Translations under genes and position numbers: made by a program
Assembly: GCF_000829375.1 (NCBI RefSeq)
Contig: NZ_AP014624.1
Location: 4,278,001 to 4,342,000 of the forward strand
Length of the DNA stretch: 64,000 bases
Direction of reading: 5' to 3'
Source of the DNA: Chryseobacterium sp. StRB126
GTDB taxonomy: Bacteria > Bacteroidota > Bacteroidia > Flavobacteriales > Weeksellaceae
Shown: piece by piece, positions 1 through 64,000 of the stretch
Layout: the number at the start of each line of letters is the position of its first letter
Position numbering within the stretch: position 1 is the first letter of the stretch
Notes under the pieces: model-generated
Databases searched by the model: none
Seen by the model: the letters and a program-made list of their open reading frames with translations, nothing else
What the model was told of the DNA's origin: nothing

Positions 1-524
1 TCTGATGCTCTGTTAATAGCATTTTCAAGCATATTTCTGATTTGCTTTTCGGTAACTCCAGCTTCCGTCCAGCTTTTTCCTGAAGTATGGGAATTCAGAA
101 TGAATGGCATAATTCTATCGATGGAACAAGCAAAAATTGCATCCGGAGTAGCTTCTTCTTCAAATTCAAGCCATAGGTTAAAGAATTCCGAACGTAAAGG
201 TTCATCCAGAATTCCGAAGATCTTCTGTGCAGAAATCTTTTCTCTTTCAAACTTCCCTACCATAGCGGCTTCATCGAAAAGGAAAGTATCTCCTGCTTCA
301 ATCTCCACAAGGTCATGAATGGAAAGCATTCTAATCACTCTCAACAAATCTATATCCGTTCTATTTTTCGCATAAGGATAAAGGATTTGTGCTAAAATAA
401 TGATCTGCCACGAGTGCTCTGCTGTATTCTCTCTTCTGGAATCATCTGCATTATAATTTCTTCGCTGTACATTTTTCAGGGCATCTACTGCCAGGATAAA
501 ATCAATCTCTTTTTGAATCTTCAT
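1..524 (-). CDS. HD-domain phosphohydrolase, C-terminus cut by window edge
   Basis: The reading frame opens at an ATG (524-522) and runs off the left edge without a stop, giving about 174 visible residues. The first part carries the metal-binding signature of HD hydrolases: a histidine in EHSWQ near residue 37 and the HD pair in SIHDLVEIEAGD near residue 70, with a later acidic segment (CSIDRIMP). This arrangement fits the YfbR/HDDC2 group, whose members act as 5'-deoxynucleotidases or related phosphohydrolases; the substrate here is not known. It lies 7 bp downstream of the secreted-protein gene at 532-1236 on the same strand, so the two are probably co-transcribed, although the functional link is unclear. 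The family call is fairly sure and the exact substrate is not. Confidence 0.75.
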   Translation of the reverse strand, partial: MKIQKEIDFILAVDALKNVQRRNYNADDSRRENTAEHSWQIIILAQILYPYAKNRTDIDLLRVIRMLSIHDLVEIEAGDTFLFDEAAMVGKFEREKISAQKIFGILDEPLRSEFFNLWLEFEEEATPDAIFACSIDRIMPFILNSHTSGKSWTEAGVTEKQIRNMLENAINRAS

Positions 525-531
525 CTTACTT

Positions 532-1236
532 TTATCTATTGTATTGATCTGATGGATATACCTTGGTTCTGGTAGTCCATTTATTGTTTTTCTTTTCTTT
601 TATAATAACTTTCACATAACCATCTTCGCTGCTGTCCTCTTCTTTTTCAAGCACCTTATCAAGTCCTTTTTGAGGAATTACTTCAAATTCTGTGGTGAAA
701 AATCGGCAGCACCCATCCTTTCCAAAAGTAATGATACGTTTACGAACCGGATCTGTTTCAAAGAAATCAAAATAATTTGATCCCAGGTCGGTAAGTTCTT
801 TACTTTTTACAAAAGCCATTCTGGTACTATTAAATACATACACATCATAAGATGCTGAACTGTAATTTCCCATATTACCATTTCTTATGGCAAGGTCTTC
901 CGTTCCGTCAAAATTAAAGTCACCAAAAATCAATGGACTTTGTTCTTTCTTTAATGGGATCACTTTCCCACGCTCCAGCCTCTGCCCTTCTCCAAGATGC
1001 AGTACCAAATTATCGGATGTGAAAGTCTGCACTTTGGTGTTATTGTTATTAAATAATTCAACGGTCCCTTTATCCATACACTGGTCACTGAAACAATTGT
1101 CTATATGAATGATGGCATCATAGTTTTTTGAGGCATCTTTAACCTCAAACTGATATTGCCCAAAACACAATGGGCCTAATAGGATAAATGCGGATAAACT
1201 CCTGTAATAATTCGAAATATTCATGTTCATAGTCAT
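532..1236 (-). CDS. Secreted protein with FG-GAP/VCBS-like segment
   Basis: About 234 residues, with a hydrophobic export signal near the start (ILLGPLCFGQ, signal peptidase I style) followed by a mature domain. The segment FGDFNFDGTEDLAIRNG resembles the Ca-binding loop of FG-GAP/VCBS repeats (DxNxDGxxD), as in XAC2610-type proteins of unknown function. Longer in-frame starts exist up to 1269, but the ATG cluster at 1236/1230/1224 places the signal peptide properly at the N-terminus, so I chose 1236. The C-terminus is lysine-rich. Export to the periplasm or outer membrane is inferred; no enzymatic motif is visible. It ends 7 bp upstream of the HD hydrolase gene. Confidence 0.65.
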   Translation of the reverse strand: MTMNMNISNYYRSLSAFILLGPLCFGQYQFEVKDASKNYDAIIHIDNCFSDQCMDKGTVELFNNNNTKVQTFTSDNLVLHLGEGQRLERGKVIPLKKEQSPLIFGDFNFDGTEDLAIRNGNMGNYSSASYDVYVFNSTRMAFVKSKELTDLGSNYFDFFETDPVRKRIITFGKDGCCRFFTTEFEVIPQKGLDKVLEKEEDSSEDGYVKVIIKEKKNNKWTTRTKVYPSDQYNR

Positions 1237-1501
1237 ATTGGATTCAAATGTTTTTATAAAAACTTTCAAACAAAAATACGAATCATAGTTCCGATTTCAA
1301 AACTTAAATGTATTAGAGAAATAATAAATGATGATCGATAAATGATGTTTGATGAAAGATAGAAACTGAAGTCATGGCCATCTATTTTTGATTTAAACAC
1401 TATTACACCTATACCTTTCACAAATAACACAATAATCTTAAGGCATAAAATCCTATACAATATTACTTAACCTGAGTTCGGGATAATAATTGAGATAAAC
1501 T

Positions 1502-1532
1502 TTGTAAAAAATAGCAATAATTCGTATATTTA
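1502..1532 (+). promoter_or_regulatory. Probable promoter of the IS982 transposase
   Basis: TTG at 1502-1504, preceded by T, is followed after 20 bp by TATATTTA at 1525-1532. This matches the Bacteroidota form TTG-N19/20-TAnnTTTG with one mismatch at the last base. It lies inside the left end of the element, 38 bp before the transposase ATG. Confidence 0.5.
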
Positions 1533-1569
1533 AGTTTCTGACATTCAAATATTTAAACGATTTATTGCT

Positions 1570-2487
1570 ATGAATTTGAAAGACCAAATTACAAATATTT
1601 TTGTACAAATTGATGATTTTTGTAAAGAGTTTGATGCGCAAATTAAAAAATTAAAGCTAGAAGCATTAGGAGACAGCAAGAAAAGAAGAAACAGAACTTC
1701 AAAAATGTTTGATTCTGAAATTATCACAATCATGATAGGCTTTCATTTGGGAGCTCACAAAACATTTAAACATTACTATCAGGAAGTAGTTTGTGGATAT
1801 TGGAAAGATTTATTTCCAAATAGGCTTTCCTACAACAGGTTTATCGAGCTCCAACAAAGATGTTTTGTTGTTTTTGTCTTGTTTTTGAAAGAAAAATGTC
1901 TTGGAAAATGCACAGGAATCAGCTTTATGGACAGTACAACTTTGAAAGTCTGTAGAAACCAAAGGATACATAATCATAAAGTTTTCAAAGGTTTCGCAGA
2001 ACGCGGAAAGTCCTCAATGGGCTGGTTTTACGGCTTCAAACTACATTTGGTATGCAATGAAAAAGGAGAACTTTTATCCTTTTATTTGACAAAAGGAAAT
2101 GTGGATGACCGAAATCCGAAACATATTAAGAAAATGACCAAGCAATTGTTTGGGAAGTTGTTTGCCGATAAAGGGTATCTCTCAAAAGCCTTGTGGGAGA
2201 TGCTTTTTGCAGATGGTATTCAACTCTTTACCAAACTTAGAAAGAATATGAAAAATCACATAATGACAATGGAAGACAAGATTTTGCTTAGAAAAAGAGC
2301 TATCATTGAAACCATAAATGACGAACTAAAGAATCACTGTCAGGTTGAACACACCAGACACCGAAGTGTGAACAATTTTATAATGAATATCTTGGGAGGG
2401 CTAACAGCATATTGTTTCTTTCCAAAAAAACCGTCACTTAACTTAAAAAAAGTAAATGACGGTCAACTATTTTTAAATTTTGCTTAA
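1570..2487 (+). CDS. IS982-family transposase
   Basis: A 305-residue DDE transposase. Candidate catalytic residues are D121 (SFMDSTTLK), D200 (FADKGYLSK) and E247 (RAIIETINDELK), the spacing and contexts expected for the IS982 group, with the conserved R/K-rich stretch before the glutamate. Length is normal for the family (about 290-310) and there is no frameshift. It catalyses cut-and-paste movement of the element that contains it by acting on the 12-bp inverted repeats. It opens shortly inside the left repeat and stops 2 bp before the right repeat begins. Codon use and base content do not stand out from the host. Confidence 0.93.
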   Translation: MNLKDQITNIFVQIDDFCKEFDAQIKKLKLEALGDSKKRRNRTSKMFDSEIITIMIGFHLGAHKTFKHYYQEVVCGYWKDLFPNRLSYNRFIELQQRCFVVFVLFLKEKCLGKCTGISFMDSTTLKVCRNQRIHNHKVFKGFAERGKSSMGWFYGFKLHLVCNEKGELLSFYLTKGNVDDRNPKHIKKMTKQLFGKLFADKGYLSKALWEMLFADGIQLFTKLRKNMKNHIMTMEDKILLRKRAIIETINDELKNHCQVEHTRHRSVNNFIMNILGGLTAYCFFPKKPSLNLKKVNDGQLFLNFA

Positions 2488-2738
2488 ACCGAACTCAGGT
2501 TACTTAATAAAGTTTTAACCCGTTTTGTCATCCGGAAGGATCTAAACATTCTAAAAACATTTTTACCATCAATAAAAATCTTAATCTTTAACCCATCTAT
2601 ACTTCCAGATTTTCCAAAACTTATCATTTTTTTTATTTTTTTCTTTCAAACCAAAGTCATCCAAAATTTATATTGAAAATTATAAAGCTGATTATCAATA
2701 ATTTAAATGAATTGTTTTAAAAATTACACTACTTTGTA

Positions 2739-2770
2739 TTGCATAATACCATTTTATTTACATATCTTTG
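2739..2770 (+). promoter_or_regulatory. Possible promoter of the padR-pspC operon
   Basis: TTG at 2739-2741 followed after 21 bp by TATCTTTG at 2763-2770, a full match to TAnnTTTG. The start codon of the PadR gene is 80 bp further on. The spacer is one base longer than in the clear examples in this window. The rest of the 344-bp gap after the insertion sequence (2507-2850) is AT-rich with no gene visible. Confidence 0.5.
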
Positions 2771-2850
2771 TAATGTAAAATTAGAATAGGCTCAACTAGC
2801 TAGGAGCATCTTTCTAAAAATATAACCTTAATTAACAAAAATTATCAAAG

Positions 2851-3180
2851 ATGAATACTGAAAATACCAAAGCGCAAATGCGAAAAGGGATTCTGGAATT
2901 CTGTATTCTAAGTCTCATTAATAATCGCGAAATGTACGTTTCTGATCTTATTGATGAACTGAAAAAAGGAAAACTAGATGTAGTGGAAGGTACCCTCTAC
3001 CCTCTTCTCACAAGACTTAAAAACGGAGAGTTTCTCTCCTACAGATGGGAAGAATCTACAGGCGGACCGCCCAGAAAATATTATCAGATCACAGAAAAAG
3101 GAAAACTTTTCCTGGATGAACTTCAAAATACGTGGAATGAGCTTACAGCTTCAGTAAACCAAATCACTCAACAACATTAA
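2851..3180 (+). CDS. PadR-family transcriptional regulator
   Basis: A 109-residue winged-helix protein. It begins with the typical PadR N-terminus (RKGILEFCILSLI), continues with the recognition helix region VVEGTLYPLLTRLKNGEFLSY and ends with the wing ESTGGPPRKYYQITEKG. This is the short PadR subfamily that lacks a long C-terminal dimerisation domain. Such regulators commonly control an adjacent membrane-protein gene and often themselves. Here the PspC-domain gene starts 11 bp after the stop, so the two form one transcription unit. The inducing signal cannot be read from the sequence. Confidence 0.92.
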   Translation: MNTENTKAQMRKGILEFCILSLINNREMYVSDLIDELKKGKLDVVEGTLYPLLTRLKNGEFLSYRWEESTGGPPRKYYQITEKGKLFLDELQNTWNELTASVNQITQQH

Positions 3181-3191
3181 AAAACAAAGCT

Positions 3192-4910
3192 ATGAACAAG
3201 ACACTCTCAATAGGACTCGCAGGTTTTTCTTTTACAATAGAAGAACACGCATATATAAAGCTCAGCGATTACCTGAACGCTCTAAGAAGCTCACTGGACG
3301 CTTCTGAAGCAGATGAGGTAATGCATGACATAGAAATAAGAATGGTGGAAATCTTCAGAGATTCTCTGGGAAAACGTGAAGTAGTTAACGATACTGATGT
3401 AGAAAAAGTAATCGCACAGATCGGAACTCCTGAGAAAATTGAAGAACAGGAAGAGGCTTATTTTTCTGAAAAAAATACAACGAAAGAGACCAATACCGGC
3501 GCTCATTATACAGACAAAAAACAATTATTCCGTGACCCTGAAAAGCAGAAAATCGCGGGTGTTTGTGCAGGTTTAGCTCATTATGTAGGAATGGACATTA
3601 CAGCGATGAGAATTATCTGGGTAGTTGTTTTCTTAGTAATGATTCCTGCGGCAGGAAGTGCTTTAGTAATTCTGCTGCTTTATCTGATCCTTTGGCTGGT
3701 TCTTCCAAAAGCACAAACCGCTTCAGATTTCCTGAAGATGCAGGGAAAGCCTATGAACTTCGACAATCTTAAGAATGAGTCTAATAAATTGGTACAGTTT
3801 GCCAATGAATCTACTCAGAGGGTCGGAGAAATCTACAACGAAAACAAGCCATACATCAACAATGCCGGAAGCGGAATCTGGAATATATTCAAATATATCA
3901 TCGGGGCATTCTCAGTATTGGTTGCTCTAGGAAGTATTATCGGAGTATTTGTATTATTTGCACTTTTCGGAATGGATACAGATTTCCCTGGTGCTAATCA
4001 GATCAGATTCTATATGGATGATAACGGTATGGATAAAGTACTGGCAGCGATCATGATTATAGGAAGTTTAATTCCCGCTATCCTTTTCAGCTTACTAAGT
4101 ATTAAGATATTCTCTCCAAAAACAAAACTGAGAAATCTTGGATGGGTAGTTGGTGGATTATTTCTTCTTCTGATCGGGCTTGGAACTTATTTCGGAATCA
4201 GCATGGCAAAGAAAAACCTGATCTACAAAGGCAGCAAGGAAGATATTGAAAATGTAGCCATCAACACTACTTCTGACACAGTGTATGTAGATGTAAAACA
4301 GGTAAGCATTCCACAGAATTACAAAGCCTATGATGATGACATTTATTCTGATAAAAGATCAGTGTATGAAGAAGATTATATCTCTGTAGAAGTGACAAGA
4401 AAACCGGAAGTAAAGACCCCATACCTAATCATCAAAAAAGAAGGAAACGGTTATAATTTCCCAATTCAAGTAAATGTTCCTGTAGAGGTTGTTAATAATA
4501 AAGTAATGCTTCCTAACTACATTAAATATCCGTATGACCACAGATTCAGAGATTACAGAGTAAATTATGAGCTTGTAGTTCCTCAAAGCACAATAGTAAT
4601 TCCTGTTAAGAAAGACAGAATTGACTTTGACGGAGACCTGAACGGAGATGGTATGGATGATGATGACCAAGACAGAGATGAAAATCACAACGGAATCAGA
4701 ATCGAGAAAAATAAGATCACGGTAAACGGTTCCAGCATAGAATATAACTCTGATGATAAAGACAGCGTTATCATCAACGGTAAAAAAGTTCCGAACAACC
4801 AAGCTAAGAAAGTAATTGATTCCGTAGCATCTGATATTAAGAAAATCAACAAAGATGTGGACATCAAAATAAAAGACGGAAAAAACGAAATATCCATAAA
4901 AACTAAATAA
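3192..4910 (+). CDS. PspC-domain membrane protein with large C-terminal domain
   Basis: 572 residues. Residues 1-90 form a soluble region like the DUF1700/HAAS proteins that accompany PadR regulators. Residues 112-173 are a PspC domain (RDPEKQKIAGVCAGLAHYVG followed by a long hydrophobic hairpin). Further membrane segments lie near 230-260, 283-303 and 311-333. The C-terminal 240 residues are predicted to be outside the membrane and include a strikingly acidic stretch around 487-505 (DGDLNGDGMDDDDQDRDE) that resembles a Ca-binding loop. PspC proteins take part in envelope stress sensing; a role here is inferred from the domain and the PadR partner. Length well beyond a plain PspC protein (about 60-120 residues) shows it is a multidomain form common in Bacteroidota. 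Confidence 0.85.
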   Translation: MNKTLSIGLAGFSFTIEEHAYIKLSDYLNALRSSLDASEADEVMHDIEIRMVEIFRDSLGKREVVNDTDVEKVIAQIGTPEKIEEQEEAYFSEKNTTKETNTGAHYTDKKQLFRDPEKQKIAGVCAGLAHYVGMDITAMRIIWVVVFLVMIPAAGSALVILLLYLILWLVLPKAQTASDFLKMQGKPMNFDNLKNESNKLVQFANESTQRVGEIYNENKPYINNAGSGIWNIFKYIIGAFSVLVALGSIIGVFVLFALFGMDTDFPGANQIRFYMDDNGMDKVLAAIMIIGSLIPAILFSLLSIKIFSPKTKLRNLGWVVGGLFLLLIGLGTYFGISMAKKNLIYKGSKEDIENVAINTTSDTVYVDVKQVSIPQNYKAYDDDIYSDKRSVYEEDYISVEVTRKPEVKTPYLIIKKEGNGYNFPIQVNVPVEVVNNKVMLPNYIKYPYDHRFRDYRVNYELVVPQSTIVIPVKKDRIDFDGDLNGDGMDDDDQDRDENHNGIRIEKNKITVNGSSIEYNSDDKDSVIINGKKVPNNQAKKVIDSVASDIKKINKDVDIKIKDGKNEISIKTK

Positions 4911-4932
4911 TTAACTACAGAGAGTGGTAGAA

Positions 4933-4968
4933 GGTGTGAATGGAAAGCAACCGTTTGAAATTCACACC
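4933..4968 (+). terminator. Inverted repeat after the pspC gene, possible terminator
   Basis: GGTGTGAAT at 4933-4941 pairs with ATTCACACC at 4960-4968, 22 bp after the stop codon. The following bases are pyrimidine-rich (ATTCTTCTCTC) rather than a pure T tract, so the terminator reading is tentative. Confidence 0.4.
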
Positions 4969-5085
4969 ATTCTTCTCTCATAAAAGTGAAAAAAAGTTAA
5001 CATTTAGTTCTCCATATGGAAAAATTGTTATAACTTCGTTCAGTTAAAATTTAATAACCAACCAACACTAAAAAACACTCTTATT

Positions 5086-5148
5086 ATGATACAATTTGCA
5101 ATGGAATTCGTAATGAAAATCGTAGATTTAATCAACGGTTTGTTTTAA
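5086..5148 (+). CDS. Candidate 20-residue amphipathic micropeptide
   Basis: An ATG at 5086 opens a 20-codon frame ending in TAA at 5146-5148 (MIQFAMEFVM then KIVDLINGLF). Polar residues fall at positions 3, 7, 11, 14 and 17, the 3-4 spacing of a single polar face on a helix; all others are hydrophobic. This is the architecture of membrane-active peptides such as phenol-soluble modulins, delta-lysin or type I toxins. It stands alone between the PspC gene and the acyltransferase with an A-rich leader upstream, and no longer frame covers it. No homologue is recognised. Expression is unproven and a chance ORF of this length is possible. Confidence 0.4.
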   Translation: MIQFAMEFVMKIVDLINGLF

Positions 5149-5225
5149 GAGCAATAATATTTCAATATATTTGTAAAAGTATAACCAAATTGGTTATACT
5201 TTTTTTGTTTTTAATCCAAGAATCT

Positions 5226-5810
5226 ATGAAAAAGCTGTTAGGCAAACTGATGTTAAAATTATTAGGATGGAAAGTTGTTCTACAAGGCGATGTAAACGTC
5301 CTGAACCGATGTATCCTGGTGGTAGCACCGCATACCCATAATATGGAATACATTTTAGGAAACTTTGCCTATTGGTCTCTGAATAAACCTTTAAAAATCA
5401 TTATTAAGGATGCACACACCAAGGCTTGGTATGGAGGGATTGTAAAAGGGCTTGGAGGGATAGGTATAGACAGAAGCCAGAAAAATGACCTTGTGAATTT
5501 TGTAGCCAGCCAATTTGCCAAGGAAGACTTCAGCCTTGTAATTACCCCAGAAGGAACAAGAAGCTGGGTTCCAAAATGGAGAAAAGGATTTTATCATATG
5601 GCTATGGCAGCAAAAGTACCTATTGTATTGGCAGCAGGAGATTTCAAAAGAAATATAGTATACCTTGGCTACACCATTCCTTACGAAAGAATTGCATCTG
5701 TTCCGTTTTCTGAGATCATGCAGGAAATTCAGGATTATTATGTGAAAAACGATATTGTCCCTAAGGTTCCGGCCAACTGGAATCCAAATATTATGGGAAC
5801 AGGAGAATAA
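5226..5810 (+). CDS. PlsC-like acyltransferase
   Basis: A 194-residue protein from the ATG at 5226 (MKKLLGKLML). An upstream in-frame start at 5190 adds a hydrophobic tail that overlaps the leader and is less likely. It has the acyltransferase block I in variant form, APHTHNMEY, where HTHNME replaces the usual NHxxxxD, and block III ITPEGTRS, which binds the glycerol phosphate or equivalent. These features place it with short 1-acylglycerol-phosphate or lysophospholipid acyltransferases found across Bacteroidota. It would transfer an acyl chain from acyl-CoA or acyl-ACP to a lysolipid at the inner membrane; the acceptor is not known. The thioesterase gene follows 55 bp later. Confidence 0.8.
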   Translation: MKKLLGKLMLKLLGWKVVLQGDVNVLNRCILVVAPHTHNMEYILGNFAYWSLNKPLKIIIKDAHTKAWYGGIVKGLGGIGIDRSQKNDLVNFVASQFAKEDFSLVITPEGTRSWVPKWRKGFYHMAMAAKVPIVLAAGDFKRNIVYLGYTIPYERIASVPFSEIMQEIQDYYVKNDIVPKVPANWNPNIMGTGE

Positions 5811-5865
5811 TAAAGATCATTTCTCGTCATCATCATTTATCAATCATCTCTTATCTATTATAAAA

Positions 5866-6294
5866 ATGAAAGGTCAGACAAAAGAAGAAATACTAGCATT
5901 CATCAATAACTGGGGAGGCGAAACCCTGGCAAAAGCAATGGAAATCAAATTCATTGATATTGATCTCGAAAATGAAACCCTTACCGCTACCATGCCGGTC
6001 CTTCCAAGAACACATCAGCCTTTCGGAATCATGCATGGTGGAGCAAGCTGTGTACTGGCTGAAACTCTAGGTTCTAGCCTGTCTAATATCTTCATTGACG
6101 GCGATAAATACTATGGTGTAGGAACCAATATCAACTCCAACCACCTAAAAAGTAAAAAGGACGGAATTGTAACGGCTACTGCACGTTTTATCAGAAAAGG
6201 AAAAACAATGCACGTTTCTGAAATTGAAATCAGGGATGAAAAAGGAACGCTCATCAACCATACTACCATGACGAATAATATCATCAATAGATAG
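5866..6294 (+). CDS. Hotdog-fold thioesterase, probable DHNA-CoA hydrolase
   Basis: 142 residues from the ATG at 5866. The frame is open further upstream, but that extension overlaps the acyltransferase end and is not conserved-looking. It carries the PaaI/MenI signature: the loop HQPFGIMHGGASCVLAETLGS with the catalytic acidic residue in the helix, then VGTNINSNHLKS and the final strands. Enzymes of this group hydrolyse aryl or 1,4-dihydroxy-2-naphthoyl-CoA. The next gene encodes isochorismate synthase, which strongly suggests the menaquinone step. A strong hairpin at 6315-6342 ends this unit, and isochorismate synthase has its own promoter. Confidence 0.82.
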   Translation: MKGQTKEEILAFINNWGGETLAKAMEIKFIDIDLENETLTATMPVLPRTHQPFGIMHGGASCVLAETLGSSLSNIFIDGDKYYGVGTNINSNHLKSKKDGIVTATARFIRKGKTMHVSEIEIRDEKGTLINHTTMTNNIINR

Positions 6295-6314
6295 GTTGAA
6301 TATCCATAAAAATT

Positions 6315-6342
6315 AAAAGCTCAAAAAAATTGAGCTTTTTTT
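6315..6342 (+). terminator. Rho-independent terminator after the thioesterase gene
   Basis: AAAAGCTCAA at 6315-6324 pairs with TTGAGCTTTT at 6330-6339 and runs into a T tract, 21 bp after the stop codon. Confidence 0.85.
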
Positions 6343-6414
6343 ATATCCTTACTGCAACCTTTTGTTTTTTCATCTAAAAAAAACATGTTTCCTTAAAAAA
6401 CAGCTCATATAATT

Positions 6415-6444
6415 TTGACATCTTTAAGACTAATAATACCTTTG
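6415..6444 (+). promoter_or_regulatory. Promoter of the isochorismate synthase gene
   Basis: TTG at 6415-6417, a 19-bp spacer, and TACCTTTG at 6437-6444, a perfect match to the Bacteroidota consensus TTG-N19/20-TAnnTTTG. The expected start site is near 6450, leaving a leader of about 68 nt before the ATG at 6518. The spacing agrees with the three tRNA-Phe promoters in this window. Confidence 0.75.
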
Positions 6445-6517
6445 CAGAAAGGAAAATCAACTTCGGAATTTCCTATATTATTTCCGGTTAGTGATTTTCA
6501 AAATCCGTTCATAGCTC

Positions 6518-7486
6518 ATGATTTATTTCAAACTTCCCTTCAACGAAGGATTATATGCTGTAGAAGAAACAACTGATAAAAATGCAGTCAATTTTCATTC
6601 CTATAACAGCCTGAATCAGATCAACTTTAATGGAAACATCCTCAAGGTTGAGTTTGCAAATTGGAAAGAAGTTTCGATTACTAATAAGTCCCTGGCAAAT
6701 GATACTACAGGTTTTACAGCAGAAACTAAGGAAGAATATTGCAGTACTTTAGAACAGGTAATTGAAGTGATTAAAGAAAATGATCTTCCCAAATTGGTTT
6801 ATTCAAGGAGAAAGATCTTTACAGACTTTCATACAATTGATTATAAGGCCAGTTTTGATAATCTATGTAAAACTTATCCCAATGCTTTCAGATATCTGTT
6901 TAATGATGGACAAAATGCGTGGATGGGAGCTTTTTCTGAAGTATTAGGTAAGTTTAATAAAGCTACGCATGAGTTTGAGACCATGGCACTGGCTGGAACC
7001 CTTCCCACCTCTGAAGAATGGACGGAAAAAGAGATTGAAGAACAGAAACCGGTTAGCACTTACATTCAGAATATTCTTAAAAACTATTCGGATCAGGTAC
7101 AACAATCTGAAACTTATGATCATGTTTCCGGAAATATTAAACATCTTCGTACAGATTTTAAAACAACTGTAAAACCCAGTGATCTTGATCGCTTAATTCA
7201 GGATCTTCACCCTACTCCGGCAGTTTGTGGTATCCCTAAAGATTTCTGTAATGAAAACATCCGGAAGTATGAGAAATTCCCCCGTGAATTCTATGCCGGC
7301 TATATCAAAGTAGAAACAGAAGAGAGTATTCTTTATTTTGTAAATCTTCGATGTGCAAGATTGTACAAAGATACCGTACATGTTTTTGTAGGCGGTGGTA
7401 TTACTGCCCAAAGCAACCCCGAAAAAGAATGGATTGAAACAGAGTTGAAATCTGAAGCTATTTTGAAAAACCTGGTGGTTTCTTAA
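6518..7486 (+). CDS. menF: Isochorismate synthase (menaquinone pathway)
   Basis: 322 residues of the chorismate-binding fold, shorter than E. coli MenF (about 430) because the N-terminal region is reduced, as is usual in Bacteroidota. Conserved blocks are visible in order: KLVYSRRKIF, the ALAGTLP segment with E in the following helix, HPTPAVCG, and the C-terminal GGGITAQSNPEKEWIETELKSE that binds Mg and chorismate. It converts chorismate to isochorismate, the first committed step to menaquinone. A DHNA-CoA thioesterase-like gene lies upstream and menC is at 43954-44970, so the pathway is spread along the chromosome. It could instead serve a siderophore, but no such genes are nearby. Confidence 0.88.
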   Translation: MIYFKLPFNEGLYAVEETTDKNAVNFHSYNSLNQINFNGNILKVEFANWKEVSITNKSLANDTTGFTAETKEEYCSTLEQVIEVIKENDLPKLVYSRRKIFTDFHTIDYKASFDNLCKTYPNAFRYLFNDGQNAWMGAFSEVLGKFNKATHEFETMALAGTLPTSEEWTEKEIEEQKPVSTYIQNILKNYSDQVQQSETYDHVSGNIKHLRTDFKTTVKPSDLDRLIQDLHPTPAVCGIPKDFCNENIRKYEKFPREFYAGYIKVETEESILYFVNLRCARLYKDTVHVFVGGGITAQSNPEKEWIETELKSEAILKNLVVS

Positions 7487-7637
7487 TTTTTTTAAACCAC
7501 AGATTTCTTTCTGATAATTTATTTACAAAGAAAGGATAAAATATGTTTAGATTCTTTCTGAATGACAAAGTGTATGGTTTAATCTGTTTTAAATCATTGT
7601 GGAATTTGTGAAACTATTTGTGTTTCAGTAGTAAGTT

Positions 7638-7700
7638 TCGGCTAAAGCCAGATGAATTTTATTGGGTTTATTTAGGCGGGCTAAAGCCCACCTCTATTGA
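7638..7700. repeat. Dispersed GGCTAAAGCC-type repeat, copy 1
   Basis: A 63-bp stretch containing GGCTAAAGCC, then GATGAATTTTATTG, then GGCGGGCTAAAGCCCACC, i.e. two related palindromes separated by an AT-rich spacer. A degenerate second copy lies at 14254-14300. The palindromic arms could form hairpins in the transcript downstream of isochorismate synthase. The remaining sequence from 7487 to 7637 shows no gene. Confidence 0.6.
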
Positions 7701-7751
7701 TGTTGATATCCGTACCGATATACAAGGAGAAAAGTAGTTGTTTAACGACAA

Positions 7752-7857
7752 TATCTTTTATCTTTTATCTTTTATCTTTTATCTTTTATCTTTTATCTTT
7801 TATCTTTTATCTTTTATCTTTTATCTTTTATCTTTTATCTTTTATCTTTTATCTTTT
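7752..7857. repeat. Heptanucleotide tandem repeat (TATCTTT)x15
   Basis: The unit TATCTTT is repeated about 15 times without interruption over 106 bp. It lies between the 3' ends of two convergent genes. An open frame through it (IFYLLSF repeated) is a by-product of the 7-bp period and is not a gene. Such perfect short arrays vary in copy number by slippage and would be a useful strain marker. Confidence 0.97.
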
Positions 7858-7915
7858 CCCCATAAAAAAACCTCCTTCAAAAAAGAAAGAGGCTATATCT
7901 ATATAAATATTTAAA

Positions 7916-8113
7916 TTACTTCTTTACACCGATTCGGCTCCAGGTATCCATTACAAAAAGCAGGATAAGACCTATTGCAGCAGCGGATGCAGAAAATACA
8001 AACTTAATGTTGTCTTCATCAGCAATAAGGTCATTCTGCCAGTTGATAGCATACAAATTAATAGCGATGAAAATGATGAACAGTACTAAAAATACTTTAT
8101 AAAACTTCTTCAT
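7916..8113 (-). CDS. Small two-helix membrane protein
   Basis: 65 residues with two hydrophobic segments (roughly 6-23 and 38-56) separated by an acidic loop (LIADEDN), and a short basic tail (RIGVKK). It starts 5 bp after the stop of the MarC gene and so is probably translated from the same message. No function is recognised. The tight coupling to MarC and the typical membrane topology argue that it is a real gene. Confidence 0.7.
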   Translation of the reverse strand: MKKFYKVFLVLFIIFIAINLYAINWQNDLIADEDNIKFVFSASAAAIGLILLFVMDTWSRIGVKK

Positions 8114-8118
8114 AATTT

Positions 8119-8721
8119 TTAAAAATTAACATAATTCAGCACCAATTGGGCAAAATTTGCAGTGAATAATTTAATTGAAATCGCTAAAAGGATAATACCG
8201 AAAACTTTCTGAAGAATCATCAAAGTAGCATCTCCTATTTTCTGCTCCAACCATTTCGCTGATTTCAGCACCAAATATACGAAAATTGTATTAAGAATAA
8301 TTCCGAAAATAATATTAATATCATGAAATTCAGCTCTGAGGGATAGCGCTGTTGTTAGAGTTCCGGCACCTGCAACCAGTGGAAATGCGATGGGTACGAT
8401 AGATGCAGCCTTTGCCTCGGTTGTTTTATTGATTTCAATTCCTAAAATCATTTCCAGCGCTATGACAAAAATCACAAAAGCTCCGGCAATCGCAAATGAA
8501 TTGACATCTACTCCAATGAGCTTTAGAATTTTATTTCCTACAAATAGGAAAACAATCATAATTACTCCTGCAGTAATTGCAGCCTTACCAGCTTCAATCT
8601 TTCCGAACTTCTGCTGAAGACTTACTATAATGGGAACTGAGCCGATAATATCGATAACGGCAAAAAGAACCATAAAGCTGGTAACGATCTCTTTAAAAGA
8701 GAAACCATCAAAAATTTCCAT
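8119..8721 (-). CDS. MarC-family integral membrane protein
   Basis: 200 residues with six predicted membrane segments and the family hallmarks FAVIDIIGSVPI near the N-terminus and PLVAGAGTLTTALSL in the fourth segment. MarC/YchE/YhcE proteins are inner-membrane proteins whose transport substrate has not been settled; the old link to multiple antibiotic resistance was not upheld for E. coli MarC. The ATG at 8721 lies 44 bp after the batD stop on the same strand, so it may be the tail of the Bat transcript. Confidence 0.9.
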   Translation of the reverse strand: MEIFDGFSFKEIVTSFMVLFAVIDIIGSVPIIVSLQQKFGKIEAGKAAITAGVIMIVFLFVGNKILKLIGVDVNSFAIAGAFVIFVIALEMILGIEINKTTEAKAASIVPIAFPLVAGAGTLTTALSLRAEFHDINIIFGIILNTIFVYLVLKSAKWLEQKIGDATLMILQKVFGIILLAISIKLFTANFAQLVLNYVNF

Positions 8722-8765
8722 CTCTTTGTAATTAAAAATTTCGCAAAAATATGAAAATAAATTAA

Positions 8766-10505
8766 TTATTTGCTAATTTGTGAATATAAATTAACAATTG
8801 TTTTCAAAAGTTCTTCTATACCATCATGAGATTTCACAGGAGCATATTTCTCCATCTGAATTTTCTGCTGCAATCTTGCATATTGTTCAGCCACTGAAGA
8901 GCCTTTGTGTTTTTCAAGAAAAGTCTTAAACTCTGCAGTAGAGCCTTGAAAATACTGGTTTCTCACTTCCTGATCCAATTCTTCCAGTGTAACAAAAAAC
9001 TTTTCATAATCGCCATTATCTTTGAGGTTTTCAAGATAACCAAAATAATCGTTGATATCCGTTTTCAGCAACTCTCTAATCTCTTTTTCCGTTTCAGCCA
9101 CAGAACCTAAAGGTTTTTGAGGTACGGTTTCCCTAACTAATGTACGTTTTTTTTGCCAAGTTTTAAATAGCAGGTACAGAATAAATAAACCTAAAAGAAT
9201 GGCAATATTGGTTAAAAGAATATTCCAGTGGAATTTACTCTTTTCTTTTACTTTAAATGAAGTGGTTTTAAGAACCGGAGTATCTACCGTCTCCAAAAGG
9301 TTATTGGTATATTCATTCACCTTTTCCACTGTAGAGCGGGATTCCATTACCTGATCGTGGGAAAGTGCATTTACATCCAAAATTTTCTGCCCCAAATCCA
9401 TATATTCTTTGCTCTCAGGATCAAAGAAAGCAAACGGTTCTGTCCTAATAGAAATAGCTCCTGATTTGTTAGGAATTACTACATAATTGGCAAAAACTTC
9501 TCCTTTCATCCCCGTGCTGCCCGGATAAACCTTTGAGATGACCTTTGGAGCAAAAACTTCATAATCGGGAGATGCTGCAATTTTCGGAAGTACCAGATCC
9601 GGTAAGTTTCCTTCTCCGGCAACCTTTACAACAACATTCAATGGCTTTTTAGCTTCAGGTTTTTCTTTCGTAGTATTATAAACGCTTACGTTAAAATTTC
9701 CAACTGCATTTTTAAAACCATCAGGGGCACCTTCCGGAAGTTTTCTTACATTAATTTTTACTTTATTGGAAACAATTTTATTTTTATTTGAATAGGAACT
9801 TACGGATGCCGATACTCCAGGCACTTCAACATATCCGGCTTCATTCGGGAAAACCATAAACATCGCCAGGATCTGGGATGCCATATTTCCGTTATCAGAC
9901 GGATCAATTTCAGATTTATTGAAATTAATTGGGTGTACGTTGATGTTTTCCTGTTGTGGAAGACGGATATTCTTTACTTTCCTAAGATTATCTATATTTC
10001 TGGAATATACTTTCAGAACAGCAATGGTAGGCTGATCCTGATATACATTCCTGTCTTCAATCTCCATATTCAGATATACTTCATTGGAAGTATTACTGGC
10101 TAAGGATTTCTTTTCAACAATATCTCGGATATTAACGTCGAAAGGTTCGGTTTTATAGATTTTATTATTGACGGTAACCAGTACTGATCCAATTTTAATT
10201 TTCCCTTTTTTCTTAGGCTCAAGAGCAATTCTGGATACTTTCTGAGTAATAAGTGTATTGGTTGCAGGATCAATCACGGTATTGGTTACGGATCCGCTGC
10301 CGATAATATTGAATTTTGAAAGATCCGGAAGCTGGAAACCCGTCTGCTGAACAAGATCACTCCCATTCAGTTCAAGAATTATTGTAAGGTTTACGATATC
10401 CTTACCTCCGTAATCGTTCTTATCAGCATCAAGAGAAAGATTTACCTGTCCGTAAGTAATTACGGATGCTAAAGTAAGCAATATGTAAATCAATTTGTTT
10501 TTCAT
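8766..10505 (-). CDS. batD: BatD aerotolerance protein
   Basis: 579 residues. The ATG at 10505 overlaps the TGA of batC (TGATG), which decides the start; a TTG six bases upstream is less likely. A signal peptide (LIYILLTLASVITYGQ) is followed by the oxygen-tolerance/BatD domain of repeated beta-sandwich units, one membrane helix near 430-450 (LTNIAILLGLFILYLLF) and a cytoplasmic helical tail. BatD is the last protein of the Bacteroides aerotolerance system, thought to sit in the inner membrane with its bulk in the periplasm and to work with the BatA/B von Willebrand proteins. Its mechanism is not known. Confidence 0.92.
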   Translation of the reverse strand: MKNKLIYILLTLASVITYGQVNLSLDADKNDYGGKDIVNLTIILELNGSDLVQQTGFQLPDLSKFNIIGSGSVTNTVIDPATNTLITQKVSRIALEPKKKGKIKIGSVLVTVNNKIYKTEPFDVNIRDIVEKKSLASNTSNEVYLNMEIEDRNVYQDQPTIAVLKVYSRNIDNLRKVKNIRLPQQENINVHPINFNKSEIDPSDNGNMASQILAMFMVFPNEAGYVEVPGVSASVSSYSNKNKIVSNKVKINVRKLPEGAPDGFKNAVGNFNVSVYNTTKEKPEAKKPLNVVVKVAGEGNLPDLVLPKIAASPDYEVFAPKVISKVYPGSTGMKGEVFANYVVIPNKSGAISIRTEPFAFFDPESKEYMDLGQKILDVNALSHDQVMESRSTVEKVNEYTNNLLETVDTPVLKTTSFKVKEKSKFHWNILLTNIAILLGLFILYLLFKTWQKKRTLVRETVPQKPLGSVAETEKEIRELLKTDINDYFGYLENLKDNGDYEKFFVTLEELDQEVRNQYFQGSTAEFKTFLEKHKGSSVAEQYARLQQKIQMEKYAPVKSHDGIEELLKTIVNLYSQISK

Positions 10506-11251
10506 CACCAATCTTTCTCGTTGCTTTCGGGCATCGAATAAGAATTCTTGTTTAAAATTCTTCTGGCGGTTTCTTTTTCTTTTTCGTTTATTTTATCTAA
10601 GAGCTGATTTTCAAGATTTTTCGGCATTCTGCCCTCATTATTCTGATTTTTCTGAGGATTGCCCTGGTCACTTTTACCTTCGTTTTGCTGGCCATTTCCC
10701 TGATCCTGTCTTTGATCCTTTTTATCACCTTTCTGATCTTCACCTTTGTTCTGATCATTACCACTACCGCCGCCTTGTCCGGACTTATTCTGCTCGTTTT
10801 TGTTTTGTTGCTTTTCTTTTTCCTTTAGTTTAGCAATCTCATAATTTTTACGGGTAGCTTCACTGTAAGGATTTTGTTTAAGCGATTTTTTATAATAATC
10901 TGCCGCTTTTTCCGGCTGATTCATCTGCATATAGGTATTTCCTAAATTATGAAGGGCAGCCGCCTTGTCCGGAAGCGTTTGTGAAAGTTGTTGTGCTTTT
11001 TCAAATTCCGCTTTTGCTTCTTCATACTTTTTACTTTTATACAAAGCATTTCCCATATTGTAATGAGCCGTAAAATCTTTGTCATTGGATTTTACAGCTT
11101 CTACATATTTAGAAGAGGCTCCGTCATAGTCTTTACCGTCAAATTTCTGATTGCCTTCATGAACCAAAGTTCTGTAGTTTTCCTGCCCAAACAAAAAGCC
11201 TGAGAATGAGAAAGCAACTATAAACGATAAAAATATGATTTTAGTATTCAT
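10505..11251 (-). CDS. batC: BatC, TPR-containing aerotolerance protein
   Basis: 248 residues from the ATG at 11251; an upstream TTG at 11260 is possible but unlikely. A signal peptide (IIFLSFIVAFSFSGFLFGQ) leads into three or four TPR motifs between about 30 and 135 (AHYNMGNALYKSKKYEEAKA, ALHNLGNTYMQMNQPEKAAD). A low-complexity Q/N/G/K-rich region follows (about 155-205), then a short conserved tail (LENQLLDKINEKEKETARRI). TPRs usually hold protein partners together, here presumably the other Bat proteins at the membrane. It is separated from batB by a 99-bp gap and overlaps batD. Confidence 0.92.
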   Translation of the reverse strand: MNTKIIFLSFIVAFSFSGFLFGQENYRTLVHEGNQKFDGKDYDGASSKYVEAVKSNDKDFTAHYNMGNALYKSKKYEEAKAEFEKAQQLSQTLPDKAAALHNLGNTYMQMNQPEKAADYYKKSLKQNPYSEATRKNYEIAKLKEKEKQQNKNEQNKSGQGGGSGNDQNKGEDQKGDKKDQRQDQGNGQQNEGKSDQGNPQKNQNNEGRMPKNLENQLLDKINEKEKETARRILNKNSYSMPESNEKDW

Positions 11252-11350
11252 TACTTGCAAAATTATTCCTTTATATGTTAAGAAACAGAGTTTTATTTGT
11301 TAAAATTGGGTTAAAGTACCTATAGATTTTCTTCTATAAATAAAGGAAAA

Positions 11351-12358
11351 CTATAGATTGAAATCATTTTTGGGATTAAAAATATAAATTAAAAAGAAAA
11401 ACAAGATAGATACCGCTAAAAAATATTGATAATAATGGTTTGCATTCTGTGATTTTACCAGTGTTTCTGATCCTGAAGACTTCTTATTAATAGCATCAAT
11501 GATCCTGTCCGGAGCCTCATTGATATTATTTCCGTCAATATATGCTCCTCCTGTAGAACCTGCCATTTTACTCAAGGCTTCAGTTTGTCTTTTGGAAATA
11601 ACCGTACTTCCATTGACATCCGTTTTATAGCCCATCAATTGTCCATCGTTGTATACAGGAACCGGAGCTCCTTCATCCGTTCCTATTCCTACAGAGGTAA
11701 TAGTAATTCCTTCTTTATTGGCAAGCCTTATGGCTGCATTGTCATTCCCTTCATTATCTTCACCGTCACTCAGCAATATAACTTTTCGGGACCCTTTGCT
11801 TACATTTTTAAATTTCTCAGTGGCTGCCTGCATTCCTTTCAGAAAATCTGTTCCCTGGATCTTCATGGAGTTGGTTTCAATAGCCCCAATATAAGTTTCC
11901 GCAGAATTATAATCTGTTGTTAAAGGCATTATTGATATAGCCTGACCTGCAAAAATAACAATTCCGATCTTATCGTTCTTCATTTTCGACATAGTCTGCA
12001 TCATCAGGTTTTTGGCCTCTGTAAGGCGACTCGGTTCAATATCTTCTGCATTCATGGAGTTGGAAACATCCAACATAAAGATCACATTATTCAACCTCTG
12101 ATTACTTTTCACCTCTTCGGATCCATTCAAAAGATCGATGATTGAAAATATCAGAAATAACGTACCCAACAGGTATAACGCAGGAAAAAACCTTGTAAAT
12201 CCTGAATTCTTTTCAAACAAATGATCATGAAACTGGCCGGCAGCAAAGATATCTCTCTTTTTCTTTCTCCATTTAAAAAAACGAACCAAAAAGAAAGCTA
12301 ACAGCGGCAATAGCAACAGTAAAAATAAATACCAGTAATTTCCTAAAGACCAACTCAT
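11351..12358 (-). CDS. batB: BatB, von Willebrand factor A membrane protein
   Basis: 335 residues. Membrane segments at about 7-27 and 58-78 precede a von Willebrand A domain whose metal-ion-dependent adhesion site reads DVSNSMN, with the companion residues T (TTDYNS) and D (LLSDGEDNEG). A final membrane helix lies near 310-328 (QYFLAVSILFFFLIYIF). The ATG overlaps the batA stop (TGATG). BatA and BatB are paralogues believed to form a membrane complex with BatC-E; loss in Bacteroides lowers tolerance to oxygen. Confidence 0.93.
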   Translation of the reverse strand: MSWSLGNYWYLFLLLLLPLLAFFLVRFFKWRKKKRDIFAAGQFHDHLFEKNSGFTRFFPALYLLGTLFLIFSIIDLLNGSEEVKSNQRLNNVIFMLDVSNSMNAEDIEPSRLTEAKNLMMQTMSKMKNDKIGIVIFAGQAISIMPLTTDYNSAETYIGAIETNSMKIQGTDFLKGMQAATEKFKNVSKGSRKVILLSDGEDNEGNDNAAIRLANKEGITITSVGIGTDEGAPVPVYNDGQLMGYKTDVNGSTVISKRQTEALSKMAGSTGGAYIDGNNINEAPDRIIDAINKKSSGSETLVKSQNANHYYQYFLAVSILFFFLIYIFNPKNDFNL

Positions 12359-13350
12359 CAGCTTAAAATTTTATAAAACACCCATCTCATTAATGCATCC
12401 AGTACCAGCACCGCCAAAGCTATCCAAAGAAAGATCTTGAAATACTCTTCATAGTTATACAGCTTTGATACTTTTACATCAGATTTTTCCAACTGATTGA
12501 TCTCATCATATACTTCTTCAAGGCTGCTGTTGGAAGTAGCTCTGAAATATTTTCCACCTGTAGTCTGAGCAATTTCTCTCAAGGTATTTTCATCGATAGT
12601 TACCTCAGCTTCAGTAAAAATAAGATCTCCGAAAAAATCTACGGCTGTTGGCATCAGCGCATAACCATTTGTCCCAATACCAATGGTGTATACCTTTATA
12701 TTATTATTTTTTGCCAGTTCTGCCGCAAGTTGTGGCGGGATTGCATTTTCAATATTACTTACCCCGTCCGTCATCAGAATGATAACCTTGCTTTTGGCCT
12801 TACTTTTAATCAAATGATTCACAGCAACAGAAAGCCCTTCTCCAATGGCTGTTCCCGGTTCAAGACCTGTAGAATTAAGATTTTTGATCTCATCAATCAC
12901 CACCTGATGGTCTGATGTAACAGGAACTTTGGTAAATGCTTCAGCCGCATAGGCAACTACTCCTATCCTGTCATTCGGACGTTTCTGAACAAATTTAACA
13001 GCAATATCCTTCAGGGCAGTAATACGATCCGGATTTAAATCTTTTGCCAGCATACTGAGTGAAACATCAATAGACAGCATAATATCTACTCCTTTGGTAT
13101 CATCTCTGTCCTGTGAAACCGTAAAGGTTCTGGGTCTTGCCATGGCAATAATAAGTGCCGAAAGAATGATATACTTTGATATCTTCAATAAGAAAAGAAT
13201 ACCTTGTATACTGCCACCCGTTCCCATATTTTTTATGGTAGGAACTTTTATACCTTTTCTTTTCTTTTTACCCGCATCTTTTATGATAAGAGGAATAAAC
13301 AGCAGAAAAAGCAGTAAAAACCACGGACTGTAAAATTCAAAACTAAACAT
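12358..13350 (-). CDS. batA: BatA, von Willebrand factor A membrane protein
   Basis: 330 residues with the same plan as BatB: a first helix (PWFLLLFLLFIPLII), a second near 53-72, a von Willebrand A domain with intact MIDAS (DVSLSM, then TSD and MTDGVSN), and a C-terminal helix (FLWIALAVLVLDALMRW). It begins inside the last codons of the upstream BatD-like gene (8-bp overlap) and ends overlapping batB, so translation of the three is coupled. Position and motif quality make the assignment secure; the biochemical role remains unknown for the family. Confidence 0.93.
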   Translation of the reverse strand: MFSFEFYSPWFLLLFLLFIPLIIKDAGKKKRKGIKVPTIKNMGTGGSIQGILFLLKISKYIILSALIIAMARPRTFTVSQDRDDTKGVDIMLSIDVSLSMLAKDLNPDRITALKDIAVKFVQKRPNDRIGVVAYAAEAFTKVPVTSDHQVVIDEIKNLNSTGLEPGTAIGEGLSVAVNHLIKSKAKSKVIILMTDGVSNIENAIPPQLAAELAKNNNIKVYTIGIGTNGYALMPTAVDFFGDLIFTEAEVTIDENTLREIAQTTGGKYFRATSNSSLEEVYDEINQLEKSDVKVSKLYNYEEYFKIFLWIALAVLVLDALMRWVFYKILS

Positions 13351-14239
13351 CCTTTCTTAAGTTTTCGAATTCTAAATCTTTGGATGATCTTTTCACAAAG
13401 TCTCTGATGTCTGCAAAGTCTTTCTCCATCACTGCCTGATCCGGAAATGTTTTGGCAAATTTCACCAAATCGCCTCTCAGGAATACTTCTTCTATAATTT
13501 TCTCATTATCCTGAGAAATGGTATTGTTCTTCTTCATTACATCAATAAGGTCATCTGTTAAAAGAACATCTGCAGGAAGATGATATTGTTTTGCAATAAA
13601 GTTTCTAGATATTTCGATCAGTTCCACATAGAACGAACGGAAATTACCGTCTTCAATATATTTTTTCTTTTTAAGGGAATCCAATTCCTTCAAGGTTTGG
13701 TTGGTGGCTACCACTGGAGAGCTTTTCGCTTTTCTGCCCCATTTTACAATCATAATGATAGCAATAATCAGAGCAATGGCTGCCAATGCTGCCAAAATAT
13801 AAAACTTGTACAGTTCCCAATAATCTTTGGCATCAAGCTTCACCTCCTTGTTTTTCATGATATCATTAATCTGGTCGGCTTTCTGCGCTGTATTAATGAC
13901 TTCTATTTCGTAAGGAATGGTTTTTAGTAGTTTATCTCCTACTTTAAACTCCAGTTCAGGAATGGTAAATTTCCCTTCTTCAAAAACGGCAAATTCTATT
14001 TTTCTTTCGTAGGAATTAGCATTTTGTCCAATGCTGTCTTTGGTTTCTTCAAAGTGAAAAGGCAGCAATTCATTTTTGGCTGCAGAGTTTACCTGCTCAT
14101 CATGGATATTATCAATCTTTATAACAAGATGATTGGTTTCTCCCAGAGCAATGGTTTTCTTCTCTACATTGGAGGATAATATCTGTGAAAAAGCATTTGC
14201 ACAGACTAGAAAAGATAGTATTAAAAGTATTTTTTTCAA
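13343..14239 (-). CDS. BatD-like/oxygen-tolerance protein of the Bat operon
   Basis: About 298 residues if translation starts at the TTG at 14239-14237, which gives a clean signal peptide (LKKILLILSFLVCANAFSQ). The frame also has an ATG at 14287, but those first residues come from a dispersed repeat and would push the signal peptide inward. The mature part has a periplasmic beta domain (LGETNHLVIKIDNIHDE...), one membrane helix near residue 150-175 (ILAALAAIALIIAIIMIVKW) and a helical cytoplasmic domain. It matches the extra gene found between DUF58 and batA in Flavobacteriia and probably partners the von Willebrand proteins. Confidence 0.75.
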   Translation of the reverse strand: MKKILLILSFLVCANAFSQILSSNVEKKTIALGETNHLVIKIDNIHDEQVNSAAKNELLPFHFEETKDSIGQNANSYERKIEFAVFEEGKFTIPELEFKVGDKLLKTIPYEIEVINTAQKADQINDIMKNKEVKLDAKDYWELYKFYILAALAAIALIIAIIMIVKWGRKAKSSPVVATNQTLKELDSLKKKKYIEDGNFRSFYVELIEISRNFIAKQYHLPADVLLTDDLIDVMKKNNTISQDNEKIIEEVFLRGDLVKFAKTFPDQAVMEKDFADIRDFVKRSSKDLEFENLRKDV

Positions 14240-14253
14240 TGTTAAATAATAAT

Positions 14254-14300
14254 AAAGGCTAATGCCTGATGTTTTATTGACGGGCAAAACCCACCGTTAT
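14254..14300. repeat. Dispersed GGCTAAAGCC-type repeat, copy 2 (degenerate)
   Basis: Contains AAAGGCTAATGCCTGATG, then TTTTATTGACGGGC and AAAACCCACC, in the same order and spacing as 7638-7700 but with mismatches. It fills the gap between the DUF58 gene and the next gene of the Bat operon and includes the last codon of the former and the only upstream ATG of the latter. Confidence 0.5.
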
Positions 14301-15160
14301 TTTTTCTGAAAATAATTATACAACAATTTTGAATAATCCGAACCGGTATTTACATTCATAAAACTTGCCGAACTATTGGCAAAATCTTCTTCCAACGCTC
14401 TTAATTTCTGTTTCTGAGCTTCTGCAAAGGTATATCTCCATCTTGCACTGGAAGTATTGGCCCATATTTCTTTTCCTGTTTCCACATCATACAGCAAGGT
14501 GTACCCTACATCAGGAATTTCATTGTCTTTTTCATCATAAATCCTCATTCCTAACAGCTGATGTTTCTTGGATGCCACTCTCAGCATTTTAGAGTCATAT
14601 TCATCCTGAAAGTCTGAAAGCAGGAATACCAAAGATTTTCTTTTAAAAATCCCCATCATATATTCCATCGCCTTATCTATTTTAGATTCTGCCGGAACAT
14701 AGTCTGCCGTAAGAATATTGCTGATGATGGAAAGAATATGTTTTCTTCCTTTTTGAGGAGGAATTACTTTATATACTTTATCAGCAAACAGAATCAATCC
14801 TACCTTATCATTATTTCCAGCTGCTGAAAATCCTAAGCTGGCCGCAATTTCTGCAACATATTCTCTCTTCAGCTGAGCTTTTGTTCCATAATTCATAGAG
14901 GCGGAAATATCTACTATGAGCATCATGGTCAATTCCCTTTCTTCTTCCATTACCTTTACAAATGGCTCACGGAAACGTGCTGTTTTATTCCAGTCGATTC
15001 TCCTTATCTCATCACCAAACTGGTATGGGCGGACTTCCGAGAAAGTCATCCCCTGCCCTTTAAAGGCACTGTGATATTGCCCCATTAAAGCAGCCTCCGT
15101 CTTCTTTCTGGTACGGATTTCTATCTGCTTTACTTTTTTTACAATATCTTTTATCTGCAT
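14297..15160 (-). CDS. DUF58-domain protein of the MoxR/Bat operon
   Basis: 287 residues. The DUF58 core is seen in VRPYQFGDEIRRIDWNKTAR (around 43-62), and the following von Willebrand-like half carries DISASMN and LLSDFQDE. Such proteins lack membrane segments and always accompany a MoxR ATPase, which is thought to act on them as a chaperone in assembling the membrane complex. It lies in the expected position after moxR, although here a GNAT gene sits between the two. Confidence 0.9.
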   Translation of the reverse strand: MQIKDIVKKVKQIEIRTRKKTEAALMGQYHSAFKGQGMTFSEVRPYQFGDEIRRIDWNKTARFREPFVKVMEEERELTMMLIVDISASMNYGTKAQLKREYVAEIAASLGFSAAGNNDKVGLILFADKVYKVIPPQKGRKHILSIISNILTADYVPAESKIDKAMEYMMGIFKRKSLVFLLSDFQDEYDSKMLRVASKKHQLLGMRIYDEKDNEIPDVGYTLLYDVETGKEIWANTSSARWRYTFAEAQKQKLRALEEDFANSSASFMNVNTGSDYSKLLYNYFQKK

Positions 15161-15262
15161 AGAGGATTGTTATGTTTAAAGTTGAAAGTTTTGGGTTTAA
15201 GTTTTTTCGGAATCGGGGTACGAGTTTCGGGATTCATATCCTACTTCCTCATGCTTTAATTC

Positions 15263-15718
15263 CTACTTAAACTCAATAGACACATTCAACCATTCGTCAT
15301 CAAACTTTGGACTGTATTTTTTATAAAAACTGATGGCTGGTTCGTTCCAGTTTAACACCTGAAAAACCATTCCGCTGTATGCATTTGATTTTCCATATTC
15401 CACTGTGGCATCAAACAGAAGTTTCCCAATCTGTTTTCCTCTCATTTTTTCTGTGACTACCAGGTCTTCAAGATAAAGTCTTCTCCCTTTCCATGTTGAA
15501 TATCGATCATAATATAATGAGATCCCTACAATTTCACCATCCAATTCTGCAACAAAAGCGCCCCAAACCGGAGAGTTCCCAAATCCATCTTCCGTAAACT
15601 CATCCAGAGTTACCGTTACTTCATGTAATGCTTTTTCATATTCTGCCAGCTCTTTAATTAATTCCAACATGGAAGCACAGTCTTCCTGAACTGCTTTTCT
15701 GATTATAACATCACTCAT
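15263..15718 (-). CDS. GNAT-family N-acetyltransferase
   Basis: 151 residues with the acetyl-CoA binding motif A, LEDLVVTEKMRGKQIGKLLF (R/Q-x-x-G-x-G/A type), and motif B NWNEPAISFYKKYS with the late tyrosine used as a general acid. The sequence pattern is close to the diamine/spermidine acetyltransferase (SSAT-like) group, so a polyamine or amino acid is a plausible acceptor, but this is not proven. Its ATG overlaps the moxR stop (TAATG), so it is translationally coupled to moxR within the Bat operon, an uncommon companion. Confidence 0.88.
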   Translation of the reverse strand: MSDVIIRKAVQEDCASMLELIKELAEYEKALHEVTVTLDEFTEDGFGNSPVWGAFVAELDGEIVGISLYYDRYSTWKGRRLYLEDLVVTEKMRGKQIGKLLFDATVEYGKSNAYSGMVFQVLNWNEPAISFYKKYSPKFDDEWLNVSIEFK

Positions 15719-16722
15719 TATGGCGCCTGGATTTTTGCTAAAATTCTGTTAATGATTTCTTCTGTTGTGATTTCTTCTGCTTCTGCTTCAAAGGTTAAGC
15801 CCATTCTATGTCTCAGTACATCTTTGGCCAATGCTTTTACATCTTCAGGAATTACAAAAGCTCTTCCTTTTAAAAACGCATAGGCTCTTGAAGCAATAGC
15901 AAGGTTAATGGATGCTCTTGGAGAAGCTCCAAAACTGATATAGTTTTTAAGTTCAGATAATCCGTAGTTTTCAGGATAGCGGGTTGCAAAAACCATATCC
16001 AGAATATATTTTTCTATTTTTTCATCTAAATAGATCTGATTAATCAACTCTTTTGCATCAACAATATCCTGAAGTGCAATCACCGGTTTCACTGTGGGTT
16101 GATGGGAAGTGGAAACCATTCTCATCACCTGTCTTTCATCTTCAAAAGCAGGATAATCAATGGTACACTTCAGCATAAAACGATCACTTTGTGCTTCCGG
16201 CAACAGATACGTTCCTTCCTGGTCGATCGGGTTCTGGGTAGCCAGTACCAAAAATGGTTTTGGAAGTTTCATGGTTTCGTCACCAATCGTTACCTGCTTT
16301 TCCTGCATCACTTCTAAAAGCGCAGACTGTACTTTTGCAGGAGCACGGTTAATCTCATCCGCAAGAACGAAATTCGCAAATACCGGACCTTTTTTTATAG
16401 AAAAATCATTGTCTTTAATATTGAAAATCATGGTTCCCACTACATCTGCAGGAAGTAAATCCGGGGTAAACTGAATTCTTGAAAAGTCTCCATGAACTGC
16501 ATCTGCCAGGGTTTTTATCGCCAGGGTTTTTGCCAGTCCCGGTACTCCTTCAAGAAGCACGTGGCCATTCCCTAAAAGCCCAACCAATAGACGGTCTACC
16601 ATGTATTCCTGCCCAATAATCACCTTGTTGATTTCCTGTCTCAGAAGAGAAAATAAGTAGTTTTTTTCTTTTACTTTTTCCGTCAACTGACGGAGATCCT
16701 CGGCTTGATATGTATCTGACAT
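15718..16722 (-). CDS. MoxR-family AAA+ ATPase
   Basis: 334 residues from the ATG at 16722 (MSDTYQAEDLRQL), the start typical for Flavobacteriia; another ATG at 16767 would add 15 residues. It shows the Walker A GVPGLAKT, Walker B LADEIN, sensor 1 ATQNP, arginine finger region EAQSDRF and the lid domain GASPRASI. MoxR ATPases act as chaperones for metal or complex assembly of von Willebrand domain partners, here DUF58, BatA and BatB encoded just downstream. It is the first gene of the operon, so the promoter should lie within 16723-16912; I see no clear consensus match there. Confidence 0.93.
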   Translation of the reverse strand: MSDTYQAEDLRQLTEKVKEKNYLFSLLRQEINKVIIGQEYMVDRLLVGLLGNGHVLLEGVPGLAKTLAIKTLADAVHGDFSRIQFTPDLLPADVVGTMIFNIKDNDFSIKKGPVFANFVLADEINRAPAKVQSALLEVMQEKQVTIGDETMKLPKPFLVLATQNPIDQEGTYLLPEAQSDRFMLKCTIDYPAFEDERQVMRMVSTSHQPTVKPVIALQDIVDAKELINQIYLDEKIEKYILDMVFATRYPENYGLSELKNYISFGASPRASINLAIASRAYAFLKGRAFVIPEDVKALAKDVLRHRMGLTFEAEAEEITTEEIINRILAKIQAP

Positions 16723-16912
16723 AGCTTGATTTAAAATAAGTGGTAAATTTCTGATAAATACTTGCATTAATCAACATAATGAATGCCATATTTGAGTTAA
16801 AGTTTGTTAAATATTCCAGGTTTAACAAACATTTTTGAATTCAAAATGCATTCTACTGTGATAATTCTATTGTAATATTTCAATCTTTTATATTATCATT
16901 CAATTCATTATA

Positions 16913-16950
16913 AAAAAATGTTGTGACAAATAATTATCACAACATTTTTT
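16913..16950 (-). terminator. Strong hairpin between moxR and the secreted protein gene
   Basis: AAAAAATGTTGTGA at 16913-16926 pairs perfectly with TCACAACATTTTTT at 16937-16950 around a 10-nt loop. A/T runs on both flanks make it work in either direction. It lies 43 bp beyond the stop of the leftward gene at 16993. Confidence 0.88.
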
Positions 16951-16992
16951 ATTAATTAGTGCTTCCTTACAATGGAAACTTATATAAAGCGA

Positions 16993-18294
16993 TTAGAGTT
17001 TTGTAATGTTTATTGTAAATGCACCTTCCGGCATATCTACTGAATCTTCATAAGATCCTACATTGATATAATATTCTGTTCCTGCAGTGGTTGTAATAGT
17101 CTTTGTTTCAGCAGAGCCTCCGCCACCATTATCTTGTGTTCCTACACAAACCAAACTATTACAATTTCCAGTATAGATTCCTATTTTAGGATCAAAAGAA
17201 GTTGCTGCAGGAGCAACCTTAATGGTATACTGACTGCCATCTCCTGTAAATTTAAACCATAAACCATCATTCATCCCATCATTAGCACATGCTAAAATAA
17301 ATCCGCTATTATTAGTGGAAGACATTCCATCAGCCTGGGTATAAGCATAAGGAAATGCAGAAACCTGCAAAGCTCCGGAACATGCATCATTTACAGGTAT
17401 TGGAGGAATTGTTTTAAAAGTATAATCTGCACAGCCGGAAGATTCTCCATTAGCTGATACAGCAGTTACTTTTAAATAATAATTAGTATCATTATTAAGA
17501 ACAATAGATGGAGAGAGATTATAACCTACACCATTTACAGTTTGATGGTTGATAACTTCCGTTCCGCCAGGAGTTGTTCCTAAAGATATCCTATAAGAAT
17601 TTGCTCCCATCACAGACTGCCAGCTAATACTAGGTGACAAAGGAACAAATTGCGCATTATTGGCAGGTGAAATTACAAATGGACAGCCTGGAGTAAGGTT
17701 AGCCGCTAAGCCAGAAATAGTTACTGCAGATTTATAATCTACTCTTATCCCACCTGGTGGAGATGCAGGATCAACAACATTCCGATCACCTTTATAAACA
17801 AGAGTGGAATTTTGTAAATAGGGATAAACTCGAAAAACCTCATCAAAATTATTAATGTCGATACTTGGTGAATTTTCTTTTGCCGCAATCACTAAGTTAT
17901 CTGTATTATTATAAGCGAATGGAGTTGTAAAAACTATTTCAACCTTGTTACCATTCTTATTGACTGTACCTGCAAATACCTGAGTCAGTTGAGCGGCAGG
18001 AACCCAATCTGTATTGGATGCAAAAAATACTTTTGGGGTGTGACCGAGATAAACCGTCCAATTAGAGGAATCATTAATGGTTGCTGATGGATCAAGATAA
18101 AAAGTTAAACCTGTTATATTTCCAGCAGTACTGGCATTTATTTCCTGTTTAGGAAAGATTTGCTGAACATAAGAGTAAGAAAAAAAACTGCTCACTGGTG
18201 CAGAGCCCACACTTCCACTACCTATATTGATATTGATCTGAGCATTAACTGCAAACACTACAAAGAACAGAGCTAAAAGTAAAATTCTTTTCAT
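16993..18294 (-). CDS. Secreted protein with fibronectin type III domain
   Basis: 433 residues from the ATG at 18294 (MKRILLLALFFVVFAVNAQ, signal peptide); the upstream extension of the frame to 18372 is not a likely start. After a galactose-binding-like beta region (about 25-200) comes a fibronectin III-like unit (SPANNAQFVPLSPSISWQSV ... YYLKVTAVSANGESSGC), then a jelly-roll region with four cysteines (CSGALQVSAFPY, LACANDG, CNSLVCVGTQD) resembling the bacterial pre-peptidase C-terminal type. No T9SS tail is seen at the end (AFTINITKL). It is probably exported to the surface or periplasm; binding of carbohydrate or protein is a guess. Confidence 0.7.
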   Translation of the reverse strand: MKRILLLALFFVVFAVNAQININIGSGSVGSAPVSSFFSYSYVQQIFPKQEINASTAGNITGLTFYLDPSATINDSSNWTVYLGHTPKVFFASNTDWVPAAQLTQVFAGTVNKNGNKVEIVFTTPFAYNNTDNLVIAAKENSPSIDINNFDEVFRVYPYLQNSTLVYKGDRNVVDPASPPGGIRVDYKSAVTISGLAANLTPGCPFVISPANNAQFVPLSPSISWQSVMGANSYRISLGTTPGGTEVINHQTVNGVGYNLSPSIVLNNDTNYYLKVTAVSANGESSGCADYTFKTIPPIPVNDACSGALQVSAFPYAYTQADGMSSTNNSGFILACANDGMNDGLWFKFTGDGSQYTIKVAPAATSFDPKIGIYTGNCNSLVCVGTQDNGGGGSAETKTITTTAGTEYYINVGSYEDSVDMPEGAFTINITKL

Positions 18295-18533
18295 TATTAA
18301 TAATATTACTATTGAATACAATGCTAATTTAACAATAAAATATTGATTATTGTAATAAAAAAAATTATTCAATCATATCTATTAATTAAGATGAATGCTT
18401 TTAGTACAAATCCCATCATTTAAATAAAACATTTAAACATTCAATAACAAAATAACCATTAACTTAAAAACAAAAACAAATAACCGTTATTTTTAATACA
18501 TATTTTAATATATTTACATTAAATATCAACGAT

Positions 18534-19871
18534 ATGTATAAAAGACTATTTTTTGCAAGTCTATTCATTACAGGCCTCTTCAAATCACAGACAACCACTG
18601 TGACGAATTTGATTTCAGATGCTGTATACTATGATGGTTATGCTAATACCACCACTGAACCCGTTCCTTCTGGCCTGATCAGGCTGGGCAATACAAAATA
18701 TGCAAGAAAACTTACAGATGCAGAATTGAACTCTTTTAAGGCAAAAATTGCCATGAGAGTAACCATAGGTGCACTATGTGATAACTACGATCGTCTGGGA
18801 GAGGTATTTTTGGCTCTGGTTCCTAAAAACCAACCTACTTATACTATGAATGACGCTAATGTGAAAAGAATTGAAGCAGCCCGTTACATCACTCCCTTCA
18901 TGAATAAAAACCGAGCTCCAATAGAAGTCCCATTCACTTATGACATCAGCAATCTGTACAGCGTATTTCATAATACAGAACTGCGAAATGCTTATGATAT
19001 GTATATGGAACTTGATGTTTTTGGAGTACCTTATGCTGCACAGACACAAGTTGCAGGCTGTGCAAATAGAATTGATGTTTTTTCAGGAAACCTGACTTTC
19101 TTCTCAACTGACGTAGGAGCCACTCCTACAGATTACAATACATTGGTTCCTATATTAAGTTATAATAAACTCAACAACTACAACAGTACTGATACTCCAG
19201 GAGAAACAGTAAGACTTGTCACATTCAATCTTCCTACCGCTGTCACCAATGCTCGCTTTTTTGTAATCTCCACTCCGCATGGAGCTGGTGCAGGTGGTGA
19301 AGAATATGTTAGAAGACAAAACTACACCTATATAGATGATGTACAGGTATTGACCTATACTCCAGGTGGAATTTCCTGTGAACCTTTCAGAGCATATAAT
19401 ACACAAGGTAACGGAATCTATCAAACTACTCCTGCAACTTTTGCACAATGGACTTCATGGAACAACTGGTGCCCGGGCAACTCGGTTCCTATCAGAGGTT
19501 TTACTTTACCCTCTATGACTGCCGGAAATCACACTTTAAAACATACAATCCCTACTGCTGTTTTTAATGGACAGGATGGTGATGTATTTTTATCTGTTTA
19601 TATGCAGGGGAAAAGCAATGCCTCTTTACATGTAGAGGAGGTAAAAACAATAGATGTAAATATCTATCCTAATCCTACTACTGATTTTGTCAATATAAAA
19701 TCGAAAGAAGATGTCACATCCATGACCCTTTTCAGTATGGATGGAAGAAAACTGGCTGAAGTTTATAGAGAAAACAGAATCAATCTTTCATCATACAGTA
19801 CTGGAATTTATTTTTTAAATATTGTTTTGAAGGATGGAACCACTTTTAAGCATAAAGTCATCAAAAAATAA
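18534..19871 (+). CDS. PNGase F-like glycoamidase with T9SS sorting domain
   Basis: 445 residues. A signal peptide (to SQTT) is followed by two jelly-roll domains like those of PNGase F. CDNYDR at 82-87 corresponds to CDEWDR, whose aspartate is catalytic in the Elizabethkingia enzyme, so D86 is the candidate. RYITPF at 117-122 and NWCPGNSVPIR at 311-321 also match. GGEEYVRR at 254-261 would carry the second catalytic acid. From about 370 there is a T9SS type A tail (IYPNPTTDFVNIKS ... GIYFLNIVLKDG). It should cleave N-glycans from asparagine outside the cell. Sequence match is partial, so substrate range may differ. Confidence 0.68.
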   Translation: MYKRLFFASLFITGLFKSQTTTVTNLISDAVYYDGYANTTTEPVPSGLIRLGNTKYARKLTDAELNSFKAKIAMRVTIGALCDNYDRLGEVFLALVPKNQPTYTMNDANVKRIEAARYITPFMNKNRAPIEVPFTYDISNLYSVFHNTELRNAYDMYMELDVFGVPYAAQTQVAGCANRIDVFSGNLTFFSTDVGATPTDYNTLVPILSYNKLNNYNSTDTPGETVRLVTFNLPTAVTNARFFVISTPHGAGAGGEEYVRRQNYTYIDDVQVLTYTPGGISCEPFRAYNTQGNGIYQTTPATFAQWTSWNNWCPGNSVPIRGFTLPSMTAGNHTLKHTIPTAVFNGQDGDVFLSVYMQGKSNASLHVEEVKTIDVNIYPNPTTDFVNIKSKEDVTSMTLFSMDGRKLAEVYRENRINLSSYSTGIYFLNIVLKDGTTFKHKVIKK

Positions 19872-19961
19872 TCAATTTCAATAAGAACAGGAAAGTAAAT
19901 CTTCCTTAAAAATCTCTTTAAAAAGGATAAAATAATTCATAAAAAACAGTTAATAAAATAA

Positions 19962-20002
19962 TAAAAAGCCTTCCCTTGACAAAAATCATCGGAGGGTTTT
20001 TA
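19962..20002 (+). terminator. Possible terminator after the PNGase-like gene
   Basis: TAAAAAGCCTTCCC and GGAGGGTTTTTAG form an imperfect hairpin about 90 bp after the stop codon, ending in T-rich sequence. The rest of 19872-20205 is AT-rich with no gene seen. Confidence 0.4.
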
Positions 20003-20205
20003 GCTTCATAAAAATTGATAAATATCTAAAAAGGAGAAGTTAAATTTTCTAAAACCCATTATGATCCCATCAAATTTTCCCGTAAAAAGAAAATAATAAA
20101 TAATGCGTTTTTCCGGCATTATAGAACTTTTACTTTAATCCATTCCCCAAAAAATTGTCATTTTCAGTTTATTAAACTATTTTTGGTGATTAAAATTTCT
20201 GCAAA

Positions 20206-20677
20206 ATGAATTATCATTTTCAAGCACACAGACAGGTAAGAAGAAACCTTTTTAGATATCCTGCAGAACACTTCTCATGAGGATCTTCTGCTGATTCCGG
20301 ATGGCTTCAACAACAATATTTACTGGAATATCGCCCACACCGTTGCTACTCAGCAGCTTTTGCATTATTATTTAAGCGGAAACCCTTTCCGTATTGATAA
20401 ATATTGGGTTGAAACGTACAAAAAAGGAACATTACCCAACTTAAATGTTCAAAAATCTGAGGTAGAAGATCTGGAGTTTTTACTGACAGAAACCTCTAAA
20501 ATCTTAATGAAGGATTATGACAGCGACTTCTTTTCAGACTACACTCCTTATACCACAAGTTTCGGGATGGATCTGAAGAGCATTCAGGATGCTATTATCT
20601 TTAACAATATGCATGAAAGCCTACATTACGGGTATGTAATGTCTCAAAAAAGAGCAATTCTAGGAGAAAAATATTAG
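20206..20677 (+). pseudogene. DinB-family protein, broken by a 1-bp frameshift
   Basis: An ATG at 20206 starts MNYHFQAHRQVRRNL, which then shifts out of frame at the T5 run 20249-20253 and hits TGA. Removing one T joins it to a long downstream frame (ILQNTSHEDLLLIPDGF ... NNMHESLHYGYVMSQKRAIL) that ends at TAG 20675-20677. The joined product of about 156 residues has the DinB/DUF664 four-helix pattern with a metal-binding histidine early (NIAHTV) and others late (MHESLHYG). Such proteins are metal-dependent transferases of mostly unknown role. The break is either a true mutation or a homopolymer sequencing error. Confidence 0.8.
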
Positions 20678-20720
20678 TAGGAAGCTGGAAGAAAGGGAGC
20701 TGGAAGCTAGAAGTGGTACA
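20678..20720. repeat. GGAAGCTGGAAG-type dispersed repeat
   Basis: Purine-rich sequence AGGAAGCTGGAAG, then AAAGGGAGCTGGAAGCTAG, directly after the DinB stop. Related stretches occur at 27248-27371, inside the miniature element at 43420-43656 and near 57925-57957. Confidence 0.5.
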
Positions 20721-20782
20721 ATCTCCACGGATCTCCAACCCTGGAACCGGATAACCTTAAACATAAAATTTTATACAAATCA

Positions 20783-21526
20783 ATGAAAGACGATTTTATT
20801 TTCGGGCTGCGTCCCGTGATTGAAGCAATTGAAGCGGGAAAAACGATTGACAAGATCTTTGTGCAAAATGCACTTCAAGGTCCTATTTATGCTGAACTAA
20901 AAGCGATTTTAGCGAAAAATAAAATCCGTCCCAATTATGTTCCGATTGAAAAACTGAACCGTTTTACAAGAAAAAACCACCAGGGTGTGGTTGCTTTTAT
21001 TTCGGATGTTCCGTTTCATAAAGTGGAGGATCTTATTCCACAATTATTTGAGGAAGGTAAAACTCCTTTCCTGTTGATTCTGGACAGACTTACAGATGTA
21101 AGAAACTTTGGAGCGATCTGCAGAACGGCAGAATGTGTAGGGATAGATGCTGTTATTATTCCTGAAAAAGGAGCAGCTCCTATCAATTCTGACGCCATTA
21201 AAACGTCTGCAGGTGCTATTTATAATATTAAGATCTGTAAGGAAAACAACCTTGCTCATGCAGTAGACTTCCTTCAACAGAGCGGAATTACTGTATTTTC
21301 AGCATCTGAAAAAGCTCAGAAACTTATCTATGATGTAAACTTCACAGAACCATGTGCTATTGTTATGGGAAATGAGGAAACAGGTATTTCTAAAGAAGTA
21401 TTGCATCATTCTGACGAAAAAATAAAACTTCCTATTGAAGGAAAAACTCAATCTCTGAATGTTTCCGTAGCATGTGGAGCCATCCTTTATGAAGCGGTGA
21501 GACAGAAGAGTTTGAAAATAAATTAA
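20783..21526 (+). CDS. rlmB: 23S rRNA (guanosine-2'-O)-methyltransferase RlmB
   Basis: 247 residues of the SpoU/TrmH family. The N-terminal substrate-binding domain (FGLRPVIEAIEAGKTIDKI ... NHQGVVAF) is followed by the three knot motifs: LDRLTDVRNFGAICRTAECVG at about 100-120, IVMGNEETGIS near 194-204 and LPIEGKTQSLNVSVACGAILYE near 217-238. It uses S-adenosylmethionine to methylate the 2'-OH of a guanosine in 23S rRNA (G2251 in E. coli numbering). Length and order are standard. It is followed 33 bp later by a lipoprotein gene on the same strand, but a functional link is not evident. Confidence 0.92.
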   Translation: MKDDFIFGLRPVIEAIEAGKTIDKIFVQNALQGPIYAELKAILAKNKIRPNYVPIEKLNRFTRKNHQGVVAFISDVPFHKVEDLIPQLFEEGKTPFLLILDRLTDVRNFGAICRTAECVGIDAVIIPEKGAAPINSDAIKTSAGAIYNIKICKENNLAHAVDFLQQSGITVFSASEKAQKLIYDVNFTEPCAIVMGNEETGISKEVLHHSDEKIKLPIEGKTQSLNVSVACGAILYEAVRQKSLKIN

Positions 21527-21559
21527 TTCGATAACACACAACACTTAAAAAAATTAAAA

Positions 21560-22609
21560 ATGAAAAACATAGCAGCAATAGCGCTATTATCATCTATAGC
21601 TCTGGTATCTTGTAAAAAAGAAACGGCAAAAATCACAAAAGTAGATCCTAAAACAGGAAAAACAGTAACCGTAGAAGTTCCTGCTGATTCTGTTGCAAAG
21701 GTGGCAGAAAATCCTGCTATCAGAGACTCTGCTGGAATCGTTACTCAGACTTTCAAACTTGAAAAAGGGAAAACATATCCTCTTACTACTTACCAGAGAG
21801 ACGTAAAAACAATGACGGATCCTCAGGGGAAATCCATCACAGCAACTGCAGAATCTACAGATGAAATGAACTTCACTGTAAATGATATCAAAGGAAACGT
21901 TTATGAAATGACGCTTAACCTGGTTTCTAAAAGAAGCTCTCAGTCTGCACAGGGTAAAACAGTTGTGGTAGATACTAAACAAGCTCTTCCGAAAGAAGAT
22001 GATCTTAAAATGATCTGGAATATCAACAAAGCGCTTACCAGCAATAAGCTTGATATGAAAATGGATACAAAAGGAAATGTGATTTCTATTACAGGTTTTG
22101 ATGCTGTTTATACCAAAGTAACAACAGCTCTTACACCCTTAATTAAGGATGCCAATGAAAGAGCAAGCGTTGTAGCAAGTCTTAAGCAGTCTTTTAATGA
22201 GAAAGTATTGAAAGACCAGTTCAGTAAAAACCTTTCCATCATTCCTAAAAAAGGGGTGAAAGTAGGTGAAAAATGGACAACTTCTGAAAATGCAGACCCA
22301 AGCGGAACCATCAAGGTAACTTCAAACTATGTTTTAAAAAGCCTTGGGAACGGAACTGCTGAAATTGCTGTAAGCGGAGGAATTCCTAAGAAAACTGAAA
22401 AGAAAGCTCAGGGACCTATCACCCATAGCATGAGCAGTGAACTTGCTCAAAACGGAACCATCAAATTTGACGAAAGTACAGGATGGATTACCAACCAAAA
22501 CATCAACGTAAAAACGACGCAGATAGAAACTATTTCAGACGGAAAACAATCTCAATCTATGAAGAGTGTTTCCAATTCTTCTGTAATGGTAAACCCTTCT
22601 GCAAAGTAA
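21560..22609 (+). CDS. DUF6263-type lipoprotein
   Basis: 349 residues starting with a lipoprotein signal (IALLSSIALVSCKKE, lipidated C18). The region after the signal is lysine- and valine-rich (ITKVDPKTGKTVTVEVPAD). The body is a beta-rich domain with FKLEKGKTYPLTTYQRD early and KNLSIIPKKGVKVGEKWTT and a serine/asparagine-rich end, the pattern of DUF6263 proteins of Bacteroidota. It is anchored by lipid in the inner or outer membrane. No catalytic residues can be proposed. Confidence 0.8.
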   Translation: MKNIAAIALLSSIALVSCKKETAKITKVDPKTGKTVTVEVPADSVAKVAENPAIRDSAGIVTQTFKLEKGKTYPLTTYQRDVKTMTDPQGKSITATAESTDEMNFTVNDIKGNVYEMTLNLVSKRSSQSAQGKTVVVDTKQALPKEDDLKMIWNINKALTSNKLDMKMDTKGNVISITGFDAVYTKVTTALTPLIKDANERASVVASLKQSFNEKVLKDQFSKNLSIIPKKGVKVGEKWTTSENADPSGTIKVTSNYVLKSLGNGTAEIAVSGGIPKKTEKKAQGPITHSMSSELAQNGTIKFDESTGWITNQNINVKTTQIETISDGKQSQSMKSVSNSSVMVNPSAK

Positions 22610-22717
22610 ATAAGTTTGAGGGTTTGAGAGTTTTAGAATTTGAGTGCTTTATTGTAACCGATAAAGCACTATCAACAAACAACTTTTAACTTTTTTAGAT
22701 CTTAAATATAATTTATT

Positions 22718-22948
22718 ATGAAGTACATTCTTGAGTTAGTACTGTCCGCTATTATTATTTTCTTTGTCTGGAATATTCTGAAAAGAATTTTTTTTAAGAC
22801 ATTTTACAGCTACAGGTTCAATAACCAACAGCAAAATAATTCAAAGCAAGATATCAACAACTCGAATAAGAATAACAATAAGAACCTTAAATGGGATGCG
22901 GAAACCGTAGATTATGAAGAGGTAAAAGAGAGTAATGGTAAAAGGTAA
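22718..22948 (+). CDS. DUF4834-like small membrane protein
   Basis: 76 residues: one N-terminal membrane helix (LELVLSAIIIFFVWNIL), a basic/aromatic turn (KRIFFKTFYSYRF), an N/Q/K-rich linker, and a conserved acidic end (DAETVDYEEVKE). This layout and its position directly upstream of a YfhO gene (31-bp gap) match DUF4834 proteins of Flavobacteriia. Function unknown; it is likely to be co-expressed with the YfhO protein. Confidence 0.75.
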   Translation: MKYILELVLSAIIIFFVWNILKRIFFKTFYSYRFNNQQQNNSKQDINNSNKNNNKNLKWDAETVDYEEVKESNGKR

Positions 22949-22979
22949 AAAATCCAAGAAATAAAAGATAATAACCAGC

Positions 22980-25520
22980 ATGGCAAAAAATAAAAACTTA
23001 ATTTATATTGCAGTTTCATTAGTAGTATTTATAGTTTTAGCATTTTTATATTCAACTCCTGTATTTTCAGGAAAACAGCTTTTCCAGCATGATATTGTGC
23101 AATACAGAGGAGGAGCAAAAGAACTTCTAGACTATAGAGCTAACACAGGAAATGAAACCTATTGGAGTGACTCTATGTTCGGGGGAATGCCGACTTATCA
23201 GATGGGTAGCCAGTTTAAAGGGGACATCATTAAGAAAATCGACAGCAACCTGAATTTCCTGCCAAGACCGGTCAATTATCTCTTCCTGCTTTTTGCAGGT
23301 TTTTTCCTTTTGGGAATGGTAGTGGTCAGAAACTGGAAGTATGCCTTATTGGGCGCCACTTTCTTTGGGCTTTCCACTTATTTCTATATCATTATTGCTG
23401 CGGGACATAATGGTAAAGTAAATACTATTGAATATTTCGCTCCGCTTTTAGCAGGGATTTTACTGGTTTATATCAGAAAACAATACATCTGGGGATTCAT
23501 TGTCACTACTCTGTTTATGGGACTTCAAATTGCAGCGAACCACCCACAGATGACCTATTATCTGTTTTTAGCTCTAGGATTTTTATTCCTTTCTGAATTA
23601 ATCAGAGCGATCCAGAAAAAAACTCCGATGAAACACTTCCTTATTTCTTCAGGAATCATCGCAGCTTCTTGTATTATTGGGGTTGGAATGAATTCCCAAA
23701 GAATCATGGCCAATTCTGAATATGTAAAAGAAACCGTTCGTGGAAAACAGATCTTAACCAATGACAGCCATACTTCAGGAAAATCCGGAATGGATAAGGA
23801 AAGTATGTTGATGTGGAGCTACGGGCAACTGGAAACACTAAACCTTTTCATTCCAAGATTAATGGGTGGCGGAAGCCAGGAACCAGAAGCTAAGGAAATG
23901 ATGAACAAGGTACAGGAGCTTGTTCAGGAAAATGTAGGTTCACAGGCTGAAATGGACAGAATTTCAAAAGGGTTCAGCGGAATGACGTATTGGGGAGACC
24001 AGCCGGGAACCTCAGGCCCCGCTTATCAGGGAGCTATTGTATGTTTCCTTGCCCTGTTAGGATTCTTTTTTGCATCGAAAAAATACCGTTACTGGATCTT
24101 AGGAGCTTCTATTCTGACTATCTTACTGGCGTGGGGAAGTAACTTTATGCCGTTATCTGATTTCTTTATTGATTACGTTCCGTTTTACAATAAGTTCAGA
24201 GCACCATCTTCTATCCTTGTGGTAGTAGAGTTATTATTCCCTCTCATCGCTATTATAGGATTATACAGATTCTTCACAGATGAAAAACTGACTGAAGAAT
24301 ACAAACAGAAAATCCTGATGTATGTAAGTGGCGGAACATTAGGCTTACTATTAATTCTTTTAATCTTCGGTAAATCATTACTAGGATTTTCTACAGCAGG
24401 TGAGAAGACCTATTTCCCACCTTTCCTGTTGGATTATTTAGTAGATGAGAGATATAAACTGTTCAAAGCAGATGCTTTAAAGGCGTTTATGTATGTAGCT
24501 ATTGCTGCTGCTGCCCTATTCTTGAGCTTAAAGAAAAAACTTAATCCTAACATTGCTTTGGTAGTGATTGGTTTGGTAAGTTTATTTGATCTGTGGACAG
24601 TGAACAAACGTTATTTAAATGACGAAAATTATGTAGACAAGATCTTTGCAGAAAATCCTTTCCAGACAGAAAGTTCAGATTTATTAGCTGAAAAAGTACA
24701 GGGGAATCCAAATCTTGAATCCATTTTATCTAATGTAAATATCAATAAAACCTTAGAGACCATTGCAGATAAAGATAAAGCTCACTACAGAATTTACAAC
24801 CAAACCCTTGGTGTTACCAGTGAAACAAATACCTCTTATTTTAAAGCCTCTATTGGTGGTTACCACGCTGTAAAACTGAGAAGATATGATGATGTACTCA
24901 ATGAGTATATCAACAATACCGACACTGTAAAAACGCCAAGAATATTAAACTTACTGAATGCAAAATACATGGTTTTCGGAGGCCCGGATCAGCCTCAGGT
25001 TGTTCCGAATCCTAAAGCGAACGGAAATGCATGGTTCGTAAGCGATCTTAAGTTTGTAGATACTCCTAACGAGGAAATTAAATACATCGGGGAAATCGAC
25101 AACAAAAAAACAGCGGTGATTGCCTCTTCTGATAAGGCTTATTTCAGCAATAAACCAGTTCAGGCAGATTCAACTGCGTTTATCAATTTAACAAAATACC
25201 AACCTAACGAGTTAGAATTTAAATCTCAGTCGAAGACCCCTCAATTGGCTGTTTTCTCTGAAGTATATTATCCTCACGGCTGGAAAGTTCTTATCGATGA
25301 AAAAGAGGTTCCTTACATTAAAGCAGATTATTTACTTCGTGCCGTACATGTTCCTGCCGGAAATCATCACATCAGAATGGTATTTGAGCCGGAAGTGATT
25401 GAAAAAGGAAAATGGATCTCTTTGTTAAGCTTCGGATTATTTATTGCCCTGGCAGCCTTTGGAATGTTCTGGATGAATAAGAATAAGAAAAAAGAAACTT
25501 TAGTTGAACAGAAAGCCTAA
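22980..25520 (+). CDS. YfhO-family multi-pass membrane protein
   Basis: 846 residues. A first helix (IYIAVSLVVFIVLAFLYS) is followed by an extracytoplasmic loop with the motif QHDIVQYRGGAKE and DSMFGGMPTYQMGS, typical of YfhO proteins. About eleven further helices run up to residue 540, then a soluble region of about 260 residues (ASIGGYHAVKLRRYDDVL, YYPHGWKVLIDEKEVPYIKA) and a final helix. YfhO proteins belong to the GT-C superfamily of lipid-linked sugar transferases; in Gram-positives one glycosylates lipoteichoic acid. The role in Bacteroidota is not established. A glycosyltransferase gene lies downstream beyond the GIY-YIG unit. Confidence 0.88.
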   Translation: MAKNKNLIYIAVSLVVFIVLAFLYSTPVFSGKQLFQHDIVQYRGGAKELLDYRANTGNETYWSDSMFGGMPTYQMGSQFKGDIIKKIDSNLNFLPRPVNYLFLLFAGFFLLGMVVVRNWKYALLGATFFGLSTYFYIIIAAGHNGKVNTIEYFAPLLAGILLVYIRKQYIWGFIVTTLFMGLQIAANHPQMTYYLFLALGFLFLSELIRAIQKKTPMKHFLISSGIIAASCIIGVGMNSQRIMANSEYVKETVRGKQILTNDSHTSGKSGMDKESMLMWSYGQLETLNLFIPRLMGGGSQEPEAKEMMNKVQELVQENVGSQAEMDRISKGFSGMTYWGDQPGTSGPAYQGAIVCFLALLGFFFASKKYRYWILGASILTILLAWGSNFMPLSDFFIDYVPFYNKFRAPSSILVVVELLFPLIAIIGLYRFFTDEKLTEEYKQKILMYVSGGTLGLLLILLIFGKSLLGFSTAGEKTYFPPFLLDYLVDERYKLFKADALKAFMYVAIAAAALFLSLKKKLNPNIALVVIGLVSLFDLWTVNKRYLNDENYVDKIFAENPFQTESSDLLAEKVQGNPNLESILSNVNINKTLETIADKDKAHYRIYNQTLGVTSETNTSYFKASIGGYHAVKLRRYDDVLNEYINNTDTVKTPRILNLLNAKYMVFGGPDQPQVVPNPKANGNAWFVSDLKFVDTPNEEIKYIGEIDNKKTAVIASSDKAYFSNKPVQADSTAFINLTKYQPNELEFKSQSKTPQLAVFSEVYYPHGWKVLIDEKEVPYIKADYLLRAVHVPAGNHHIRMVFEPEVIEKGKWISLLSFGLFIALAAFGMFWMNKNKKKETLVEQKA

Positions 25521-25535
25521 TCTTAAACATTGCGC

Positions 25536-25578
25536 TTTGTCATTCTAAATGAAGCATAGCGCAATGAAGAATCTCAAA
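25536..25578. repeat. Left inverted repeat bracketing the GIY-YIG gene
   Basis: TTTGTCATTCTAAATGAAGC followed by ATAGCGCAATGAAGAATCTCAAA. It is the degenerate reverse complement of 25891-25930 and ends 5 bp before the GIY-YIG start codon. ATTGCGCT at 25529-25536 and AGCGCAAT at 25558-25565 can also pair, giving this arm its own hairpin. Confidence 0.85.
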
Positions 25579-25583
25579 TTAAA

Positions 25584-25892
25584 ATGAAAACATTAGGAAC
25601 TCATAATTACTATGTTTATATAATGACCAACAAAATAAAAACAGTACTATACACAGGAGTTACCAATGATTTGAAAAGCAGATTATATTGGCATCAACAT
25701 CCAGAAGCTATTGATAGAAGTTTCACATCAAAATTTAAATACTTTTATTTAATTTATTTTGAACATTTTGATGACATTGAGACCGCAATAAGAAGAGAAA
25801 AGCAAATAAAGGGCTGGACCAGAGAAAAAAAAGAAACCTTAATTACAGAATTTAATTCCGATTGGAAATTTCTGAATGAAGAGATAGAATGA
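25584..25892 (+). CDS. Single-domain GIY-YIG nuclease (YhbQ/UPF0213-like)
   Basis: 102 residues made almost wholly of a GIY-YIG domain: YYVYIMTN with the first tyrosines, LYTGVTNDLKSRLYWH with the catalytic arginine, and the metal-binding glutamate in AIRREKQIKGWTREKK. Proteins of this size are stand-alone nucleases of uncertain function, abundant and patchily distributed in Bacteroidota. The gene is enclosed with almost no spare bases by an inverted repeat pair, which suggests it moves as a unit. It sits between the YfhO gene and a glycosyltransferase and is probably an insertion in that unit. Confidence 0.9.
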   Translation: MKTLGTHNYYVYIMTNKIKTVLYTGVTNDLKSRLYWHQHPEAIDRSFTSKFKYFYLIYFEHFDDIETAIRREKQIKGWTREKKETLITEFNSDWKFLNEEIE

Positions 25893-25930
25893 GATTCTTC
25901 ACTACGCTTCGCTTCGTTCAGAATGACAAA
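25891..25930. repeat. Right inverted repeat bracketing the GIY-YIG gene
   Basis: GAGATTCTTCACTACGCTTC followed by GCTTCGTTCAGAATGACAAA. It starts inside the stop codon of the nuclease gene. The complement of the left arm at 25536-25578 aligns with it with a few mismatches. Confidence 0.85.
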
Positions 25931-25954
25931 TGAATAATAGACGATTCATAAAAA

Positions 25955-27247
25955 ATGGAACAAAATAAAATATTGATTATCACCTATTACTGGCCTCCTG
26001 CGGGAGGTCCTGGTGTTCAAAGATGGCTGAAGTTCGCCAAATATCTACCGGATTTTGGCTGGAAACCGGTGATCTATACCCCGGAAAATCCAAGTTATCC
26101 ATTGATGGATGAAACCTTGATGAAGGATGTTCCTGAAAACATTGAAATCGTAAGAACAAAAATATGGGAGCCTTATCAACTGGCTGAAAAGCTTAATAAA
26201 AGCAACAAAAAATTCAAGGCCGGGCAATTTGATGTAGGAAAAAACCAAAGCTGGAAATCCAAACTCTCGATATGGGTAAGAGGCAATTTTTTCATTCCTG
26301 ATGCCAGAGTTTTCTGGGTAAAACCATCTATTAAATTTCTGGAAAAATATTTACAGGAAAATAAGATTGACACCATCGTAACCTCAGGCCCACCCCACTC
26401 TCTTCACCTGATTGGATTAGGCTTAAAAGATAAATTACCAAATTTAAAATGGATTGCAGATTTCCGTGATCCATGGACAGAGATTTCCTATTATAAACAT
26501 CTGAAACTTACCAAAAGTTCAGACAAAAAGCATCGCCAACTGGAAAGCGCTGTCTTCAAAAATGCTGATATTACTTTGGCCACAAGTTATACAGATGCTG
26601 ATCATTTCAGAAAAGCTGGAGCCAACGCCATTTGTATCACCAATGGTTTTGATGAGAGTGATTCCAATGAGAAAGCTGCAAAACAAAAAGAGACCAATAC
26701 ATCTTTTGTGTTAAGCTATATCGGAGTACTGGAGCAGCTTAGAAATCCTGAGAATCTTTGGAAAGCTCTGGATGAACTGATAAAGGAAAATGCAGAATTT
26801 GCAAAGCATTTCAGCTTAAAGTTTGTAGGAAGAATTGATGACAGGATCCTCTATACTATTGAAAATTCCAGTCTGAAAAATCACATCCTGAATCTTGGAT
26901 ATCTCTCTCATGGCAAAGCGGTTGAAGAAATGCAGACGTCAGAAATGCTGCTGATTACCAATTTCCCTAATGAATCTTCAAAAGGAATTATCCCCGGAAA
27001 GATATTTGAATATCTGGCATCCGGAAAACAGATTCTTTCATTTGGACCTAATCAGGCTGATGTTGCTAAAATACTGGAAGAAACCCACGCCGGCAAACAT
27101 TTCAGCTATAACGATTCCGAAACGGTAAAAAGATTTATCCTTGAAAAATTTGAGCTTTGGAAAAACGGAAATTTCTCTAAAAACACTCAGCATATCGAAC
27201 AGTTTTCAAGAAAAAACCTAACAAAGCAACTGGTTGATATTTTATAA
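25955..27247 (+). CDS. Glycosyltransferase (GT-B fold, GT4-like)
   Basis: 430 residues. The N-terminal Rossmann half opens with YYWPPAGGPGVQRWLKFAKY and VIYTPENP, the donor/acceptor loop of GT4 enzymes; the C-terminal half shows SYIGVLEQLRNPENLWKAL, FVGRID and the donor-binding EMLLITNFPNESSKGIIPGKIFEYLASGKQI with the conserved E of the EX7E-like motif. It transfers a sugar from a nucleotide donor at the cytoplasmic face; surface polysaccharide or glycolipid synthesis is likely. The neighbouring YfhO protein supports a role in envelope glycan assembly. Confidence 0.85.
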   Translation: MEQNKILIITYYWPPAGGPGVQRWLKFAKYLPDFGWKPVIYTPENPSYPLMDETLMKDVPENIEIVRTKIWEPYQLAEKLNKSNKKFKAGQFDVGKNQSWKSKLSIWVRGNFFIPDARVFWVKPSIKFLEKYLQENKIDTIVTSGPPHSLHLIGLGLKDKLPNLKWIADFRDPWTEISYYKHLKLTKSSDKKHRQLESAVFKNADITLATSYTDADHFRKAGANAICITNGFDESDSNEKAAKQKETNTSFVLSYIGVLEQLRNPENLWKALDELIKENAEFAKHFSLKFVGRIDDRILYTIENSSLKNHILNLGYLSHGKAVEEMQTSEMLLITNFPNESSKGIIPGKIFEYLASGKQILSFGPNQADVAKILEETHAGKHFSYNDSETVKRFILEKFELWKNGNFSKNTQHIEQFSRKNLTKQLVDIL

Positions 27248-27371
27248 GGAAAGGAAGTTAGAAGCTGGAAGAAGGAAGTTATGAAATAGGGAAAAACAAT
27301 TATCATTTTCAAAATATGATTGAAAACCACGAGTATTTTTTATAACTAAAGCTTCTTCCAGCTTCCCTCTT
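27248..27371. repeat. Inverted pair of GGAAG-type repeats between convergent genes
   Basis: AGTTAGAAGCTGGAAGAAGG near 27258-27280 and CTTCTTCCAGCTTCCCTCTT near 27351-27370 are complementary and could fold into a long hairpin that serves as a two-way terminator for the convergent glycosyltransferase and lipoprotein genes. It is one member of a family of dispersed repeats. Confidence 0.6.
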
Positions 27372-27372
27372 C

Positions 27373-28017
27373 TTATATTGTCCATTGGTCATTCACCACA
27401 GCAATCAGATAGTATTTCCCCTGAAATTCTTCAAATACCAAACGGATTGTTTTCCAATCCATTTCACCATTCTTTTCAGTTCCTTTAATATAGTTTTCTG
27501 TAAAATCTTTTTTAGGATAGATTTTTTCAAGATTATTCAATGAATTTCCACCCCCAATAAATTTGTTCAACGAATATTGGGAAGTAGTAAAATCAGCAGC
27601 AAAGACCCATTTTCCAAAATAATCGTTGATGGTGGCTTTATAGGGATCTCCGGAACCATCCTTTGCTCCCCATGTAAATAATGTTTTTGTGGGTTGGTAT
27701 TTTTCAAAATCTTCTTTGGAAAAATGTTTATCCGCTTTAGGGTCTACAAAAGCATACATAGAGAAAGTAATACCTTTCTCAGGATGAATCAGTGATGCTA
27801 ATGTTTTGTAATCCTTAGCTTTTAAAGCCTTCAAAACTTCATCATTAGTCATTTTAATATCACTTTCTTTCTTCACTTTCTCCTTAGCCATTGCAGCACT
27901 GTCCAGTGGTTTTACACGCGTAACCGTATCAATTTCGCTGGGAACAGGCTTTCCTGCTTCTTTCTTACAGGCAACCACCAGGCTCAGCATAAGGATTGAA
28001 ACGAATAGTTTTTTCAT
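27373..28017 (-). CDS. Lipoprotein of unknown function
   Basis: 214 residues from the ATG at 28017 (MKKLFVSILMLSLVVACKKE); the frame extends upstream but the lipobox LVVAC decides the start. After the lipidated cysteine there is a short linker, a helical part (MTNDEVLKALKAKDYKTLASLIHPEKG) and a domain with many aromatic residues (SMYAFVDPKADKHFS, LFTWGAKDGSGDPYKATINDYFGKWVF) ending in QGKYYLIAVVNDQWTI. This resembles Bacteroidota lipoproteins with an SnoaL/NTF2-like fold, but the family is not assigned with confidence. Confidence 0.72.
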   Translation of the reverse strand: MKKLFVSILMLSLVVACKKEAGKPVPSEIDTVTRVKPLDSAAMAKEKVKKESDIKMTNDEVLKALKAKDYKTLASLIHPEKGITFSMYAFVDPKADKHFSKEDFEKYQPTKTLFTWGAKDGSGDPYKATINDYFGKWVFAADFTTSQYSLNKFIGGGNSLNNLEKIYPKKDFTENYIKGTEKNGEMDWKTIRLVFEEFQGKYYLIAVVNDQWTI

Positions 28018-28227
28018 ATCTTTTAGTTTTGTAATAGCTAGAAAAGCACCAAAACTGATGCCAATGCGGGATGCGAGATGTGAGGCACACAGGGTTATAA
28101 TCATTTCAAATCTAAAAGTATGAGTTTCCGGCTTTCCTTTTCAGACCATCCCGTCTCTCATCTATCCGTCTATTATATAAATGTCTATTATCTCCTCCCC
28201 AATGAATACTTTTTCCCAATTACATCG

Positions 28228-28235
28228 TACCTTTG
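28228..28235 (+). promoter_or_regulatory. Candidate -7 element directly before the ypdA-like gene
   Basis: TACCTTTG matches TAnnTTTG exactly and ends 4 bp before the ATG at 28240. No TTG is found at the usual distance upstream, so the promoter is incomplete by consensus. If used, transcription would begin at or next to the start codon. Confidence 0.45.
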
Positions 28236-28239
28236 GAAT

Positions 28240-29220
28240 ATGGAAATTTTGGATATTCTCATTATAGGAGCAGGCCCTATCGGCATCAACTGTGCTATTG
28301 AAGCCCAGAAAAACAACTTGAATTATTTAATCATAGAAAAAGGAACCATTGTTAATTCACTATACCATTATCCTTTGTATATGAGGTTCTTTTCAACAGC
28401 TGAAAAACTGGAAATTGATGGAACTCCTTTTATTTCCACGGCTCCCAAACCTGGAAGGCAGGATGCTTTGGAATATTACCAGGGAATTGCCCGACAAAAG
28501 GATCTGAATATTCACCTTTACGAAAAAGTGCTGAACCTATCCAAAACACTTGACATATTTGATATTGAAACCACAAAAGGAATTTACAAGGCTAAAAACG
28601 TAGTGATTGCCACCGGGTTTTATGATATTCCCAACCTGATGAATATTCCAGGTGAGGAACTTCCTAAAGTGAAACATTATTATACTGAACCTTATCCGTA
28701 TGCAAGACAGAAAGTAGTCGTGGTAGGATCCAGCAATTCAGCAGTGGATGCTGCTCTTGAAACCTATAGAAAAGGAGCTGAAGTTACCATGATTGTCCGT
28801 CATTCCGAAATTTCAAAAAGTGTAAAATATTGGGTAAAACCGGATATTGAAAACCGGATCACAGAAGGAAGTATTAAAGCTCATTTTAATGCAGAAATGG
28901 TAGAGGTAAAAGAAAATTCTGTAATCTTTAAAGATGAAAACAACCATATTCATGAGATTGAAAATGATTTTGTTCTGGCCATGACAGGCTACCTTCCTGA
29001 TTTTGAATTTCTGAAAAATGCAGGCATTGAATTGAATGGTCATTGTCTGAATCCATATTATAACCTTGAAACCATGGAAACAAATGTTCCCAATGTCTAT
29101 CTTGCAGGAGTAGTCTGTGGAGGAAAAGATACTCACCTGTGGTTTATTGAAAATTCCAGGATTCATGCCAGTATGATTGTTAACTCCATTCTGTCTAAGT
29201 ATCCTGAAAAACATTCATAA
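28240..29220 (+). CDS. ypdA: YpdA-type FAD/NAD(P)H thiol-disulfide reductase
   Basis: 326 residues from the ATG at 28240; a 40-residue upstream extension of the frame is unlike the family. FAD-binding LIIGAGPIGINCAIEA is at the start, the NADPH-binding VVVVGSSNSAVDAALE is near 157-173, and the C-terminal FAD contact ETNVPNVYLAGVVCGGKDTHLWFIEN closes the fold. The family lacks a CxxC pair, as here, and reduces bacillithiol disulfide in Bacillota and Bacteroidota using NADPH. The assignment to bacillithiol is inferred; no other bacillithiol genes are in the window. Confidence 0.85.
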   Translation: MEILDILIIGAGPIGINCAIEAQKNNLNYLIIEKGTIVNSLYHYPLYMRFFSTAEKLEIDGTPFISTAPKPGRQDALEYYQGIARQKDLNIHLYEKVLNLSKTLDIFDIETTKGIYKAKNVVIATGFYDIPNLMNIPGEELPKVKHYYTEPYPYARQKVVVVGSSNSAVDAALETYRKGAEVTMIVRHSEISKSVKYWVKPDIENRITEGSIKAHFNAEMVEVKENSVIFKDENNHIHEIENDFVLAMTGYLPDFEFLKNAGIELNGHCLNPYYNLETMETNVPNVYLAGVVCGGKDTHLWFIENSRIHASMIVNSILSKYPEKHS

Positions 29221-29303
29221 TTTTAATTATTTAATAAAAAAATACAGACTCATTATAAAAAACAGAGGATACAGATGAAGAGGCAGGTATAAAAACAAAA
29301 TAT

Positions 29304-30251
29304 ATGACTAATAACCGTTTATTTTTGGGATTCTTTTTTCTTCTTCTGTTAGTGAGTTGCAAAGAAGAACATGGGAAGGATAAACATCCGGATATTCCCC
29401 TTTTCCCAGTCACTTCTAATCCCAATATCGTAGTACAACCAATAGCAAGCGAGGTCGATAAAATTTTCTATAATGATTCTACCTTGATTTATACCCATTA
29501 TGGAGACAGTATAAGTTTTTATTCTGCTCGCACTGGTATGAGTCATCGTATGAAAAGTCATGTTTTTGTATATGGTGATGGCTTTTTTATTGTAGAAAAT
29601 AAAGAAGGAAAATATGAATTACTTAATGATATTACTTTAGAAAAACAGGAAATAAAAACCATTGACGAATCTGCCAGATATAAAAGAGGAGAAGATAGTT
29701 TAAGAAACATCAACACTCAAAAATCCGACTATGAAATCAATCAGACCAATGATTCTTTATTTATCAATTATTTTTCTACTACATATAATATCCCGAAAGA
29801 TAAAATTCCATTTACATACAATCTGAAAAAAGGAGACCTTTATGTACATACAGGACAGGACCAATTGATAGTAATGAATGTTCCTGAATCATTGGATAAA
29901 TTTTTAAATCCTCTATTACAGCCCACTGCCAAAAAAATACGCCCAAAATTTAAAAGGCATTTCACTCCTTTTGAAGATGGTTCACCCCAAAATAATATTT
30001 TTGAAGGATACGACTATGCCATGATGAGTAAATTCTGGGTATGGGGCGGCGGCGGAAATCATTATGTTCTTGCTATCCCTCATATGGTAGAAGCTGGGTA
30101 TTATTATACCAATATATCTATGAATCGGCAGAAGGGGAAATTCAAAATAATGTCAAGCAGCGATCCGAAATTGAATACAATACCTAATGCAATCAACAAC
30201 CAATTGTATTTTGTAAATAACAGACAACTGTATAAAGTTTTCACAAAATAG
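29304..30251 (+). CDS. Lipoprotein of unknown function
   Basis: 315 residues with a lipobox LLVSC near residue 15-19 and an acidic/lysine start to the mature protein (KEEHGKDKHPD). The body is rich in tyrosine and asparagine and ends in short repeats like a propeller or beta-sandwich (YVLAIPHMVEAGYYYTNISMN, NNQLYFVNNRQLYKVF). No known domain is recognised. It begins a four-gene run with spacing of 3, 21 and 43 bp, all of unknown function, so they probably form one unit. Confidence 0.7.
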   Translation: MTNNRLFLGFFFLLLLVSCKEEHGKDKHPDIPLFPVTSNPNIVVQPIASEVDKIFYNDSTLIYTHYGDSISFYSARTGMSHRMKSHVFVYGDGFFIVENKEGKYELLNDITLEKQEIKTIDESARYKRGEDSLRNINTQKSDYEINQTNDSLFINYFSTTYNIPKDKIPFTYNLKKGDLYVHTGQDQLIVMNVPESLDKFLNPLLQPTAKKIRPKFKRHFTPFEDGSPQNNIFEGYDYAMMSKFWVWGGGGNHYVLAIPHMVEAGYYYTNISMNRQKGKFKIMSSSDPKLNTIPNAINNQLYFVNNRQLYKVFTK

Positions 30252-30254
30252 AAC

Positions 30255-30542
30255 ATGGGTACAATAAATATTATTCCTATTATCATTACAATACTACAGC
30301 TGGCCGGAATCAGCCGTGTGTGGTATACTTATTTATATGAAGACGGGCAAATTCCTAAATCATTCATAGAGTTTAATATTTTAGCTCTATTCAGTATGGG
30401 TATATTAGTGCTTTTCAGATGTAAATATTTTAATCCCGGAAAAAAAACAGGGCTATGGTTCTTGCCTATCAGTATTTCATTTCTCATCATTATCGTATTG
30501 ATGATTTCTTATATATTGATGGGAATTGATAAATACAAATAA
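30255..30542 (+). CDS. Small membrane protein, unknown
   Basis: 95 residues with three hydrophobic stretches (about 5-20, 40-55 and 70-90) and little else. It starts 3 bp after the upstream lipoprotein stop, so it is very likely to be co-translated with it. No family is recognised. Confidence 0.6.
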   Translation: MGTINIIPIIITILQLAGISRVWYTYLYEDGQIPKSFIEFNILALFSMGILVLFRCKYFNPGKKTGLWFLPISISFLIIIVLMISYILMGIDKYK

Positions 30543-30563
30543 AGCATACCAAGCACAAAAACC

Positions 30564-31280
30564 ATGAAAATTAATCCTATTATCATTTTAAATATATCCA
30601 TCACTATTTTTCTAATCATTGCAGTTATGGTTATTGTTTTGATGGTAAAAAATGAGATGAATTTGTATTATATTTCAGCTGCTTTCATGGTAAATTTCCT
30701 TCTGCTTTTTATTTTGTATACTATCAACAAAGGAATTCCCACTTCCAACAATACAGAGGAAATCAGTAAGTATAAAGCCAAACTATTATATCATCAGGAC
30801 TGCTTTACAATTGTTACCTACACTCAGGATCTCATCATTCACTGGAGGGATATAGAAGCTATTTTCTTTATCAATTCCCCTCCTCTTGACGGGGAATATC
30901 ATACGATGGAATATCGGATTTTTTTAAATAAAAAACCCGAAGTAATAAGAAAGCAGCCCCTTAAATGGTATGACAAAATCCTACCTGAGCCTAAACAGGA
31001 AGAATTTCCAATGATTAAAATTGATGATTATTACCATATTGATTTTAATACATTTTATCCATCCCTTGAAAAGTTCTTACTTACCGAAAAAATATCATCT
31101 GATTTCCTAAACGGCAAATTTGCAAATGAGGTGAAGTATACCCAAAAAGAGAATAAAACTATTGGTGTTCCTTACAATAAACAACTTAAGACAACAGGCT
31201 TTTACAAAATATTTGACAAAGGAACTTCTGCTGATAGCGGTAGTTTAAAAGATTACAGAGAACAGGCAACCGAAATATAA
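30564..31280 (+). CDS. Membrane-anchored PH-like protein, unknown
   Basis: 238 residues: two N-terminal membrane helices (IIILNISITIFLIIAVMVIVL and YISAAFMVNFLLLFILYT), then a soluble domain of about 170 residues containing TYTQDLIIHWRDIEAIFF, EYRIFLNKKP and a helix FYPSLEKFLLTEK. The W-[DR]-x-I-[DE]-x-I pattern and strand order resemble bacterial PH-like domains such as YcxB-type proteins. The next gene is a paralogue without the membrane part. Function unknown. Confidence 0.6.
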   Translation: MKINPIIILNISITIFLIIAVMVIVLMVKNEMNLYYISAAFMVNFLLLFILYTINKGIPTSNNTEEISKYKAKLLYHQDCFTIVTYTQDLIIHWRDIEAIFFINSPPLDGEYHTMEYRIFLNKKPEVIRKQPLKWYDKILPEPKQEEFPMIKIDDYYHIDFNTFYPSLEKFLLTEKISSDFLNGKFANEVKYTQKENKTIGVPYNKQLKTTGFYKIFDKGTSADSGSLKDYREQATEI

Positions 31281-31323
31281 CTTTTTAACCACCTGGGATA
31301 ACAAAAAAATTGAATTTAAACTC

Positions 31324-31842
31324 ATGAGTACTGAAACATTAAGAACAATGGTCTTCAACCGGGAAGGTTTTATTCTCAATATTCCCATATTGGATGAAAT
31401 TCATTTCTTTGCCTGGGATTCCATTGATACGATTCTTTATGGTTCTGAAATACTATACCATGATCATTCAGAATTTATTATCTATCTGAATCGGCCGCCG
31501 GTCATTAAGCTAAAGGAAAATGCATGGTGGTTGAACAGGCTTACCTTTTGGATCAAAAACAGGAAAAATAAAAAGATCAGAATCTCCGATGAATGGAACA
31601 GGGATTTTTCAGGTTTTATTAATAATGTACAAAAATATCTTCCGGATGTTCAGGAGATTGATTTTAAAGAAGATAAAAGGAAAGGAGTTCTTATCAGCAG
31701 AAACGAAATAAAAAAAAGCAACAGTTCTGTAATCATAGAAAGATGGAAACCGGAAAGAACCACAACGCTTCCATGGAAAATGGTATATGACCGGTATCAC
31801 AGAAGCGTTGAGGATATTTACAATAGAGATAAAGGAATATAA
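31324..31842 (+). CDS. Soluble paralogue of the preceding PH-like protein
   Basis: 172 residues. It aligns over most of its length with the soluble domain of the protein at 30564-31280: FFAWDSIDTILY with IIHWRDIEAIFF, and SEFIIYLNRPPVIKLKENAWW with MEYRIFLNKKPEVIRKQPLKW. It lacks the two membrane helices, so it is cytoplasmic. Local duplication is likely. It ends 85 bp before a strong terminator that closes the cluster. Confidence 0.6.
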   Translation: MSTETLRTMVFNREGFILNIPILDEIHFFAWDSIDTILYGSEILYHDHSEFIIYLNRPPVIKLKENAWWLNRLTFWIKNRKNKKIRISDEWNRDFSGFINNVQKYLPDVQEIDFKEDKRKGVLISRNEIKKSNSSVIIERWKPERTTTLPWKMVYDRYHRSVEDIYNRDKGI

Positions 31843-31927
31843 AATAAATCCAAAAAATTTGTTGAATACTCTACTACAGAGAATCCTATAATAGTATACA
31901 TCCATTTATTTCCAACTTTTACAAAAT

Positions 31928-31968
31928 AAATTATAAAGCAGCTCAAAAACGGGCTGCTTTATAATTTT
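31928..31968 (+). terminator. Terminator of the unknown four-gene cluster
   Basis: AAATTATAAAGCAGC at 31928-31942 pairs perfectly with GCTGCTTTATAATTT at 31953-31967, a 15-bp stem with a 10-nt loop ending in T-rich DNA. The remaining sequence up to 32184 is very AT-rich. TACTTTTA at 32130-32137 is a weak -7 candidate for the protease gene downstream. Confidence 0.85.
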
Positions 31969-32184
31969 ATATAATTATGATTTTATTCAAAAAAAATTAT
32001 TATTCATAAAAAATAAATATTCTATTTTTTTAATACAATATGATTTTCAACGAAAAAATAATCATAAAATAATGACAATCAGTTATTTAACATAAAATAA
32101 AATATTTCAAACATATGAGATAAATTTATACTTTTAGCAAAGTTATTATCATTTTAATAACGAAAAGAACCCAAAAATAAAAAC

Positions 32185-34974
32185 ATGAAAAAAAAAATCT
32201 ACCTACTTTTGGCTATTGCTGCCATAGGAGGCCAAAGTCTGTACGCACAGAGCTTCTGGAAAAAAACAAAAGTCAATGAAAGAAATTTAATTGAATCCAA
32301 AAGGAACATCGGAGCTGATTACTCTAACACCTACACACTGGATATCAATCAATTGAAATCAGTATTACAAACAGCACCTGTATCTAAAACAGGAATAGTT
32401 ACCCCGTCTTCTGTAATCATAGACATTCCCGGACTAGATGGAAAGTTTGAAAAATACACCATCTATGAGACTCCCAATATGTCTCCAGAATTGGCTGCTA
32501 AATTTCCGGAGATAAAATCTTATCGAGGGGTATCAGTAAAAGACTCCGAAAAAAGAATAAGCTTTTCCATATCACCTAAGGGAATAAAGATGATTCTATT
32601 CTCCAATCAAAAACCAGTGGTAATAGAGCCTGCAACAAAGGATGCTTCTGTATATTTGGTAAGCCCAGCAGTGCCCGAACAGCTACCTAATCCCATTAAT
32701 CCTGGCTGTTCAATGGAAGAAGGTAAAGGCAGTTCAAGCCATAAAAAGGAAAATTTCCCTACTGACAACACTAATGATAAGAAATTCAGGACTTATCGTT
32801 TGGCAGTATCTGTAGATGGAGAGTTCAGTGAATTTCATGGAGGTTCCATCGTCAATTCTTTGGCGGCAGTCAATGATTTGATGAGCTATATCAATCCTGT
32901 ATATGAAAGAGATTTGTCCATTCATATGAACCTTATCAACAATAATGACCAAATCATTTTCCTGAATAAGGCCACAGACCCTTATACAGTTCCCATAATC
33001 CCAATTCTGGGGATTCTTACAGGTGATGACTTAAATTCTCAGCTTCAAAAAACTCTTACACAAACCATAGGAGAGGCCAATTATGATATTGGTGTCTTAT
33101 TCACCAATCAAACAGGTGGTGGAAATGCTGGAAAAATTCAAGCAGTATGTGTGGATGGAGGAGCAACGATAACTCCGGCTCCAATTTTTGGTTACAAGAT
33201 CGTTCTTGGCAAAGGAGCTGCCTATGCAGGCCCCGTAAATGGAACAGGGCCACAAGGTTTTGTGTATGCCATGGTCATTGGGCATGAAATGGGACATCAA
33301 TATGGAGCCAATCATACTTTTTCACGCCCTGAAGGTGATGGTAGTGCCACTGCACCTGAAACCGGGGCCAACAGAGAGCCAGGAAGTGGAACTACCATCA
33401 TGGGATATCCAGGGGTAACAGGAACTCATGATGTTGCAAATAAGCATAGTGATCAGTTTTTACATTACAGCATCAGTCAAATCAATAATTATATCAAAAC
33501 AACAAGTTGTGCGGCTACAACGGATATTTCTAATAATCCTCCTATCGTTAATGCAGGTCCTGACTATACGATACCTAAGGGAACGGCATTCAAACTAACA
33601 GCTATAGCAAGTGATCCCGATAATAACACCCTAACCTATTCATGGGAGGAAGCTGATATCTCACCTCCCAATCCTGCAGGCTCAGGAACAAATGGTGTTT
33701 ATTCTTATCCGGACCGCATGTCTGCTACAACCCCTAATTTCAGGGTATACCCACCTACTTCAATTCCTACAAGATACCTCCCACCGCTTAACGAAGTTCT
33801 TGAAGGCAGCTTATACAGTACCTGGAATATGACTTCTGACGTGGCCCGAAGTATGAAATTCATAAGTTTGGTACGAGATAATGCTACTGGTGGTGGACAG
33901 ACGGCAACAGATGAAGCCATCGTAAATGTAGATGCAAGCACCGGTCCATTTAAAATTACATCCCTATCATTAAATCAGAATTACTCATCCGGATCCACGC
34001 ATCTTTTAAAATGGAATGTGGCCGGCACCAACGCAGCTCCCATCAATACTCAGTCTGTTAATATTTTAATTTCAACGGATGAGGGAACTACTTTCACTCC
34101 GCTTATTTCTAATACGGCTAACGATGGAGAGGAAATGATTACCATTCCTTCTACCCCTTCAAAAAAAGCATTCATCATTGTAGAATCTGTAGGAAACATC
34201 TATTATGCGGCAAGTCCTGCCTTCGCTATTGATTACAATATCACCATGAACTGTACTCAATATCCGGCTGATGGGACATTTGCATTCAGCCCGGGTTCTC
34301 CCGCCAATATTAATATCAATGTTGCCAATACAACTTTGATTGAGGATATTAATATCATCATGGATCTTACCTACACTGATATTAAAGAATCAGCCTTAAT
34401 ACTTAAAAGTCCCACAGATCAAGGTAATCAGATATTCTGGCTTGGAAACTGCTCAGGAACCAATGTACTGAAAGCCACATTTGACCAGGAGGGAGAATCT
34501 CCGGTCATGAACTGCAATAATCTGGGAACCAATCCACATATAGAACCTATAAGATTGGATCTAAGCAAATATTATGGCCAAAGTCCAAATGGAAACTGGC
34601 TTATAAAAGCATTACATACTTCTGATGTTCTTAACAATGTTACAGCAAACAGTAGTTCCGGAACAGTAAATGCTGCTGCCATTGAACTTTGTACCAGACA
34701 ACCAATCTCTACCCTCGCAGTAAATGATAGGGTATTAGAAAAAGATGGATTCCAAATCTATCCTAACCCATCCAATGGCAAGTTCAATGTTCTGATGAAG
34801 AAGAATACTGCTACAGAGGTACACATCTTTGATATTGCCGGAAGATTGGTACACAGCCAGACTGGTATTACCAATGAAACTCGTATAGATCTTACCAGCT
34901 TTGCAAAAGGAAACTATATTATGGTCTTCAATGTAGATGGCAAAAAAGTAGCAAAAAAGGTAATTATCAAATAA
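32185..34974 (+). CDS. Reprolysin-like zinc metalloprotease, T9SS secreted
   Basis: 929 residues. A signal peptide (IYLLLAIAAIGGQSLYAQ) and a propeptide of about 180 residues precede the catalytic domain, whose zinc motif HEMGHQYGANH spans 367-377 (H367, E368, H371, H377) with a Met-turn IMGYPG further on. This is the M12B-type reprolysin set of Bacteroidota. An Ig/PKD-like unit (PPIVNAGPDYTIPKGTAFKL) follows, then a P/proprotein-convertase-like domain near 690-835 (SALILKSPTDQGNQIFWL ... SPNGNWLIK). It closes with a T9SS type A tail (IYPNPSNGKFNVLMKK ... GNYIMVFNVDGKKV). It is therefore sent through the type IX system to the surface or medium; protein degradation is the expected role. Confidence 0.92.
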   Translation: MKKKIYLLLAIAAIGGQSLYAQSFWKKTKVNERNLIESKRNIGADYSNTYTLDINQLKSVLQTAPVSKTGIVTPSSVIIDIPGLDGKFEKYTIYETPNMSPELAAKFPEIKSYRGVSVKDSEKRISFSISPKGIKMILFSNQKPVVIEPATKDASVYLVSPAVPEQLPNPINPGCSMEEGKGSSSHKKENFPTDNTNDKKFRTYRLAVSVDGEFSEFHGGSIVNSLAAVNDLMSYINPVYERDLSIHMNLINNNDQIIFLNKATDPYTVPIIPILGILTGDDLNSQLQKTLTQTIGEANYDIGVLFTNQTGGGNAGKIQAVCVDGGATITPAPIFGYKIVLGKGAAYAGPVNGTGPQGFVYAMVIGHEMGHQYGANHTFSRPEGDGSATAPETGANREPGSGTTIMGYPGVTGTHDVANKHSDQFLHYSISQINNYIKTTSCAATTDISNNPPIVNAGPDYTIPKGTAFKLTAIASDPDNNTLTYSWEEADISPPNPAGSGTNGVYSYPDRMSATTPNFRVYPPTSIPTRYLPPLNEVLEGSLYSTWNMTSDVARSMKFISLVRDNATGGGQTATDEAIVNVDASTGPFKITSLSLNQNYSSGSTHLLKWNVAGTNAAPINTQSVNILISTDEGTTFTPLISNTANDGEEMITIPSTPSKKAFIIVESVGNIYYAASPAFAIDYNITMNCTQYPADGTFAFSPGSPANININVANTTLIEDINIIMDLTYTDIKESALILKSPTDQGNQIFWLGNCSGTNVLKATFDQEGESPVMNCNNLGTNPHIEPIRLDLSKYYGQSPNGNWLIKALHTSDVLNNVTANSSSGTVNAAAIELCTRQPISTLAVNDRVLEKDGFQIYPNPSNGKFNVLMKKNTATEVHIFDIAGRLVHSQTGITNETRIDLTSFAKGNYIMVFNVDGKKVAKKVIIK

Positions 34975-34998
34975 ACTTCAAATAGTTATATTCAATGA

Positions 34999-35032
34999 AA
35001 AACCCAACCGAAAGATGATTTGGTTGGGTTTT
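34999..35032. terminator. Bidirectional terminator between protease and MFS genes
   Basis: AAAACCCAACC at 34999-35009 pairs with GGTTGGGTTTT at 35022-35032. It lies between convergent genes, with A and T runs that suit both directions. Confidence 0.88.
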
Positions 35033-35061
35033 GTATGTTGGGTAAGAAAAGGCTTATCATT

Positions 35062-36300
35062 TTAAACCCAATCTTCTTCCACATTCTTTTTATCTTTAAG
35101 CATCCATGGAATGACAAAATAAAGAGCAACCGCAATCCCTGTCGCCAGTACTCCGGTTCCAATCCACAAAGTATTAAACCCTAATTTCTCTGCAATCAGG
35201 GTTCCTATATAAGGTGTAATGATAAATGCTATGGAAAAAGATATCCCGTTCAGTCCCATATAAGCTCCTTTATTATGGGCTCCAGAACGCAGTGCCGTAA
35301 TGGTTGACATAAAAGGCAGTGTCCAGATTTCCCCGATACAAAGCAATGTCATAGAAACCAATAAAGTAATCATACTATAATCAAAAGCCATCATTGCATA
35401 AGAAAATCCACAGATAAGTGTTCCTATCAGCATGGTAAACGCAAGACTAAAATACTTTTCCGCAACCTGTACCAGCCCCATTTCCAACAGAACAATCAGG
35501 AATCCGCTATAGCCAAGAATATAACCGATATTCTGCTGACTTAAATGTGCTGTATCTTTATAAAAAATTGTTAATGTGCTGAATAACTGAAAGAAACAAA
35601 CAGAAAACAGCATACATAATATACAGTAAATCAAAAACTTACCATCTTTATAAGGTGAATTTTCTTTTTTAACCGCTATAGCCTCTTTTACTTTTTTCGC
35701 TTCTTGTTTAGCCAGTTTTGCGCGGCCTTTAAAGAACCAGATATACATTAAGCCAGCCAATAAAGCAGCCAATGCATTACTATAGAACAAAAATTCATAG
35801 GAAATAGCAGACAGGATTCCTCCCAATGCAGGACCTATGGAAAAACCTAAGTTAACGGCCATACGGTTCAGTGAAAAAGCTCTGGTTATATTTTCGGGCT
35901 TCGCATACTTTGTAATTGCCACCGAGTTTGCGGGACGGAATGTTTCACTTACAATACTCTGAGCGAGGATAATTCCCGCTAAACCAACTTCGGTTTCAAA
36001 TAAAGGAATCATACAAAACAAAGGCACACTGAGCAATAAACTCAAACTCTGTACTCTATATTCACCAATCTTATCGGTGATCATTCCGCCAAACCATGAA
36101 CCAATAACCGACCCGATTCCAAAAAAGCTCAGGACAATTCCTGAATTCTCAATGCTAAAATGTAAATGATCTGTCATATAAACTCCCAAAAAAGGAAGTA
36201 CCATAGAACCTGCCCTGTTGATGAGCATTACCAACGCCAGCATCCAACTCTCCTGCGAGAGTCCTTTGAAAGAACTCGTGTATACGTTTATTAGTTTCAC
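35062..36300 (-). CDS. MFS-type transporter
   Basis: 412 residues with twelve predicted membrane helices. The loop between helices 2 and 3 reads GSWFGGMITDKIGEYR, a good major facilitator signature (G-x3-D-R/K-x-G-x-R/K). Start is a GTG at 36300 in my reading, because the next ATG lies at the beginning of helix 1 and would remove the N-terminal tail; a rare-start codon is thus inferred. Drug, sugar or metabolite efflux are all possible. It is divergent from an AraC regulator, with 245 bp between their starts, so regulation by that protein is plausible. Confidence 0.85.
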   Translation of the reverse strand: MKLINVYTSSFKGLSQESWMLALVMLINRAGSMVLPFLGVYMTDHLHFSIENSGIVLSFFGIGSVIGSWFGGMITDKIGEYRVQSLSLLLSVPLFCMIPLFETEVGLAGIILAQSIVSETFRPANSVAITKYAKPENITRAFSLNRMAVNLGFSIGPALGGILSAISYEFLFYSNALAALLAGLMYIWFFKGRAKLAKQEAKKVKEAIAVKKENSPYKDGKFLIYCILCMLFSVCFFQLFSTLTIFYKDTAHLSQQNIGYILGYSGFLIVLLEMGLVQVAEKYFSLAFTMLIGTLICGFSYAMMAFDYSMITLLVSMTLLCIGEIWTLPFMSTITALRSGAHNKGAYMGLNGISFSIAFIITPYIGTLIAEKLGFNTLWIGTGVLATGIAVALYFVIPWMLKDKKNVEEDWV

Positions 36301-36545
36301 AATAATATTTGGGGGAAATTTGAAAGTGCAAAGTTAGGTAAAAATAGCCTCAAACACCTTTATTTTAAGCCTTTTTTATAAATAACATTCATAAAAACAA
36401 ACAATTGGCTGTATCTTAATAAAAACGAATATTTTTGATACATAAGACCTAAAAACATTTATAAAATTCGTAAATTGCAGTAACAACAGGTTTTTTAATC
36501 TAATTTTTAAAAAAACACCTATAAAAAATCAATCAATACGTAAGA

Positions 36546-37424
36546 ATGGTAACCTACGAGAACTTGCACGATACTCTTTCTTTTTACAGTATTGACTGCT
36601 GCCAATCCTACTATATCTCCTCCGGAAAACCCATTTTTGAATTTCCTGAGGCTCCCTTCAGAATGGATTACTATGCCTTGTGCATCTGTACTGCTGGAGA
36701 AGTAAGTGTTGAAATTGACCATCATCAATATAAGGCAGATACCCACAGCATTCTGGTTGCTGCTCCGTCTACTATTATAAAATTCATGAAAACGAGTCAT
36801 GATTTTATGATGAAACTATTATTCTTCGACAAAAATTTTCTGATCAAAAATATCTCTAATCCTTTTATCATCGAAAAAATGAACCTCTTCTCAAAAGGTT
36901 CCTACAGCATTGTAAAAACTACACCCAAAAACTCTTTGGTGCTTCAAAACCTACTGAACTATCTCAAAAAGAAATCCAGAAAACAGGGTAAATTCACTGA
37001 GGAAATTGTTCGTACCATTATTTTCAATCTTCTGCTGGAAACTGCAGAAATTATAGAAGCGAAACATTCTGCAAATTCTGATAAGGAAGAAGGTAAAAAA
37101 GATCTCTACCTTAAATTCAGTCGGCTGATCCGGGAAAACATCAGACAACATAGAACAGTTCAGTTTTATGCCGATCAACTTTGTGTCTCCAACAAATACC
37201 TTATCGAAATCATTAAAAAAGCCAGCGGAAAGACTCCTCACGAGGTCATTGATGAAGCTCTATTGAAAGAAGCTTATGCTATGCTGGGAAATCCCGACAT
37301 TACCATTTCTGAAATAGCTTTTGAGCTTCAGTTCAATTCCACCTCAGCATTCGGACGTTTTTTCAAAAAACATACTTCCGTATCGCCTTCTGAGTATAGA
37401 ATAACGGAAAATATTCAGTCGTAG
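36546..37424 (+). CDS. AraC-family transcriptional regulator
   Basis: 292 residues. A cupin-like sensory domain (residues 20-130, DYYALCICTAGEVSVEIDHHQY) is followed by two helix-turn-helix motifs at the C-terminus (VQFYADQLCVSNKYLIEIIKK and ITISEIAFELQFNSTSAFGRFFK with the terminal SPSEYR). The ligand is not known. The gene lies between a divergent MFS transporter and a co-directional oleate hydratase gene 89 bp downstream, so it may control one or both, perhaps in response to fatty acid. Confidence 0.9.
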   Translation: MVTYENLHDTLSFYSIDCCQSYYISSGKPIFEFPEAPFRMDYYALCICTAGEVSVEIDHHQYKADTHSILVAAPSTIIKFMKTSHDFMMKLLFFDKNFLIKNISNPFIIEKMNLFSKGSYSIVKTTPKNSLVLQNLLNYLKKKSRKQGKFTEEIVRTIIFNLLLETAEIIEAKHSANSDKEEGKKDLYLKFSRLIRENIRQHRTVQFYADQLCVSNKYLIEIIKKASGKTPHEVIDEALLKEAYAMLGNPDITISEIAFELQFNSTSAFGRFFKKHTSVSPSEYRITENIQS

Positions 37425-37513
37425 GAATTTCGGGATACTAATTCTGACATTAAGGATATACATTACATTTCGAATAGAGGTACCTTTATAATGTTCATTA
37501 AAAACAAGATAAA

Positions 37514-39454
37514 ATGAGTACAATCAATTCAAAATTCGACAAAGTTTTAAATACCTCTGATCAGTTTGGAAAAGTAAACCACGAACCGGATTCAAGCAAG
37601 GAAGTTCAGATTAACACCCCTGAAAAAACAATGCCTTTTTCAGATCAAATCGGAAACTATCAAAGAAATAAAGGAATCCCTTTACAATCCTACGAAAATA
37701 GTAAAATCTACATTGTCGGAAGCGGAATTGCAGGGATGTCTGCAGCCTACTATTTCATCCGTGACGGCCATGTTCCAGGAAAAAACATCATTTTCCTCGA
37801 TCAGCTTGCGATTGAAGGCGGCTCACTAGACGGAGCCGGAAATGCAAAAGATGGATATATCATCCGTGGTGGACGTGAAATGGATATGACTTATGAAAAT
37901 CTATGGGATATATTCCAGGATATTCCCGCGCTGGAATTGCCTGCCCCTTACAGCGTTTTGGATGAATACCGCCTCATCAATGATAATGATCCAAACTATT
38001 CTAAAGCAAGATTAATTCATAACCAAGGTCAGATTCAGGATTTCAGCAAATTCGGGTTGGAAAAAAAAGACCAGCTGGCTATTGTGAAACTTTTATTAAA
38101 GAAAAAAGAGGAACTTGACGACCTTAGCATTGAAGATTATTTCTCAGAATCATTCCTAAACAGTAATTTCTGGTTCTTCTGGCGTTCTATGTTTGCTTTT
38201 GAAAACTGGCATAGTTTATTGGAACTAAAACTGTACATGCATAGATTCCTTCACGCTATTGATGGAATGAAAGACTTTTCATGCCTCGTATTCCCTAAAT
38301 ATAATCAGTATGACACCTTTGTTACCCCTTTAAAAAACTTTTTAGTAGAAAAAGGAGTACAGATTCAGTTTGATACTCTGGTCAAAGATCTTGACGTTCA
38401 TATCAACACAGAAGGAAAAACGGTAGAAGGGATTATTACTGAACAAAATGGAGAAGAAGTGAGAATACCGATCAGCAAGGATGATTATGTGATTGTGACC
38501 ACCGGATCTATGACCGAAAGCACTTTCTACGGTGATAACAATACCGTTCCTGAAGTGACCATAGACAACAGCAGTGCAGGACAAAGTGCCGGATGGAAAT
38601 TATGGAAAAACCTGGCAGCCAAGTCTGAAGTTTTCGGGAAACCTGAAAAATTCTGTAGCCATATTGAAAAGTCATCATGGGAATCTGCAACATTAACGTG
38701 TCGTCCTTCAGCATTTACTGAAAAGTTAAAAGAATTATGTGTGAACGATCCTTATTCTGGAAAAACAGCTACAGGAGGTATTATCACGATTACAGATTCT
38801 AATTGGGTGATGAGTTTTACCTGCAACAGACAGCCGCACTTCCCTACCCAGCCGGATGATATCCTTGTAGTATGGGTATATGCATTACTAATGGATAAAG
38901 AAGGAAATCATATCAAAAAAACAATGCCGGAATGTACCGGGAACGAAATCCTTGCTGAACTATGCCATCATCTTGGAATGACGGATCAATTGGATCATGT
39001 TATTGAAAATACAATCGTTCGTACAGCATTTATGCCTTATATCACCTCCATGTTTATGCCTAGAGCCCAAGGAGACCGTCCGAGAGTGGTTCCTGAAGGG
39101 TGTACCAATTTAGGACTGGTAGGACAATTCGTAGAAACCAATAATGATGTGGTATTTACGATGGAAAGCTCTGTAAGAACAGCCAGAATAGCGGTATATA
39201 ATCTTCTTAACCTCAACAAACAGGTACCGGATATTAATCCGTTACAGTATGACATCCGACATTTACTAAAAGCTACTCAGGCATTAAATGACTATAAACC
39301 TTTCCTAGGAGAAGGAATTCTAAGAAAAATCCTGAAAAATACTTACTTTGAGCATATATTGGTTGACCGACCTGAAGAAAAAGAGGAACATGAATCTTTC
39401 TTTATGGAGCAGGTTGGTAAATTTCAGGATTGGATCAAAGGAGTGAAAAGCTAA
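37514..39454 (+). CDS. ohyA: Oleate hydratase
   Basis: 646 residues, the same length as I recall for the Elizabethkingia meningoseptica enzyme. An FAD-binding motif [15 protein letters not shown] is at 66-80. The catalytic glutamate in GGREMDM falls at E122 and the catalytic tyrosine in ELKLYMHRF at Y241, the two positions used for the Elizabethkingia protein. The family adds water to the cis-9 double bond of oleate and related acids to give 10-hydroxy fatty acids; it needs FAD as a structural cofactor. Proposed roles are detoxification of host or environmental unsaturated fatty acids. The upstream AraC gene is a candidate regulator. Confidence 0.95.
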
Positions 39455-39736
39455 AACTTTGGGCAATTAATTTTGGAAAACGCGAAGGTGTAAGAAAGTG
39501 TTTTCAAATTATTTTATAATCTTATTTCTATGTGGTAAACTAAAAATTAAATTATTTTTTGAACCATATGGATACATAGCTTTTTATAGATAATTTTTAA
39601 GCCATTAAGAAAAAATGTGATTTTAAGGGAATTAAATAGAGCTTTACCCTAAGTAGCTAATTTAAACATATCTTTGATCCAATCTTAACTTTTCTTCATT
39701 TCTACCCCCATCTTAACGGTCCAACAATAAGAATAA

Positions 39737-39768
39737 AAAAGCAGGACTTAGAAATAAGTCCTGCTTTT
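39737..39768. terminator. Bidirectional terminator between ohyA and glnS
   Basis: AAAAGCAGGACTTA at 39737-39750 pairs with TAAGTCCTGCTTTT at 39755-39768 (14-bp stem, 4-nt loop). The upstream part of this gap (39455-39736) has no gene or recognisable site. Confidence 0.92.
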
Positions 39769-39790
39769 ATCTTTATCGATTCCTAAATTA

Positions 39791-41461
39791 TTAAGCCTTA
39801 TAAGAATCTTTTAATGTTACTGTACGGTTAAATACCAATGCTGTATCCGTAGAATCCTGATCTTTTGTAAAGTATCCGATTCTTTGGAACTGAAGAGGCT
39901 CTCCAACAGCTACATCCTTCAGGCTTGGTTCAGCAAAACCTTGAATTGTAGCTACAGATTCAGGATTGATGAAATTTAAGAAGTCTACATCCTTCTCAGC
40001 ATCCGGCTGCTCTACCGTAAACAATTGATTGTAAATTCTTACTTCTACAGGGATCGCATGTTTAGCAGATACCCAGTGAAGTGTTCCTTTTACTTTTCTT
40101 AAACTTTCTTCTGTTCCGCTTCCGGACTTGCTCTTCTCATCGTAAGTAGCATAGATGGTTGTGATTTCTCCATTTTCATCTTTCTCTACTCTTTCAGCTT
40201 TGATGATGTATGCTGATTTTAAACGAACTTCACCGCCTAATTTCAGTCTGAAGAATTTATTATTAGCTTCTTCTTTGAAGTCTTCACGCTCAATATACAA
40301 TTCTCTTGAGAAAGGGATCTCTCTGGTTCCAGCATTTTCCTGTTCAGGATTGTTTTCAGTTTCTACCCATTCTTCTTTATCTTCAGGATAGTTTTCTATC
40401 ACTAATTTTACAGGATCTACTACTGCCATCACACGTTTAGCCACCTTATTCAGGTCTTCACGTACGCAGAAATCAAGTAACTGAATCTCGATCAGATTTT
40501 CTCTTTTTGCCACTCCTACTTTATCAATAAAGTTTCTGATAGAAGTTGGCGTGAAACCTTTTCGTCTCATTCCTGAAATGGTAGGCATTCGTGGATCATC
40601 CCATCCTGTTACTACTCCTTCCGCCACCAATCTTTGCAGCTTTCTCTTAGAAGTAATCATATAAGAAACGTTCATTCTTGCAAATTCTCTCTGCTTAGGA
40701 GCTACTTTCGTTTCATCATATACCTGCTCCAGGTACCAGTTATAAAGAGGTCTGTGATTTTCAAACTCTAATGAACATAATGAGTGAGATACCTGCTCCA
40801 GATAATCAGATTCACCATGTGCCCAGTCATACATTGGATAGATTTTCCAAGCTGTTCCGGTTCTGTGGTGAGGTCTTTTCAGAATTCTGTACATCACAGG
40901 ATCACGCATATTCATATTAGGAGAAACCATATCGATTTTTGCACGAAGTGACATTGTCCCTTCCTCAAATTCTCCGTCCTTCATTTTTTCAAACAGATTT
41001 AATGACTCCTCTACCGGACGGTTTCTGTATGGTGATTCCACTCCAGGTTCTGTAGGATTCTTTCTCTGCTCGGTAATTACTTCAGATGGCTGCTCATCTA
41101 CATAAGCTTTTCCTTCTTTAATTAATTGTACTGCCCATTCGTAAAGCTGCTGGAAGTAATCTGAGGCATACAATTCTTTATCCCATTTGAAACCTAACCA
41201 TTCAACATCTTTCTTGATAGAATCTACGAATTCCTGCTCTTCTTTTTCAGGGTTTGTATCGTCGAAGCGAAGGTTTACGGGAGCGTTGTATTTTTCACCC
41301 AAACCGAAGTTGATGCAGATGGCTTTTGTATGCCCTACATGCAGGTACCCGTTTGGTTCAGGGGGAAAACGGAAACGGATCTGATCCTTATTCAAACCGT
41401 TTGCCAGATCATCTTCAATAATTTGCTCAATAAAATTGAGTGATTTTTTTTCTTCTTCCAT
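39791..41461 (-). CDS. glnS: Glutaminyl-tRNA synthetase
   Basis: 556 residues from the ATG at 41461 (MEEEKKSLNFIEQIIEDDL); a 34-residue upstream extension of the frame is atypical. Class I motifs are clear: PPEPNGYLHVGHTK with the HIGH tetrapeptide as HVGH at 41-44, and the KMSKS equivalent MITSKRKL at 268-275. The glutaminyl family is distinguished from glutamyl by KIYPMYDWAHGESDYLEQVSHSLCSLEF and by the C-terminal beta-barrel anticodon domain. It charges tRNA-Gln directly, so this organism need not make Gln-tRNA by amidation. Downstream is a perfect terminator. Confidence 0.96.
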   Translation of the reverse strand: MEEEKKSLNFIEQIIEDDLANGLNKDQIRFRFPPEPNGYLHVGHTKAICINFGLGEKYNAPVNLRFDDTNPEKEEQEFVDSIKKDVEWLGFKWDKELYASDYFQQLYEWAVQLIKEGKAYVDEQPSEVITEQRKNPTEPGVESPYRNRPVEESLNLFEKMKDGEFEEGTMSLRAKIDMVSPNMNMRDPVMYRILKRPHHRTGTAWKIYPMYDWAHGESDYLEQVSHSLCSLEFENHRPLYNWYLEQVYDETKVAPKQREFARMNVSYMITSKRKLQRLVAEGVVTGWDDPRMPTISGMRRKGFTPTSIRNFIDKVGVAKRENLIEIQLLDFCVREDLNKVAKRVMAVVDPVKLVIENYPEDKEEWVETENNPEQENAGTREIPFSRELYIEREDFKEEANNKFFRLKLGGEVRLKSAYIIKAERVEKDENGEITTIYATYDEKSKSGSGTEESLRKVKGTLHWVSAKHAIPVEVRIYNQLFTVEQPDAEKDVDFLNFINPESVATIQGFAEPSLKDVAVGEPLQFQRIGYFTKDQDSTDTALVFNRTVTLKDSYKA

Positions 41462-41615
41462 TAAATTAGCTTTTATTTTATAGCAAAAAAAGTGGCACAA
41501 AGTTACGGAAAAATAAGCGTTTTTGAAAATGATAATTTTAAAGCCACCAGCATTGTAATTCATTATTTTTCACTAATTTAGAAAAAGCTAAAACCATCGT
41601 ACCAAATTATTGCCC

Positions 41616-42746
41616 ATGGCTGTTTATATCTTAAGCAATCGGAAAATCGTTCGCCATACAGGCGAAAAAGTAGATTCTTTTTCCAATGACGAATATTCAA
41701 TTCCTAATTTCAGAATTGCAAAATGTGATTTTGATAACTATAAGGAACCTACTGTTGCAGCCAGAAAGAAAAAAGACTACACCAACCGGAATATCCTGAA
41801 TTATACACTATTCTCTGAACCTGAAAAGCAAGGCTATGAAGAGGTTTTGGAAGTTCTGTTACGTGAAAAAGGAATCAAAGAGTCCCCTCTTACAGCCAAT
41901 AATCTTGGCGGAACCCAACGGTTATTTTATGAACTGTATAAAAATATGTCTGCCACCAAGGAAAGAAGTGATGTATTGATATTCATCCATGGTTATGCTT
42001 ATGATTTTGATGATGAATTAAAAGCTATGATTGATCTTAAAAAGCTTTTCATTGATAATCCGGCCTCTCCTGTTGAACATATTTTATTTGTGAGTTGGCC
42101 TGCCTCCAGCAGCATTGTGCCACTGACATATTTTGATGATAAGGCATCCAGTATCAATTCCGGAACATCATTACTGAGACTGTTTTATTTTTATACCCAA
42201 TTTTTAAAGGATATTTTTTCCAACCGCAATCTGGTTCCTTGCAACCAGAGAATTCATATCGTGGCTCATTCTATGGGAAACAGGGTTCTTCAAAGTATGT
42301 TATACAGCCTTAAAAGGGAAAATATTCTCAGAGTGATTGACCAGGTCATTCTGCTTAATGCTGACGTTTCCTATAAAGTATTTGAAGACTCTGAAGATTC
42401 ATTCAATAAACTACCGTTGCTTTCCAACCGGATTTCTATTTATCTGAACAGGCAGGACCTGATTCTGGGAATCTCACAATTTACTAAGAATATTCTTACT
42501 CCACGGCTGGGCAAAAACGGGCCAAGTGATATCACTCCTTATAAAGATATTGTTTCTATCATCGATTGTACTTTTGTAAAAGATGATGTATTAAGTAGTT
42601 TCAAATTTGAAGTTGGAAATCATTGGGGATACCTTTCCAGCTCACAAGTACAGAGTGATATCTTCCAAAATTTATATGGTATAGATAGAAACCTTATCAA
42701 TAACCGAATTAAAGAAAACGAAAATATTTTCACAATTATTTCTTAA
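41616..42746 (+). CDS. Alpha/beta hydrolase (DUF900-like)
   Basis: 376 residues from the ATG at 41616. The alpha/beta-hydrolase core is seen in DVLIFIHGYAYDFDD (oxyanion hole region), the nucleophile elbow HIVAHSMGNRVLQSM with serine as nucleophile, and a late histidine in VGNHWGYLSS. The DUF900 group shares this arrangement, and its members are mostly uncharacterised esterase- or lipase-like proteins. No signal peptide is seen, so it is probably cytoplasmic. It is transcribed divergently from glnS with 154 bp between the start codons. Confidence 0.75.
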   Translation: MAVYILSNRKIVRHTGEKVDSFSNDEYSIPNFRIAKCDFDNYKEPTVAARKKKDYTNRNILNYTLFSEPEKQGYEEVLEVLLREKGIKESPLTANNLGGTQRLFYELYKNMSATKERSDVLIFIHGYAYDFDDELKAMIDLKKLFIDNPASPVEHILFVSWPASSSIVPLTYFDDKASSINSGTSLLRLFYFYTQFLKDIFSNRNLVPCNQRIHIVAHSMGNRVLQSMLYSLKRENILRVIDQVILLNADVSYKVFEDSEDSFNKLPLLSNRISIYLNRQDLILGISQFTKNILTPRLGKNGPSDITPYKDIVSIIDCTFVKDDVLSSFKFEVGNHWGYLSSSQVQSDIFQNLYGIDRNLINNRIKENENIFTIIS

Positions 42747-42859
42747 TAATTAATTAAAAAAATACTATAAAAATCAGTACTATGTTAAAGTTACCACAGA
42801 CCTGACAAATGGCATAATGATTGCCAATTCAAATAATAGAGAATTACAATTTTTTTATC

Positions 42860-42937
42860 ATGAAAAAGATTAAAAAAAGGTTTTCTTATATTTTAACTTA
42901 TATAAAGAAAGCTATTTTCATAAAAGATGTGATTTAA
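42860..42937 (+). CDS. Possible 25-residue cationic peptide ORF
   Basis: An ATG at 42860 opens a short frame, MKKIKKRFSYILTYIKKAIF followed by IKDVI and TAA. It is strongly basic and hydrophobic with the character of a membrane-active peptide. It lies about 310 bp before the first GG-leader peptide. No homologue is known to me, and no promoter is clear. The rest of the 502-bp gap 42747-43248 is AT-rich without another gene. Chance is a real possibility. Confidence 0.2.
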   Translation: MKKIKKRFSYILTYIKKAIFIKDVI

Positions 42938-43248
42938 ATTAATAATAAACCTAAAAAAAATCGATTAATTATCCGATCCTACAATTACTTTATTCTTTAA
43001 ATACCTCCGGACTCCCCTTATATAATTCCTACATCTACTTTTTGCAGGAATTTTTTTTCATGATTTATGACTATGAATGATACTGAATAAATGATGTCTG
43101 GTATGTGATACATTTCAACTTTCATTTTTGACATATTGATATAAAAATTCTATCATTTTGTTAAAAATTAATAAAATAATTCACCATATATTGTATAATT
43201 TAAAATGATTTTAGATATTTACTTATCAATCAAATTAAAATATTTACA

Positions 43249-43416
43249 ATGAAAAACCTTAGAAAATTAAACAAAGGAGAGCTAAAAAAGATTAATGGAG
43301 GAAGACCTCCTCTTGGGTGCAACAACTGGGATCCTGAAGCCGCATGCTGCAGATCGTGGGCCGAAGGATACAGTGGTGGGAAAACCTGCCCCAATTCACC
43401 ACCTCCATATTGCTAA
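43249..43416 (+). CDS. GG-leader Cys-rich bacteriocin-like peptide 1
   Basis: A 55-residue precursor. The leader MKNLRKLNKGELKKINGG has the double-glycine type (L-x-K-x-E-L-K-x-I-x-G-G) cut by C39-peptidase ABC exporters. The predicted core of 37 residues, RPPLGCNNWDPEAACC then RSWAEGYSGGKTCPNSPPPYC, has five cysteines and a W-D motif. It matches the peptide at 43805-43957 in the pattern C-N-x-W-D-x2-A-x-C-C-x2-W-x3-Y, so these are paralogues under constraint. Export followed by disulfide formation or further modification is inferred. No exporter or modifying enzyme is present in the window. Confidence 0.75.
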   Translation: MKNLRKLNKGELKKINGGRPPLGCNNWDPEAACCRSWAEGYSGGKTCPNSPPPYC

Positions 43417-43419
43417 TTA

Positions 43420-43656
43420 ACCCGAGTTCAGGATCATAAAATTAAGGATAATAGATTGGAAGCTGGAAGGGTGAGGCTGGAAGTTACTATCGGAACTACA
43501 ATTTATGACGTTGCCGTAAAATTTGATGAAGCAGTCTTTAAAGGAATAATACATTACAGGGTTGTAAGTGTTTTTTTAACCTCAACTCACTTCCCTCTCC
43601 CAGCTCTAGGCTTCCTTCCTTACTAAAAACAGAAATGTCTTATCCCGAACTCAGGT
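43420..43656. mobile_element. IS982-derived miniature element (237 bp)
   Basis: The ends ACCCGAGTTCAGG at 43420-43432 and the complement of ACCTGAGTTCGGGAT at 43642-43656 are those of the IS982 element at 1470-2500. No transposase is present. Flanks TAATTA and TATTTA fit a decayed 6-bp target duplication. The interior holds a GGAAGCTGGAAG-type repeat and a pyrimidine-rich counterpart. The right half occurs again at 50245-50370. It is probably mobilised in trans by the intact IS982 transposase. Confidence 0.75.
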
Positions 43657-43681
43657 TATTTAATATTCTTCACTGAATCAT

Positions 43682-43756
43682 CTCATTTCTGAAATCTAAA
43701 CAACATTCAGAATTATTTACAAATAAAGCTCCAATGCCTAAAATTTGTGGCATTGG
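43682..43756 (-). pseudogene. Remnant of the 3' end of menC
   Basis: 75 bp that match 43987-44061, the coding sequence for the C-terminus of menC, at 67 of 75 positions and with no gap. It has no start and no continuing frame. Its place downstream of the first GG-leader peptide is the same as that of menC downstream of the second one, apart from the inserted miniature element. Confidence 0.85.
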
Positions 43757-43804
43757 GCTTTGTATTATATTCAAATTTAAATCTAATTGCTGAAAATATC
43801 AATC

Positions 43805-43957
43805 ATGAGAAATCTAAGAAAACTAGAAAAAAGAGAATTAAAGACTATGAATGGAGGAAATATCCCAGTAGTACCCATAGGCTGCAATATATGGGACTCA
43901 AGAGCCAGATGTTGTAAACAATGGGATTGGGAATATTCAAATAATCCAACTTGCTAA
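43805..43957 (+). CDS. GG-leader Cys-rich bacteriocin-like peptide 2
   Basis: A 50-residue precursor with the leader MRNLRKLEKRELKTMNGG and a 32-residue core, NIPVVPIGCNIWDSRARCC then KQWDWEYSNNPTC, with four cysteines. Leader and core align with the peptide at 43249-43416: GCN-x-WD, CC, W and a final C are shared, while the rest differs. Its stop overlaps the menC stop on the opposite strand by 3 bp. Leader type points to export by a C39-peptidase ABC transporter encoded elsewhere. Activity as bacteriocin or signal is inferred only. Confidence 0.75.
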   Translation: MRNLRKLEKRELKTMNGGNIPVVPIGCNIWDSRARCCKQWDWEYSNNPTC

Positions 43958-44970
43958 TTCAATTCTATAGTATTAAACCACAACAGCTCATTTCTGAGAT
44001 CTAAACTGGATTCAAAATTATTTACAAATAAAGCTCCAGTGCCTAAACCTTGTGGCATTGGATTTTTTTTTGTGAAGGTATATTGAGCAATGGCATTTAA
44101 GCCGATATTGCTTTCCAGTGCCGAAGTTATCCACCACTCAATATTCTGTGATTCTGCCATAGAGATCCACTCATCAGAACCGGCAAAACCACCTACCAAA
44201 GCTGGTTTCAAAATAATATACTGTGGCTTTATCGTTTCTAAAAGCTTTTTCTTCTCTTCAGCATCTGTAATTCCGATCAATTCTTCATCCAGAGCAATAG
44301 GTGTAGGTGTCTGAGCACACAATTCTGCCATATCAGTCCAGTTACCAGCTTTAATAGGCTGCTCAATGGAATGAATGTGTAAATCAGCCAACTGCTGAAG
44401 AACTGTTCCGGCTTCTTCCTTACTGAATCCGCCATTGGCATCTACCCGAAGCTCCAGTTGATCTTTTGAGAATTTTTCTCTTAATTTTTGAAGAATAACG
44501 TGTTCCGATTTCCAATCAACTCCGATTTTTAATTTGATACAATGAAATCCTTTTTCAAGTTTATCCTGAATCTGTTCTTCCATAAACCCAACATTGCCCA
44601 TCCAGATCAATCCGTTGATGGTAATGGCAGATTTTCCTTCCGTAAACTCACTTGGAAAATAAAGATTCCCTCCAAATTTTAAGTTCCGAACAGCCTGTTC
44701 ATATCCAAACCATAGGGATGGGAAATCTTTTAATTCTTTTTTCAGGAAATCCGGATTTTGGTCAATATTTTTACAAAGCCATTTTAACTTCTCTTCATAA
44801 TCCGGTCTGTCATCAAAGCTCAACCCTCTGAAGATGGCACACTCCCCTATTCCTTTCTTCCCATTTTCTGAAATTTCAAGAATAAAGGTTTCCTTATCAA
44901 GCAAAACGCCGCGAGATGTTCCACTCGGGCGTTTGAATTCTAATAAATATTTAAAATAGGATGCTTTCAT
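43954..44970 (-). CDS. menC: o-Succinylbenzoate synthase (menaquinone pathway)
   Basis: 338 residues of the enolase superfamily. The catalytic set of the muconate-lactonising/OSBS group is visible: K146 and K148 in CIKLKIG, D177 in LRVDANGG, E203 in HSIEQP, D228 in ALDEE and K255 in IILKPALVGG. It dehydrates SHCHC to o-succinylbenzoate, with Mg bound by the three acidic residues. Its ATG overlaps the stop of the fbp gene (TAATG), so the pair forms one transcript. It ends tail to tail with the second GG-leader peptide. The other menaquinone genes seen here are at 5.9-7.5 kb. Confidence 0.88.
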   Translation of the reverse strand: MKASYFKYLLEFKRPSGTSRGVLLDKETFILEISENGKKGIGECAIFRGLSFDDRPDYEEKLKWLCKNIDQNPDFLKKELKDFPSLWFGYEQAVRNLKFGGNLYFPSEFTEGKSAITINGLIWMGNVGFMEEQIQDKLEKGFHCIKLKIGVDWKSEHVILQKLREKFSKDQLELRVDANGGFSKEEAGTVLQQLADLHIHSIEQPIKAGNWTDMAELCAQTPTPIALDEELIGITDAEEKKKLLETIKPQYIILKPALVGGFAGSDEWISMAESQNIEWWITSALESNIGLNAIAQYTFTKKNPMPQGLGTGALFVNNFESSLDLRNELLWFNTIELN

Positions 44971-45986
44971 TATTTTACGCTGTCAATACGCATAAATTCT
45001 TCTGCTTTCTCCACCATATCGATGCTTCCGCAGAAAAATGGAATTCTCTGGTGAAGTTCTGTAGGTTCTACTTCCAGAATTCTTCTGAAACCATCCGTAG
45101 CTTTTCCACCTGCCTGCTCGGCAAGGAAAGCCATTGGATTACATTCGTATAATAATCTTAATTTACCATTAGGAGCCTGGGAATAAGATGGGTAAATATA
45201 AATACCACCTTTCAGCATATTTCTATGGAAATCCGCTACCAGAGAACCGATATATCTGGAAGTATAAGGACGATCTCCTTCTTCCATCTGACAATATTTA
45301 AGATAATTTTTTACTCCCTGAGGGAACTTGATATAGTTTCCTTCGTTGATGGAATAGATTTTCCCTGTTTTTGGGAAAGTCATATTAGGATGAGAAAGAT
45401 AATAGGTTCCCAAAGATGGGTCTAAAGTAAATCCGTTCACTCCGTTTCCTGTTGTATAAACAATCATGGTAGAAGAGCCATAAATTACATATCCCGCTGC
45501 AATTTGATTCACTCCTTTTTGTAAGAAGTCTTCCAGCTGTACCGGGGTTCCAGGTTCTGTCACTCTTCTGTAAATTGAGAAAATGGTTCCTACAGAAACA
45601 TTTACATCAATGTTTGAAGATCCATCCAAAGGATCAATCAACACTACATATTTACTTAAATGACCATTTTCTCCACATTTGATATCAATGAAATCATCAT
45701 TTTCCTCAGAAGCAATACCACAAACAACCTCTCTTTGAGATAGAGCCGTAATAAAAATCTCATTTGCAATTACATCTAATTTCTGCTGTTCTTCACCTTG
45801 AACGTTCTGGTTTCCTGCAGCTCCTGTAATATCTACAATTCCGGCTTTATTTACTTCTCTGTTAACCACTTTCGAAGCCAATCTTATTGCACTTAGAAGA
45901 CGAGAAAATTCACCTGTTGAATACTGAAAATCGTCCTGCTTATCGATAAGAAATTCTCCTAAAGTCTGTAATGGTTGATTTGACAT
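44970..45986 (-). CDS. fbp: Fructose-1,6-bisphosphatase class I
   Basis: 338 residues. The metal-binding loop [21 protein letters not shown] and the early acidic residues in [12 protein letters not shown] are typical, as is the substrate loop [25 protein letters not shown]. It removes the 1-phosphate of fructose 1,6-bisphosphate in gluconeogenesis. Length matches class I enzymes of about 335 residues. The gene overlaps menC downstream, but the two have no metabolic link, so this is probably only gene packing. Confidence 0.95.
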
Positions 45987-46267
45987 ATTTTTCTTTTTAC
46001 GTTTTCCCCAAATTTCGGAAAATTTATTGCATTAAGAAAATTTAATTACAAAAGAGATTACAATCTGTATATCAGCACGATACACATTAAACAAAACATA
46101 ATATTAGATATCAGCCTATGATGATCCTTCCCATTTCGTTATCCCAGACCAATGAAAAATTCAGATTTTTTATTTTAGTGGAAAGCAAAAATGGAAAATG
46201 AAAAAAGGAACCTATTATATTGTCCTTATTCCTAATCTGATCTTTAGTTTTTTGACTGCTTCAAAGT

Positions 46268-46375
46268 GTTATTCTGAACACAGACATACAAGTCTGCGAA
46301 CGTAGTTCAGTAATGTAGTGAAGAATCTTAATCGTTTGATTTTAGAGATTCTTCGTTTCTCTCGGAATGACAAAT
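46268..46375. repeat. Inverted repeat pair like that around the GIY-YIG gene, without a gene
   Basis: Left arm 46268-46329 contains GTTATTCTGAAC and GTAGTGAAGAATCTT with an internal hairpin CAGAC-ATACAA-GTCTG. Right arm 46345-46375 reads GAGATTCTTCGTTTCTCTCG then GAATGACAAAT. The arms are in inverted orientation about 15 bp apart. They are the same repeat type as 25536-25578 and 25891-25930. Confidence 0.75.
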
Positions 46376-46620
46376 CCCATTTTTTTGATTTTTGAGACAG
46401 GCATGTCTATTAAATTCTCAATACTACCGGTTACCACTTCTCCCTCCTATATTAAAAAATAATTATCAAATAAAAGTATGGGATAAATAAGACTCCCTGT
46501 ATATCCTAATTCCCTCTATTCCTGCATTCAACCGTTGTCATATATTTTATTCAAGAGCATTTTAAAGAAATCTTAATTCCCTGGTTTCATCGGCCTATTT
46601 CATATCTCGTTGTAAATTTA

Positions 46621-46628
46621 TAATTTTG
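46621..46628 (+). promoter_or_regulatory. Candidate -7 element of lysC
   Basis: TAATTTTG matches TAnnTTTG and lies 56 bp before the lysC start codon. No TTG at 19-20 bp upstream, so only half of the consensus is present. Confidence 0.4.
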
Positions 46629-46684
46629 ACGTCCGTAAAAAACTCATGTAATTTTTATCTAACAATTTTATTTTTAACAATTTA

Positions 46685-47923
46685 ATGAAAATTTTCAAGT
46701 TTGGTGGCGCGTCTGTGAAAGACGCCGACAGTGTAAAAAATGTATCCATGGTTCTAAAAAGCCAGGGATTTGCCAAGTGTTTGCTGGTAATTTCAGCAAT
46801 GGGCAAGACGACCAATGAGTTGGAAAAAGTTGTAGAACTTTATTTCAAGAAGGAGAACTATCAAACTGAGATTGAAAAGATAAAACGAAAACACATTGAG
46901 ATTGCGGAGGGTCTTTTTCCTGAAAATCATGCGGTTTTTGCTGAAATCAATCTTTTTTTTGACGATATTGATTCTTTCTTAAGAAGAAATAAGTCTCCTA
47001 ATTACAACTTCGTGTATGACCAGGTGGTAAGCTGCGGAGAAATGATTTCTACCAAAATTCTAAGTGAATATCTGAATGAGATCCAATTTACTAATCAGTG
47101 GCTGGATGCCAGAGATTATATCAAAACTGATAATTCCTATAGAGAAGGTACTGTAGATTGGGTAAAAACTGAGGAGTTTATTTCCAATTTAAATCCTGAA
47201 ATCTGCTATGTAACACAAGGTTTCCTTGGTTCTGATGACAATAACTTTACCGTAACATTAGGAAGAGAAGGTTCTGACTATTCTGCTGCAATTTTTGCTT
47301 ACTGTTTAAACGCTGAAGCCATGACGATCTGGAAGGACGTACCAGGTGTAATGACTGGGGATCCTAGAAAATTCAAAGATGTATCTCTGCTTTCCAATAT
47401 CTCTTATGAAGAGGCTATTGAAATGGCTTATTACGGGGCAAGCGTAATTCACCCAAAGACGTTACAACCGCTGCAGCAAAAAAACATTCCTTTTTATGTA
47501 AAATCCTTTGTAGATCCTACCAAAGCAGGAACCAAAGTAGGAGCTTCAGACAAGAACCAGCAAGAGGAATCTTATATTCTTAAAGAAAACCAGGATCTTT
47601 TAAAGATCTCTACAAGAGACTTCTCTTTCATTGCAGAAGATCATATGAGTCTGATATTCGGATATTTATCCAAGTATAAGATCAAAGTTTCTCTGATGCA
47701 GAATTCTGCCATTTCATTGGCTTTATGTCTGGAAGATAAATTTAATCACCTTGAAGAGCTTAACGAAGAGCTTCAAAAAATTTTTAAAACCGAAGCAATT
47801 AAAAATGTATCTTTATTCACAGTAAGAAATGCGAAGATGGATCACATTGATAGATTTTACCATGAAAAAAATGTATTATTGGAACAAATTTCCAAAAATA
47901 CTCTTCAAATGGTAACACAATAA
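46685..47923 (+). CDS. lysC: Aspartate kinase (monofunctional)
   Basis: 412 residues. The kinase domain begins with FKFGGASVKDADSV, continues with VISAMGKTTNELE, VTLGREGSDYSAAIFAYCL and WKDVPGVMTGDPR, and then the segment EAIEMAYYGASVIHPKTLQP. Two ACT regions follow from about 310, SLMQNSAISLALCLEDK being one; they are the site of feedback control, normally by lysine or threonine. It phosphorylates aspartate, the first step to lysine, threonine and methionine. It stands as an independent enzyme rather than fused to homoserine dehydrogenase. Confidence 0.95.
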   Translation: MKIFKFGGASVKDADSVKNVSMVLKSQGFAKCLLVISAMGKTTNELEKVVELYFKKENYQTEIEKIKRKHIEIAEGLFPENHAVFAEINLFFDDIDSFLRRNKSPNYNFVYDQVVSCGEMISTKILSEYLNEIQFTNQWLDARDYIKTDNSYREGTVDWVKTEEFISNLNPEICYVTQGFLGSDDNNFTVTLGREGSDYSAAIFAYCLNAEAMTIWKDVPGVMTGDPRKFKDVSLLSNISYEEAIEMAYYGASVIHPKTLQPLQQKNIPFYVKSFVDPTKAGTKVGASDKNQQEESYILKENQDLLKISTRDFSFIAEDHMSLIFGYLSKYKIKVSLMQNSAISLALCLEDKFNHLEELNEELQKIFKTEAIKNVSLFTVRNAKMDHIDRFYHEKNVLLEQISKNTLQMVTQ

Positions 47924-47945
47924 TATTAATTGCGACTAAACACAC

Positions 47946-49787
47946 ATGAGTTTAATTTCGAAAAACGATCTGATCAAAGCTTCCGGCTTAAGTAAAATTG
48001 GGTTTCTAAAGAACCCGGTAGCATCTGCTGTGATGAGCATTGCTAAAATAAATGAAGTAAATAAATTATACGACAAATTAAAAGATAAGGAAGGTAAAGA
48101 CTTTTTCGACTCATTTGTAAGAGAAAGAAACCTAAGCTATGTAGCTTTTGAAGAGGATCTGGCAAAAATTCCGAAGACAGGACCGTTTGTTCTGGTTTCC
48201 AATCATCCACTAGGTGCTATTGACGGAATTTTAATGTGCAAGATCTTATCAGAGGTTCGTCCGGATTTTAAGGTAATGGGAAATTTTCTTTTGGAAAAGA
48301 TCAAACCTATGGAACCGTATGTAATCGCTGTAAATCCTTTTGAGAACAGAAAAGAAGCTTATAGCAGCTCTTCAGGAATGCGGGAAACACTCAAGCATTT
48401 ACAGGATGGAGGCTGTGTAGGTATTTTTCCGGCGGGAGAAGTTTCTAACAAGAACAATCCTTATGGAGAAATTTTAGATAAAGAATGGGAAAAAACGGCA
48501 CTTAAGCTTATCAGAATGGCTAAAGTGCCCGTTGTTCCTATGTATTTCCATGCAAAGAACAGCCGCCTTTTTTATCAGGTAGCTAAACTTCATCCAAGCT
48601 TACAAACGTTGATGCTTCCTGCAGAAATGATGAATGATAGAGAAAAACCTATCAGAATCAGGATTGGAAAACCAATCTCTGTAAAGGCGATGGATGAAAT
48701 GGAAACCATTGAGGAGCTGGGAGAATTTCTGAAACGTAAGGTTTATATGATGAAATCTTACTATGAAAAAAGAAAATCTCTTGCCCAAAGCATTAATCTT
48801 CAGAATCTATATGTAAAATTCCCTTTGTTGAAAGAGGAAAATATTGTTCAGAACATCATTGATGAAACTCCAGTTGAAGACATTACGAAAGATGTTGACA
48901 AACTTAGAGGAACTGACAAAATGTTGTTCAGCAACGGAAATTATGAGATCTACTTTACGACTTACGAGGAAATCCCTTCCATTATGAGGGAAATCGGACG
49001 TCAGCGAGAGTTAACTTTCCGTGCGGTTGGAGAAGGAAGTAATCTTCCGTTTGACCTTGATGAATATGACAAGCATTACCACCACCTGTTCCTTTGGGAT
49101 AATGGTGAGAAAAAACTGGCCGGAGCCTATAGAATGGCATTGGGTAGAGAAGTAATGAAAAAATATGGCATCAAAGGCTTTTATACGAGCTCTTTATTTG
49201 AGTTTGAACAGGACATACACCCTTTCTTTAAAAAGGTGATCGAAATGGGACGTGCTTACATTTGCCAGGAATATCAACAGAAACCACTTCCACTTTTCCT
49301 TTTATGGAGAGGTATTGTGCATGTATGTCTTAGAAATCCTGATCATAAGTTCCTGATGGGAGGAGTAAGTATCTCCAATAAGTTCTCTGAGTTCTCCAAA
49401 TCTCTGATGATCGAGTTTATGCGTTCCAATTATTTTGATTCCGCTGTAGCTCAGTATATCACTCCGAGAAATGAGTATAAGGTAAAACTTCGTGACCGAG
49501 ATAAAAGTCTTTTCTTTGAGGAAATGGAGTCTGACCTTAATAAACTGGACAAGATCATTGATGATCTTGAGCCAGAACTGAGACTTCCTGTTCTGATAAA
49601 AAAATACATCAAACAAAATGCTAAAGTCATTGCTTTCAATGTTGATCCAAACTTTAATGATGCGATTGACGGATTAATGTATATCAGAATCAGTGATCTT
49701 CCTGAGAGTACGATCAAACCGGTATTGGAAGAGATGAGTGAGCAGATCAGAAAAGAGCAGGAAAATAATACAACTGATAATCAATAG
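47946..49787 (+). CDS. olsF: Bifunctional acyltransferase, OlsF-like (ornithine lipid type)
   Basis: 613 residues in two parts. The N-terminal PlsC-like domain has block I SNHPLGAID (H87, D93) and block III GIFPAGEVSN. The C-terminal half, from about 340, has the GNAT/hemolysin-like fold of ornithine-acyl[ACP] acyltransferases (ELTFRAVGEGSNLPFDLDEYDKHY, LAGAYRMALGREVM, FEMGRAYI-type segment VIEMGRAYICQEYQ). This order and length match OlsF of Flavobacteriia and Serratia, where one protein carries out both N- and O-acylation of ornithine in the membrane. Other amino-acid acceptors cannot be excluded. It follows lysC by 22 bp and is probably co-transcribed with it. Confidence 0.78.
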   Translation: MSLISKNDLIKASGLSKIGFLKNPVASAVMSIAKINEVNKLYDKLKDKEGKDFFDSFVRERNLSYVAFEEDLAKIPKTGPFVLVSNHPLGAIDGILMCKILSEVRPDFKVMGNFLLEKIKPMEPYVIAVNPFENRKEAYSSSSGMRETLKHLQDGGCVGIFPAGEVSNKNNPYGEILDKEWEKTALKLIRMAKVPVVPMYFHAKNSRLFYQVAKLHPSLQTLMLPAEMMNDREKPIRIRIGKPISVKAMDEMETIEELGEFLKRKVYMMKSYYEKRKSLAQSINLQNLYVKFPLLKEENIVQNIIDETPVEDITKDVDKLRGTDKMLFSNGNYEIYFTTYEEIPSIMREIGRQRELTFRAVGEGSNLPFDLDEYDKHYHHLFLWDNGEKKLAGAYRMALGREVMKKYGIKGFYTSSLFEFEQDIHPFFKKVIEMGRAYICQEYQQKPLPLFLLWRGIVHVCLRNPDHKFLMGGVSISNKFSEFSKSLMIEFMRSNYFDSAVAQYITPRNEYKVKLRDRDKSLFFEEMESDLNKLDKIIDDLEPELRLPVLIKKYIKQNAKVIAFNVDPNFNDAIDGLMYIRISDLPESTIKPVLEEMSEQIRKEQENNTTDNQ

Positions 49788-49823
49788 GTTTTTAGTTTCA
49801 ATCAAAAAAAGTACGATGGATAC

Positions 49824-49854
49824 TTGCTTTGTATACCAAAACTTACTACTTTTG
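49824..49854 (+). promoter_or_regulatory. Promoter of tRNA-Phe copy 1
   Basis: TTG at 49824-49826, a spacer of exactly 20 bp, and TACTTTTG at 49847-49854. The same arrangement and spacing precede the other two copies, so this is a shared promoter. Confidence 0.85.
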
Positions 49855-49896
49855 CATCACTTTAAAACAACGAAGTAAGTCAAACAAAAATATAAT

Positions 49897-49969
49897 GGTT
49901 TCTTAGCTCAGTTGGTAGAGCAATGGATTGAAAATCCATGTGTCCCTGGTTCGATTCCTGGAGAAACCA
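49897..49969 (+). tRNA. tRNA-Phe (GAA), copy 1
   Basis: 73 nt with a complete cloverleaf: acceptor GGTTTCT with AGAAACC, anticodon loop TTGAAAA (anticodon GAA), T-loop TTCGATT and discriminator A at 49969. CCA is not encoded; CTT follows. Confidence 0.97.
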
Positions 49970-49973
49970 CTTT

Positions 49974-50002
49974 AAAACCTCTGATTGATCAGAGGTTTTT
50001 TT
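49974..50002 (+). terminator. Terminator of tRNA-Phe copy 1
   Basis: AAAACCTCTGAT pairs with ATCAGAGGTTTT and runs into T's. The same hairpin follows each tRNA-Phe copy with small loop differences. Confidence 0.9.
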
Positions 50003-50034
50003 GTTTCCAACCACGAACGCTCGAACTATCAATA

Positions 50035-50243
50035 TTACTTTACTGTATTATTTAACAGAATAGGATCTTTTCCATCTTTATCAAAAAGACTGATGTGAAG
50101 TTGATTATTCTACCGAACTGCCCTAAACTTATGCGAATGTACCCAAAAATCTTCTGAAAGGTTCTTATTCAGAGTAACATCCTTTACTTATTGAAGTTTA
50201 TTGCTGTTCAACTCATATACAAAGTAACTCGTATATCCCTCAG
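50035..50243 (-). pseudogene. C-terminal gene remnant with two in-frame stops
   Basis: Reading leftward from 50243, one frame gives GYTSYFVYELNSNKLQ, a TAA, VKDVTLNKNLSEDFWVHSHK, FRAVR, a TAG, and NNQLHISLFDKDGKDPILLN before the final TAA at 50037-50035. The composition is protein-like and the frame is continuous apart from the two nonsense codons. The family is not recognised. The part that would lie upstream is cut by the half copy of the miniature element beginning at 50245. Confidence 0.6.
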
Positions 50244-50244
50244 T

Positions 50245-50370
50245 CAGTCTTTAAAGGAATAATACATTACAGGATTGTAAGTGTTTTTTTTAACCTCAAC
50301 TCACTTCCCTCTCCCAGCTTCAGGCTTCCTTACTTACTAAAAACAGAAATGTCTTATCCCGAACTCAGAT
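50245..50370. mobile_element. Right half of the IS982-derived miniature element
   Basis: 126 bp that match 43532-43656 closely, from CAGTCTTTAAAGGAATAATA to the terminal CCCGAACTCAG. The left half is absent, and the last bases of the inverted repeat are altered (CAGAT in place of CAGGT), so this copy is dead. Confidence 0.85.
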
Positions 50371-50434
50371 TATATTAGATATAAGATCGCTCCTCAATAT
50401 ATCTGATCCCATAAAATAGTCTTTAAAACCCAAA

Positions 50435-50656
50435 TTAAAACGCTGCATGGATTCGCGATGTCTTCGTATTTTTAATCTCCGTATATGTTTTATCGTTTTC
50501 TTCTTTTGTTAATCTTTTAACAGCTCTGCTATCAATTACAACAATGCGGTTATCATTGTTAATGGCTTTATTCTCTTTAGATTCTTTTTTACAGAAATAA
50601 ATGACACTTATTAGGCTGGTTAACAAAAGGTGCTGTATTTTTTTCATCTTATTCAT
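50435..50656 (-). CDS. Small lipoprotein-like ORF
   Basis: 73 residues with an N-terminal hydrophobic stretch (HLLLTSLISVIYFCKKE). Cysteine at residue 22, followed by KKES, looks like a lipidation site although FC is a weak lipobox. The rest is charged (NNDNRIVVIDSRAVKRLTKE) with no known domain. It lies alone in the tRNA-Phe region after the half miniature element, and may be the start of a decayed longer gene. The sequence from 50371 to 50434 shows nothing. Confidence 0.45.
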   Translation of the reverse strand: MNKMKKIQHLLLTSLISVIYFCKKESKENKAINNDNRIVVIDSRAVKRLTKEENDKTYTEIKNTKTSRIHAAF

Positions 50657-50791
50657 TTTTGAATTGATAGAGATCCTTAAATACAGAAGTGTTTATCCTA
50701 TTTTCTTACTATCTAAGAGGAAAGATAAATAACAGTTTCTTAAAGTGCTTATAGCTCATCTCTTCCTCTCGGATTAATACCTTTTTTAAAC

Positions 50792-50824
50792 AAAAAAACC
50801 CTCAAAATTGAAATTTTAAGGGGT
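50792..50824 (-). terminator. Terminator of the terpene synthase operon
   Basis: On the minus strand ACCCCTTAAAATT and AATTTTGAGGGT form a hairpin followed by a run of seven T's, about 30 bp after the stop of the last synthase gene. Confidence 0.78.
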
Positions 50825-50856
50825 AAATATTTATAAAAATCAACCGATTAATAATT

Positions 50857-51849
50857 CTATTGTGATTCACTAATTTCCGGCCATGCAAACCCTACTCCTC
50901 CATGTTGATATCTTTCAGTTTCCAGATAAAAAGAATTTACTCCCTGAAGCCCAACTCCAGCATAATAAACAAATTTATCAACATGTTCTTGATACTCTCC
51001 AAACTCACGATACTCAGCGTGTAAGGCAAGTAGTTTTGTTAATTCTTCATTATGTATACGAAATGCTTGCTCACAGGCCTCTTTTAGTGAAAGATTAAAT
51101 TCTTGCTGCAAAACAAAAACCAAGTTAAAAACTTCTGTTCCTTTTGCCATTTCTTTTGGCAGGGAGTGAATATCATTTTGCCATGCAACAACCAAGGTCA
51201 TATGAGATATCATTTTCTGAACAACAATATGTTCAAAAATATGTTCTGGCAAAATAAGACCTGATTCAATTTCACCCAAGATCAGATACGGACGCATTAA
51301 AACAGAATACTCACGAATTGTTTTAAAAAGTGTAAAAGATGGTGGGCGCTGCGCTATTTTATAAGGGTACTCCAATTCAATTCCATATCTGAAGGATTGA
51401 TAGAAATAATAAATAAAACGCTCCACCCAGATATCCGGCATAAAAGCACGAAACTCATCTCTTATTAATGCCATATGTTGATAAAGTGCATTCTCCTCCG
51501 GTTTTGGCTGGTCACCTCTAAGAATGTCTACACACCGAATCCGTAATTGTTGGATTTCCTCCAGCGATGAGTTCTCCACCTGATCATCAAGAGCAACATA
51601 CTGAAGCATAAACCTATTACATGGAATAGTCTGTTCATAAGTTAGGTCGGGCCACATTCGTGCAGTACACATATATAGCCTCATTTTCTTATATATCTCA
51701 CGTTGTTTTTCTGTCAGGAAAGTGTAGTCGTTATCAATCCATCCATCCATATCTTTTCCCATTTGTTCGGCATGTGGATTAATAAGATCGGGCCAAGGGT
51801 AATGACCACGTGGCAAATAATCTTTTGAATTATATTCTTCAGGTTTCAT
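50857..51849 (-). CDS. Class I terpene synthase, canonical metal motifs
   Basis: 330 residues. The aspartate-rich motif is LDDQVEN (D88, D89, E92), and the second metal site is NDIHSLPKE (N225, D226, S229, E233), complete for the N-D-x2-S-x3-E pattern. The pyrophosphate sensor arginine is R179 in TIREYS, and the C-terminal R-Y pair is in TERYQHG. This is a bacterial class I cyclase of the terpene synthase family 2 type, acting on a linear prenyl diphosphate with Mg. The size fits a single-domain sesqui- or diterpene synthase; the product cannot be told. It is the second gene of a pair, 57 bp after the other synthase. Confidence 0.92.
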   Translation of the reverse strand: MKPEEYNSKDYLPRGHYPWPDLINPHAEQMGKDMDGWIDNDYTFLTEKQREIYKKMRLYMCTARMWPDLTYEQTIPCNRFMLQYVALDDQVENSSLEEIQQLRIRCVDILRGDQPKPEENALYQHMALIRDEFRAFMPDIWVERFIYYFYQSFRYGIELEYPYKIAQRPPSFTLFKTIREYSVLMRPYLILGEIESGLILPEHIFEHIVVQKMISHMTLVVAWQNDIHSLPKEMAKGTEVFNLVFVLQQEFNLSLKEACEQAFRIHNEELTKLLALHAEYREFGEYQEHVDKFVYYAGVGLQGVNSFYLETERYQHGGVGFAWPEISESQ

Positions 51850-51906
51850 ACTATTTTTAGTTCTTGTATTATATTGATTAGAAGTTTATTTTTCTTTACT
51901 ATTTCT

Positions 51907-52920
51907 TTATATTTTATTCAGCTTTTCCCGAAGCTCAGCGGCGTTGGGAAATTCCATCATATTATATCGATCTAGTTTGGTAGAAATATTTTTCCATCCG
52001 CTAAGTACCATACTCATATAATGCACCCAATTGACTACTGCTTCCTGCCAGATTCCAAAATCAGGAAGGGAAGCTTGTAATTCTAAAAATTCTTTCAGGT
52101 CTTTATTATGTAGACGCAAATCTTCAAGACATGCTTCTTTCAAGGACATTTGGTATTCGTTCTGAATCACTTTTACAATGTTATAATAAATACTATCTGT
52201 TGCTTCATCCTTTATTACTGATTGTACTTCATTAAAAAAAGTTACCAAATGACATGCTAGTGCCTGCAAACGTTGAATCACCGGATGGGCATGAATTTCC
52301 GGAGGGAGAATAATACCTGTTTCCACTTCCGTAAGCTGAAGAAAAGGGTATAAACATATTGAGTTTTCACGCAGAGCAATACACTCTGATACACTGGGAT
52401 AGGTTTTATTTTTCTTATACTTCAACTCGGTTTCTAGCCCTAGAAAATATTTACTTATCATTTGTGTGAAACGGGAAATTGATTCTTCTGGAATAAACTG
52501 CAGCAATTCCATTCTTAGTGAAGCCAGCATCTTTCCTAAAGGGATTCCTGAGTCTTCACCGCTTATCTCACCTTTTAATACAGCTACTGACTGTTCATGT
52601 ACATATCCAATATCTTCAAGCTCACTTTCTTCATAAAGATCATCATTATAAAGTGTCCAAAGCATTAATCTACAAATAGGTTTGAATCTTTCAGGGGTTG
52701 CCGTAGGAAACCATTGGGCAGCAATATGTGCTGTTTTAGTTTTCTTGTATTTTTTACGAAGATCAGGGTTTTGCTCATAAAGCCAAAGGTATTCACCATC
52801 AATCCATTGATTCTCGGTAATCTCTTGCAATTGTTCAGCATAGGGATTTTTTAACGTTGGGAACGGGTACCTAAACTCCTTGTACAGAAGTTCAAGTGTA
52901 CTAAAATTTTCTATATTCAT
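51907..52920 (-). CDS. Class I terpene synthase, variant metal motifs
   Basis: 337 residues, clearly related to the downstream synthase. The first motif is NDDLYEE at 92-98 (D93, D94, E97). The second reads NEVQSVIKDE at 230-239: N230 and S234 are kept, but the residue normally E is D238 with E239 next to it, and position 231 is E in place of D. The sensor R184 (LRENS) and the end R-Y pair in KLDRYNMM are present. Mg binding may be altered but not lost. It is likely to be an active enzyme with another product, or a decayed partner. It is first in the operon, with no consensus promoter found in the 275-bp gap upstream. Confidence 0.9.
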   Translation of the reverse strand: MNIENFSTLELLYKEFRYPFPTLKNPYAEQLQEITENQWIDGEYLWLYEQNPDLRKKYKKTKTAHIAAQWFPTATPERFKPICRLMLWTLYNDDLYEESELEDIGYVHEQSVAVLKGEISGEDSGIPLGKMLASLRMELLQFIPEESISRFTQMISKYFLGLETELKYKKNKTYPSVSECIALRENSICLYPFLQLTEVETGIILPPEIHAHPVIQRLQALACHLVTFFNEVQSVIKDEATDSIYYNIVKVIQNEYQMSLKEACLEDLRLHNKDLKEFLELQASLPDFGIWQEAVVNWVHYMSMVLSGWKNISTKLDRYNMMEFPNAAELREKLNKI

Positions 52921-53195
52921 GATTATGGTTTTTAGCGTTAACTAACTGACTACTAATATAAAAATAATCTAAATACAAACTTAATTTATTTCACAAAATA
53001 TTGATATTTAATATTAAATTTTATCGCATTTTCATAATTAAACATAGTAAAATACGCATTAATACGTCAAAAAATAAAAATACACTAAATGCTAAAATGA
53101 TTGATATTTTTAAAATTTTGGTGTCAAAACAGCTTATTTGAAACTCATTAAAAAATGACAATAAATTTATTTTATCCAAAAACTTAAACAAAAGC

Positions 53196-53226
53196 TTGCT
53201 TCATATTATAAAATAGTATACTTTTG
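53196..53226 (+). promoter_or_regulatory. Promoter of tRNA-Phe copy 2
   Basis: TTG at 53196-53198, 20-bp spacer, TACTTTTG at 53219-53226; same arrangement as copies 1 and 3. Confidence 0.85.
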
Positions 53227-53265
53227 CACCACTTTAAAAATTACAAAGTAAATCAATAATACAAT

Positions 53266-53338
53266 GGTTTCTTAGCTCAGTTGGTAGAGCAATGGATTGA
53301 AAATCCATGTGTCCCTGGTTCGATTCCTGGAGAAACCA
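53266..53338 (+). tRNA. tRNA-Phe (GAA), copy 2
   Basis: 73 nt, identical in sequence to copy 1 with anticodon GAA in loop TTGAAAA and no encoded CCA. Confidence 0.97.
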
Positions 53339-53342
53339 CTTT

Positions 53343-53370
53343 AAAACCTCTGATTAGTCAGAGGTTTTTT
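53343..53370 (+). terminator. Terminator of tRNA-Phe copy 2
   Basis: AAAACCTCTGA pairs with TCAGAGGTTTT and is followed by T's. Confidence 0.9.
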
Positions 53371-53578
53371 GTTTTTTATAATAATCGTTACCTGAATACC
53401 CATTACCATATTGTCTCCTTCTATTGGATAAGCTATCTTTCATAATGAAAATATCCTGTACCATTTTTTACTTTTCTATCTTTGAATAATTATATGTTTT
53501 TGTGAACTTTTTATTTAAAAACTTTTTTACATTTGGAAAAAACAAAAGAGTCACTACATCTTTTACATCCTAAATTTT

Positions 53579-54049
53579 ATGAAAAATTCAATCCTCCTTT
53601 TTTTATTATTTCCATTGGTCTGCATGGCACAATTAAACTATAAGGATCTTACTTTTTTGGCCAATAATAAAATTGATAAAAATATTGAATATATCAAACA
53701 CAAAGGCTATGTTTTCAGACAAGAAAAAACCACAGGAGATGGTACAAAACAAGTTTACTATGAAAAAGGAAAGCTAAGCAGAACAATGGTTGTCATGCGA
53801 ATATTAAATAACTTAAGCGTTGTTATATCTTATGTCCCTGAAGACCAAAATAATTTTGAAAATATACAGAATGAAATCAATAAAACAGGGTTTAATCTGA
53901 TAGATTCTACTTCAAGTGACAGAGATTCCTGTTCTTCTTATCAGTCAAAAGAATATTTTATCAAGCTTTGTGAAGTACAATTTCCCGGAAGCACTGAAAA
54001 ATCTCACAACATTACTTTTTACAGAAAAGATATTTCCTCAAACAACTAA
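53579..54049 (+). CDS. Small secreted protein, unknown
   Basis: 156 residues with a good signal peptide (ILLFLLFPLVCMAQ). The mature protein has NIEYIKHKGYVFRQEKTTGDGTKQVYYEKG and a central beta region (LSVVISYVPED) and ends in FYRKDISSNN; two cysteines (YQ... DSCSSY and KLCEV) could form a bond. TATCTTTG at 53477-53484 is a -7 candidate about 95 bp upstream. No family is recognised. It lies alone between tRNA-Phe copies 2 and 3. Confidence 0.6.
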   Translation: MKNSILLFLLFPLVCMAQLNYKDLTFLANNKIDKNIEYIKHKGYVFRQEKTTGDGTKQVYYEKGKLSRTMVVMRILNNLSVVISYVPEDQNNFENIQNEINKTGFNLIDSTSSDRDSCSSYQSKEYFIKLCEVQFPGSTEKSHNITFYRKDISSNN

Positions 54050-54192
54050 ATATAAAACAATCATCAACAGGATTCTTAAAAATTCAAAAAACCTCACAAG
54101 TCCTTCCCATCATGCAAATCATTGACAGATAAACCATTGCTCCATAACAAAGGACTCAACAATATATTTTTTCAAAAAACACTGATCAAAAC

Positions 54193-54223
54193 TTGCACAG
54201 TATCACAAAATGTTATACTTTTG
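54193..54223 (+). promoter_or_regulatory. Promoter of tRNA-Phe copy 3
   Basis: TTG at 54193-54195, 20-bp spacer, TACTTTTG at 54216-54223. Confidence 0.85.
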
Positions 54224-54259
54224 CAACACTTTAAAACAACGAAGTAATAAACAAAAAAT

Positions 54260-54332
54260 GGTTTCTTAGCTCAGTTGGTAGAGCAATGGATTGAAAATCC
54301 ATGTGTCCCTGGTTCGATTCCTGGAGAAACCA
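54260..54332 (+). tRNA. tRNA-Phe (GAA), copy 3
   Basis: 73 nt, same sequence as copies 1 and 2, anticodon GAA, CCA not encoded. Confidence 0.97.
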
Positions 54333-54336
54333 CTTT

Positions 54337-54367
54337 AAAACCTCTGATTTTTCAGAGGTTTTTTTAT
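54337..54367 (+). terminator. Terminator of tRNA-Phe copy 3
   Basis: AAAACCTCTGA pairs with TCAGAGGTTTT, followed by a T run. Confidence 0.9.
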
Positions 54368-54396
54368 TTTTTTGAATTTCTGTATTTTATCTTTCC

Positions 54397-54779
54397 TTAC
54401 AATGTCAGCAATGTTATTTTCCATTGCTGTAAAATATCTATAAACTCATCAAATGGCATATCAATAACAGCTTCATTGGGAAGTAGAGCATTTTCCAGAT
54501 AAAAAGTTTTGGTATCAATATTAATATAACCGCAAGATCTTCAAATAAGATAAAAGTAAACCAATTTCCTATTACATTAAATTCACTGAGCGATTTCCAA
54601 TCCCAATACCCCCTTCTTTTTCTATAAACGCCTCTCTAATAGTTATATCCCCCCAATGTTCATTCAGATAGACCCAGTTCCTTTAAAAACTGATTTACAG
54701 CTGGTATGGTTTTAAAATCGTTATTTAATAAGTTTTCCAAATTGGTATAGTATGGATTAGTAAAATCGTTTAAGTTCAT
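54397..54779 (-). pseudogene. Immunity-like gene decayed by several frameshifts
   Basis: Reading leftward from the ATG at 54779: MNLNDFTNPYYTNLENLLNN and DFKTIPAVNQFLKELGL, then a frame change to YLNEHWGDITIREAFIEKE, another to GYWDWKSLSEFNVIGNWFTF, and another to CGYINIDTKTFYLENALLPN and DEFIDILQQWKITLLTL before TAA at 54399-54397. Together they make one plausible protein of about 125 residues, so three or so indels have broken it. The style (YWDWKSL, DEFIDILQQW) is like small intracellular immunity proteins; no family is assigned. Confidence 0.7.
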
Positions 54780-54844
54780 CTACATATAGTTTTTAGGATA
54801 TATAGGCTTAACAACTCAATCAACTCTTGAGTTATTGTATTTAT

Positions 54845-55156
54845 TTAAAGTTCATAAAAATCGATGAGATTTCCCTCATCATCATATATATAAACCTCTT
54901 TAGTAGTTGGGCCTACTGAATAGCAGGAATAAATCAGGATTCCGGCTTCATTATACTCATTTTTCCATCCAATATGGCTTCCTGTATTATATTCCATTTC
55001 TGCGTCAATATTTCCATTCGGAAATTTATCCAATATTACATATCCCGTATACAAACGTCCATTATACAAAACAAGATTACTCCCATCGTGGTCATAATCG
55101 CCCCATTCAATATCCTCAAAATCTACTCTTCTTTTGCCCGGTTCTTTTAGTTTCAT
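54845..55156 (-). CDS. MORN-like/immunity-type small protein
   Basis: 103 residues with no signal peptide. A run of short tyrosine/glycine units (LYNGRLYTGYVILDKFPNGN, GWKNEYNEAGILIYS, IYDDEGNLIDFYEL) resembles the MORN-type repeats of the antitoxin/immunity proteins often associated with polymorphic toxins. It is probably intracellular. It follows the SUKH-like gene by 27 bp on the same strand, which suggests one transcript. Role as immunity protein is inferred from context. Confidence 0.55.
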   Translation of the reverse strand: MKLKEPGKRRVDFEDIEWGDYDHDGSNLVLYNGRLYTGYVILDKFPNGNIDAEMEYNTGSHIGWKNEYNEAGILIYSCYSVGPTTKEVYIYDDEGNLIDFYEL

Positions 55157-55183
55157 GATGATTTATATTGTGTTGAAAATTTA

Positions 55184-55660
55184 TTAAAATGGATTATAAT
55201 GCTCCTTCTTCATATCAATCCTATGGTTTATAAAAGCTGATAATCTACACAGGCATGAAATAAAGGGAACACTATATTCTTGGCAATACAATTCAGCATG
55301 CCGAACTATAGGATCATCACCTTCATCAAGATGAACAAACAAGAAAGATTCTGCAAAATCACAGATTTCAATCACATAAAACGGGTGATTAATTGCCTTA
55401 TTATTCTCTCCCATCCATTCTCTGGGATCTTCCTGAAGTTCATCAATTTCAAGAATATTATGTTCCAACACATAACAGCTTTTCCCAGCGAGAAACAAAA
55501 GCTCTCTTAATGCTTTAGGAAATGGTTTTCCGTTATTATAGATCACTTCATGGTTTTGAATTTCGGAAAAAGACATAGGTTCTATCCTTCCTTCATATTC
55601 TGTATTTCCTGGATATCGTGCCGGATTGTCTCTTAAATAGGTTAAAATTTCAATTTCCAT
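55184..55660 (-). CDS. SMI1/KNR4 (SUKH)-like protein
   Basis: 158 residues. The central segment PFPKALRELLFLAGKSCYVLEH is the helix-strand signature of SUKH proteins, with preceding IQNHEVIYNN and later FYVIEICDFAESFLFVHLDEGDD, the second SUKH block. SUKH proteins frequently serve as immunity proteins to polymorphic toxins, binding the toxin domain directly. Here no toxin gene is near. The ATG at 55660 overlaps the stop of an upstream remnant by 11 bp. Confidence 0.65.
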   Translation of the reverse strand: MEIEILTYLRDNPARYPGNTEYEGRIEPMSFSEIQNHEVIYNNGKPFPKALRELLFLAGKSCYVLEHNILEIDELQEDPREWMGENNKAINHPFYVIEICDFAESFLFVHLDEGDDPIVRHAELYCQEYSVPFISCLCRLSAFINHRIDMKKEHYNPF

Positions 55661-55775
55661 TATTTATAAAATCAGGTTCTATTTCATGCTCAGAATTAAT
55701 AAGTGCATCGTAATGCATCATCAACATAAGGTTCCCAATGTGATTTTCACCTTCGAATCATTAAGTTCAAAATAT
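55650..55775 (-). pseudogene. C-terminal remnant of a small gene
   Basis: In one frame leftward the DNA reads ENHIGNLMLMMHYDALINSE and HEIEPDFINNGN before TGA at 55652-55650. Immediately upstream another frame gives FELNDSKVK, so a frameshift separates the two parts. The stop overlaps the SUKH-like start in the manner of genes in an operon, which supports a former real gene. Confidence 0.45.
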
Positions 55776-55789
55776 ATTGTTCTTATTTT

Positions 55790-56449
55790 TCATTTAAAAT
55801 TAGGAACAATAGGTTCTATATGGGTATAATAGTATATTTCATTATCAGAAAGCCCCATTTCTTCAAAGAAATTACCCGCAGCCCGAAAGAATTGAGAGGC
55901 AGTATAACTGAAGTCATTACTAAAAAGAACATCACTTACGTGCACAGTATCTACTTCACCATCTTCACCAAATATAAATACAATATCAGTGTCTTCATCA
56001 AATACAGCTTCAGGATCTCCCCACGGAATAGGCTTATTTCCAATTTTATAAATCTTCAATCCTCTTTTTACCTGGTGAGTGATACTATCATAAGTGATTA
56101 TAGCTATTTCATTATCATCAGCATCCAAAACAATTTTTGAATAGGTAGATGCCTGTTCGAGACGATCATAGCTCTTACAGTCCCAAATTGTGTAACCATT
56201 GACCAGCTGCTTATTATCTTTAATAGTCCAATTCAGATTGGTATCCAATGCTAAAAGGATATCTGTAAGATTCTCCTCTGGTAATAGATAATAAACTCCG
56301 CCCCAAAGCTGATGTTCTCTGTAGATTTCTTCTTTCTTTAAAGCATTGTTGATCCATATATGCTTTTGATAGTTTCCTTGTTCCAGTGCTTCATCTTCAG
56401 TAAGAAATTGGCCATCATCAGTTGTAAAAAAAAACATTTTTGCACTCAT
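55790..56449 (-). CDS. Intracellular protein, unknown, possible immunity
   Basis: 219 residues with no export signal (MSAKMFFFTTDDGQFLTEDEALEQ). It is highly acidic, with clusters such as DEDTDIVFIFGEDGEVDTVHVSD and a helical end EEMGLSDNEIYYYTH. The strong negative charge is common in toxin-binding immunity proteins, but no family motif is seen. It belongs to the leftward row of small genes 54.4-57.7 kb. Confidence 0.55.
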   Translation of the reverse strand: MSAKMFFFTTDDGQFLTEDEALEQGNYQKHIWINNALKKEEIYREHQLWGGVYYLLPEENLTDILLALDTNLNWTIKDNKQLVNGYTIWDCKSYDRLEQASTYSKIVLDADDNEIAIITYDSITHQVKRGLKIYKIGNKPIPWGDPEAVFDEDTDIVFIFGEDGEVDTVHVSDVLFSNDFSYTASQFFRAAGNFFEEMGLSDNEIYYYTHIEPIVPNFK

Positions 56450-56519
56450 TTCATTAGTTTTTTATTCGTTATAATCAGAGGATTATTATTCCTATAAATT
56501 TTGAAAGTTTAAGTTAGTT

Positions 56520-56885
56520 TCATGTATTTCCATTATTAACAAAATTTTTCCAAGCCAATGCGATCTCTTTAAAGTCATTTGTTGGTAAAGTTAAATTAGG
56601 TATTGAATTCTGATCATGATAATCATCTATATCAGTATAAATTTTTGTAACTAATGGAAATATTTCTATAAACTGTAATCCATCTGTAGTACATCTTATA
56701 CTTCCTTCTTGTGGATGGTCCTGAGCATACTTGATTCCTTCTACAAGCTCATCACTTTTTCTCATAGTACTAAATTCACTAATTAAATTACTCAAAATAA
56801 ACTCATTAGATTTCATGAACTTATAATCTCTACCATGTATTTTTTGAATTCCGAAACTAATCTGATAATCTGTCAGAATACTCAT
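56520..56885 (-). CDS. Small intracellular protein, unknown (paralogue A)
   Basis: 121 residues. The end LPTNDFKEIALAWKNFVNN aligns with IPLQDFKEIVKAWRNFLKT of the gene at 56971-57372, so the two are related; the N-terminal part FGIQKIHGRDYKFMKSNEFI also has an aromatic counterpart there. No known domain. In this neighbourhood a role as one of a pair of immunity proteins is plausible but unproven. Confidence 0.6.
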   Translation of the reverse strand: MSILTDYQISFGIQKIHGRDYKFMKSNEFILSNLISEFSTMRKSDELVEGIKYAQDHPQEGSIRCTTDGLQFIEIFPLVTKIYTDIDDYHDQNSIPNLTLPTNDFKEIALAWKNFVNNGNT

Positions 56886-56970
56886 TATATTATTTTTTTA
56901 ATCCTTTTCAACTTGCTAAAAATCCCAATCGTTATAAAGGTTAAAGCAGCACCTATTCCGTATTATTTTT

Positions 56971-57372
56971 TCAAAAAAAATCAGAAAAAATTCGGCGGAT
57001 CTTTGATTCACTTTCCGGAACTGTCTTTAAGAAATTTCTCCATGCTTTTACAATTTCTTTAAAATCCTGCAACGGAATACTGCTTACATATCCTTTTGCA
57101 TCATCATAAAAATCCACTTCATTCTTATGCATAATAATATCTACTGTTGCAGCATCACTATCAATTTCTTCATCCGGATTGCTCAGTGCATCATTAATAT
57201 CTGGTAATAATGATGCATTGATCTGCTCAGCGCAATTCCAGCTGTTTAAAAAAGTGGTTAAATATTGATTATTAGTAATAACTATTTTACTTACTGTTTT
57301 ACGAAACCCCTTCCACTCATGAACTCTATCTTCAAAAGTAAGGTTGTATTGATCTGCTATATTCTGATTCAT
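56971..57372 (-). CDS. Small intracellular protein, unknown (paralogue B)
   Basis: 133 residues. N-terminal part YNLTFEDRVHEWKGFRKTVSK, a central acidic region (DEEIDSDAATVDIIMHKNEVDFYDD), and the shared final helix DFKEIVKAWRNFL. It lies 85 bp upstream of paralogue A on the same strand. The pair differ strongly outside the final helix, as expected for diversifying families. Confidence 0.6.
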   Translation of the reverse strand: MNQNIADQYNLTFEDRVHEWKGFRKTVSKIVITNNQYLTTFLNSWNCAEQINASLLPDINDALSNPDEEIDSDAATVDIIMHKNEVDFYDDAKGYVSSIPLQDFKEIVKAWRNFLKTVPESESKIRRIFSDFF

Positions 57373-57490
57373 TCTGGTTATTGATATTAATATTTTTAAA
57401 CCACTCTGTTAATTTTTTTTAAAATTTTTGCTCCTTCAATTATAATATTCAGAAGACTATTTCTATAGATTTAATAAATAGTTCATCCAA

Positions 57491-57697
57491 TCATTCCGGA
57501 AGTAAAGGTTCTGAGTTTTGATAATATTCAAACCTTTTCCAGGTAAAAGAACATTGTTCACTTCCAATTTCCCATCCAAAAATATCTTCCTTTCCGTCTG
57601 CTTCATTATGGATCATAAAACAATGACCAAATTGATCATATTCAAAAACGTATGCTGAGGTTTCATCTTTATAGTGGTTTTCAGCAGGAAAATACAA
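57491..57697 (-). pseudogene. Gene fragment lacking a proper start
   Basis: 68 codons (YFPAENHYKDETSAYVFEYD then QFGHCFMIHNEADGKEDIFG ending LPE) open at a TTG; the codon two triplets earlier is TGA and there is no ATG. A run of eight T's just upstream (minus strand) is a likely site of frameshift, because the neighbouring frame continues the sequence upstream as NLFNIDF. It is probably the C-terminal end of a protein whose beginning is lost. Confidence 0.5.
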
Positions 57698-57956
57698 AAA
57701 AAATCAATATTGAAAAGGTTAGTGCAGGAAGAGAAAGGCTGAAAATTATTGTTATACGGTGAACTCTTATTTGTTGTTTGATGGAAGAAATCTAAAAATG
57801 AAGTATTTGATTGTGTATTTTTCTGTACTGACTTTCAATTATTACATTGAGATTCCTCCTTCGCCGGAATGGCAGTGTCCGGAAATTCAAAAAAGACTTA
57901 ATGATGTACTTCTCATACAAGTACTTCCCTCTCCCAGCATCAAGCTTCGTGCTCAC
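57698..57956. other. Gap with GGAAG-type repeat trace
   Basis: No gene can be supported. ACTTCCCTCTCCCAGCATCA near 57925 closely resembles the pyrimidine-rich arm of the miniature elements (ACTTCCCTCTCCCAGCTCTA), so a trace of that repeat marks the junction between the accessory region and the LytTR gene. Confidence 0.5.
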
Positions 57957-58721
57957 CTAATTCTTCAACCAGTTCAGACACTCGGCAATCTGCATTTTGC
58001 TGATAAACACCTCATCGCTTACCTCAGGTTTGGGAGACAGTTTTAATTCTACTTTTTGGCTTGAATGTTTGATGATCTCTGTGATCGCTTCTTTATTGAT
58101 GATAAACTTTCGGTTCACTTTAAAGAAAACCTGCGGATTCAGTTTTTGAATAATATCTTTGATGGTATCATCATAAATATAAGTCTGGTTATCCATTGTA
58201 GTAAGGAAAAGGTATTTTCCGGAAGCAAAGAAGTAGGCTGTATTCTGCTCGTCTACAGATTTCAGTTTATTGCCTTCTCTTACCATGAAACGTTTCATCA
58301 CCTCCGTATTTTCTCCCTGACGTAAGGTAGAAATGGATTTCAATAAAGGTTCGGGATCAAAATTATTTCTGATAGAAACAAATTTCTGTAATGCTTGATG
58401 AAGATCTTCTTCCTCAAAAGGTTTCAGGACATAATCTATGGTGAAATGCTTGAAAACACGCATTGCATACTCATCAAAAGCTGTAATAAAAATGATAGGA
58501 GTAAAAAGTTCTACCTGCTCAAAAATTTCAAGGCTCATCCCATCACCAAGATGAATATCCATAAAAATAAGATCAGCAGCGTTATTTTCAAAGAATTCTA
58601 TTGCCTTTTTTTTGGAACGAAGAACTACTATTTCCGTAACAGGAATGATGTTTTGTTTATCTAAAAGATCTTTCAGATAATTAACAGCCAGCAGCTCATC
58701 TTCTATAATGGCAATTTTCAT
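57957..58721 (-). CDS. LytTR-family response regulator
   Basis: 254 residues. The receiver domain shows the acidic pair IIEDE, the phosphorylation site D55 in LIFMDIHLGDG, T80 in ITAFDEYA and K100 in DYVLKPF. A LytTR DNA-binding domain follows from about 140 (RFMVREGNKLKSVDEQNTAYFF ... FFKVNRKFIINKEAITEI). Such regulators work with a membrane histidine kinase usually encoded next to them; none is adjacent here, which makes this one an orphan or a relic of a pair broken at the edge of the accessory region. Target genes are not evident; the SusC/SusD pair upstream is on the same strand but is separated by a terminator. Confidence 0.92.
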   Translation of the reverse strand: MKIAIIEDELLAVNYLKDLLDKQNIIPVTEIVVLRSKKKAIEFFENNAADLIFMDIHLGDGMSLEIFEQVELFTPIIFITAFDEYAMRVFKHFTIDYVLKPFEEEDLHQALQKFVSIRNNFDPEPLLKSISTLRQGENTEVMKRFMVREGNKLKSVDEQNTAYFFASGKYLFLTTMDNQTYIYDDTIKDIIQKLNPQVFFKVNRKFIINKEAITEIIKHSSQKVELKLSPKPEVSDEVFISKMQIAECLNWLKN

Positions 58722-58735
58722 AAATACAAAAGTAC

Positions 58736-58771
58736 AAAAAAACCGCTAGAACGGTTAAATTCCAGCGGTTT
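58736..58771 (-). terminator. Terminator of the SusC/SusD operon
   Basis: On the minus strand AAACCGCTGG and CTAGCGGTTT form a hairpin that runs into seven T's, about 25 bp after the SusD stop. Confidence 0.82.
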
Positions 58772-58795
58772 CAGGGGTTGTTAATATGAAGTGTT

Positions 58796-60118
58796 CTATA
58801 AATTAGGATTATTCTTTCTTGCACTTTGTGGATATGCGATTGTATATCTTGGATCATTTTGTTCAAGAATATATTCTTTTCCACCAACTGTATGAACGAT
58901 CTTCTTCTGATTTGCTCTTCTCAAATCAAACCATCTGTGGCCTTCTACAGCGAATTCTCTGAACCTTTCCTCCAGAATAAAATTCATGAAATCTGAGGTA
59001 TTCATTGGAGCAACGGCGTTTTGAACAGACGTGTATCCTTCCGGAGTATATCTGTTTTTTAAAACTTTCAATAGAATTTCTTTAGCTTCATCAAGTCTGT
59101 TCAGTTTCAGTAATGCTTCAGATTTGATAAAATACATTTCTGCTGTTCTGAAGGTTACTCTAAAGTCAGAATCTCCTTTTTTAATCACATTATAACGATC
59201 AGGAGCTTTTTCAAAATAAAGTCCGAATCTCTTATCTGTTGTTTTATTATAAGATGAAATCAGCTCTGGAGCAGCAAAGGATAGATTATTCTTCACAGAA
59301 CCATTGAATGCATTATCCAAAGCCATGATTGATTCTACTGAAGCATAGTGGTGAGGAGCCACATTGGTTGTATTTAAATTACTTAAACCATCCTTGATAG
59401 CAAGCACCTGCTGTGAATAATCCAAAGCTTTATTCCAATCTCCCTGATACAATGCCATTCTTGCCTGTAAAGCTTTTAAAGAAATTTTGGAAAACCTGTA
59501 ATTACTTCCTGTTGGCTGCTGCTGTTCCTGCATCATTCCTTCTGCTTTTGCAATATCAGAATGGATCTGATCATACACCTGCTGTACGGTAGAAGGCTTC
59601 AATACCGCCTCCACATCAATTTCTAAACTGATTGACACTCCTTTGTCTGAAGATGCCGTAGCAGGGTTATATTGCTTACCATATAAATTAACAAGATCAA
59701 AATATGAATAGGCACGCAATGCATATGCTTCACCCAATATTTGTTGTTTCTCAGGAGAATCATTCATGGTCTTACTCCCTTCATTGATGATCTGGTTCAG
59801 GTAAAAGATCACGGAATAGAATCTTACCCAAGGGTATTCCCCAGTATTGGAATCATAACCGGTATCTTTCCACATGGCAAGTTCACGATTATAAGCAAAG
59901 CCACTGGCATTTTCATCCAAACTAAGTTCATCTGTACGCAACGCCAATAAAGATCTGTGTTCCGGATATTTTGAATAAGCAGAGGTAAGCACCTTTCTGT
60001 AATCTTCTGTATTTACAGGAACTACTTTACCTTCCGGCTGTATATCTAAAAATCTATCACATCCTATGCTGGTAAAACTAAGAGCTGCTAACGCGATAAA
60101 TGTTGTTATTTTTCTCAT
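58796..60118 (-). CDS. SusD/RagB-family outer-membrane lipoprotein
   Basis: 440 residues from the ATG at 60118; a TTG at 60127 is less likely. It has a lipoprotein signal (ALSFTSIGCDRFL) and the SusD pattern: FLDIQPEGKVVP, the TPR-like helices ALRAYSYFDLVNLYGKQY, and C-terminal FILEERFREFAVEGHRWFDLRRANQK, which is diagnostic. SusD proteins sit on the cell surface over the SusC channel and bind the nutrient. The ligand here is unknown; no glycoside hydrolases are near, and a protease gene begins the operon, which suggests peptide rather than glycan. Confidence 0.94.
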   Translation of the reverse strand: MRKITTFIALAALSFTSIGCDRFLDIQPEGKVVPVNTEDYRKVLTSAYSKYPEHRSLLALRTDELSLDENASGFAYNRELAMWKDTGYDSNTGEYPWVRFYSVIFYLNQIINEGSKTMNDSPEKQQILGEAYALRAYSYFDLVNLYGKQYNPATASSDKGVSISLEIDVEAVLKPSTVQQVYDQIHSDIAKAEGMMQEQQQPTGSNYRFSKISLKALQARMALYQGDWNKALDYSQQVLAIKDGLSNLNTTNVAPHHYASVESIMALDNAFNGSVKNNLSFAAPELISSYNKTTDKRFGLYFEKAPDRYNVIKKGDSDFRVTFRTAEMYFIKSEALLKLNRLDEAKEILLKVLKNRYTPEGYTSVQNAVAPMNTSDFMNFILEERFREFAVEGHRWFDLRRANQKKIVHTVGGKEYILEQNDPRYTIAYPQSARKNNPNL

Positions 60119-60130
60119 TTTTTTCAAGTT

Positions 60131-63100
60131 TTAAAAAGAAACATTAAATCCAAGTGTAACTGAACGGGTAATAGGTTGTGCATAAATATTTCCATACGTT
60201 TCCGGATCAAAATATCCTTTATATCCGTTACTGAATACAAAAAGGTTACGTCCTTCTACACTCAGCCTAAGACTGCTGATTCCCATAGGGGCTGTAAATT
60301 GTTTAGGAAGTGTATACCCTAAACGGATACTGCTGATTCTTACATAGCTGATCTCCTTAGCCCAGATATCTAACAAATTGTAAATATTATAATTGTTATC
60401 TGTAAGCCATTTATTTCCCATCCATCCGGGATTGCTATCCATCTCAGGACTTGTAATACCCGGAAGTGAAGTTCCTGCCTCATAGATATCTCGTGTATAA
60501 TTTCTTCCCCTATCCAGTTCCATTCCTTTATATGATGGTGTTTTCATCACCGTCTGTTTAAAGTTGAATGTTGCAGATATCGTTAAGTCGAAATCATGTA
60601 CTTTAAAGGTATTAATAATACCTCCTGTAAATTTCGGATCTCTATCTCCTACATAGGTAAACAGATTTCTCATTTCTTCATTGGAAAGCTTTGACTGTGC
60701 GAAGTAGCCAGGCAAGAAGTCTACATATGGATCATATAATCCGAAGAAATCTTCAATTTTCACTTTTTCGTTCCCTTTCCAGAACATTGGGTTTCCGTTT
60801 TCATCTATTCCTGCAGTTTTCAATGCAAAAACAGCATTTACCGGAAGACCTTCTCTTGTAGGAAGACGGGCATTATCACGAGGCTGTTCACTTACTACAT
60901 TACTTTTGTTATGTGCAAAGTTGATCGTAGTTGACCATTTGAAGTTTTCTTTATTGATATTTCTGGTAGAAATTGCCAATTCAAAACCTTTATTGGTAAG
61001 ACTTCCCCAGTTTGCCATTGTATATTCGAATCCTGATTCAAGCGGAGTTTCTCTCATGCTGATCATATCCGTACCTTTTCTGCTGTAAACATCCGCGGTA
61101 AGGTTGATACGGTTCTTGAGCAATCCCAAGTCAAGACCAAAGTTCACGTTGGTAGTTTTTTCCCAACGAAGTTTATCATTTGGCGGGCTGATTACATTAA
61201 TCACATCTTCTCTCATTCCCGGAAGAATATTAGCATAATTGTATTCACCAATGAAGAACGGTGAAGTGTTACGGTCAATATTTCCCTGAAGACCATAAGA
61301 CGCTCTCAGTCTAAGATTGGAAACAGGAGTGATATTCTGCATGAAATTCTCCTTCGTTACCAGCCATGATCCTGAAACTGCCCATATTGGTAAATATCTA
61401 TACTTTTTATTAACCCCAAACAAATTGGTACCATCATATCTCACACTTCCGAAAAATGTATACTTCTGATCGTAAGTATAAGAAGCTGTAGCAAACATTG
61501 AAGCATAGGCATTTTCTACACGAGGCATTTCACGGTAAGTTTCATATTTCTTTTCGGCAGCATCGTTGGAGCTTGGGAAAACAATTGGTGTTCCGGTTTT
61601 TGTAGAAGCATTATAACCAAATGCTCTGGTAAGCGTTGTATTATCGTCTGTTTTACGAATTTCGGTACCAGCCATCAAATCAATTTCATGTACGGAATTG
61701 ATTTTGGTACTGTATGTTCCCTGTAATTTCCAGTTGTATTGGAAATAGTCATTGTCCCAGTTTTGTTTTATTCCTCCTACGGGTAAATAATAACGGTATT
61801 GTCCATCCTTATAATAACGCGTTCCTTCTCTGAACTTTCTTGTAAAATAAGTGTTTTCAGTAGCATACTTTTCCGTTTTATTGGTATCATATTGAATACC
61901 CAACTGAGAAGTAAATTTCAGGCTTTTTGAAACTTTATACTCTAAATCCAATATCGCTTTCAGAGAGTGATTTTTCAGTGTATAATCTGTATTCTCTCTT
62001 TCCTCCAGGAAGTTGAACGGAACATATACATCTTTAAAACCATCTATATCTTTATCATATCTGTAACTTCCATCAGCATTATAAGGAGACAGATAAGGAT
62101 TGGCATTTCTTGAATAATTAACCGGGCTTGCAGAAGCATCTGCATCCGTCATGAATGATTCTTTCTCACTCGCAGTACCAAAAACAGAGATCCCAGCCGT
62201 TAACTTATCGCTTAACCTATAATTGTTCTTTAAAGTAAGATTATAACGTTTGAATCCCGTACCAATAGTGGTTCCCTGTTCATCAAAATATCCTAAAGAG
62301 AAATAGTAATCTGCATGTTCTCCACCTCCGGAAACACTTACTCCATATTGCCTATTGATTGCATTTCTGTACAACAGTTTTCCCCAATCTGTACTATTGT
62401 TTCTTAACGCGTTGATTTGATTACGTGTGAATGGAGTTAAAGCATCAAGACCACCACTTCTAAAATCATTTAGCTGGTTATTTTGAGCTAAAATCCTCAT
62501 CACTTCTCCTCTATCTGAGCGGTAAGTAAGATCTGAACGCTTGGCAAGCATTAATTCAAGATCTACTTTCTCTGATGCATTCATCAGGTTTAGTTTATCA
62601 AAATCAGGACGGGCTGTTACGAAAGTATCGGCAGAGAAATTGATTCTCATGCTTCCTTTCTTTCCTTTTTTCGTAGTAATGGAAATTACCCCGTTGGCCG
62701 CTCTTGCTCCATAAATTGCCGTTGCTGCAGCATCTTTAAGAATCGTAATATCTTCAATATCGTTTGGGTTCAGTCCTGCAATAGAGAAGTTCTGAAGCTG
62801 ATCGATATTATCTTTATCACTGAAGTTAGGGACATCATTTCCTTCTAACGGAAGTCCATCAATTACCCATAGCGGATCCTGTGGACCAGACAAAGATGCT
62901 GTTCCACGGATTCTGATTTTTGCAGGTCCTCCCGGAGATCCTGTTTCCGGAGTCACCACTACCCCGGCAATCTGCCCGGATAGCATCTGGTCTACACTCG
63001 CAACCCCAGCCTGATTGATATTATCCATTTTTACCGTAGCAACTGCTGAGGTTTGCTTACGTTTTTCAATCTTCTGATATCCGGTAATAATAACTTCCTG

Positions 63101-63460
63101 AATTTTATTTTTATCTGAAACTTCAGGAACCAGTCTTACCGTATAATTGGTTTTATCTTCATTGATCTGGATGATACGTGATTCGTACCCTGGAAAGCTT
63201 ACCAGAATAGATTTCGTATCTATCGGAATTTCCAGTATAAATTTCCCGTCTTTATCGGCTACTGTACCTACGGATACACTTTCGATGATACCGTCCAGAT
63301 CGGTTTTTGTAGAAACTGACTGGGTTTCTATTTTTATAGATGCTCCTGCAATTACGCTGGAAGTGTTACCGTCTTCTATCTTTCCTGTAATGGTCTTCTT
63401 TTCCTGAGCCAACGCTACCTGGGCCGCTAAAAGAGGTAAAAGGATTAGAGTTTTTTTCAT
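60131..63460 (-). CDS. SusC/RagA-family TonB-dependent receptor
   Basis: 1109 residues. A signal peptide (LILLPLLAAQVALAQ) is followed by a CarboxypepD_reg-like beta domain, the short SusC-type segment VIITGYQKIEKRKQTSAVAT, the plug (SGQIAGVVVTPETGSPGGPA, IYGARAANGVISITTKKG), and a 22-strand barrel ending in ITRSVTLGFNVSF. It imports a large nutrient through the outer membrane with energy from TonB. It precedes SusD by 12 bp and follows the metalloprotease gene by 6 bp, so the three make one operon. The regulator domain near the N-terminus is longer than usual, with two related short units (SVSTKTDLDGII and SVGTVADKDGKFI). Confidence 0.95.
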   Translation of the reverse strand: MKKTLILLPLLAAQVALAQEKKTITGKIEDGNTSSVIAGASIKIETQSVSTKTDLDGIIESVSVGTVADKDGKFILEIPIDTKSILVSFPGYESRIIQINEDKTNYTVRLVPEVSDKNKIQEVIITGYQKIEKRKQTSAVATVKMDNINQAGVASVDQMLSGQIAGVVVTPETGSPGGPAKIRIRGTASLSGPQDPLWVIDGLPLEGNDVPNFSDKDNIDQLQNFSIAGLNPNDIEDITILKDAAATAIYGARAANGVISITTKKGKKGSMRINFSADTFVTARPDFDKLNLMNASEKVDLELMLAKRSDLTYRSDRGEVMRILAQNNQLNDFRSGGLDALTPFTRNQINALRNNSTDWGKLLYRNAINRQYGVSVSGGGEHADYYFSLGYFDEQGTTIGTGFKRYNLTLKNNYRLSDKLTAGISVFGTASEKESFMTDADASASPVNYSRNANPYLSPYNADGSYRYDKDIDGFKDVYVPFNFLEERENTDYTLKNHSLKAILDLEYKVSKSLKFTSQLGIQYDTNKTEKYATENTYFTRKFREGTRYYKDGQYRYYLPVGGIKQNWDNDYFQYNWKLQGTYSTKINSVHEIDLMAGTEIRKTDDNTTLTRAFGYNASTKTGTPIVFPSSNDAAEKKYETYREMPRVENAYASMFATASYTYDQKYTFFGSVRYDGTNLFGVNKKYRYLPIWAVSGSWLVTKENFMQNITPVSNLRLRASYGLQGNIDRNTSPFFIGEYNYANILPGMREDVINVISPPNDKLRWEKTTNVNFGLDLGLLKNRINLTADVYSRKGTDMISMRETPLESGFEYTMANWGSLTNKGFELAISTRNINKENFKWSTTINFAHNKSNVVSEQPRDNARLPTREGLPVNAVFALKTAGIDENGNPMFWKGNEKVKIEDFFGLYDPYVDFLPGYFAQSKLSNEEMRNLFTYVGDRDPKFTGGIINTFKVHDFDLTISATFNFKQTVMKTPSYKGMELDRGRNYTRDIYEAGTSLPGITSPEMDSNPGWMGNKWLTDNNYNIYNLLDIWAKEISYVRISSIRLGYTLPKQFTAPMGISSLRLSVEGRNLFVFSNGYKGYFDPETYGNIYAQPITRSVTLGFNVSF

Positions 63461-63466
63461 TGCTGT

Positions 63467-64000
63467 TTATTTGTTTAAAGCCTCTTCAATACGAATGATT
63501 AAGTCTGTGTAATGCGCTCTTGAAGCGTCATCACCTCTGTATCTGGTGTTATTCAGTATATTCAGAACTTTTTGCAGCTCTGCTCTCTTGTACGTTGTAA
63601 CTTCAGATACTCTCTTCATGGATGAATAATTGATGTTTCTAAGGTTTTTACCTTCTTCATGATAGTTGCAGATCATTGGCATATTCAACGTCTGATCTGT
63701 CTTCAATGTTTTTACGGCTGTTTTTTCGAATAATTTGTTCACCGAAACAATCAGTGCATCCACGTAGTTTTTCTGAGCCATTTTTTCAAGCATTGTGAGG
63801 CTTCCTTTCTTATTAAAAATGGCTGTTCTCACCTGTTCAAATAAGTTTTCTACAGTGTAGATCTTATCTTTAGAACCTGAAACTTCATGCTTCAACTCGT
63901 TCTCAAGGAGTCTAAGTAATCGGTCATCCATAAACAGGGAATAGATATTGGCATACTGCATTCCTCTTGCCAGGGTATATGGCGTCTGCTCAAACGGCCC
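63467..64000 (-). CDS. Probable zinc metalloprotease (DUF5117/DUF4953-like), C-terminal part
   Basis: 178 residues to the stop; the frame remains open through the right edge (GPFEQTPYTLARGMQYANIY...), so the true start is outside the window. The visible part is a helical C-terminal domain (SLFMDDRLLRLLENELKHEV, FEQVRTAIFNKKGSLTML, RVSEVTTYKRAELQKVLNIL) like the end of the large Bacteroidota zinc proteases of the DUF5117/DUF4953 type, often found before SusC/SusD. The zinc site is not visible, so the family is provisional. Gap to SusC is 6 bp, which indicates co-transcription. Confidence 0.55.
   Translation of the reverse strand, partial: GPFEQTPYTLARGMQYANIYSLFMDDRLLRLLENELKHEVSGSKDKIYTVENLFEQVRTAIFNKKGSLTMLEKMAQKNYVDALIVSVNKLFEKTAVKTLKTDQTLNMPMICNYHEEGKNLRNINYSSMKRVSEVTTYKRAELQKVLNILNNTRYRGDDASRAHYTDLIIRIEEALNK

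Follow-up and report, generated by a model that had tools for sequence, protein, structure and literature searches.

A menC-linked family of double-glycine-leader, cysteine-rich peptides in Chryseobacterium, with a candidate export and oxidation locus elsewhere in the genome

The Peptide Locus

The stretch of DNA analyzed here (the window) comprises 64,000 nucleotides of Chryseobacterium sp. StRB126 (contig NZ_AP014624.1, positions 4,278,001 to 4,342,000). It holds two short open reading frames (ORFs), P0001 and P0002, for which the original prediction gave lengths of 55 and 50 residues; translation confirms both the lengths and the positions. The features of the locus are as follows.

41610..42746, + strand: DUF900 alpha/beta hydrolase, upstream neighbor (Pfam PF05990)
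43249-43416, + strand: P0001 ORF, 55 aa (translation)
43249..43302, + strand: P0001 leader, MKNLRKLNKGELKKINGG, 18 aa, double-glycine type (translation; NF047798, 27.4 bits against a cut-off of 23.5)
43303..43413, + strand: P0001 core, 37 aa, 5 Cys; stop codon at 43414-43416
43413..43672, no strand assigned: MITE-like repeat of about 250 bp, directly after the P0001 coding end
43679..43766, - strand: relic of the menC 3' end (menC residues ~302-330), an 88-nt direct repeat (tblastn to menC)
43805-43957, + strand: P0002 ORF, 50 aa (translation)
43805..43858, + strand: P0002 leader, MRNLRKLEKRELKTMNGG, 18 aa (translation; NF047798, 17.5 bits, below the cut-off)
43859..43954, + strand: P0002 core, 32 aa, 4 Cys; stop codon at 43955-43957
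43954..44970, - strand: menC-like enzyme (o-succinylbenzoate synthase type), downstream and convergent (MR_MLE_C over its cut-off, MenC_N below)

The stop codon of P0002 overlaps that of the convergent menC. The two cores were thought to retain their cysteines alike, but their counts are unequal, five in P0001 and four in P0002. The predicted monoisotopic masses of the reduced cores are 3982.674 Da (P0001) and 3766.690 Da (P0002), and the mass shift proposed for the mature peptides, minus 4 or 2 Da, is revised: each could be lighter by as much as 4 Da (4.03 Da with two disulfides).

Peptide genes of this family stand alone or in tandem arrays with as many as six copies. The relic between P0001 and P0002 spans 88 nt and is 85% identical to positions 43984-44071, and menC 3' relics are also found at three other family loci (L058, L060, and L061). 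These relics make tandem duplication, with the menC tail included in the duplicated unit, the most likely way in which the array grew. The chromosomal site is fixed: of the 111 family loci that were fetched, with a few genomes represented twice, 104 adjoin menC, 87 of these 104 also have the DUF900 gene within the fetched stretch, and 7 of the 111 have neither. Among 28 of the 75 genus genomes without a detected full core, menC is present in all 28 and DUF900 lies beside it in 17. A motif scan of these 28 genomes found no GG peptide within 1500 nt beyond menC, and two of them have a possible peptide remnant.

The terminal inverted repeats of the MITE-like element are imperfect and were read by eye; an automated repeat search did not report them. 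The element has 41 matches in its own genome, the window copy included, and the long ones are mostly 85-94% identical. No coding role was seen for it at 43413..43672. Elsewhere in the window are two terpene synthase genes in tandem (PF19086, 50857-52920) and a gene for a Peptide-N-glycosidase F-like protein with a Por_Secre_tail secretion sorting domain (18534-19871).

A Shared Leader

Substrates of C39 peptidases carry leaders of the LxxxELxxIxGG type, with hydrophobic residues at -4, -7, -12, and -15 and Gly-Gly at -2/-1. The P0001 leader has this pattern (I-4, L-7, E-8, L-12, L-15, and GG). It also matches NF047798, “leader_Chryseo, bacteriocin-like protein”, at 27.4 bits, over the cut-off of 23.5; P0003, a relative, scores 25.4, and P0002 falls below at 17.5. 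All 41 members of alignment A2 match this model at E ≤ 0.1. It describes the same leader but spans its 18 residues only, leaving the core uncovered. The peptides had been described as a family that was not recognized, which no longer holds, as NF047798 matches P0001 over its cut-off and public relatives are already named “bacteriocin-like protein”. This kind of peptide is therefore partly known, by name. No model for the core was found in NCBIfam or Pfam, where a sub-threshold Bacteriocin_IIc match to P0001 is all that Pfam returns for the pair, and no paper on the core was found among the hits of the literature searches, some of which were covered in part.

A search of the genome for other ORFs with the same leader had been proposed, and there are many: 29 matches to NF047798 over the cut-off, P0001 among them, and 64 at E ≤ 10. 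Eight of 14 control genomes have matches at E ≤ 10, none over the cut-off. A script extracted 38 leader-type ORFs from the fetched loci, one of them apparently spurious. Across the genus, leader matches at E ≤ 0.001 occur in 160 of 173 genomes, with 1 to 47 each, counts that are lower bounds in the larger genomes (49 candidates scored).

The StRB126 genome also has two groups of tandem Cys-rich GG peptides at locus L037 (G000:C1:3415500-3431600), at least four in the first (1161-2044) and at least two in the second (4652-4905), with a longer and somewhat different leader. Locus L033 contains an intergenic tandem array (~1250-2130) with imperfect repeats of roughly 97 bp, as judged by eye.

The Core Family

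The consensus core, given as the commonest residues of 112 aligned members, is P-[LI]-G-C-N-x-W-[DN]-x4-C-C-[RK]-x-W, followed by about nine residues and a Cys. The alignment holds 112 distinct sequences, that is, 115 minus one cut at a locus edge and minus trimmed rows that merged; the start codon chosen for each ORF was one giving a leader-like stretch where possible, with a fallback otherwise. Members were picked by the motif C..W...CC..W, and therefore invariance at the motif positions reflects how they were selected. Outside the motif, Leu(-7), Gly-Gly, the core Pro, and the fourth Cys are nevertheless invariant in 112 of 112 (columns 24, 29-30, 37, and 63). All members thus have the four core cysteines, three by way of the search motif and the fourth independently of it. 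The core pattern originally described for the pair is real and well beyond chance, a profile of 11 homologues finding the family genus-wide, but two of its details do not generalize: the first W is followed by D in 72 members, by N in 39, and by S in 1, and neither the “A” ahead of CC nor the “Y” is constant.

When these loci were scanned with a profile and no motif, 145 unique ORFs emerged, 15 of them without the motif: 10 of a sister type, 2 whose cores are degraded, and 3 having just the leader. The sister type (loci L170-L178, in genomes G147, G171, G056, G066, G010, G103, G099, G031, and G150) has a core that mostly reads APxCC[LI]xW[ND]P...C..W...C, in which the second CC is short of one Cys and an extra Cys precedes the first.

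The core is present in at least 98 of 173 genomes of the genus and intact in at least 96; genome and copy counts are lower bounds, as loci were taken from the profile matches listed. One distinct intact copy is found in 77 of these 96 genomes, two in 12, three in 4, and four, five, and six in one each. The 11-homologue profile (alignment A1) matches 152 of the 173 genomes at E ≤ 1e-3, many at the level of the leader only. Protein searches returned overlapping sets of 7 (query P0001), 3 (P0002), and 40 (alignment A1) homologues; those with an organism in their name are all from Chryseobacterium, and several are titled “bacteriocin-like protein” or “bacteriocin”. In named genomes 48 loci were detected, again all in Chryseobacterium, the nearest being those of C. 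jejuense CC143 (98%) and C. contaminans C-26 (96%). Among 320 genomes from 33 genera of the bacterial family, 126 match at E ≤ 1e-5, of which 122 belong to the same genus. In the four others (three in genus g9, one in g10) the best E-values range from 7.3e-8 to 4.5e-6, and the matches listed include no full core outside Chryseobacterium. The Flavobacteriia, first suggested as a search range, are accordingly too wide.

The family evolves under purifying selection, and the core is more constrained than the leader. Across 45 disjoint pairs, the dN/dS ratio is 0.13 overall, 0.18 for the leader, and 0.11 for the core, bearing out the earlier view of genuine, selected GG-leader peptides. P0001 and its closest homologue differ by a dS of 0.42 and a dN of 0.008. 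An AlphaFold model with P0003 as query (41-row alignment) has a core β-hairpin of moderate confidence, with pLDDT values of 84, 85, and 79 for successive ten-residue blocks of residues 21-50, a mean of 74.2, and a pTM of 0.47. Comparison of the modeled core with the PDB gave no useful match.

Cysteine Pairing

Two further cysteines, at P0001 residues 42 and 55, are both present in 52 of the 112 members and both missing in 59. The single split case is P0001 of the window, with Ser42 and Cys55; close relatives have Cys at position 42. That the two are present or absent together suggests a third disulfide, Cys42-Cys55, lost from this P0001. On a tree built without the two columns, only 3 and 2 changes are seen and independent pairs give no significant result in a sign test, so that the independent support for co-occurrence is small. 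Since Ser42 leaves Cys55 without its predicted partner, mature P0001 should carry one unpaired Cys.

A Candidate Export and Oxidation Locus

The original prediction placed the maturation system outside the window. Both C39 matches of the genome do lie outside it, and a Pfam scan of 34 of the 50 window ORFs of at least 120 aa found no family of peptide exporters or peptide-modifying enzymes (7 of these 34 match nothing). The genome, a single 5.5-Mb contig, encodes two C39-ABC proteins. One is part of a locus at 0.95 Mb with a HlyD-like protein (HlyD_3), a fusion of VKOR and Thioredoxin_4 with CRVC and CGFC motifs, and two leader peptides; this is the candidate maturation system. Its distance from the two peptide genes is 3.4 Mb as the contig runs, or about 2.1 Mb in the opposite direction should the molecule be circular. 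The same locus also carries a grasp-with-spasm pair and a TIGR04139 precursor; these ATP-grasp and SPASM enzyme genes and the precursor are at 11589-14876 on the minus strand of L044 (G000:C1:941000-960000), beside the C39/VKOR genes. The second C39-ABC protein is encoded 0.16 Mb from the pair within a LanB/LanC-type cluster (L055, G000:C1:4148000-4166000), where genes for LanB-like, LanC-like, and C39-ABC proteins stand in a row at 4708-11227, forming a lanthipeptide-type cluster. This second transporter could serve the pair instead.

A VKOR-thioredoxin match (E ≤ 1e-20) is found in 162 of 173 genus genomes and a C39 domain in 169. Leaders and VKOR-thioredoxin occur together in 159 genomes, VKOR alone in 3 (G030, a weak match, G089, and G137), leaders alone in 1 (G069, which has four leaders and neither VKOR nor C39), and neither in 10. 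All 98 core-bearing genomes have a VKOR-thioredoxin match. This co-occurrence may be inherited by descent. Within the short flanks of the best 30 of the 162 VKOR loci, C39-ABC is adjacent in all 30, SPASM is present in 8, a leader peptide is detected by script motif in 11, and HlyD was not found.

Comparison with Known Systems

A parallel in architecture is provided by the bacteroidetocins, a proposed class IIf. They are reported to have a GG leader, four cysteines, a C39-ABC transporter, and a thiol oxidoreductase, with no immunity gene evident; full activity requires the oxidoreductase, its deletion having an attenuating effect, and the peptides behave as disulfide-bonded (PMC6671954). The pair shares with them the GG leader, the four cysteines, and the presence of C39-ABC and thiol oxidoreductase genes in the genome. 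The likeness is one of architecture and gene set. The bacteroidetocin leader is reported to have 15 residues and the mature peptide 42 (PMC6671954), against 18 and 37 or 32 for P0001 and P0002. The bacteroidetocin precursor is described there as clustering with the C39-ABC, thiol oxidoreductase, and transmembrane protein genes, whereas P0001 and P0002 are separated from the exporter locus by 3.4 Mb.

Other assignments fit less well. Class IIa (pediocin-like) bacteriocins have a GG leader and a disulfide-type core in common with the pair, but the YGNGVxC motif, as quoted in PMC6671954, is absent from both cores. NF047792, the CCPGW family of putative bacteriocins, is weakly matched by 31 of the 41 members at E ≤ 0.1 (best 1.7e-4), and its match to P0001 spans leader and core; with 13.9 bits P0001 stays below the cut-off of 80 and P0002 has no listed match, and membership was rejected. 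Chryseoviridin graspetides and chryseobasin (ChrA/ChrH) are also ribosomal peptides of Chryseobacterium. These are reported to need ATP-grasp or DUF692 enzymes (PMC8939145; PMC10214503), the chryseoviridin precursors are also reported to be tandemly duplicated (PMC8939145), and ChrA has a terminal CPACGMG motif, which P0001 and P0002 lack.

Proposed Pathway and Alternatives

P0001 and P0002 are probably precursors from a shared-leader repertoire, exported by a C39 transporter, oxidized by VKOR-thioredoxin and, most likely, antibacterial like the bacteroidetocins. We infer their cleavage, export, disulfides, and function, and the roles in leader cleavage, export, and oxidation are drawn from the gene set and the analogy to bacteroidetocins. 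The 18-residue leader would bring the precursors to the C39 peptidase-ABC transporter, whose C39 domain would cleave after GG during export with participation of the HlyD-like adaptor. The VKOR-thioredoxin protein encoded beside the transporter would then oxidize the core cysteines to give a compact, disulfide-stapled peptide, with two disulfides in the four-Cys type and three in the six-Cys type. Some 30 or more leader-sharing precursors would use this one dedicated locus in trans.

Antibacterial use, taken by itself, is plausible while falling a little short of probable, and a fixed locus under strong purifying selection is less usual for fast-diversifying bacteriocins. The main alternative, which is rather unlikely, keeps the same export route and has the peptides act on or for the producer, as extracellular signals or surface/biofilm factors. 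The constant site beside menC, the single copy in most genomes with an intact one, the stronger constraint on core than on leader, and the lack of a recognized immunity gene between or beside the window peptides (among the neighboring ORFs) all fit such a use. The immunity-gene point is neutral, as the bacteroidetocins are likewise described without an obvious one (PMC6671954). A signaling role would sit less easily with the lack of a recognized receptor or regulator gene beside the peptides, or with the 75 of 173 genus genomes in which the core was not found (the 98 with it being a lower bound). It is possible, if doubtful, that a genome-wide repertoire of dozens of unlinked precursors shares one export locus in trans while the window family, with its two Trp and its CC staple, is kept vertically beside menC for a conserved signaling or self-directed function and is not a swapping bacteriocin.

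It is quite improbable that the peptides are modified RiPP precursors whose cysteines end in non-disulfide links made by a radical-SAM/SPASM, ATP-grasp, or lanthipeptide enzyme. TIGR04149 (rSAM-modified RiPP) is matched by 22 of the 41 members at E ≤ 0.1 (best 1.3e-4), and grasp-with-spasm and LanB/LanC-type genes exist in the genome; yet P0002 reaches 15.8 bits, under the cut-off of 25, P0001 has no listed match, and membership was rejected. None of the 34 scanned window ORFs matches such an enzyme, SPASM accompanies only a minority of the best 30 VKOR loci (short flanks), and two cysteines that are either both present or both absent agree with disulfides. That the ORFs are spurious or decaying remnants without a product is scarcely credible: some copies elsewhere contain stops, two genomes (G025 and G116) have non-intact copies only, and P0001 has lost a Cys kept by its relatives, but the dN/dS of 0.13 and the low dN of P0001 against its closest homologue contradict this reading.

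Implications

A vague label, “bacteriocin-like protein”, can now be replaced by a defined family of cores that has a constant genomic site, a pattern of cysteines from which its disulfides are predicted, and a candidate export and oxidation system. Because P0001 has naturally lost a Cys, it lends itself to testing the number of bonds that the fold requires. Should a single exporter-oxidase locus serve dozens of unlinked peptides, its deletion would expose a whole small-peptide secretome in a common environmental genus.
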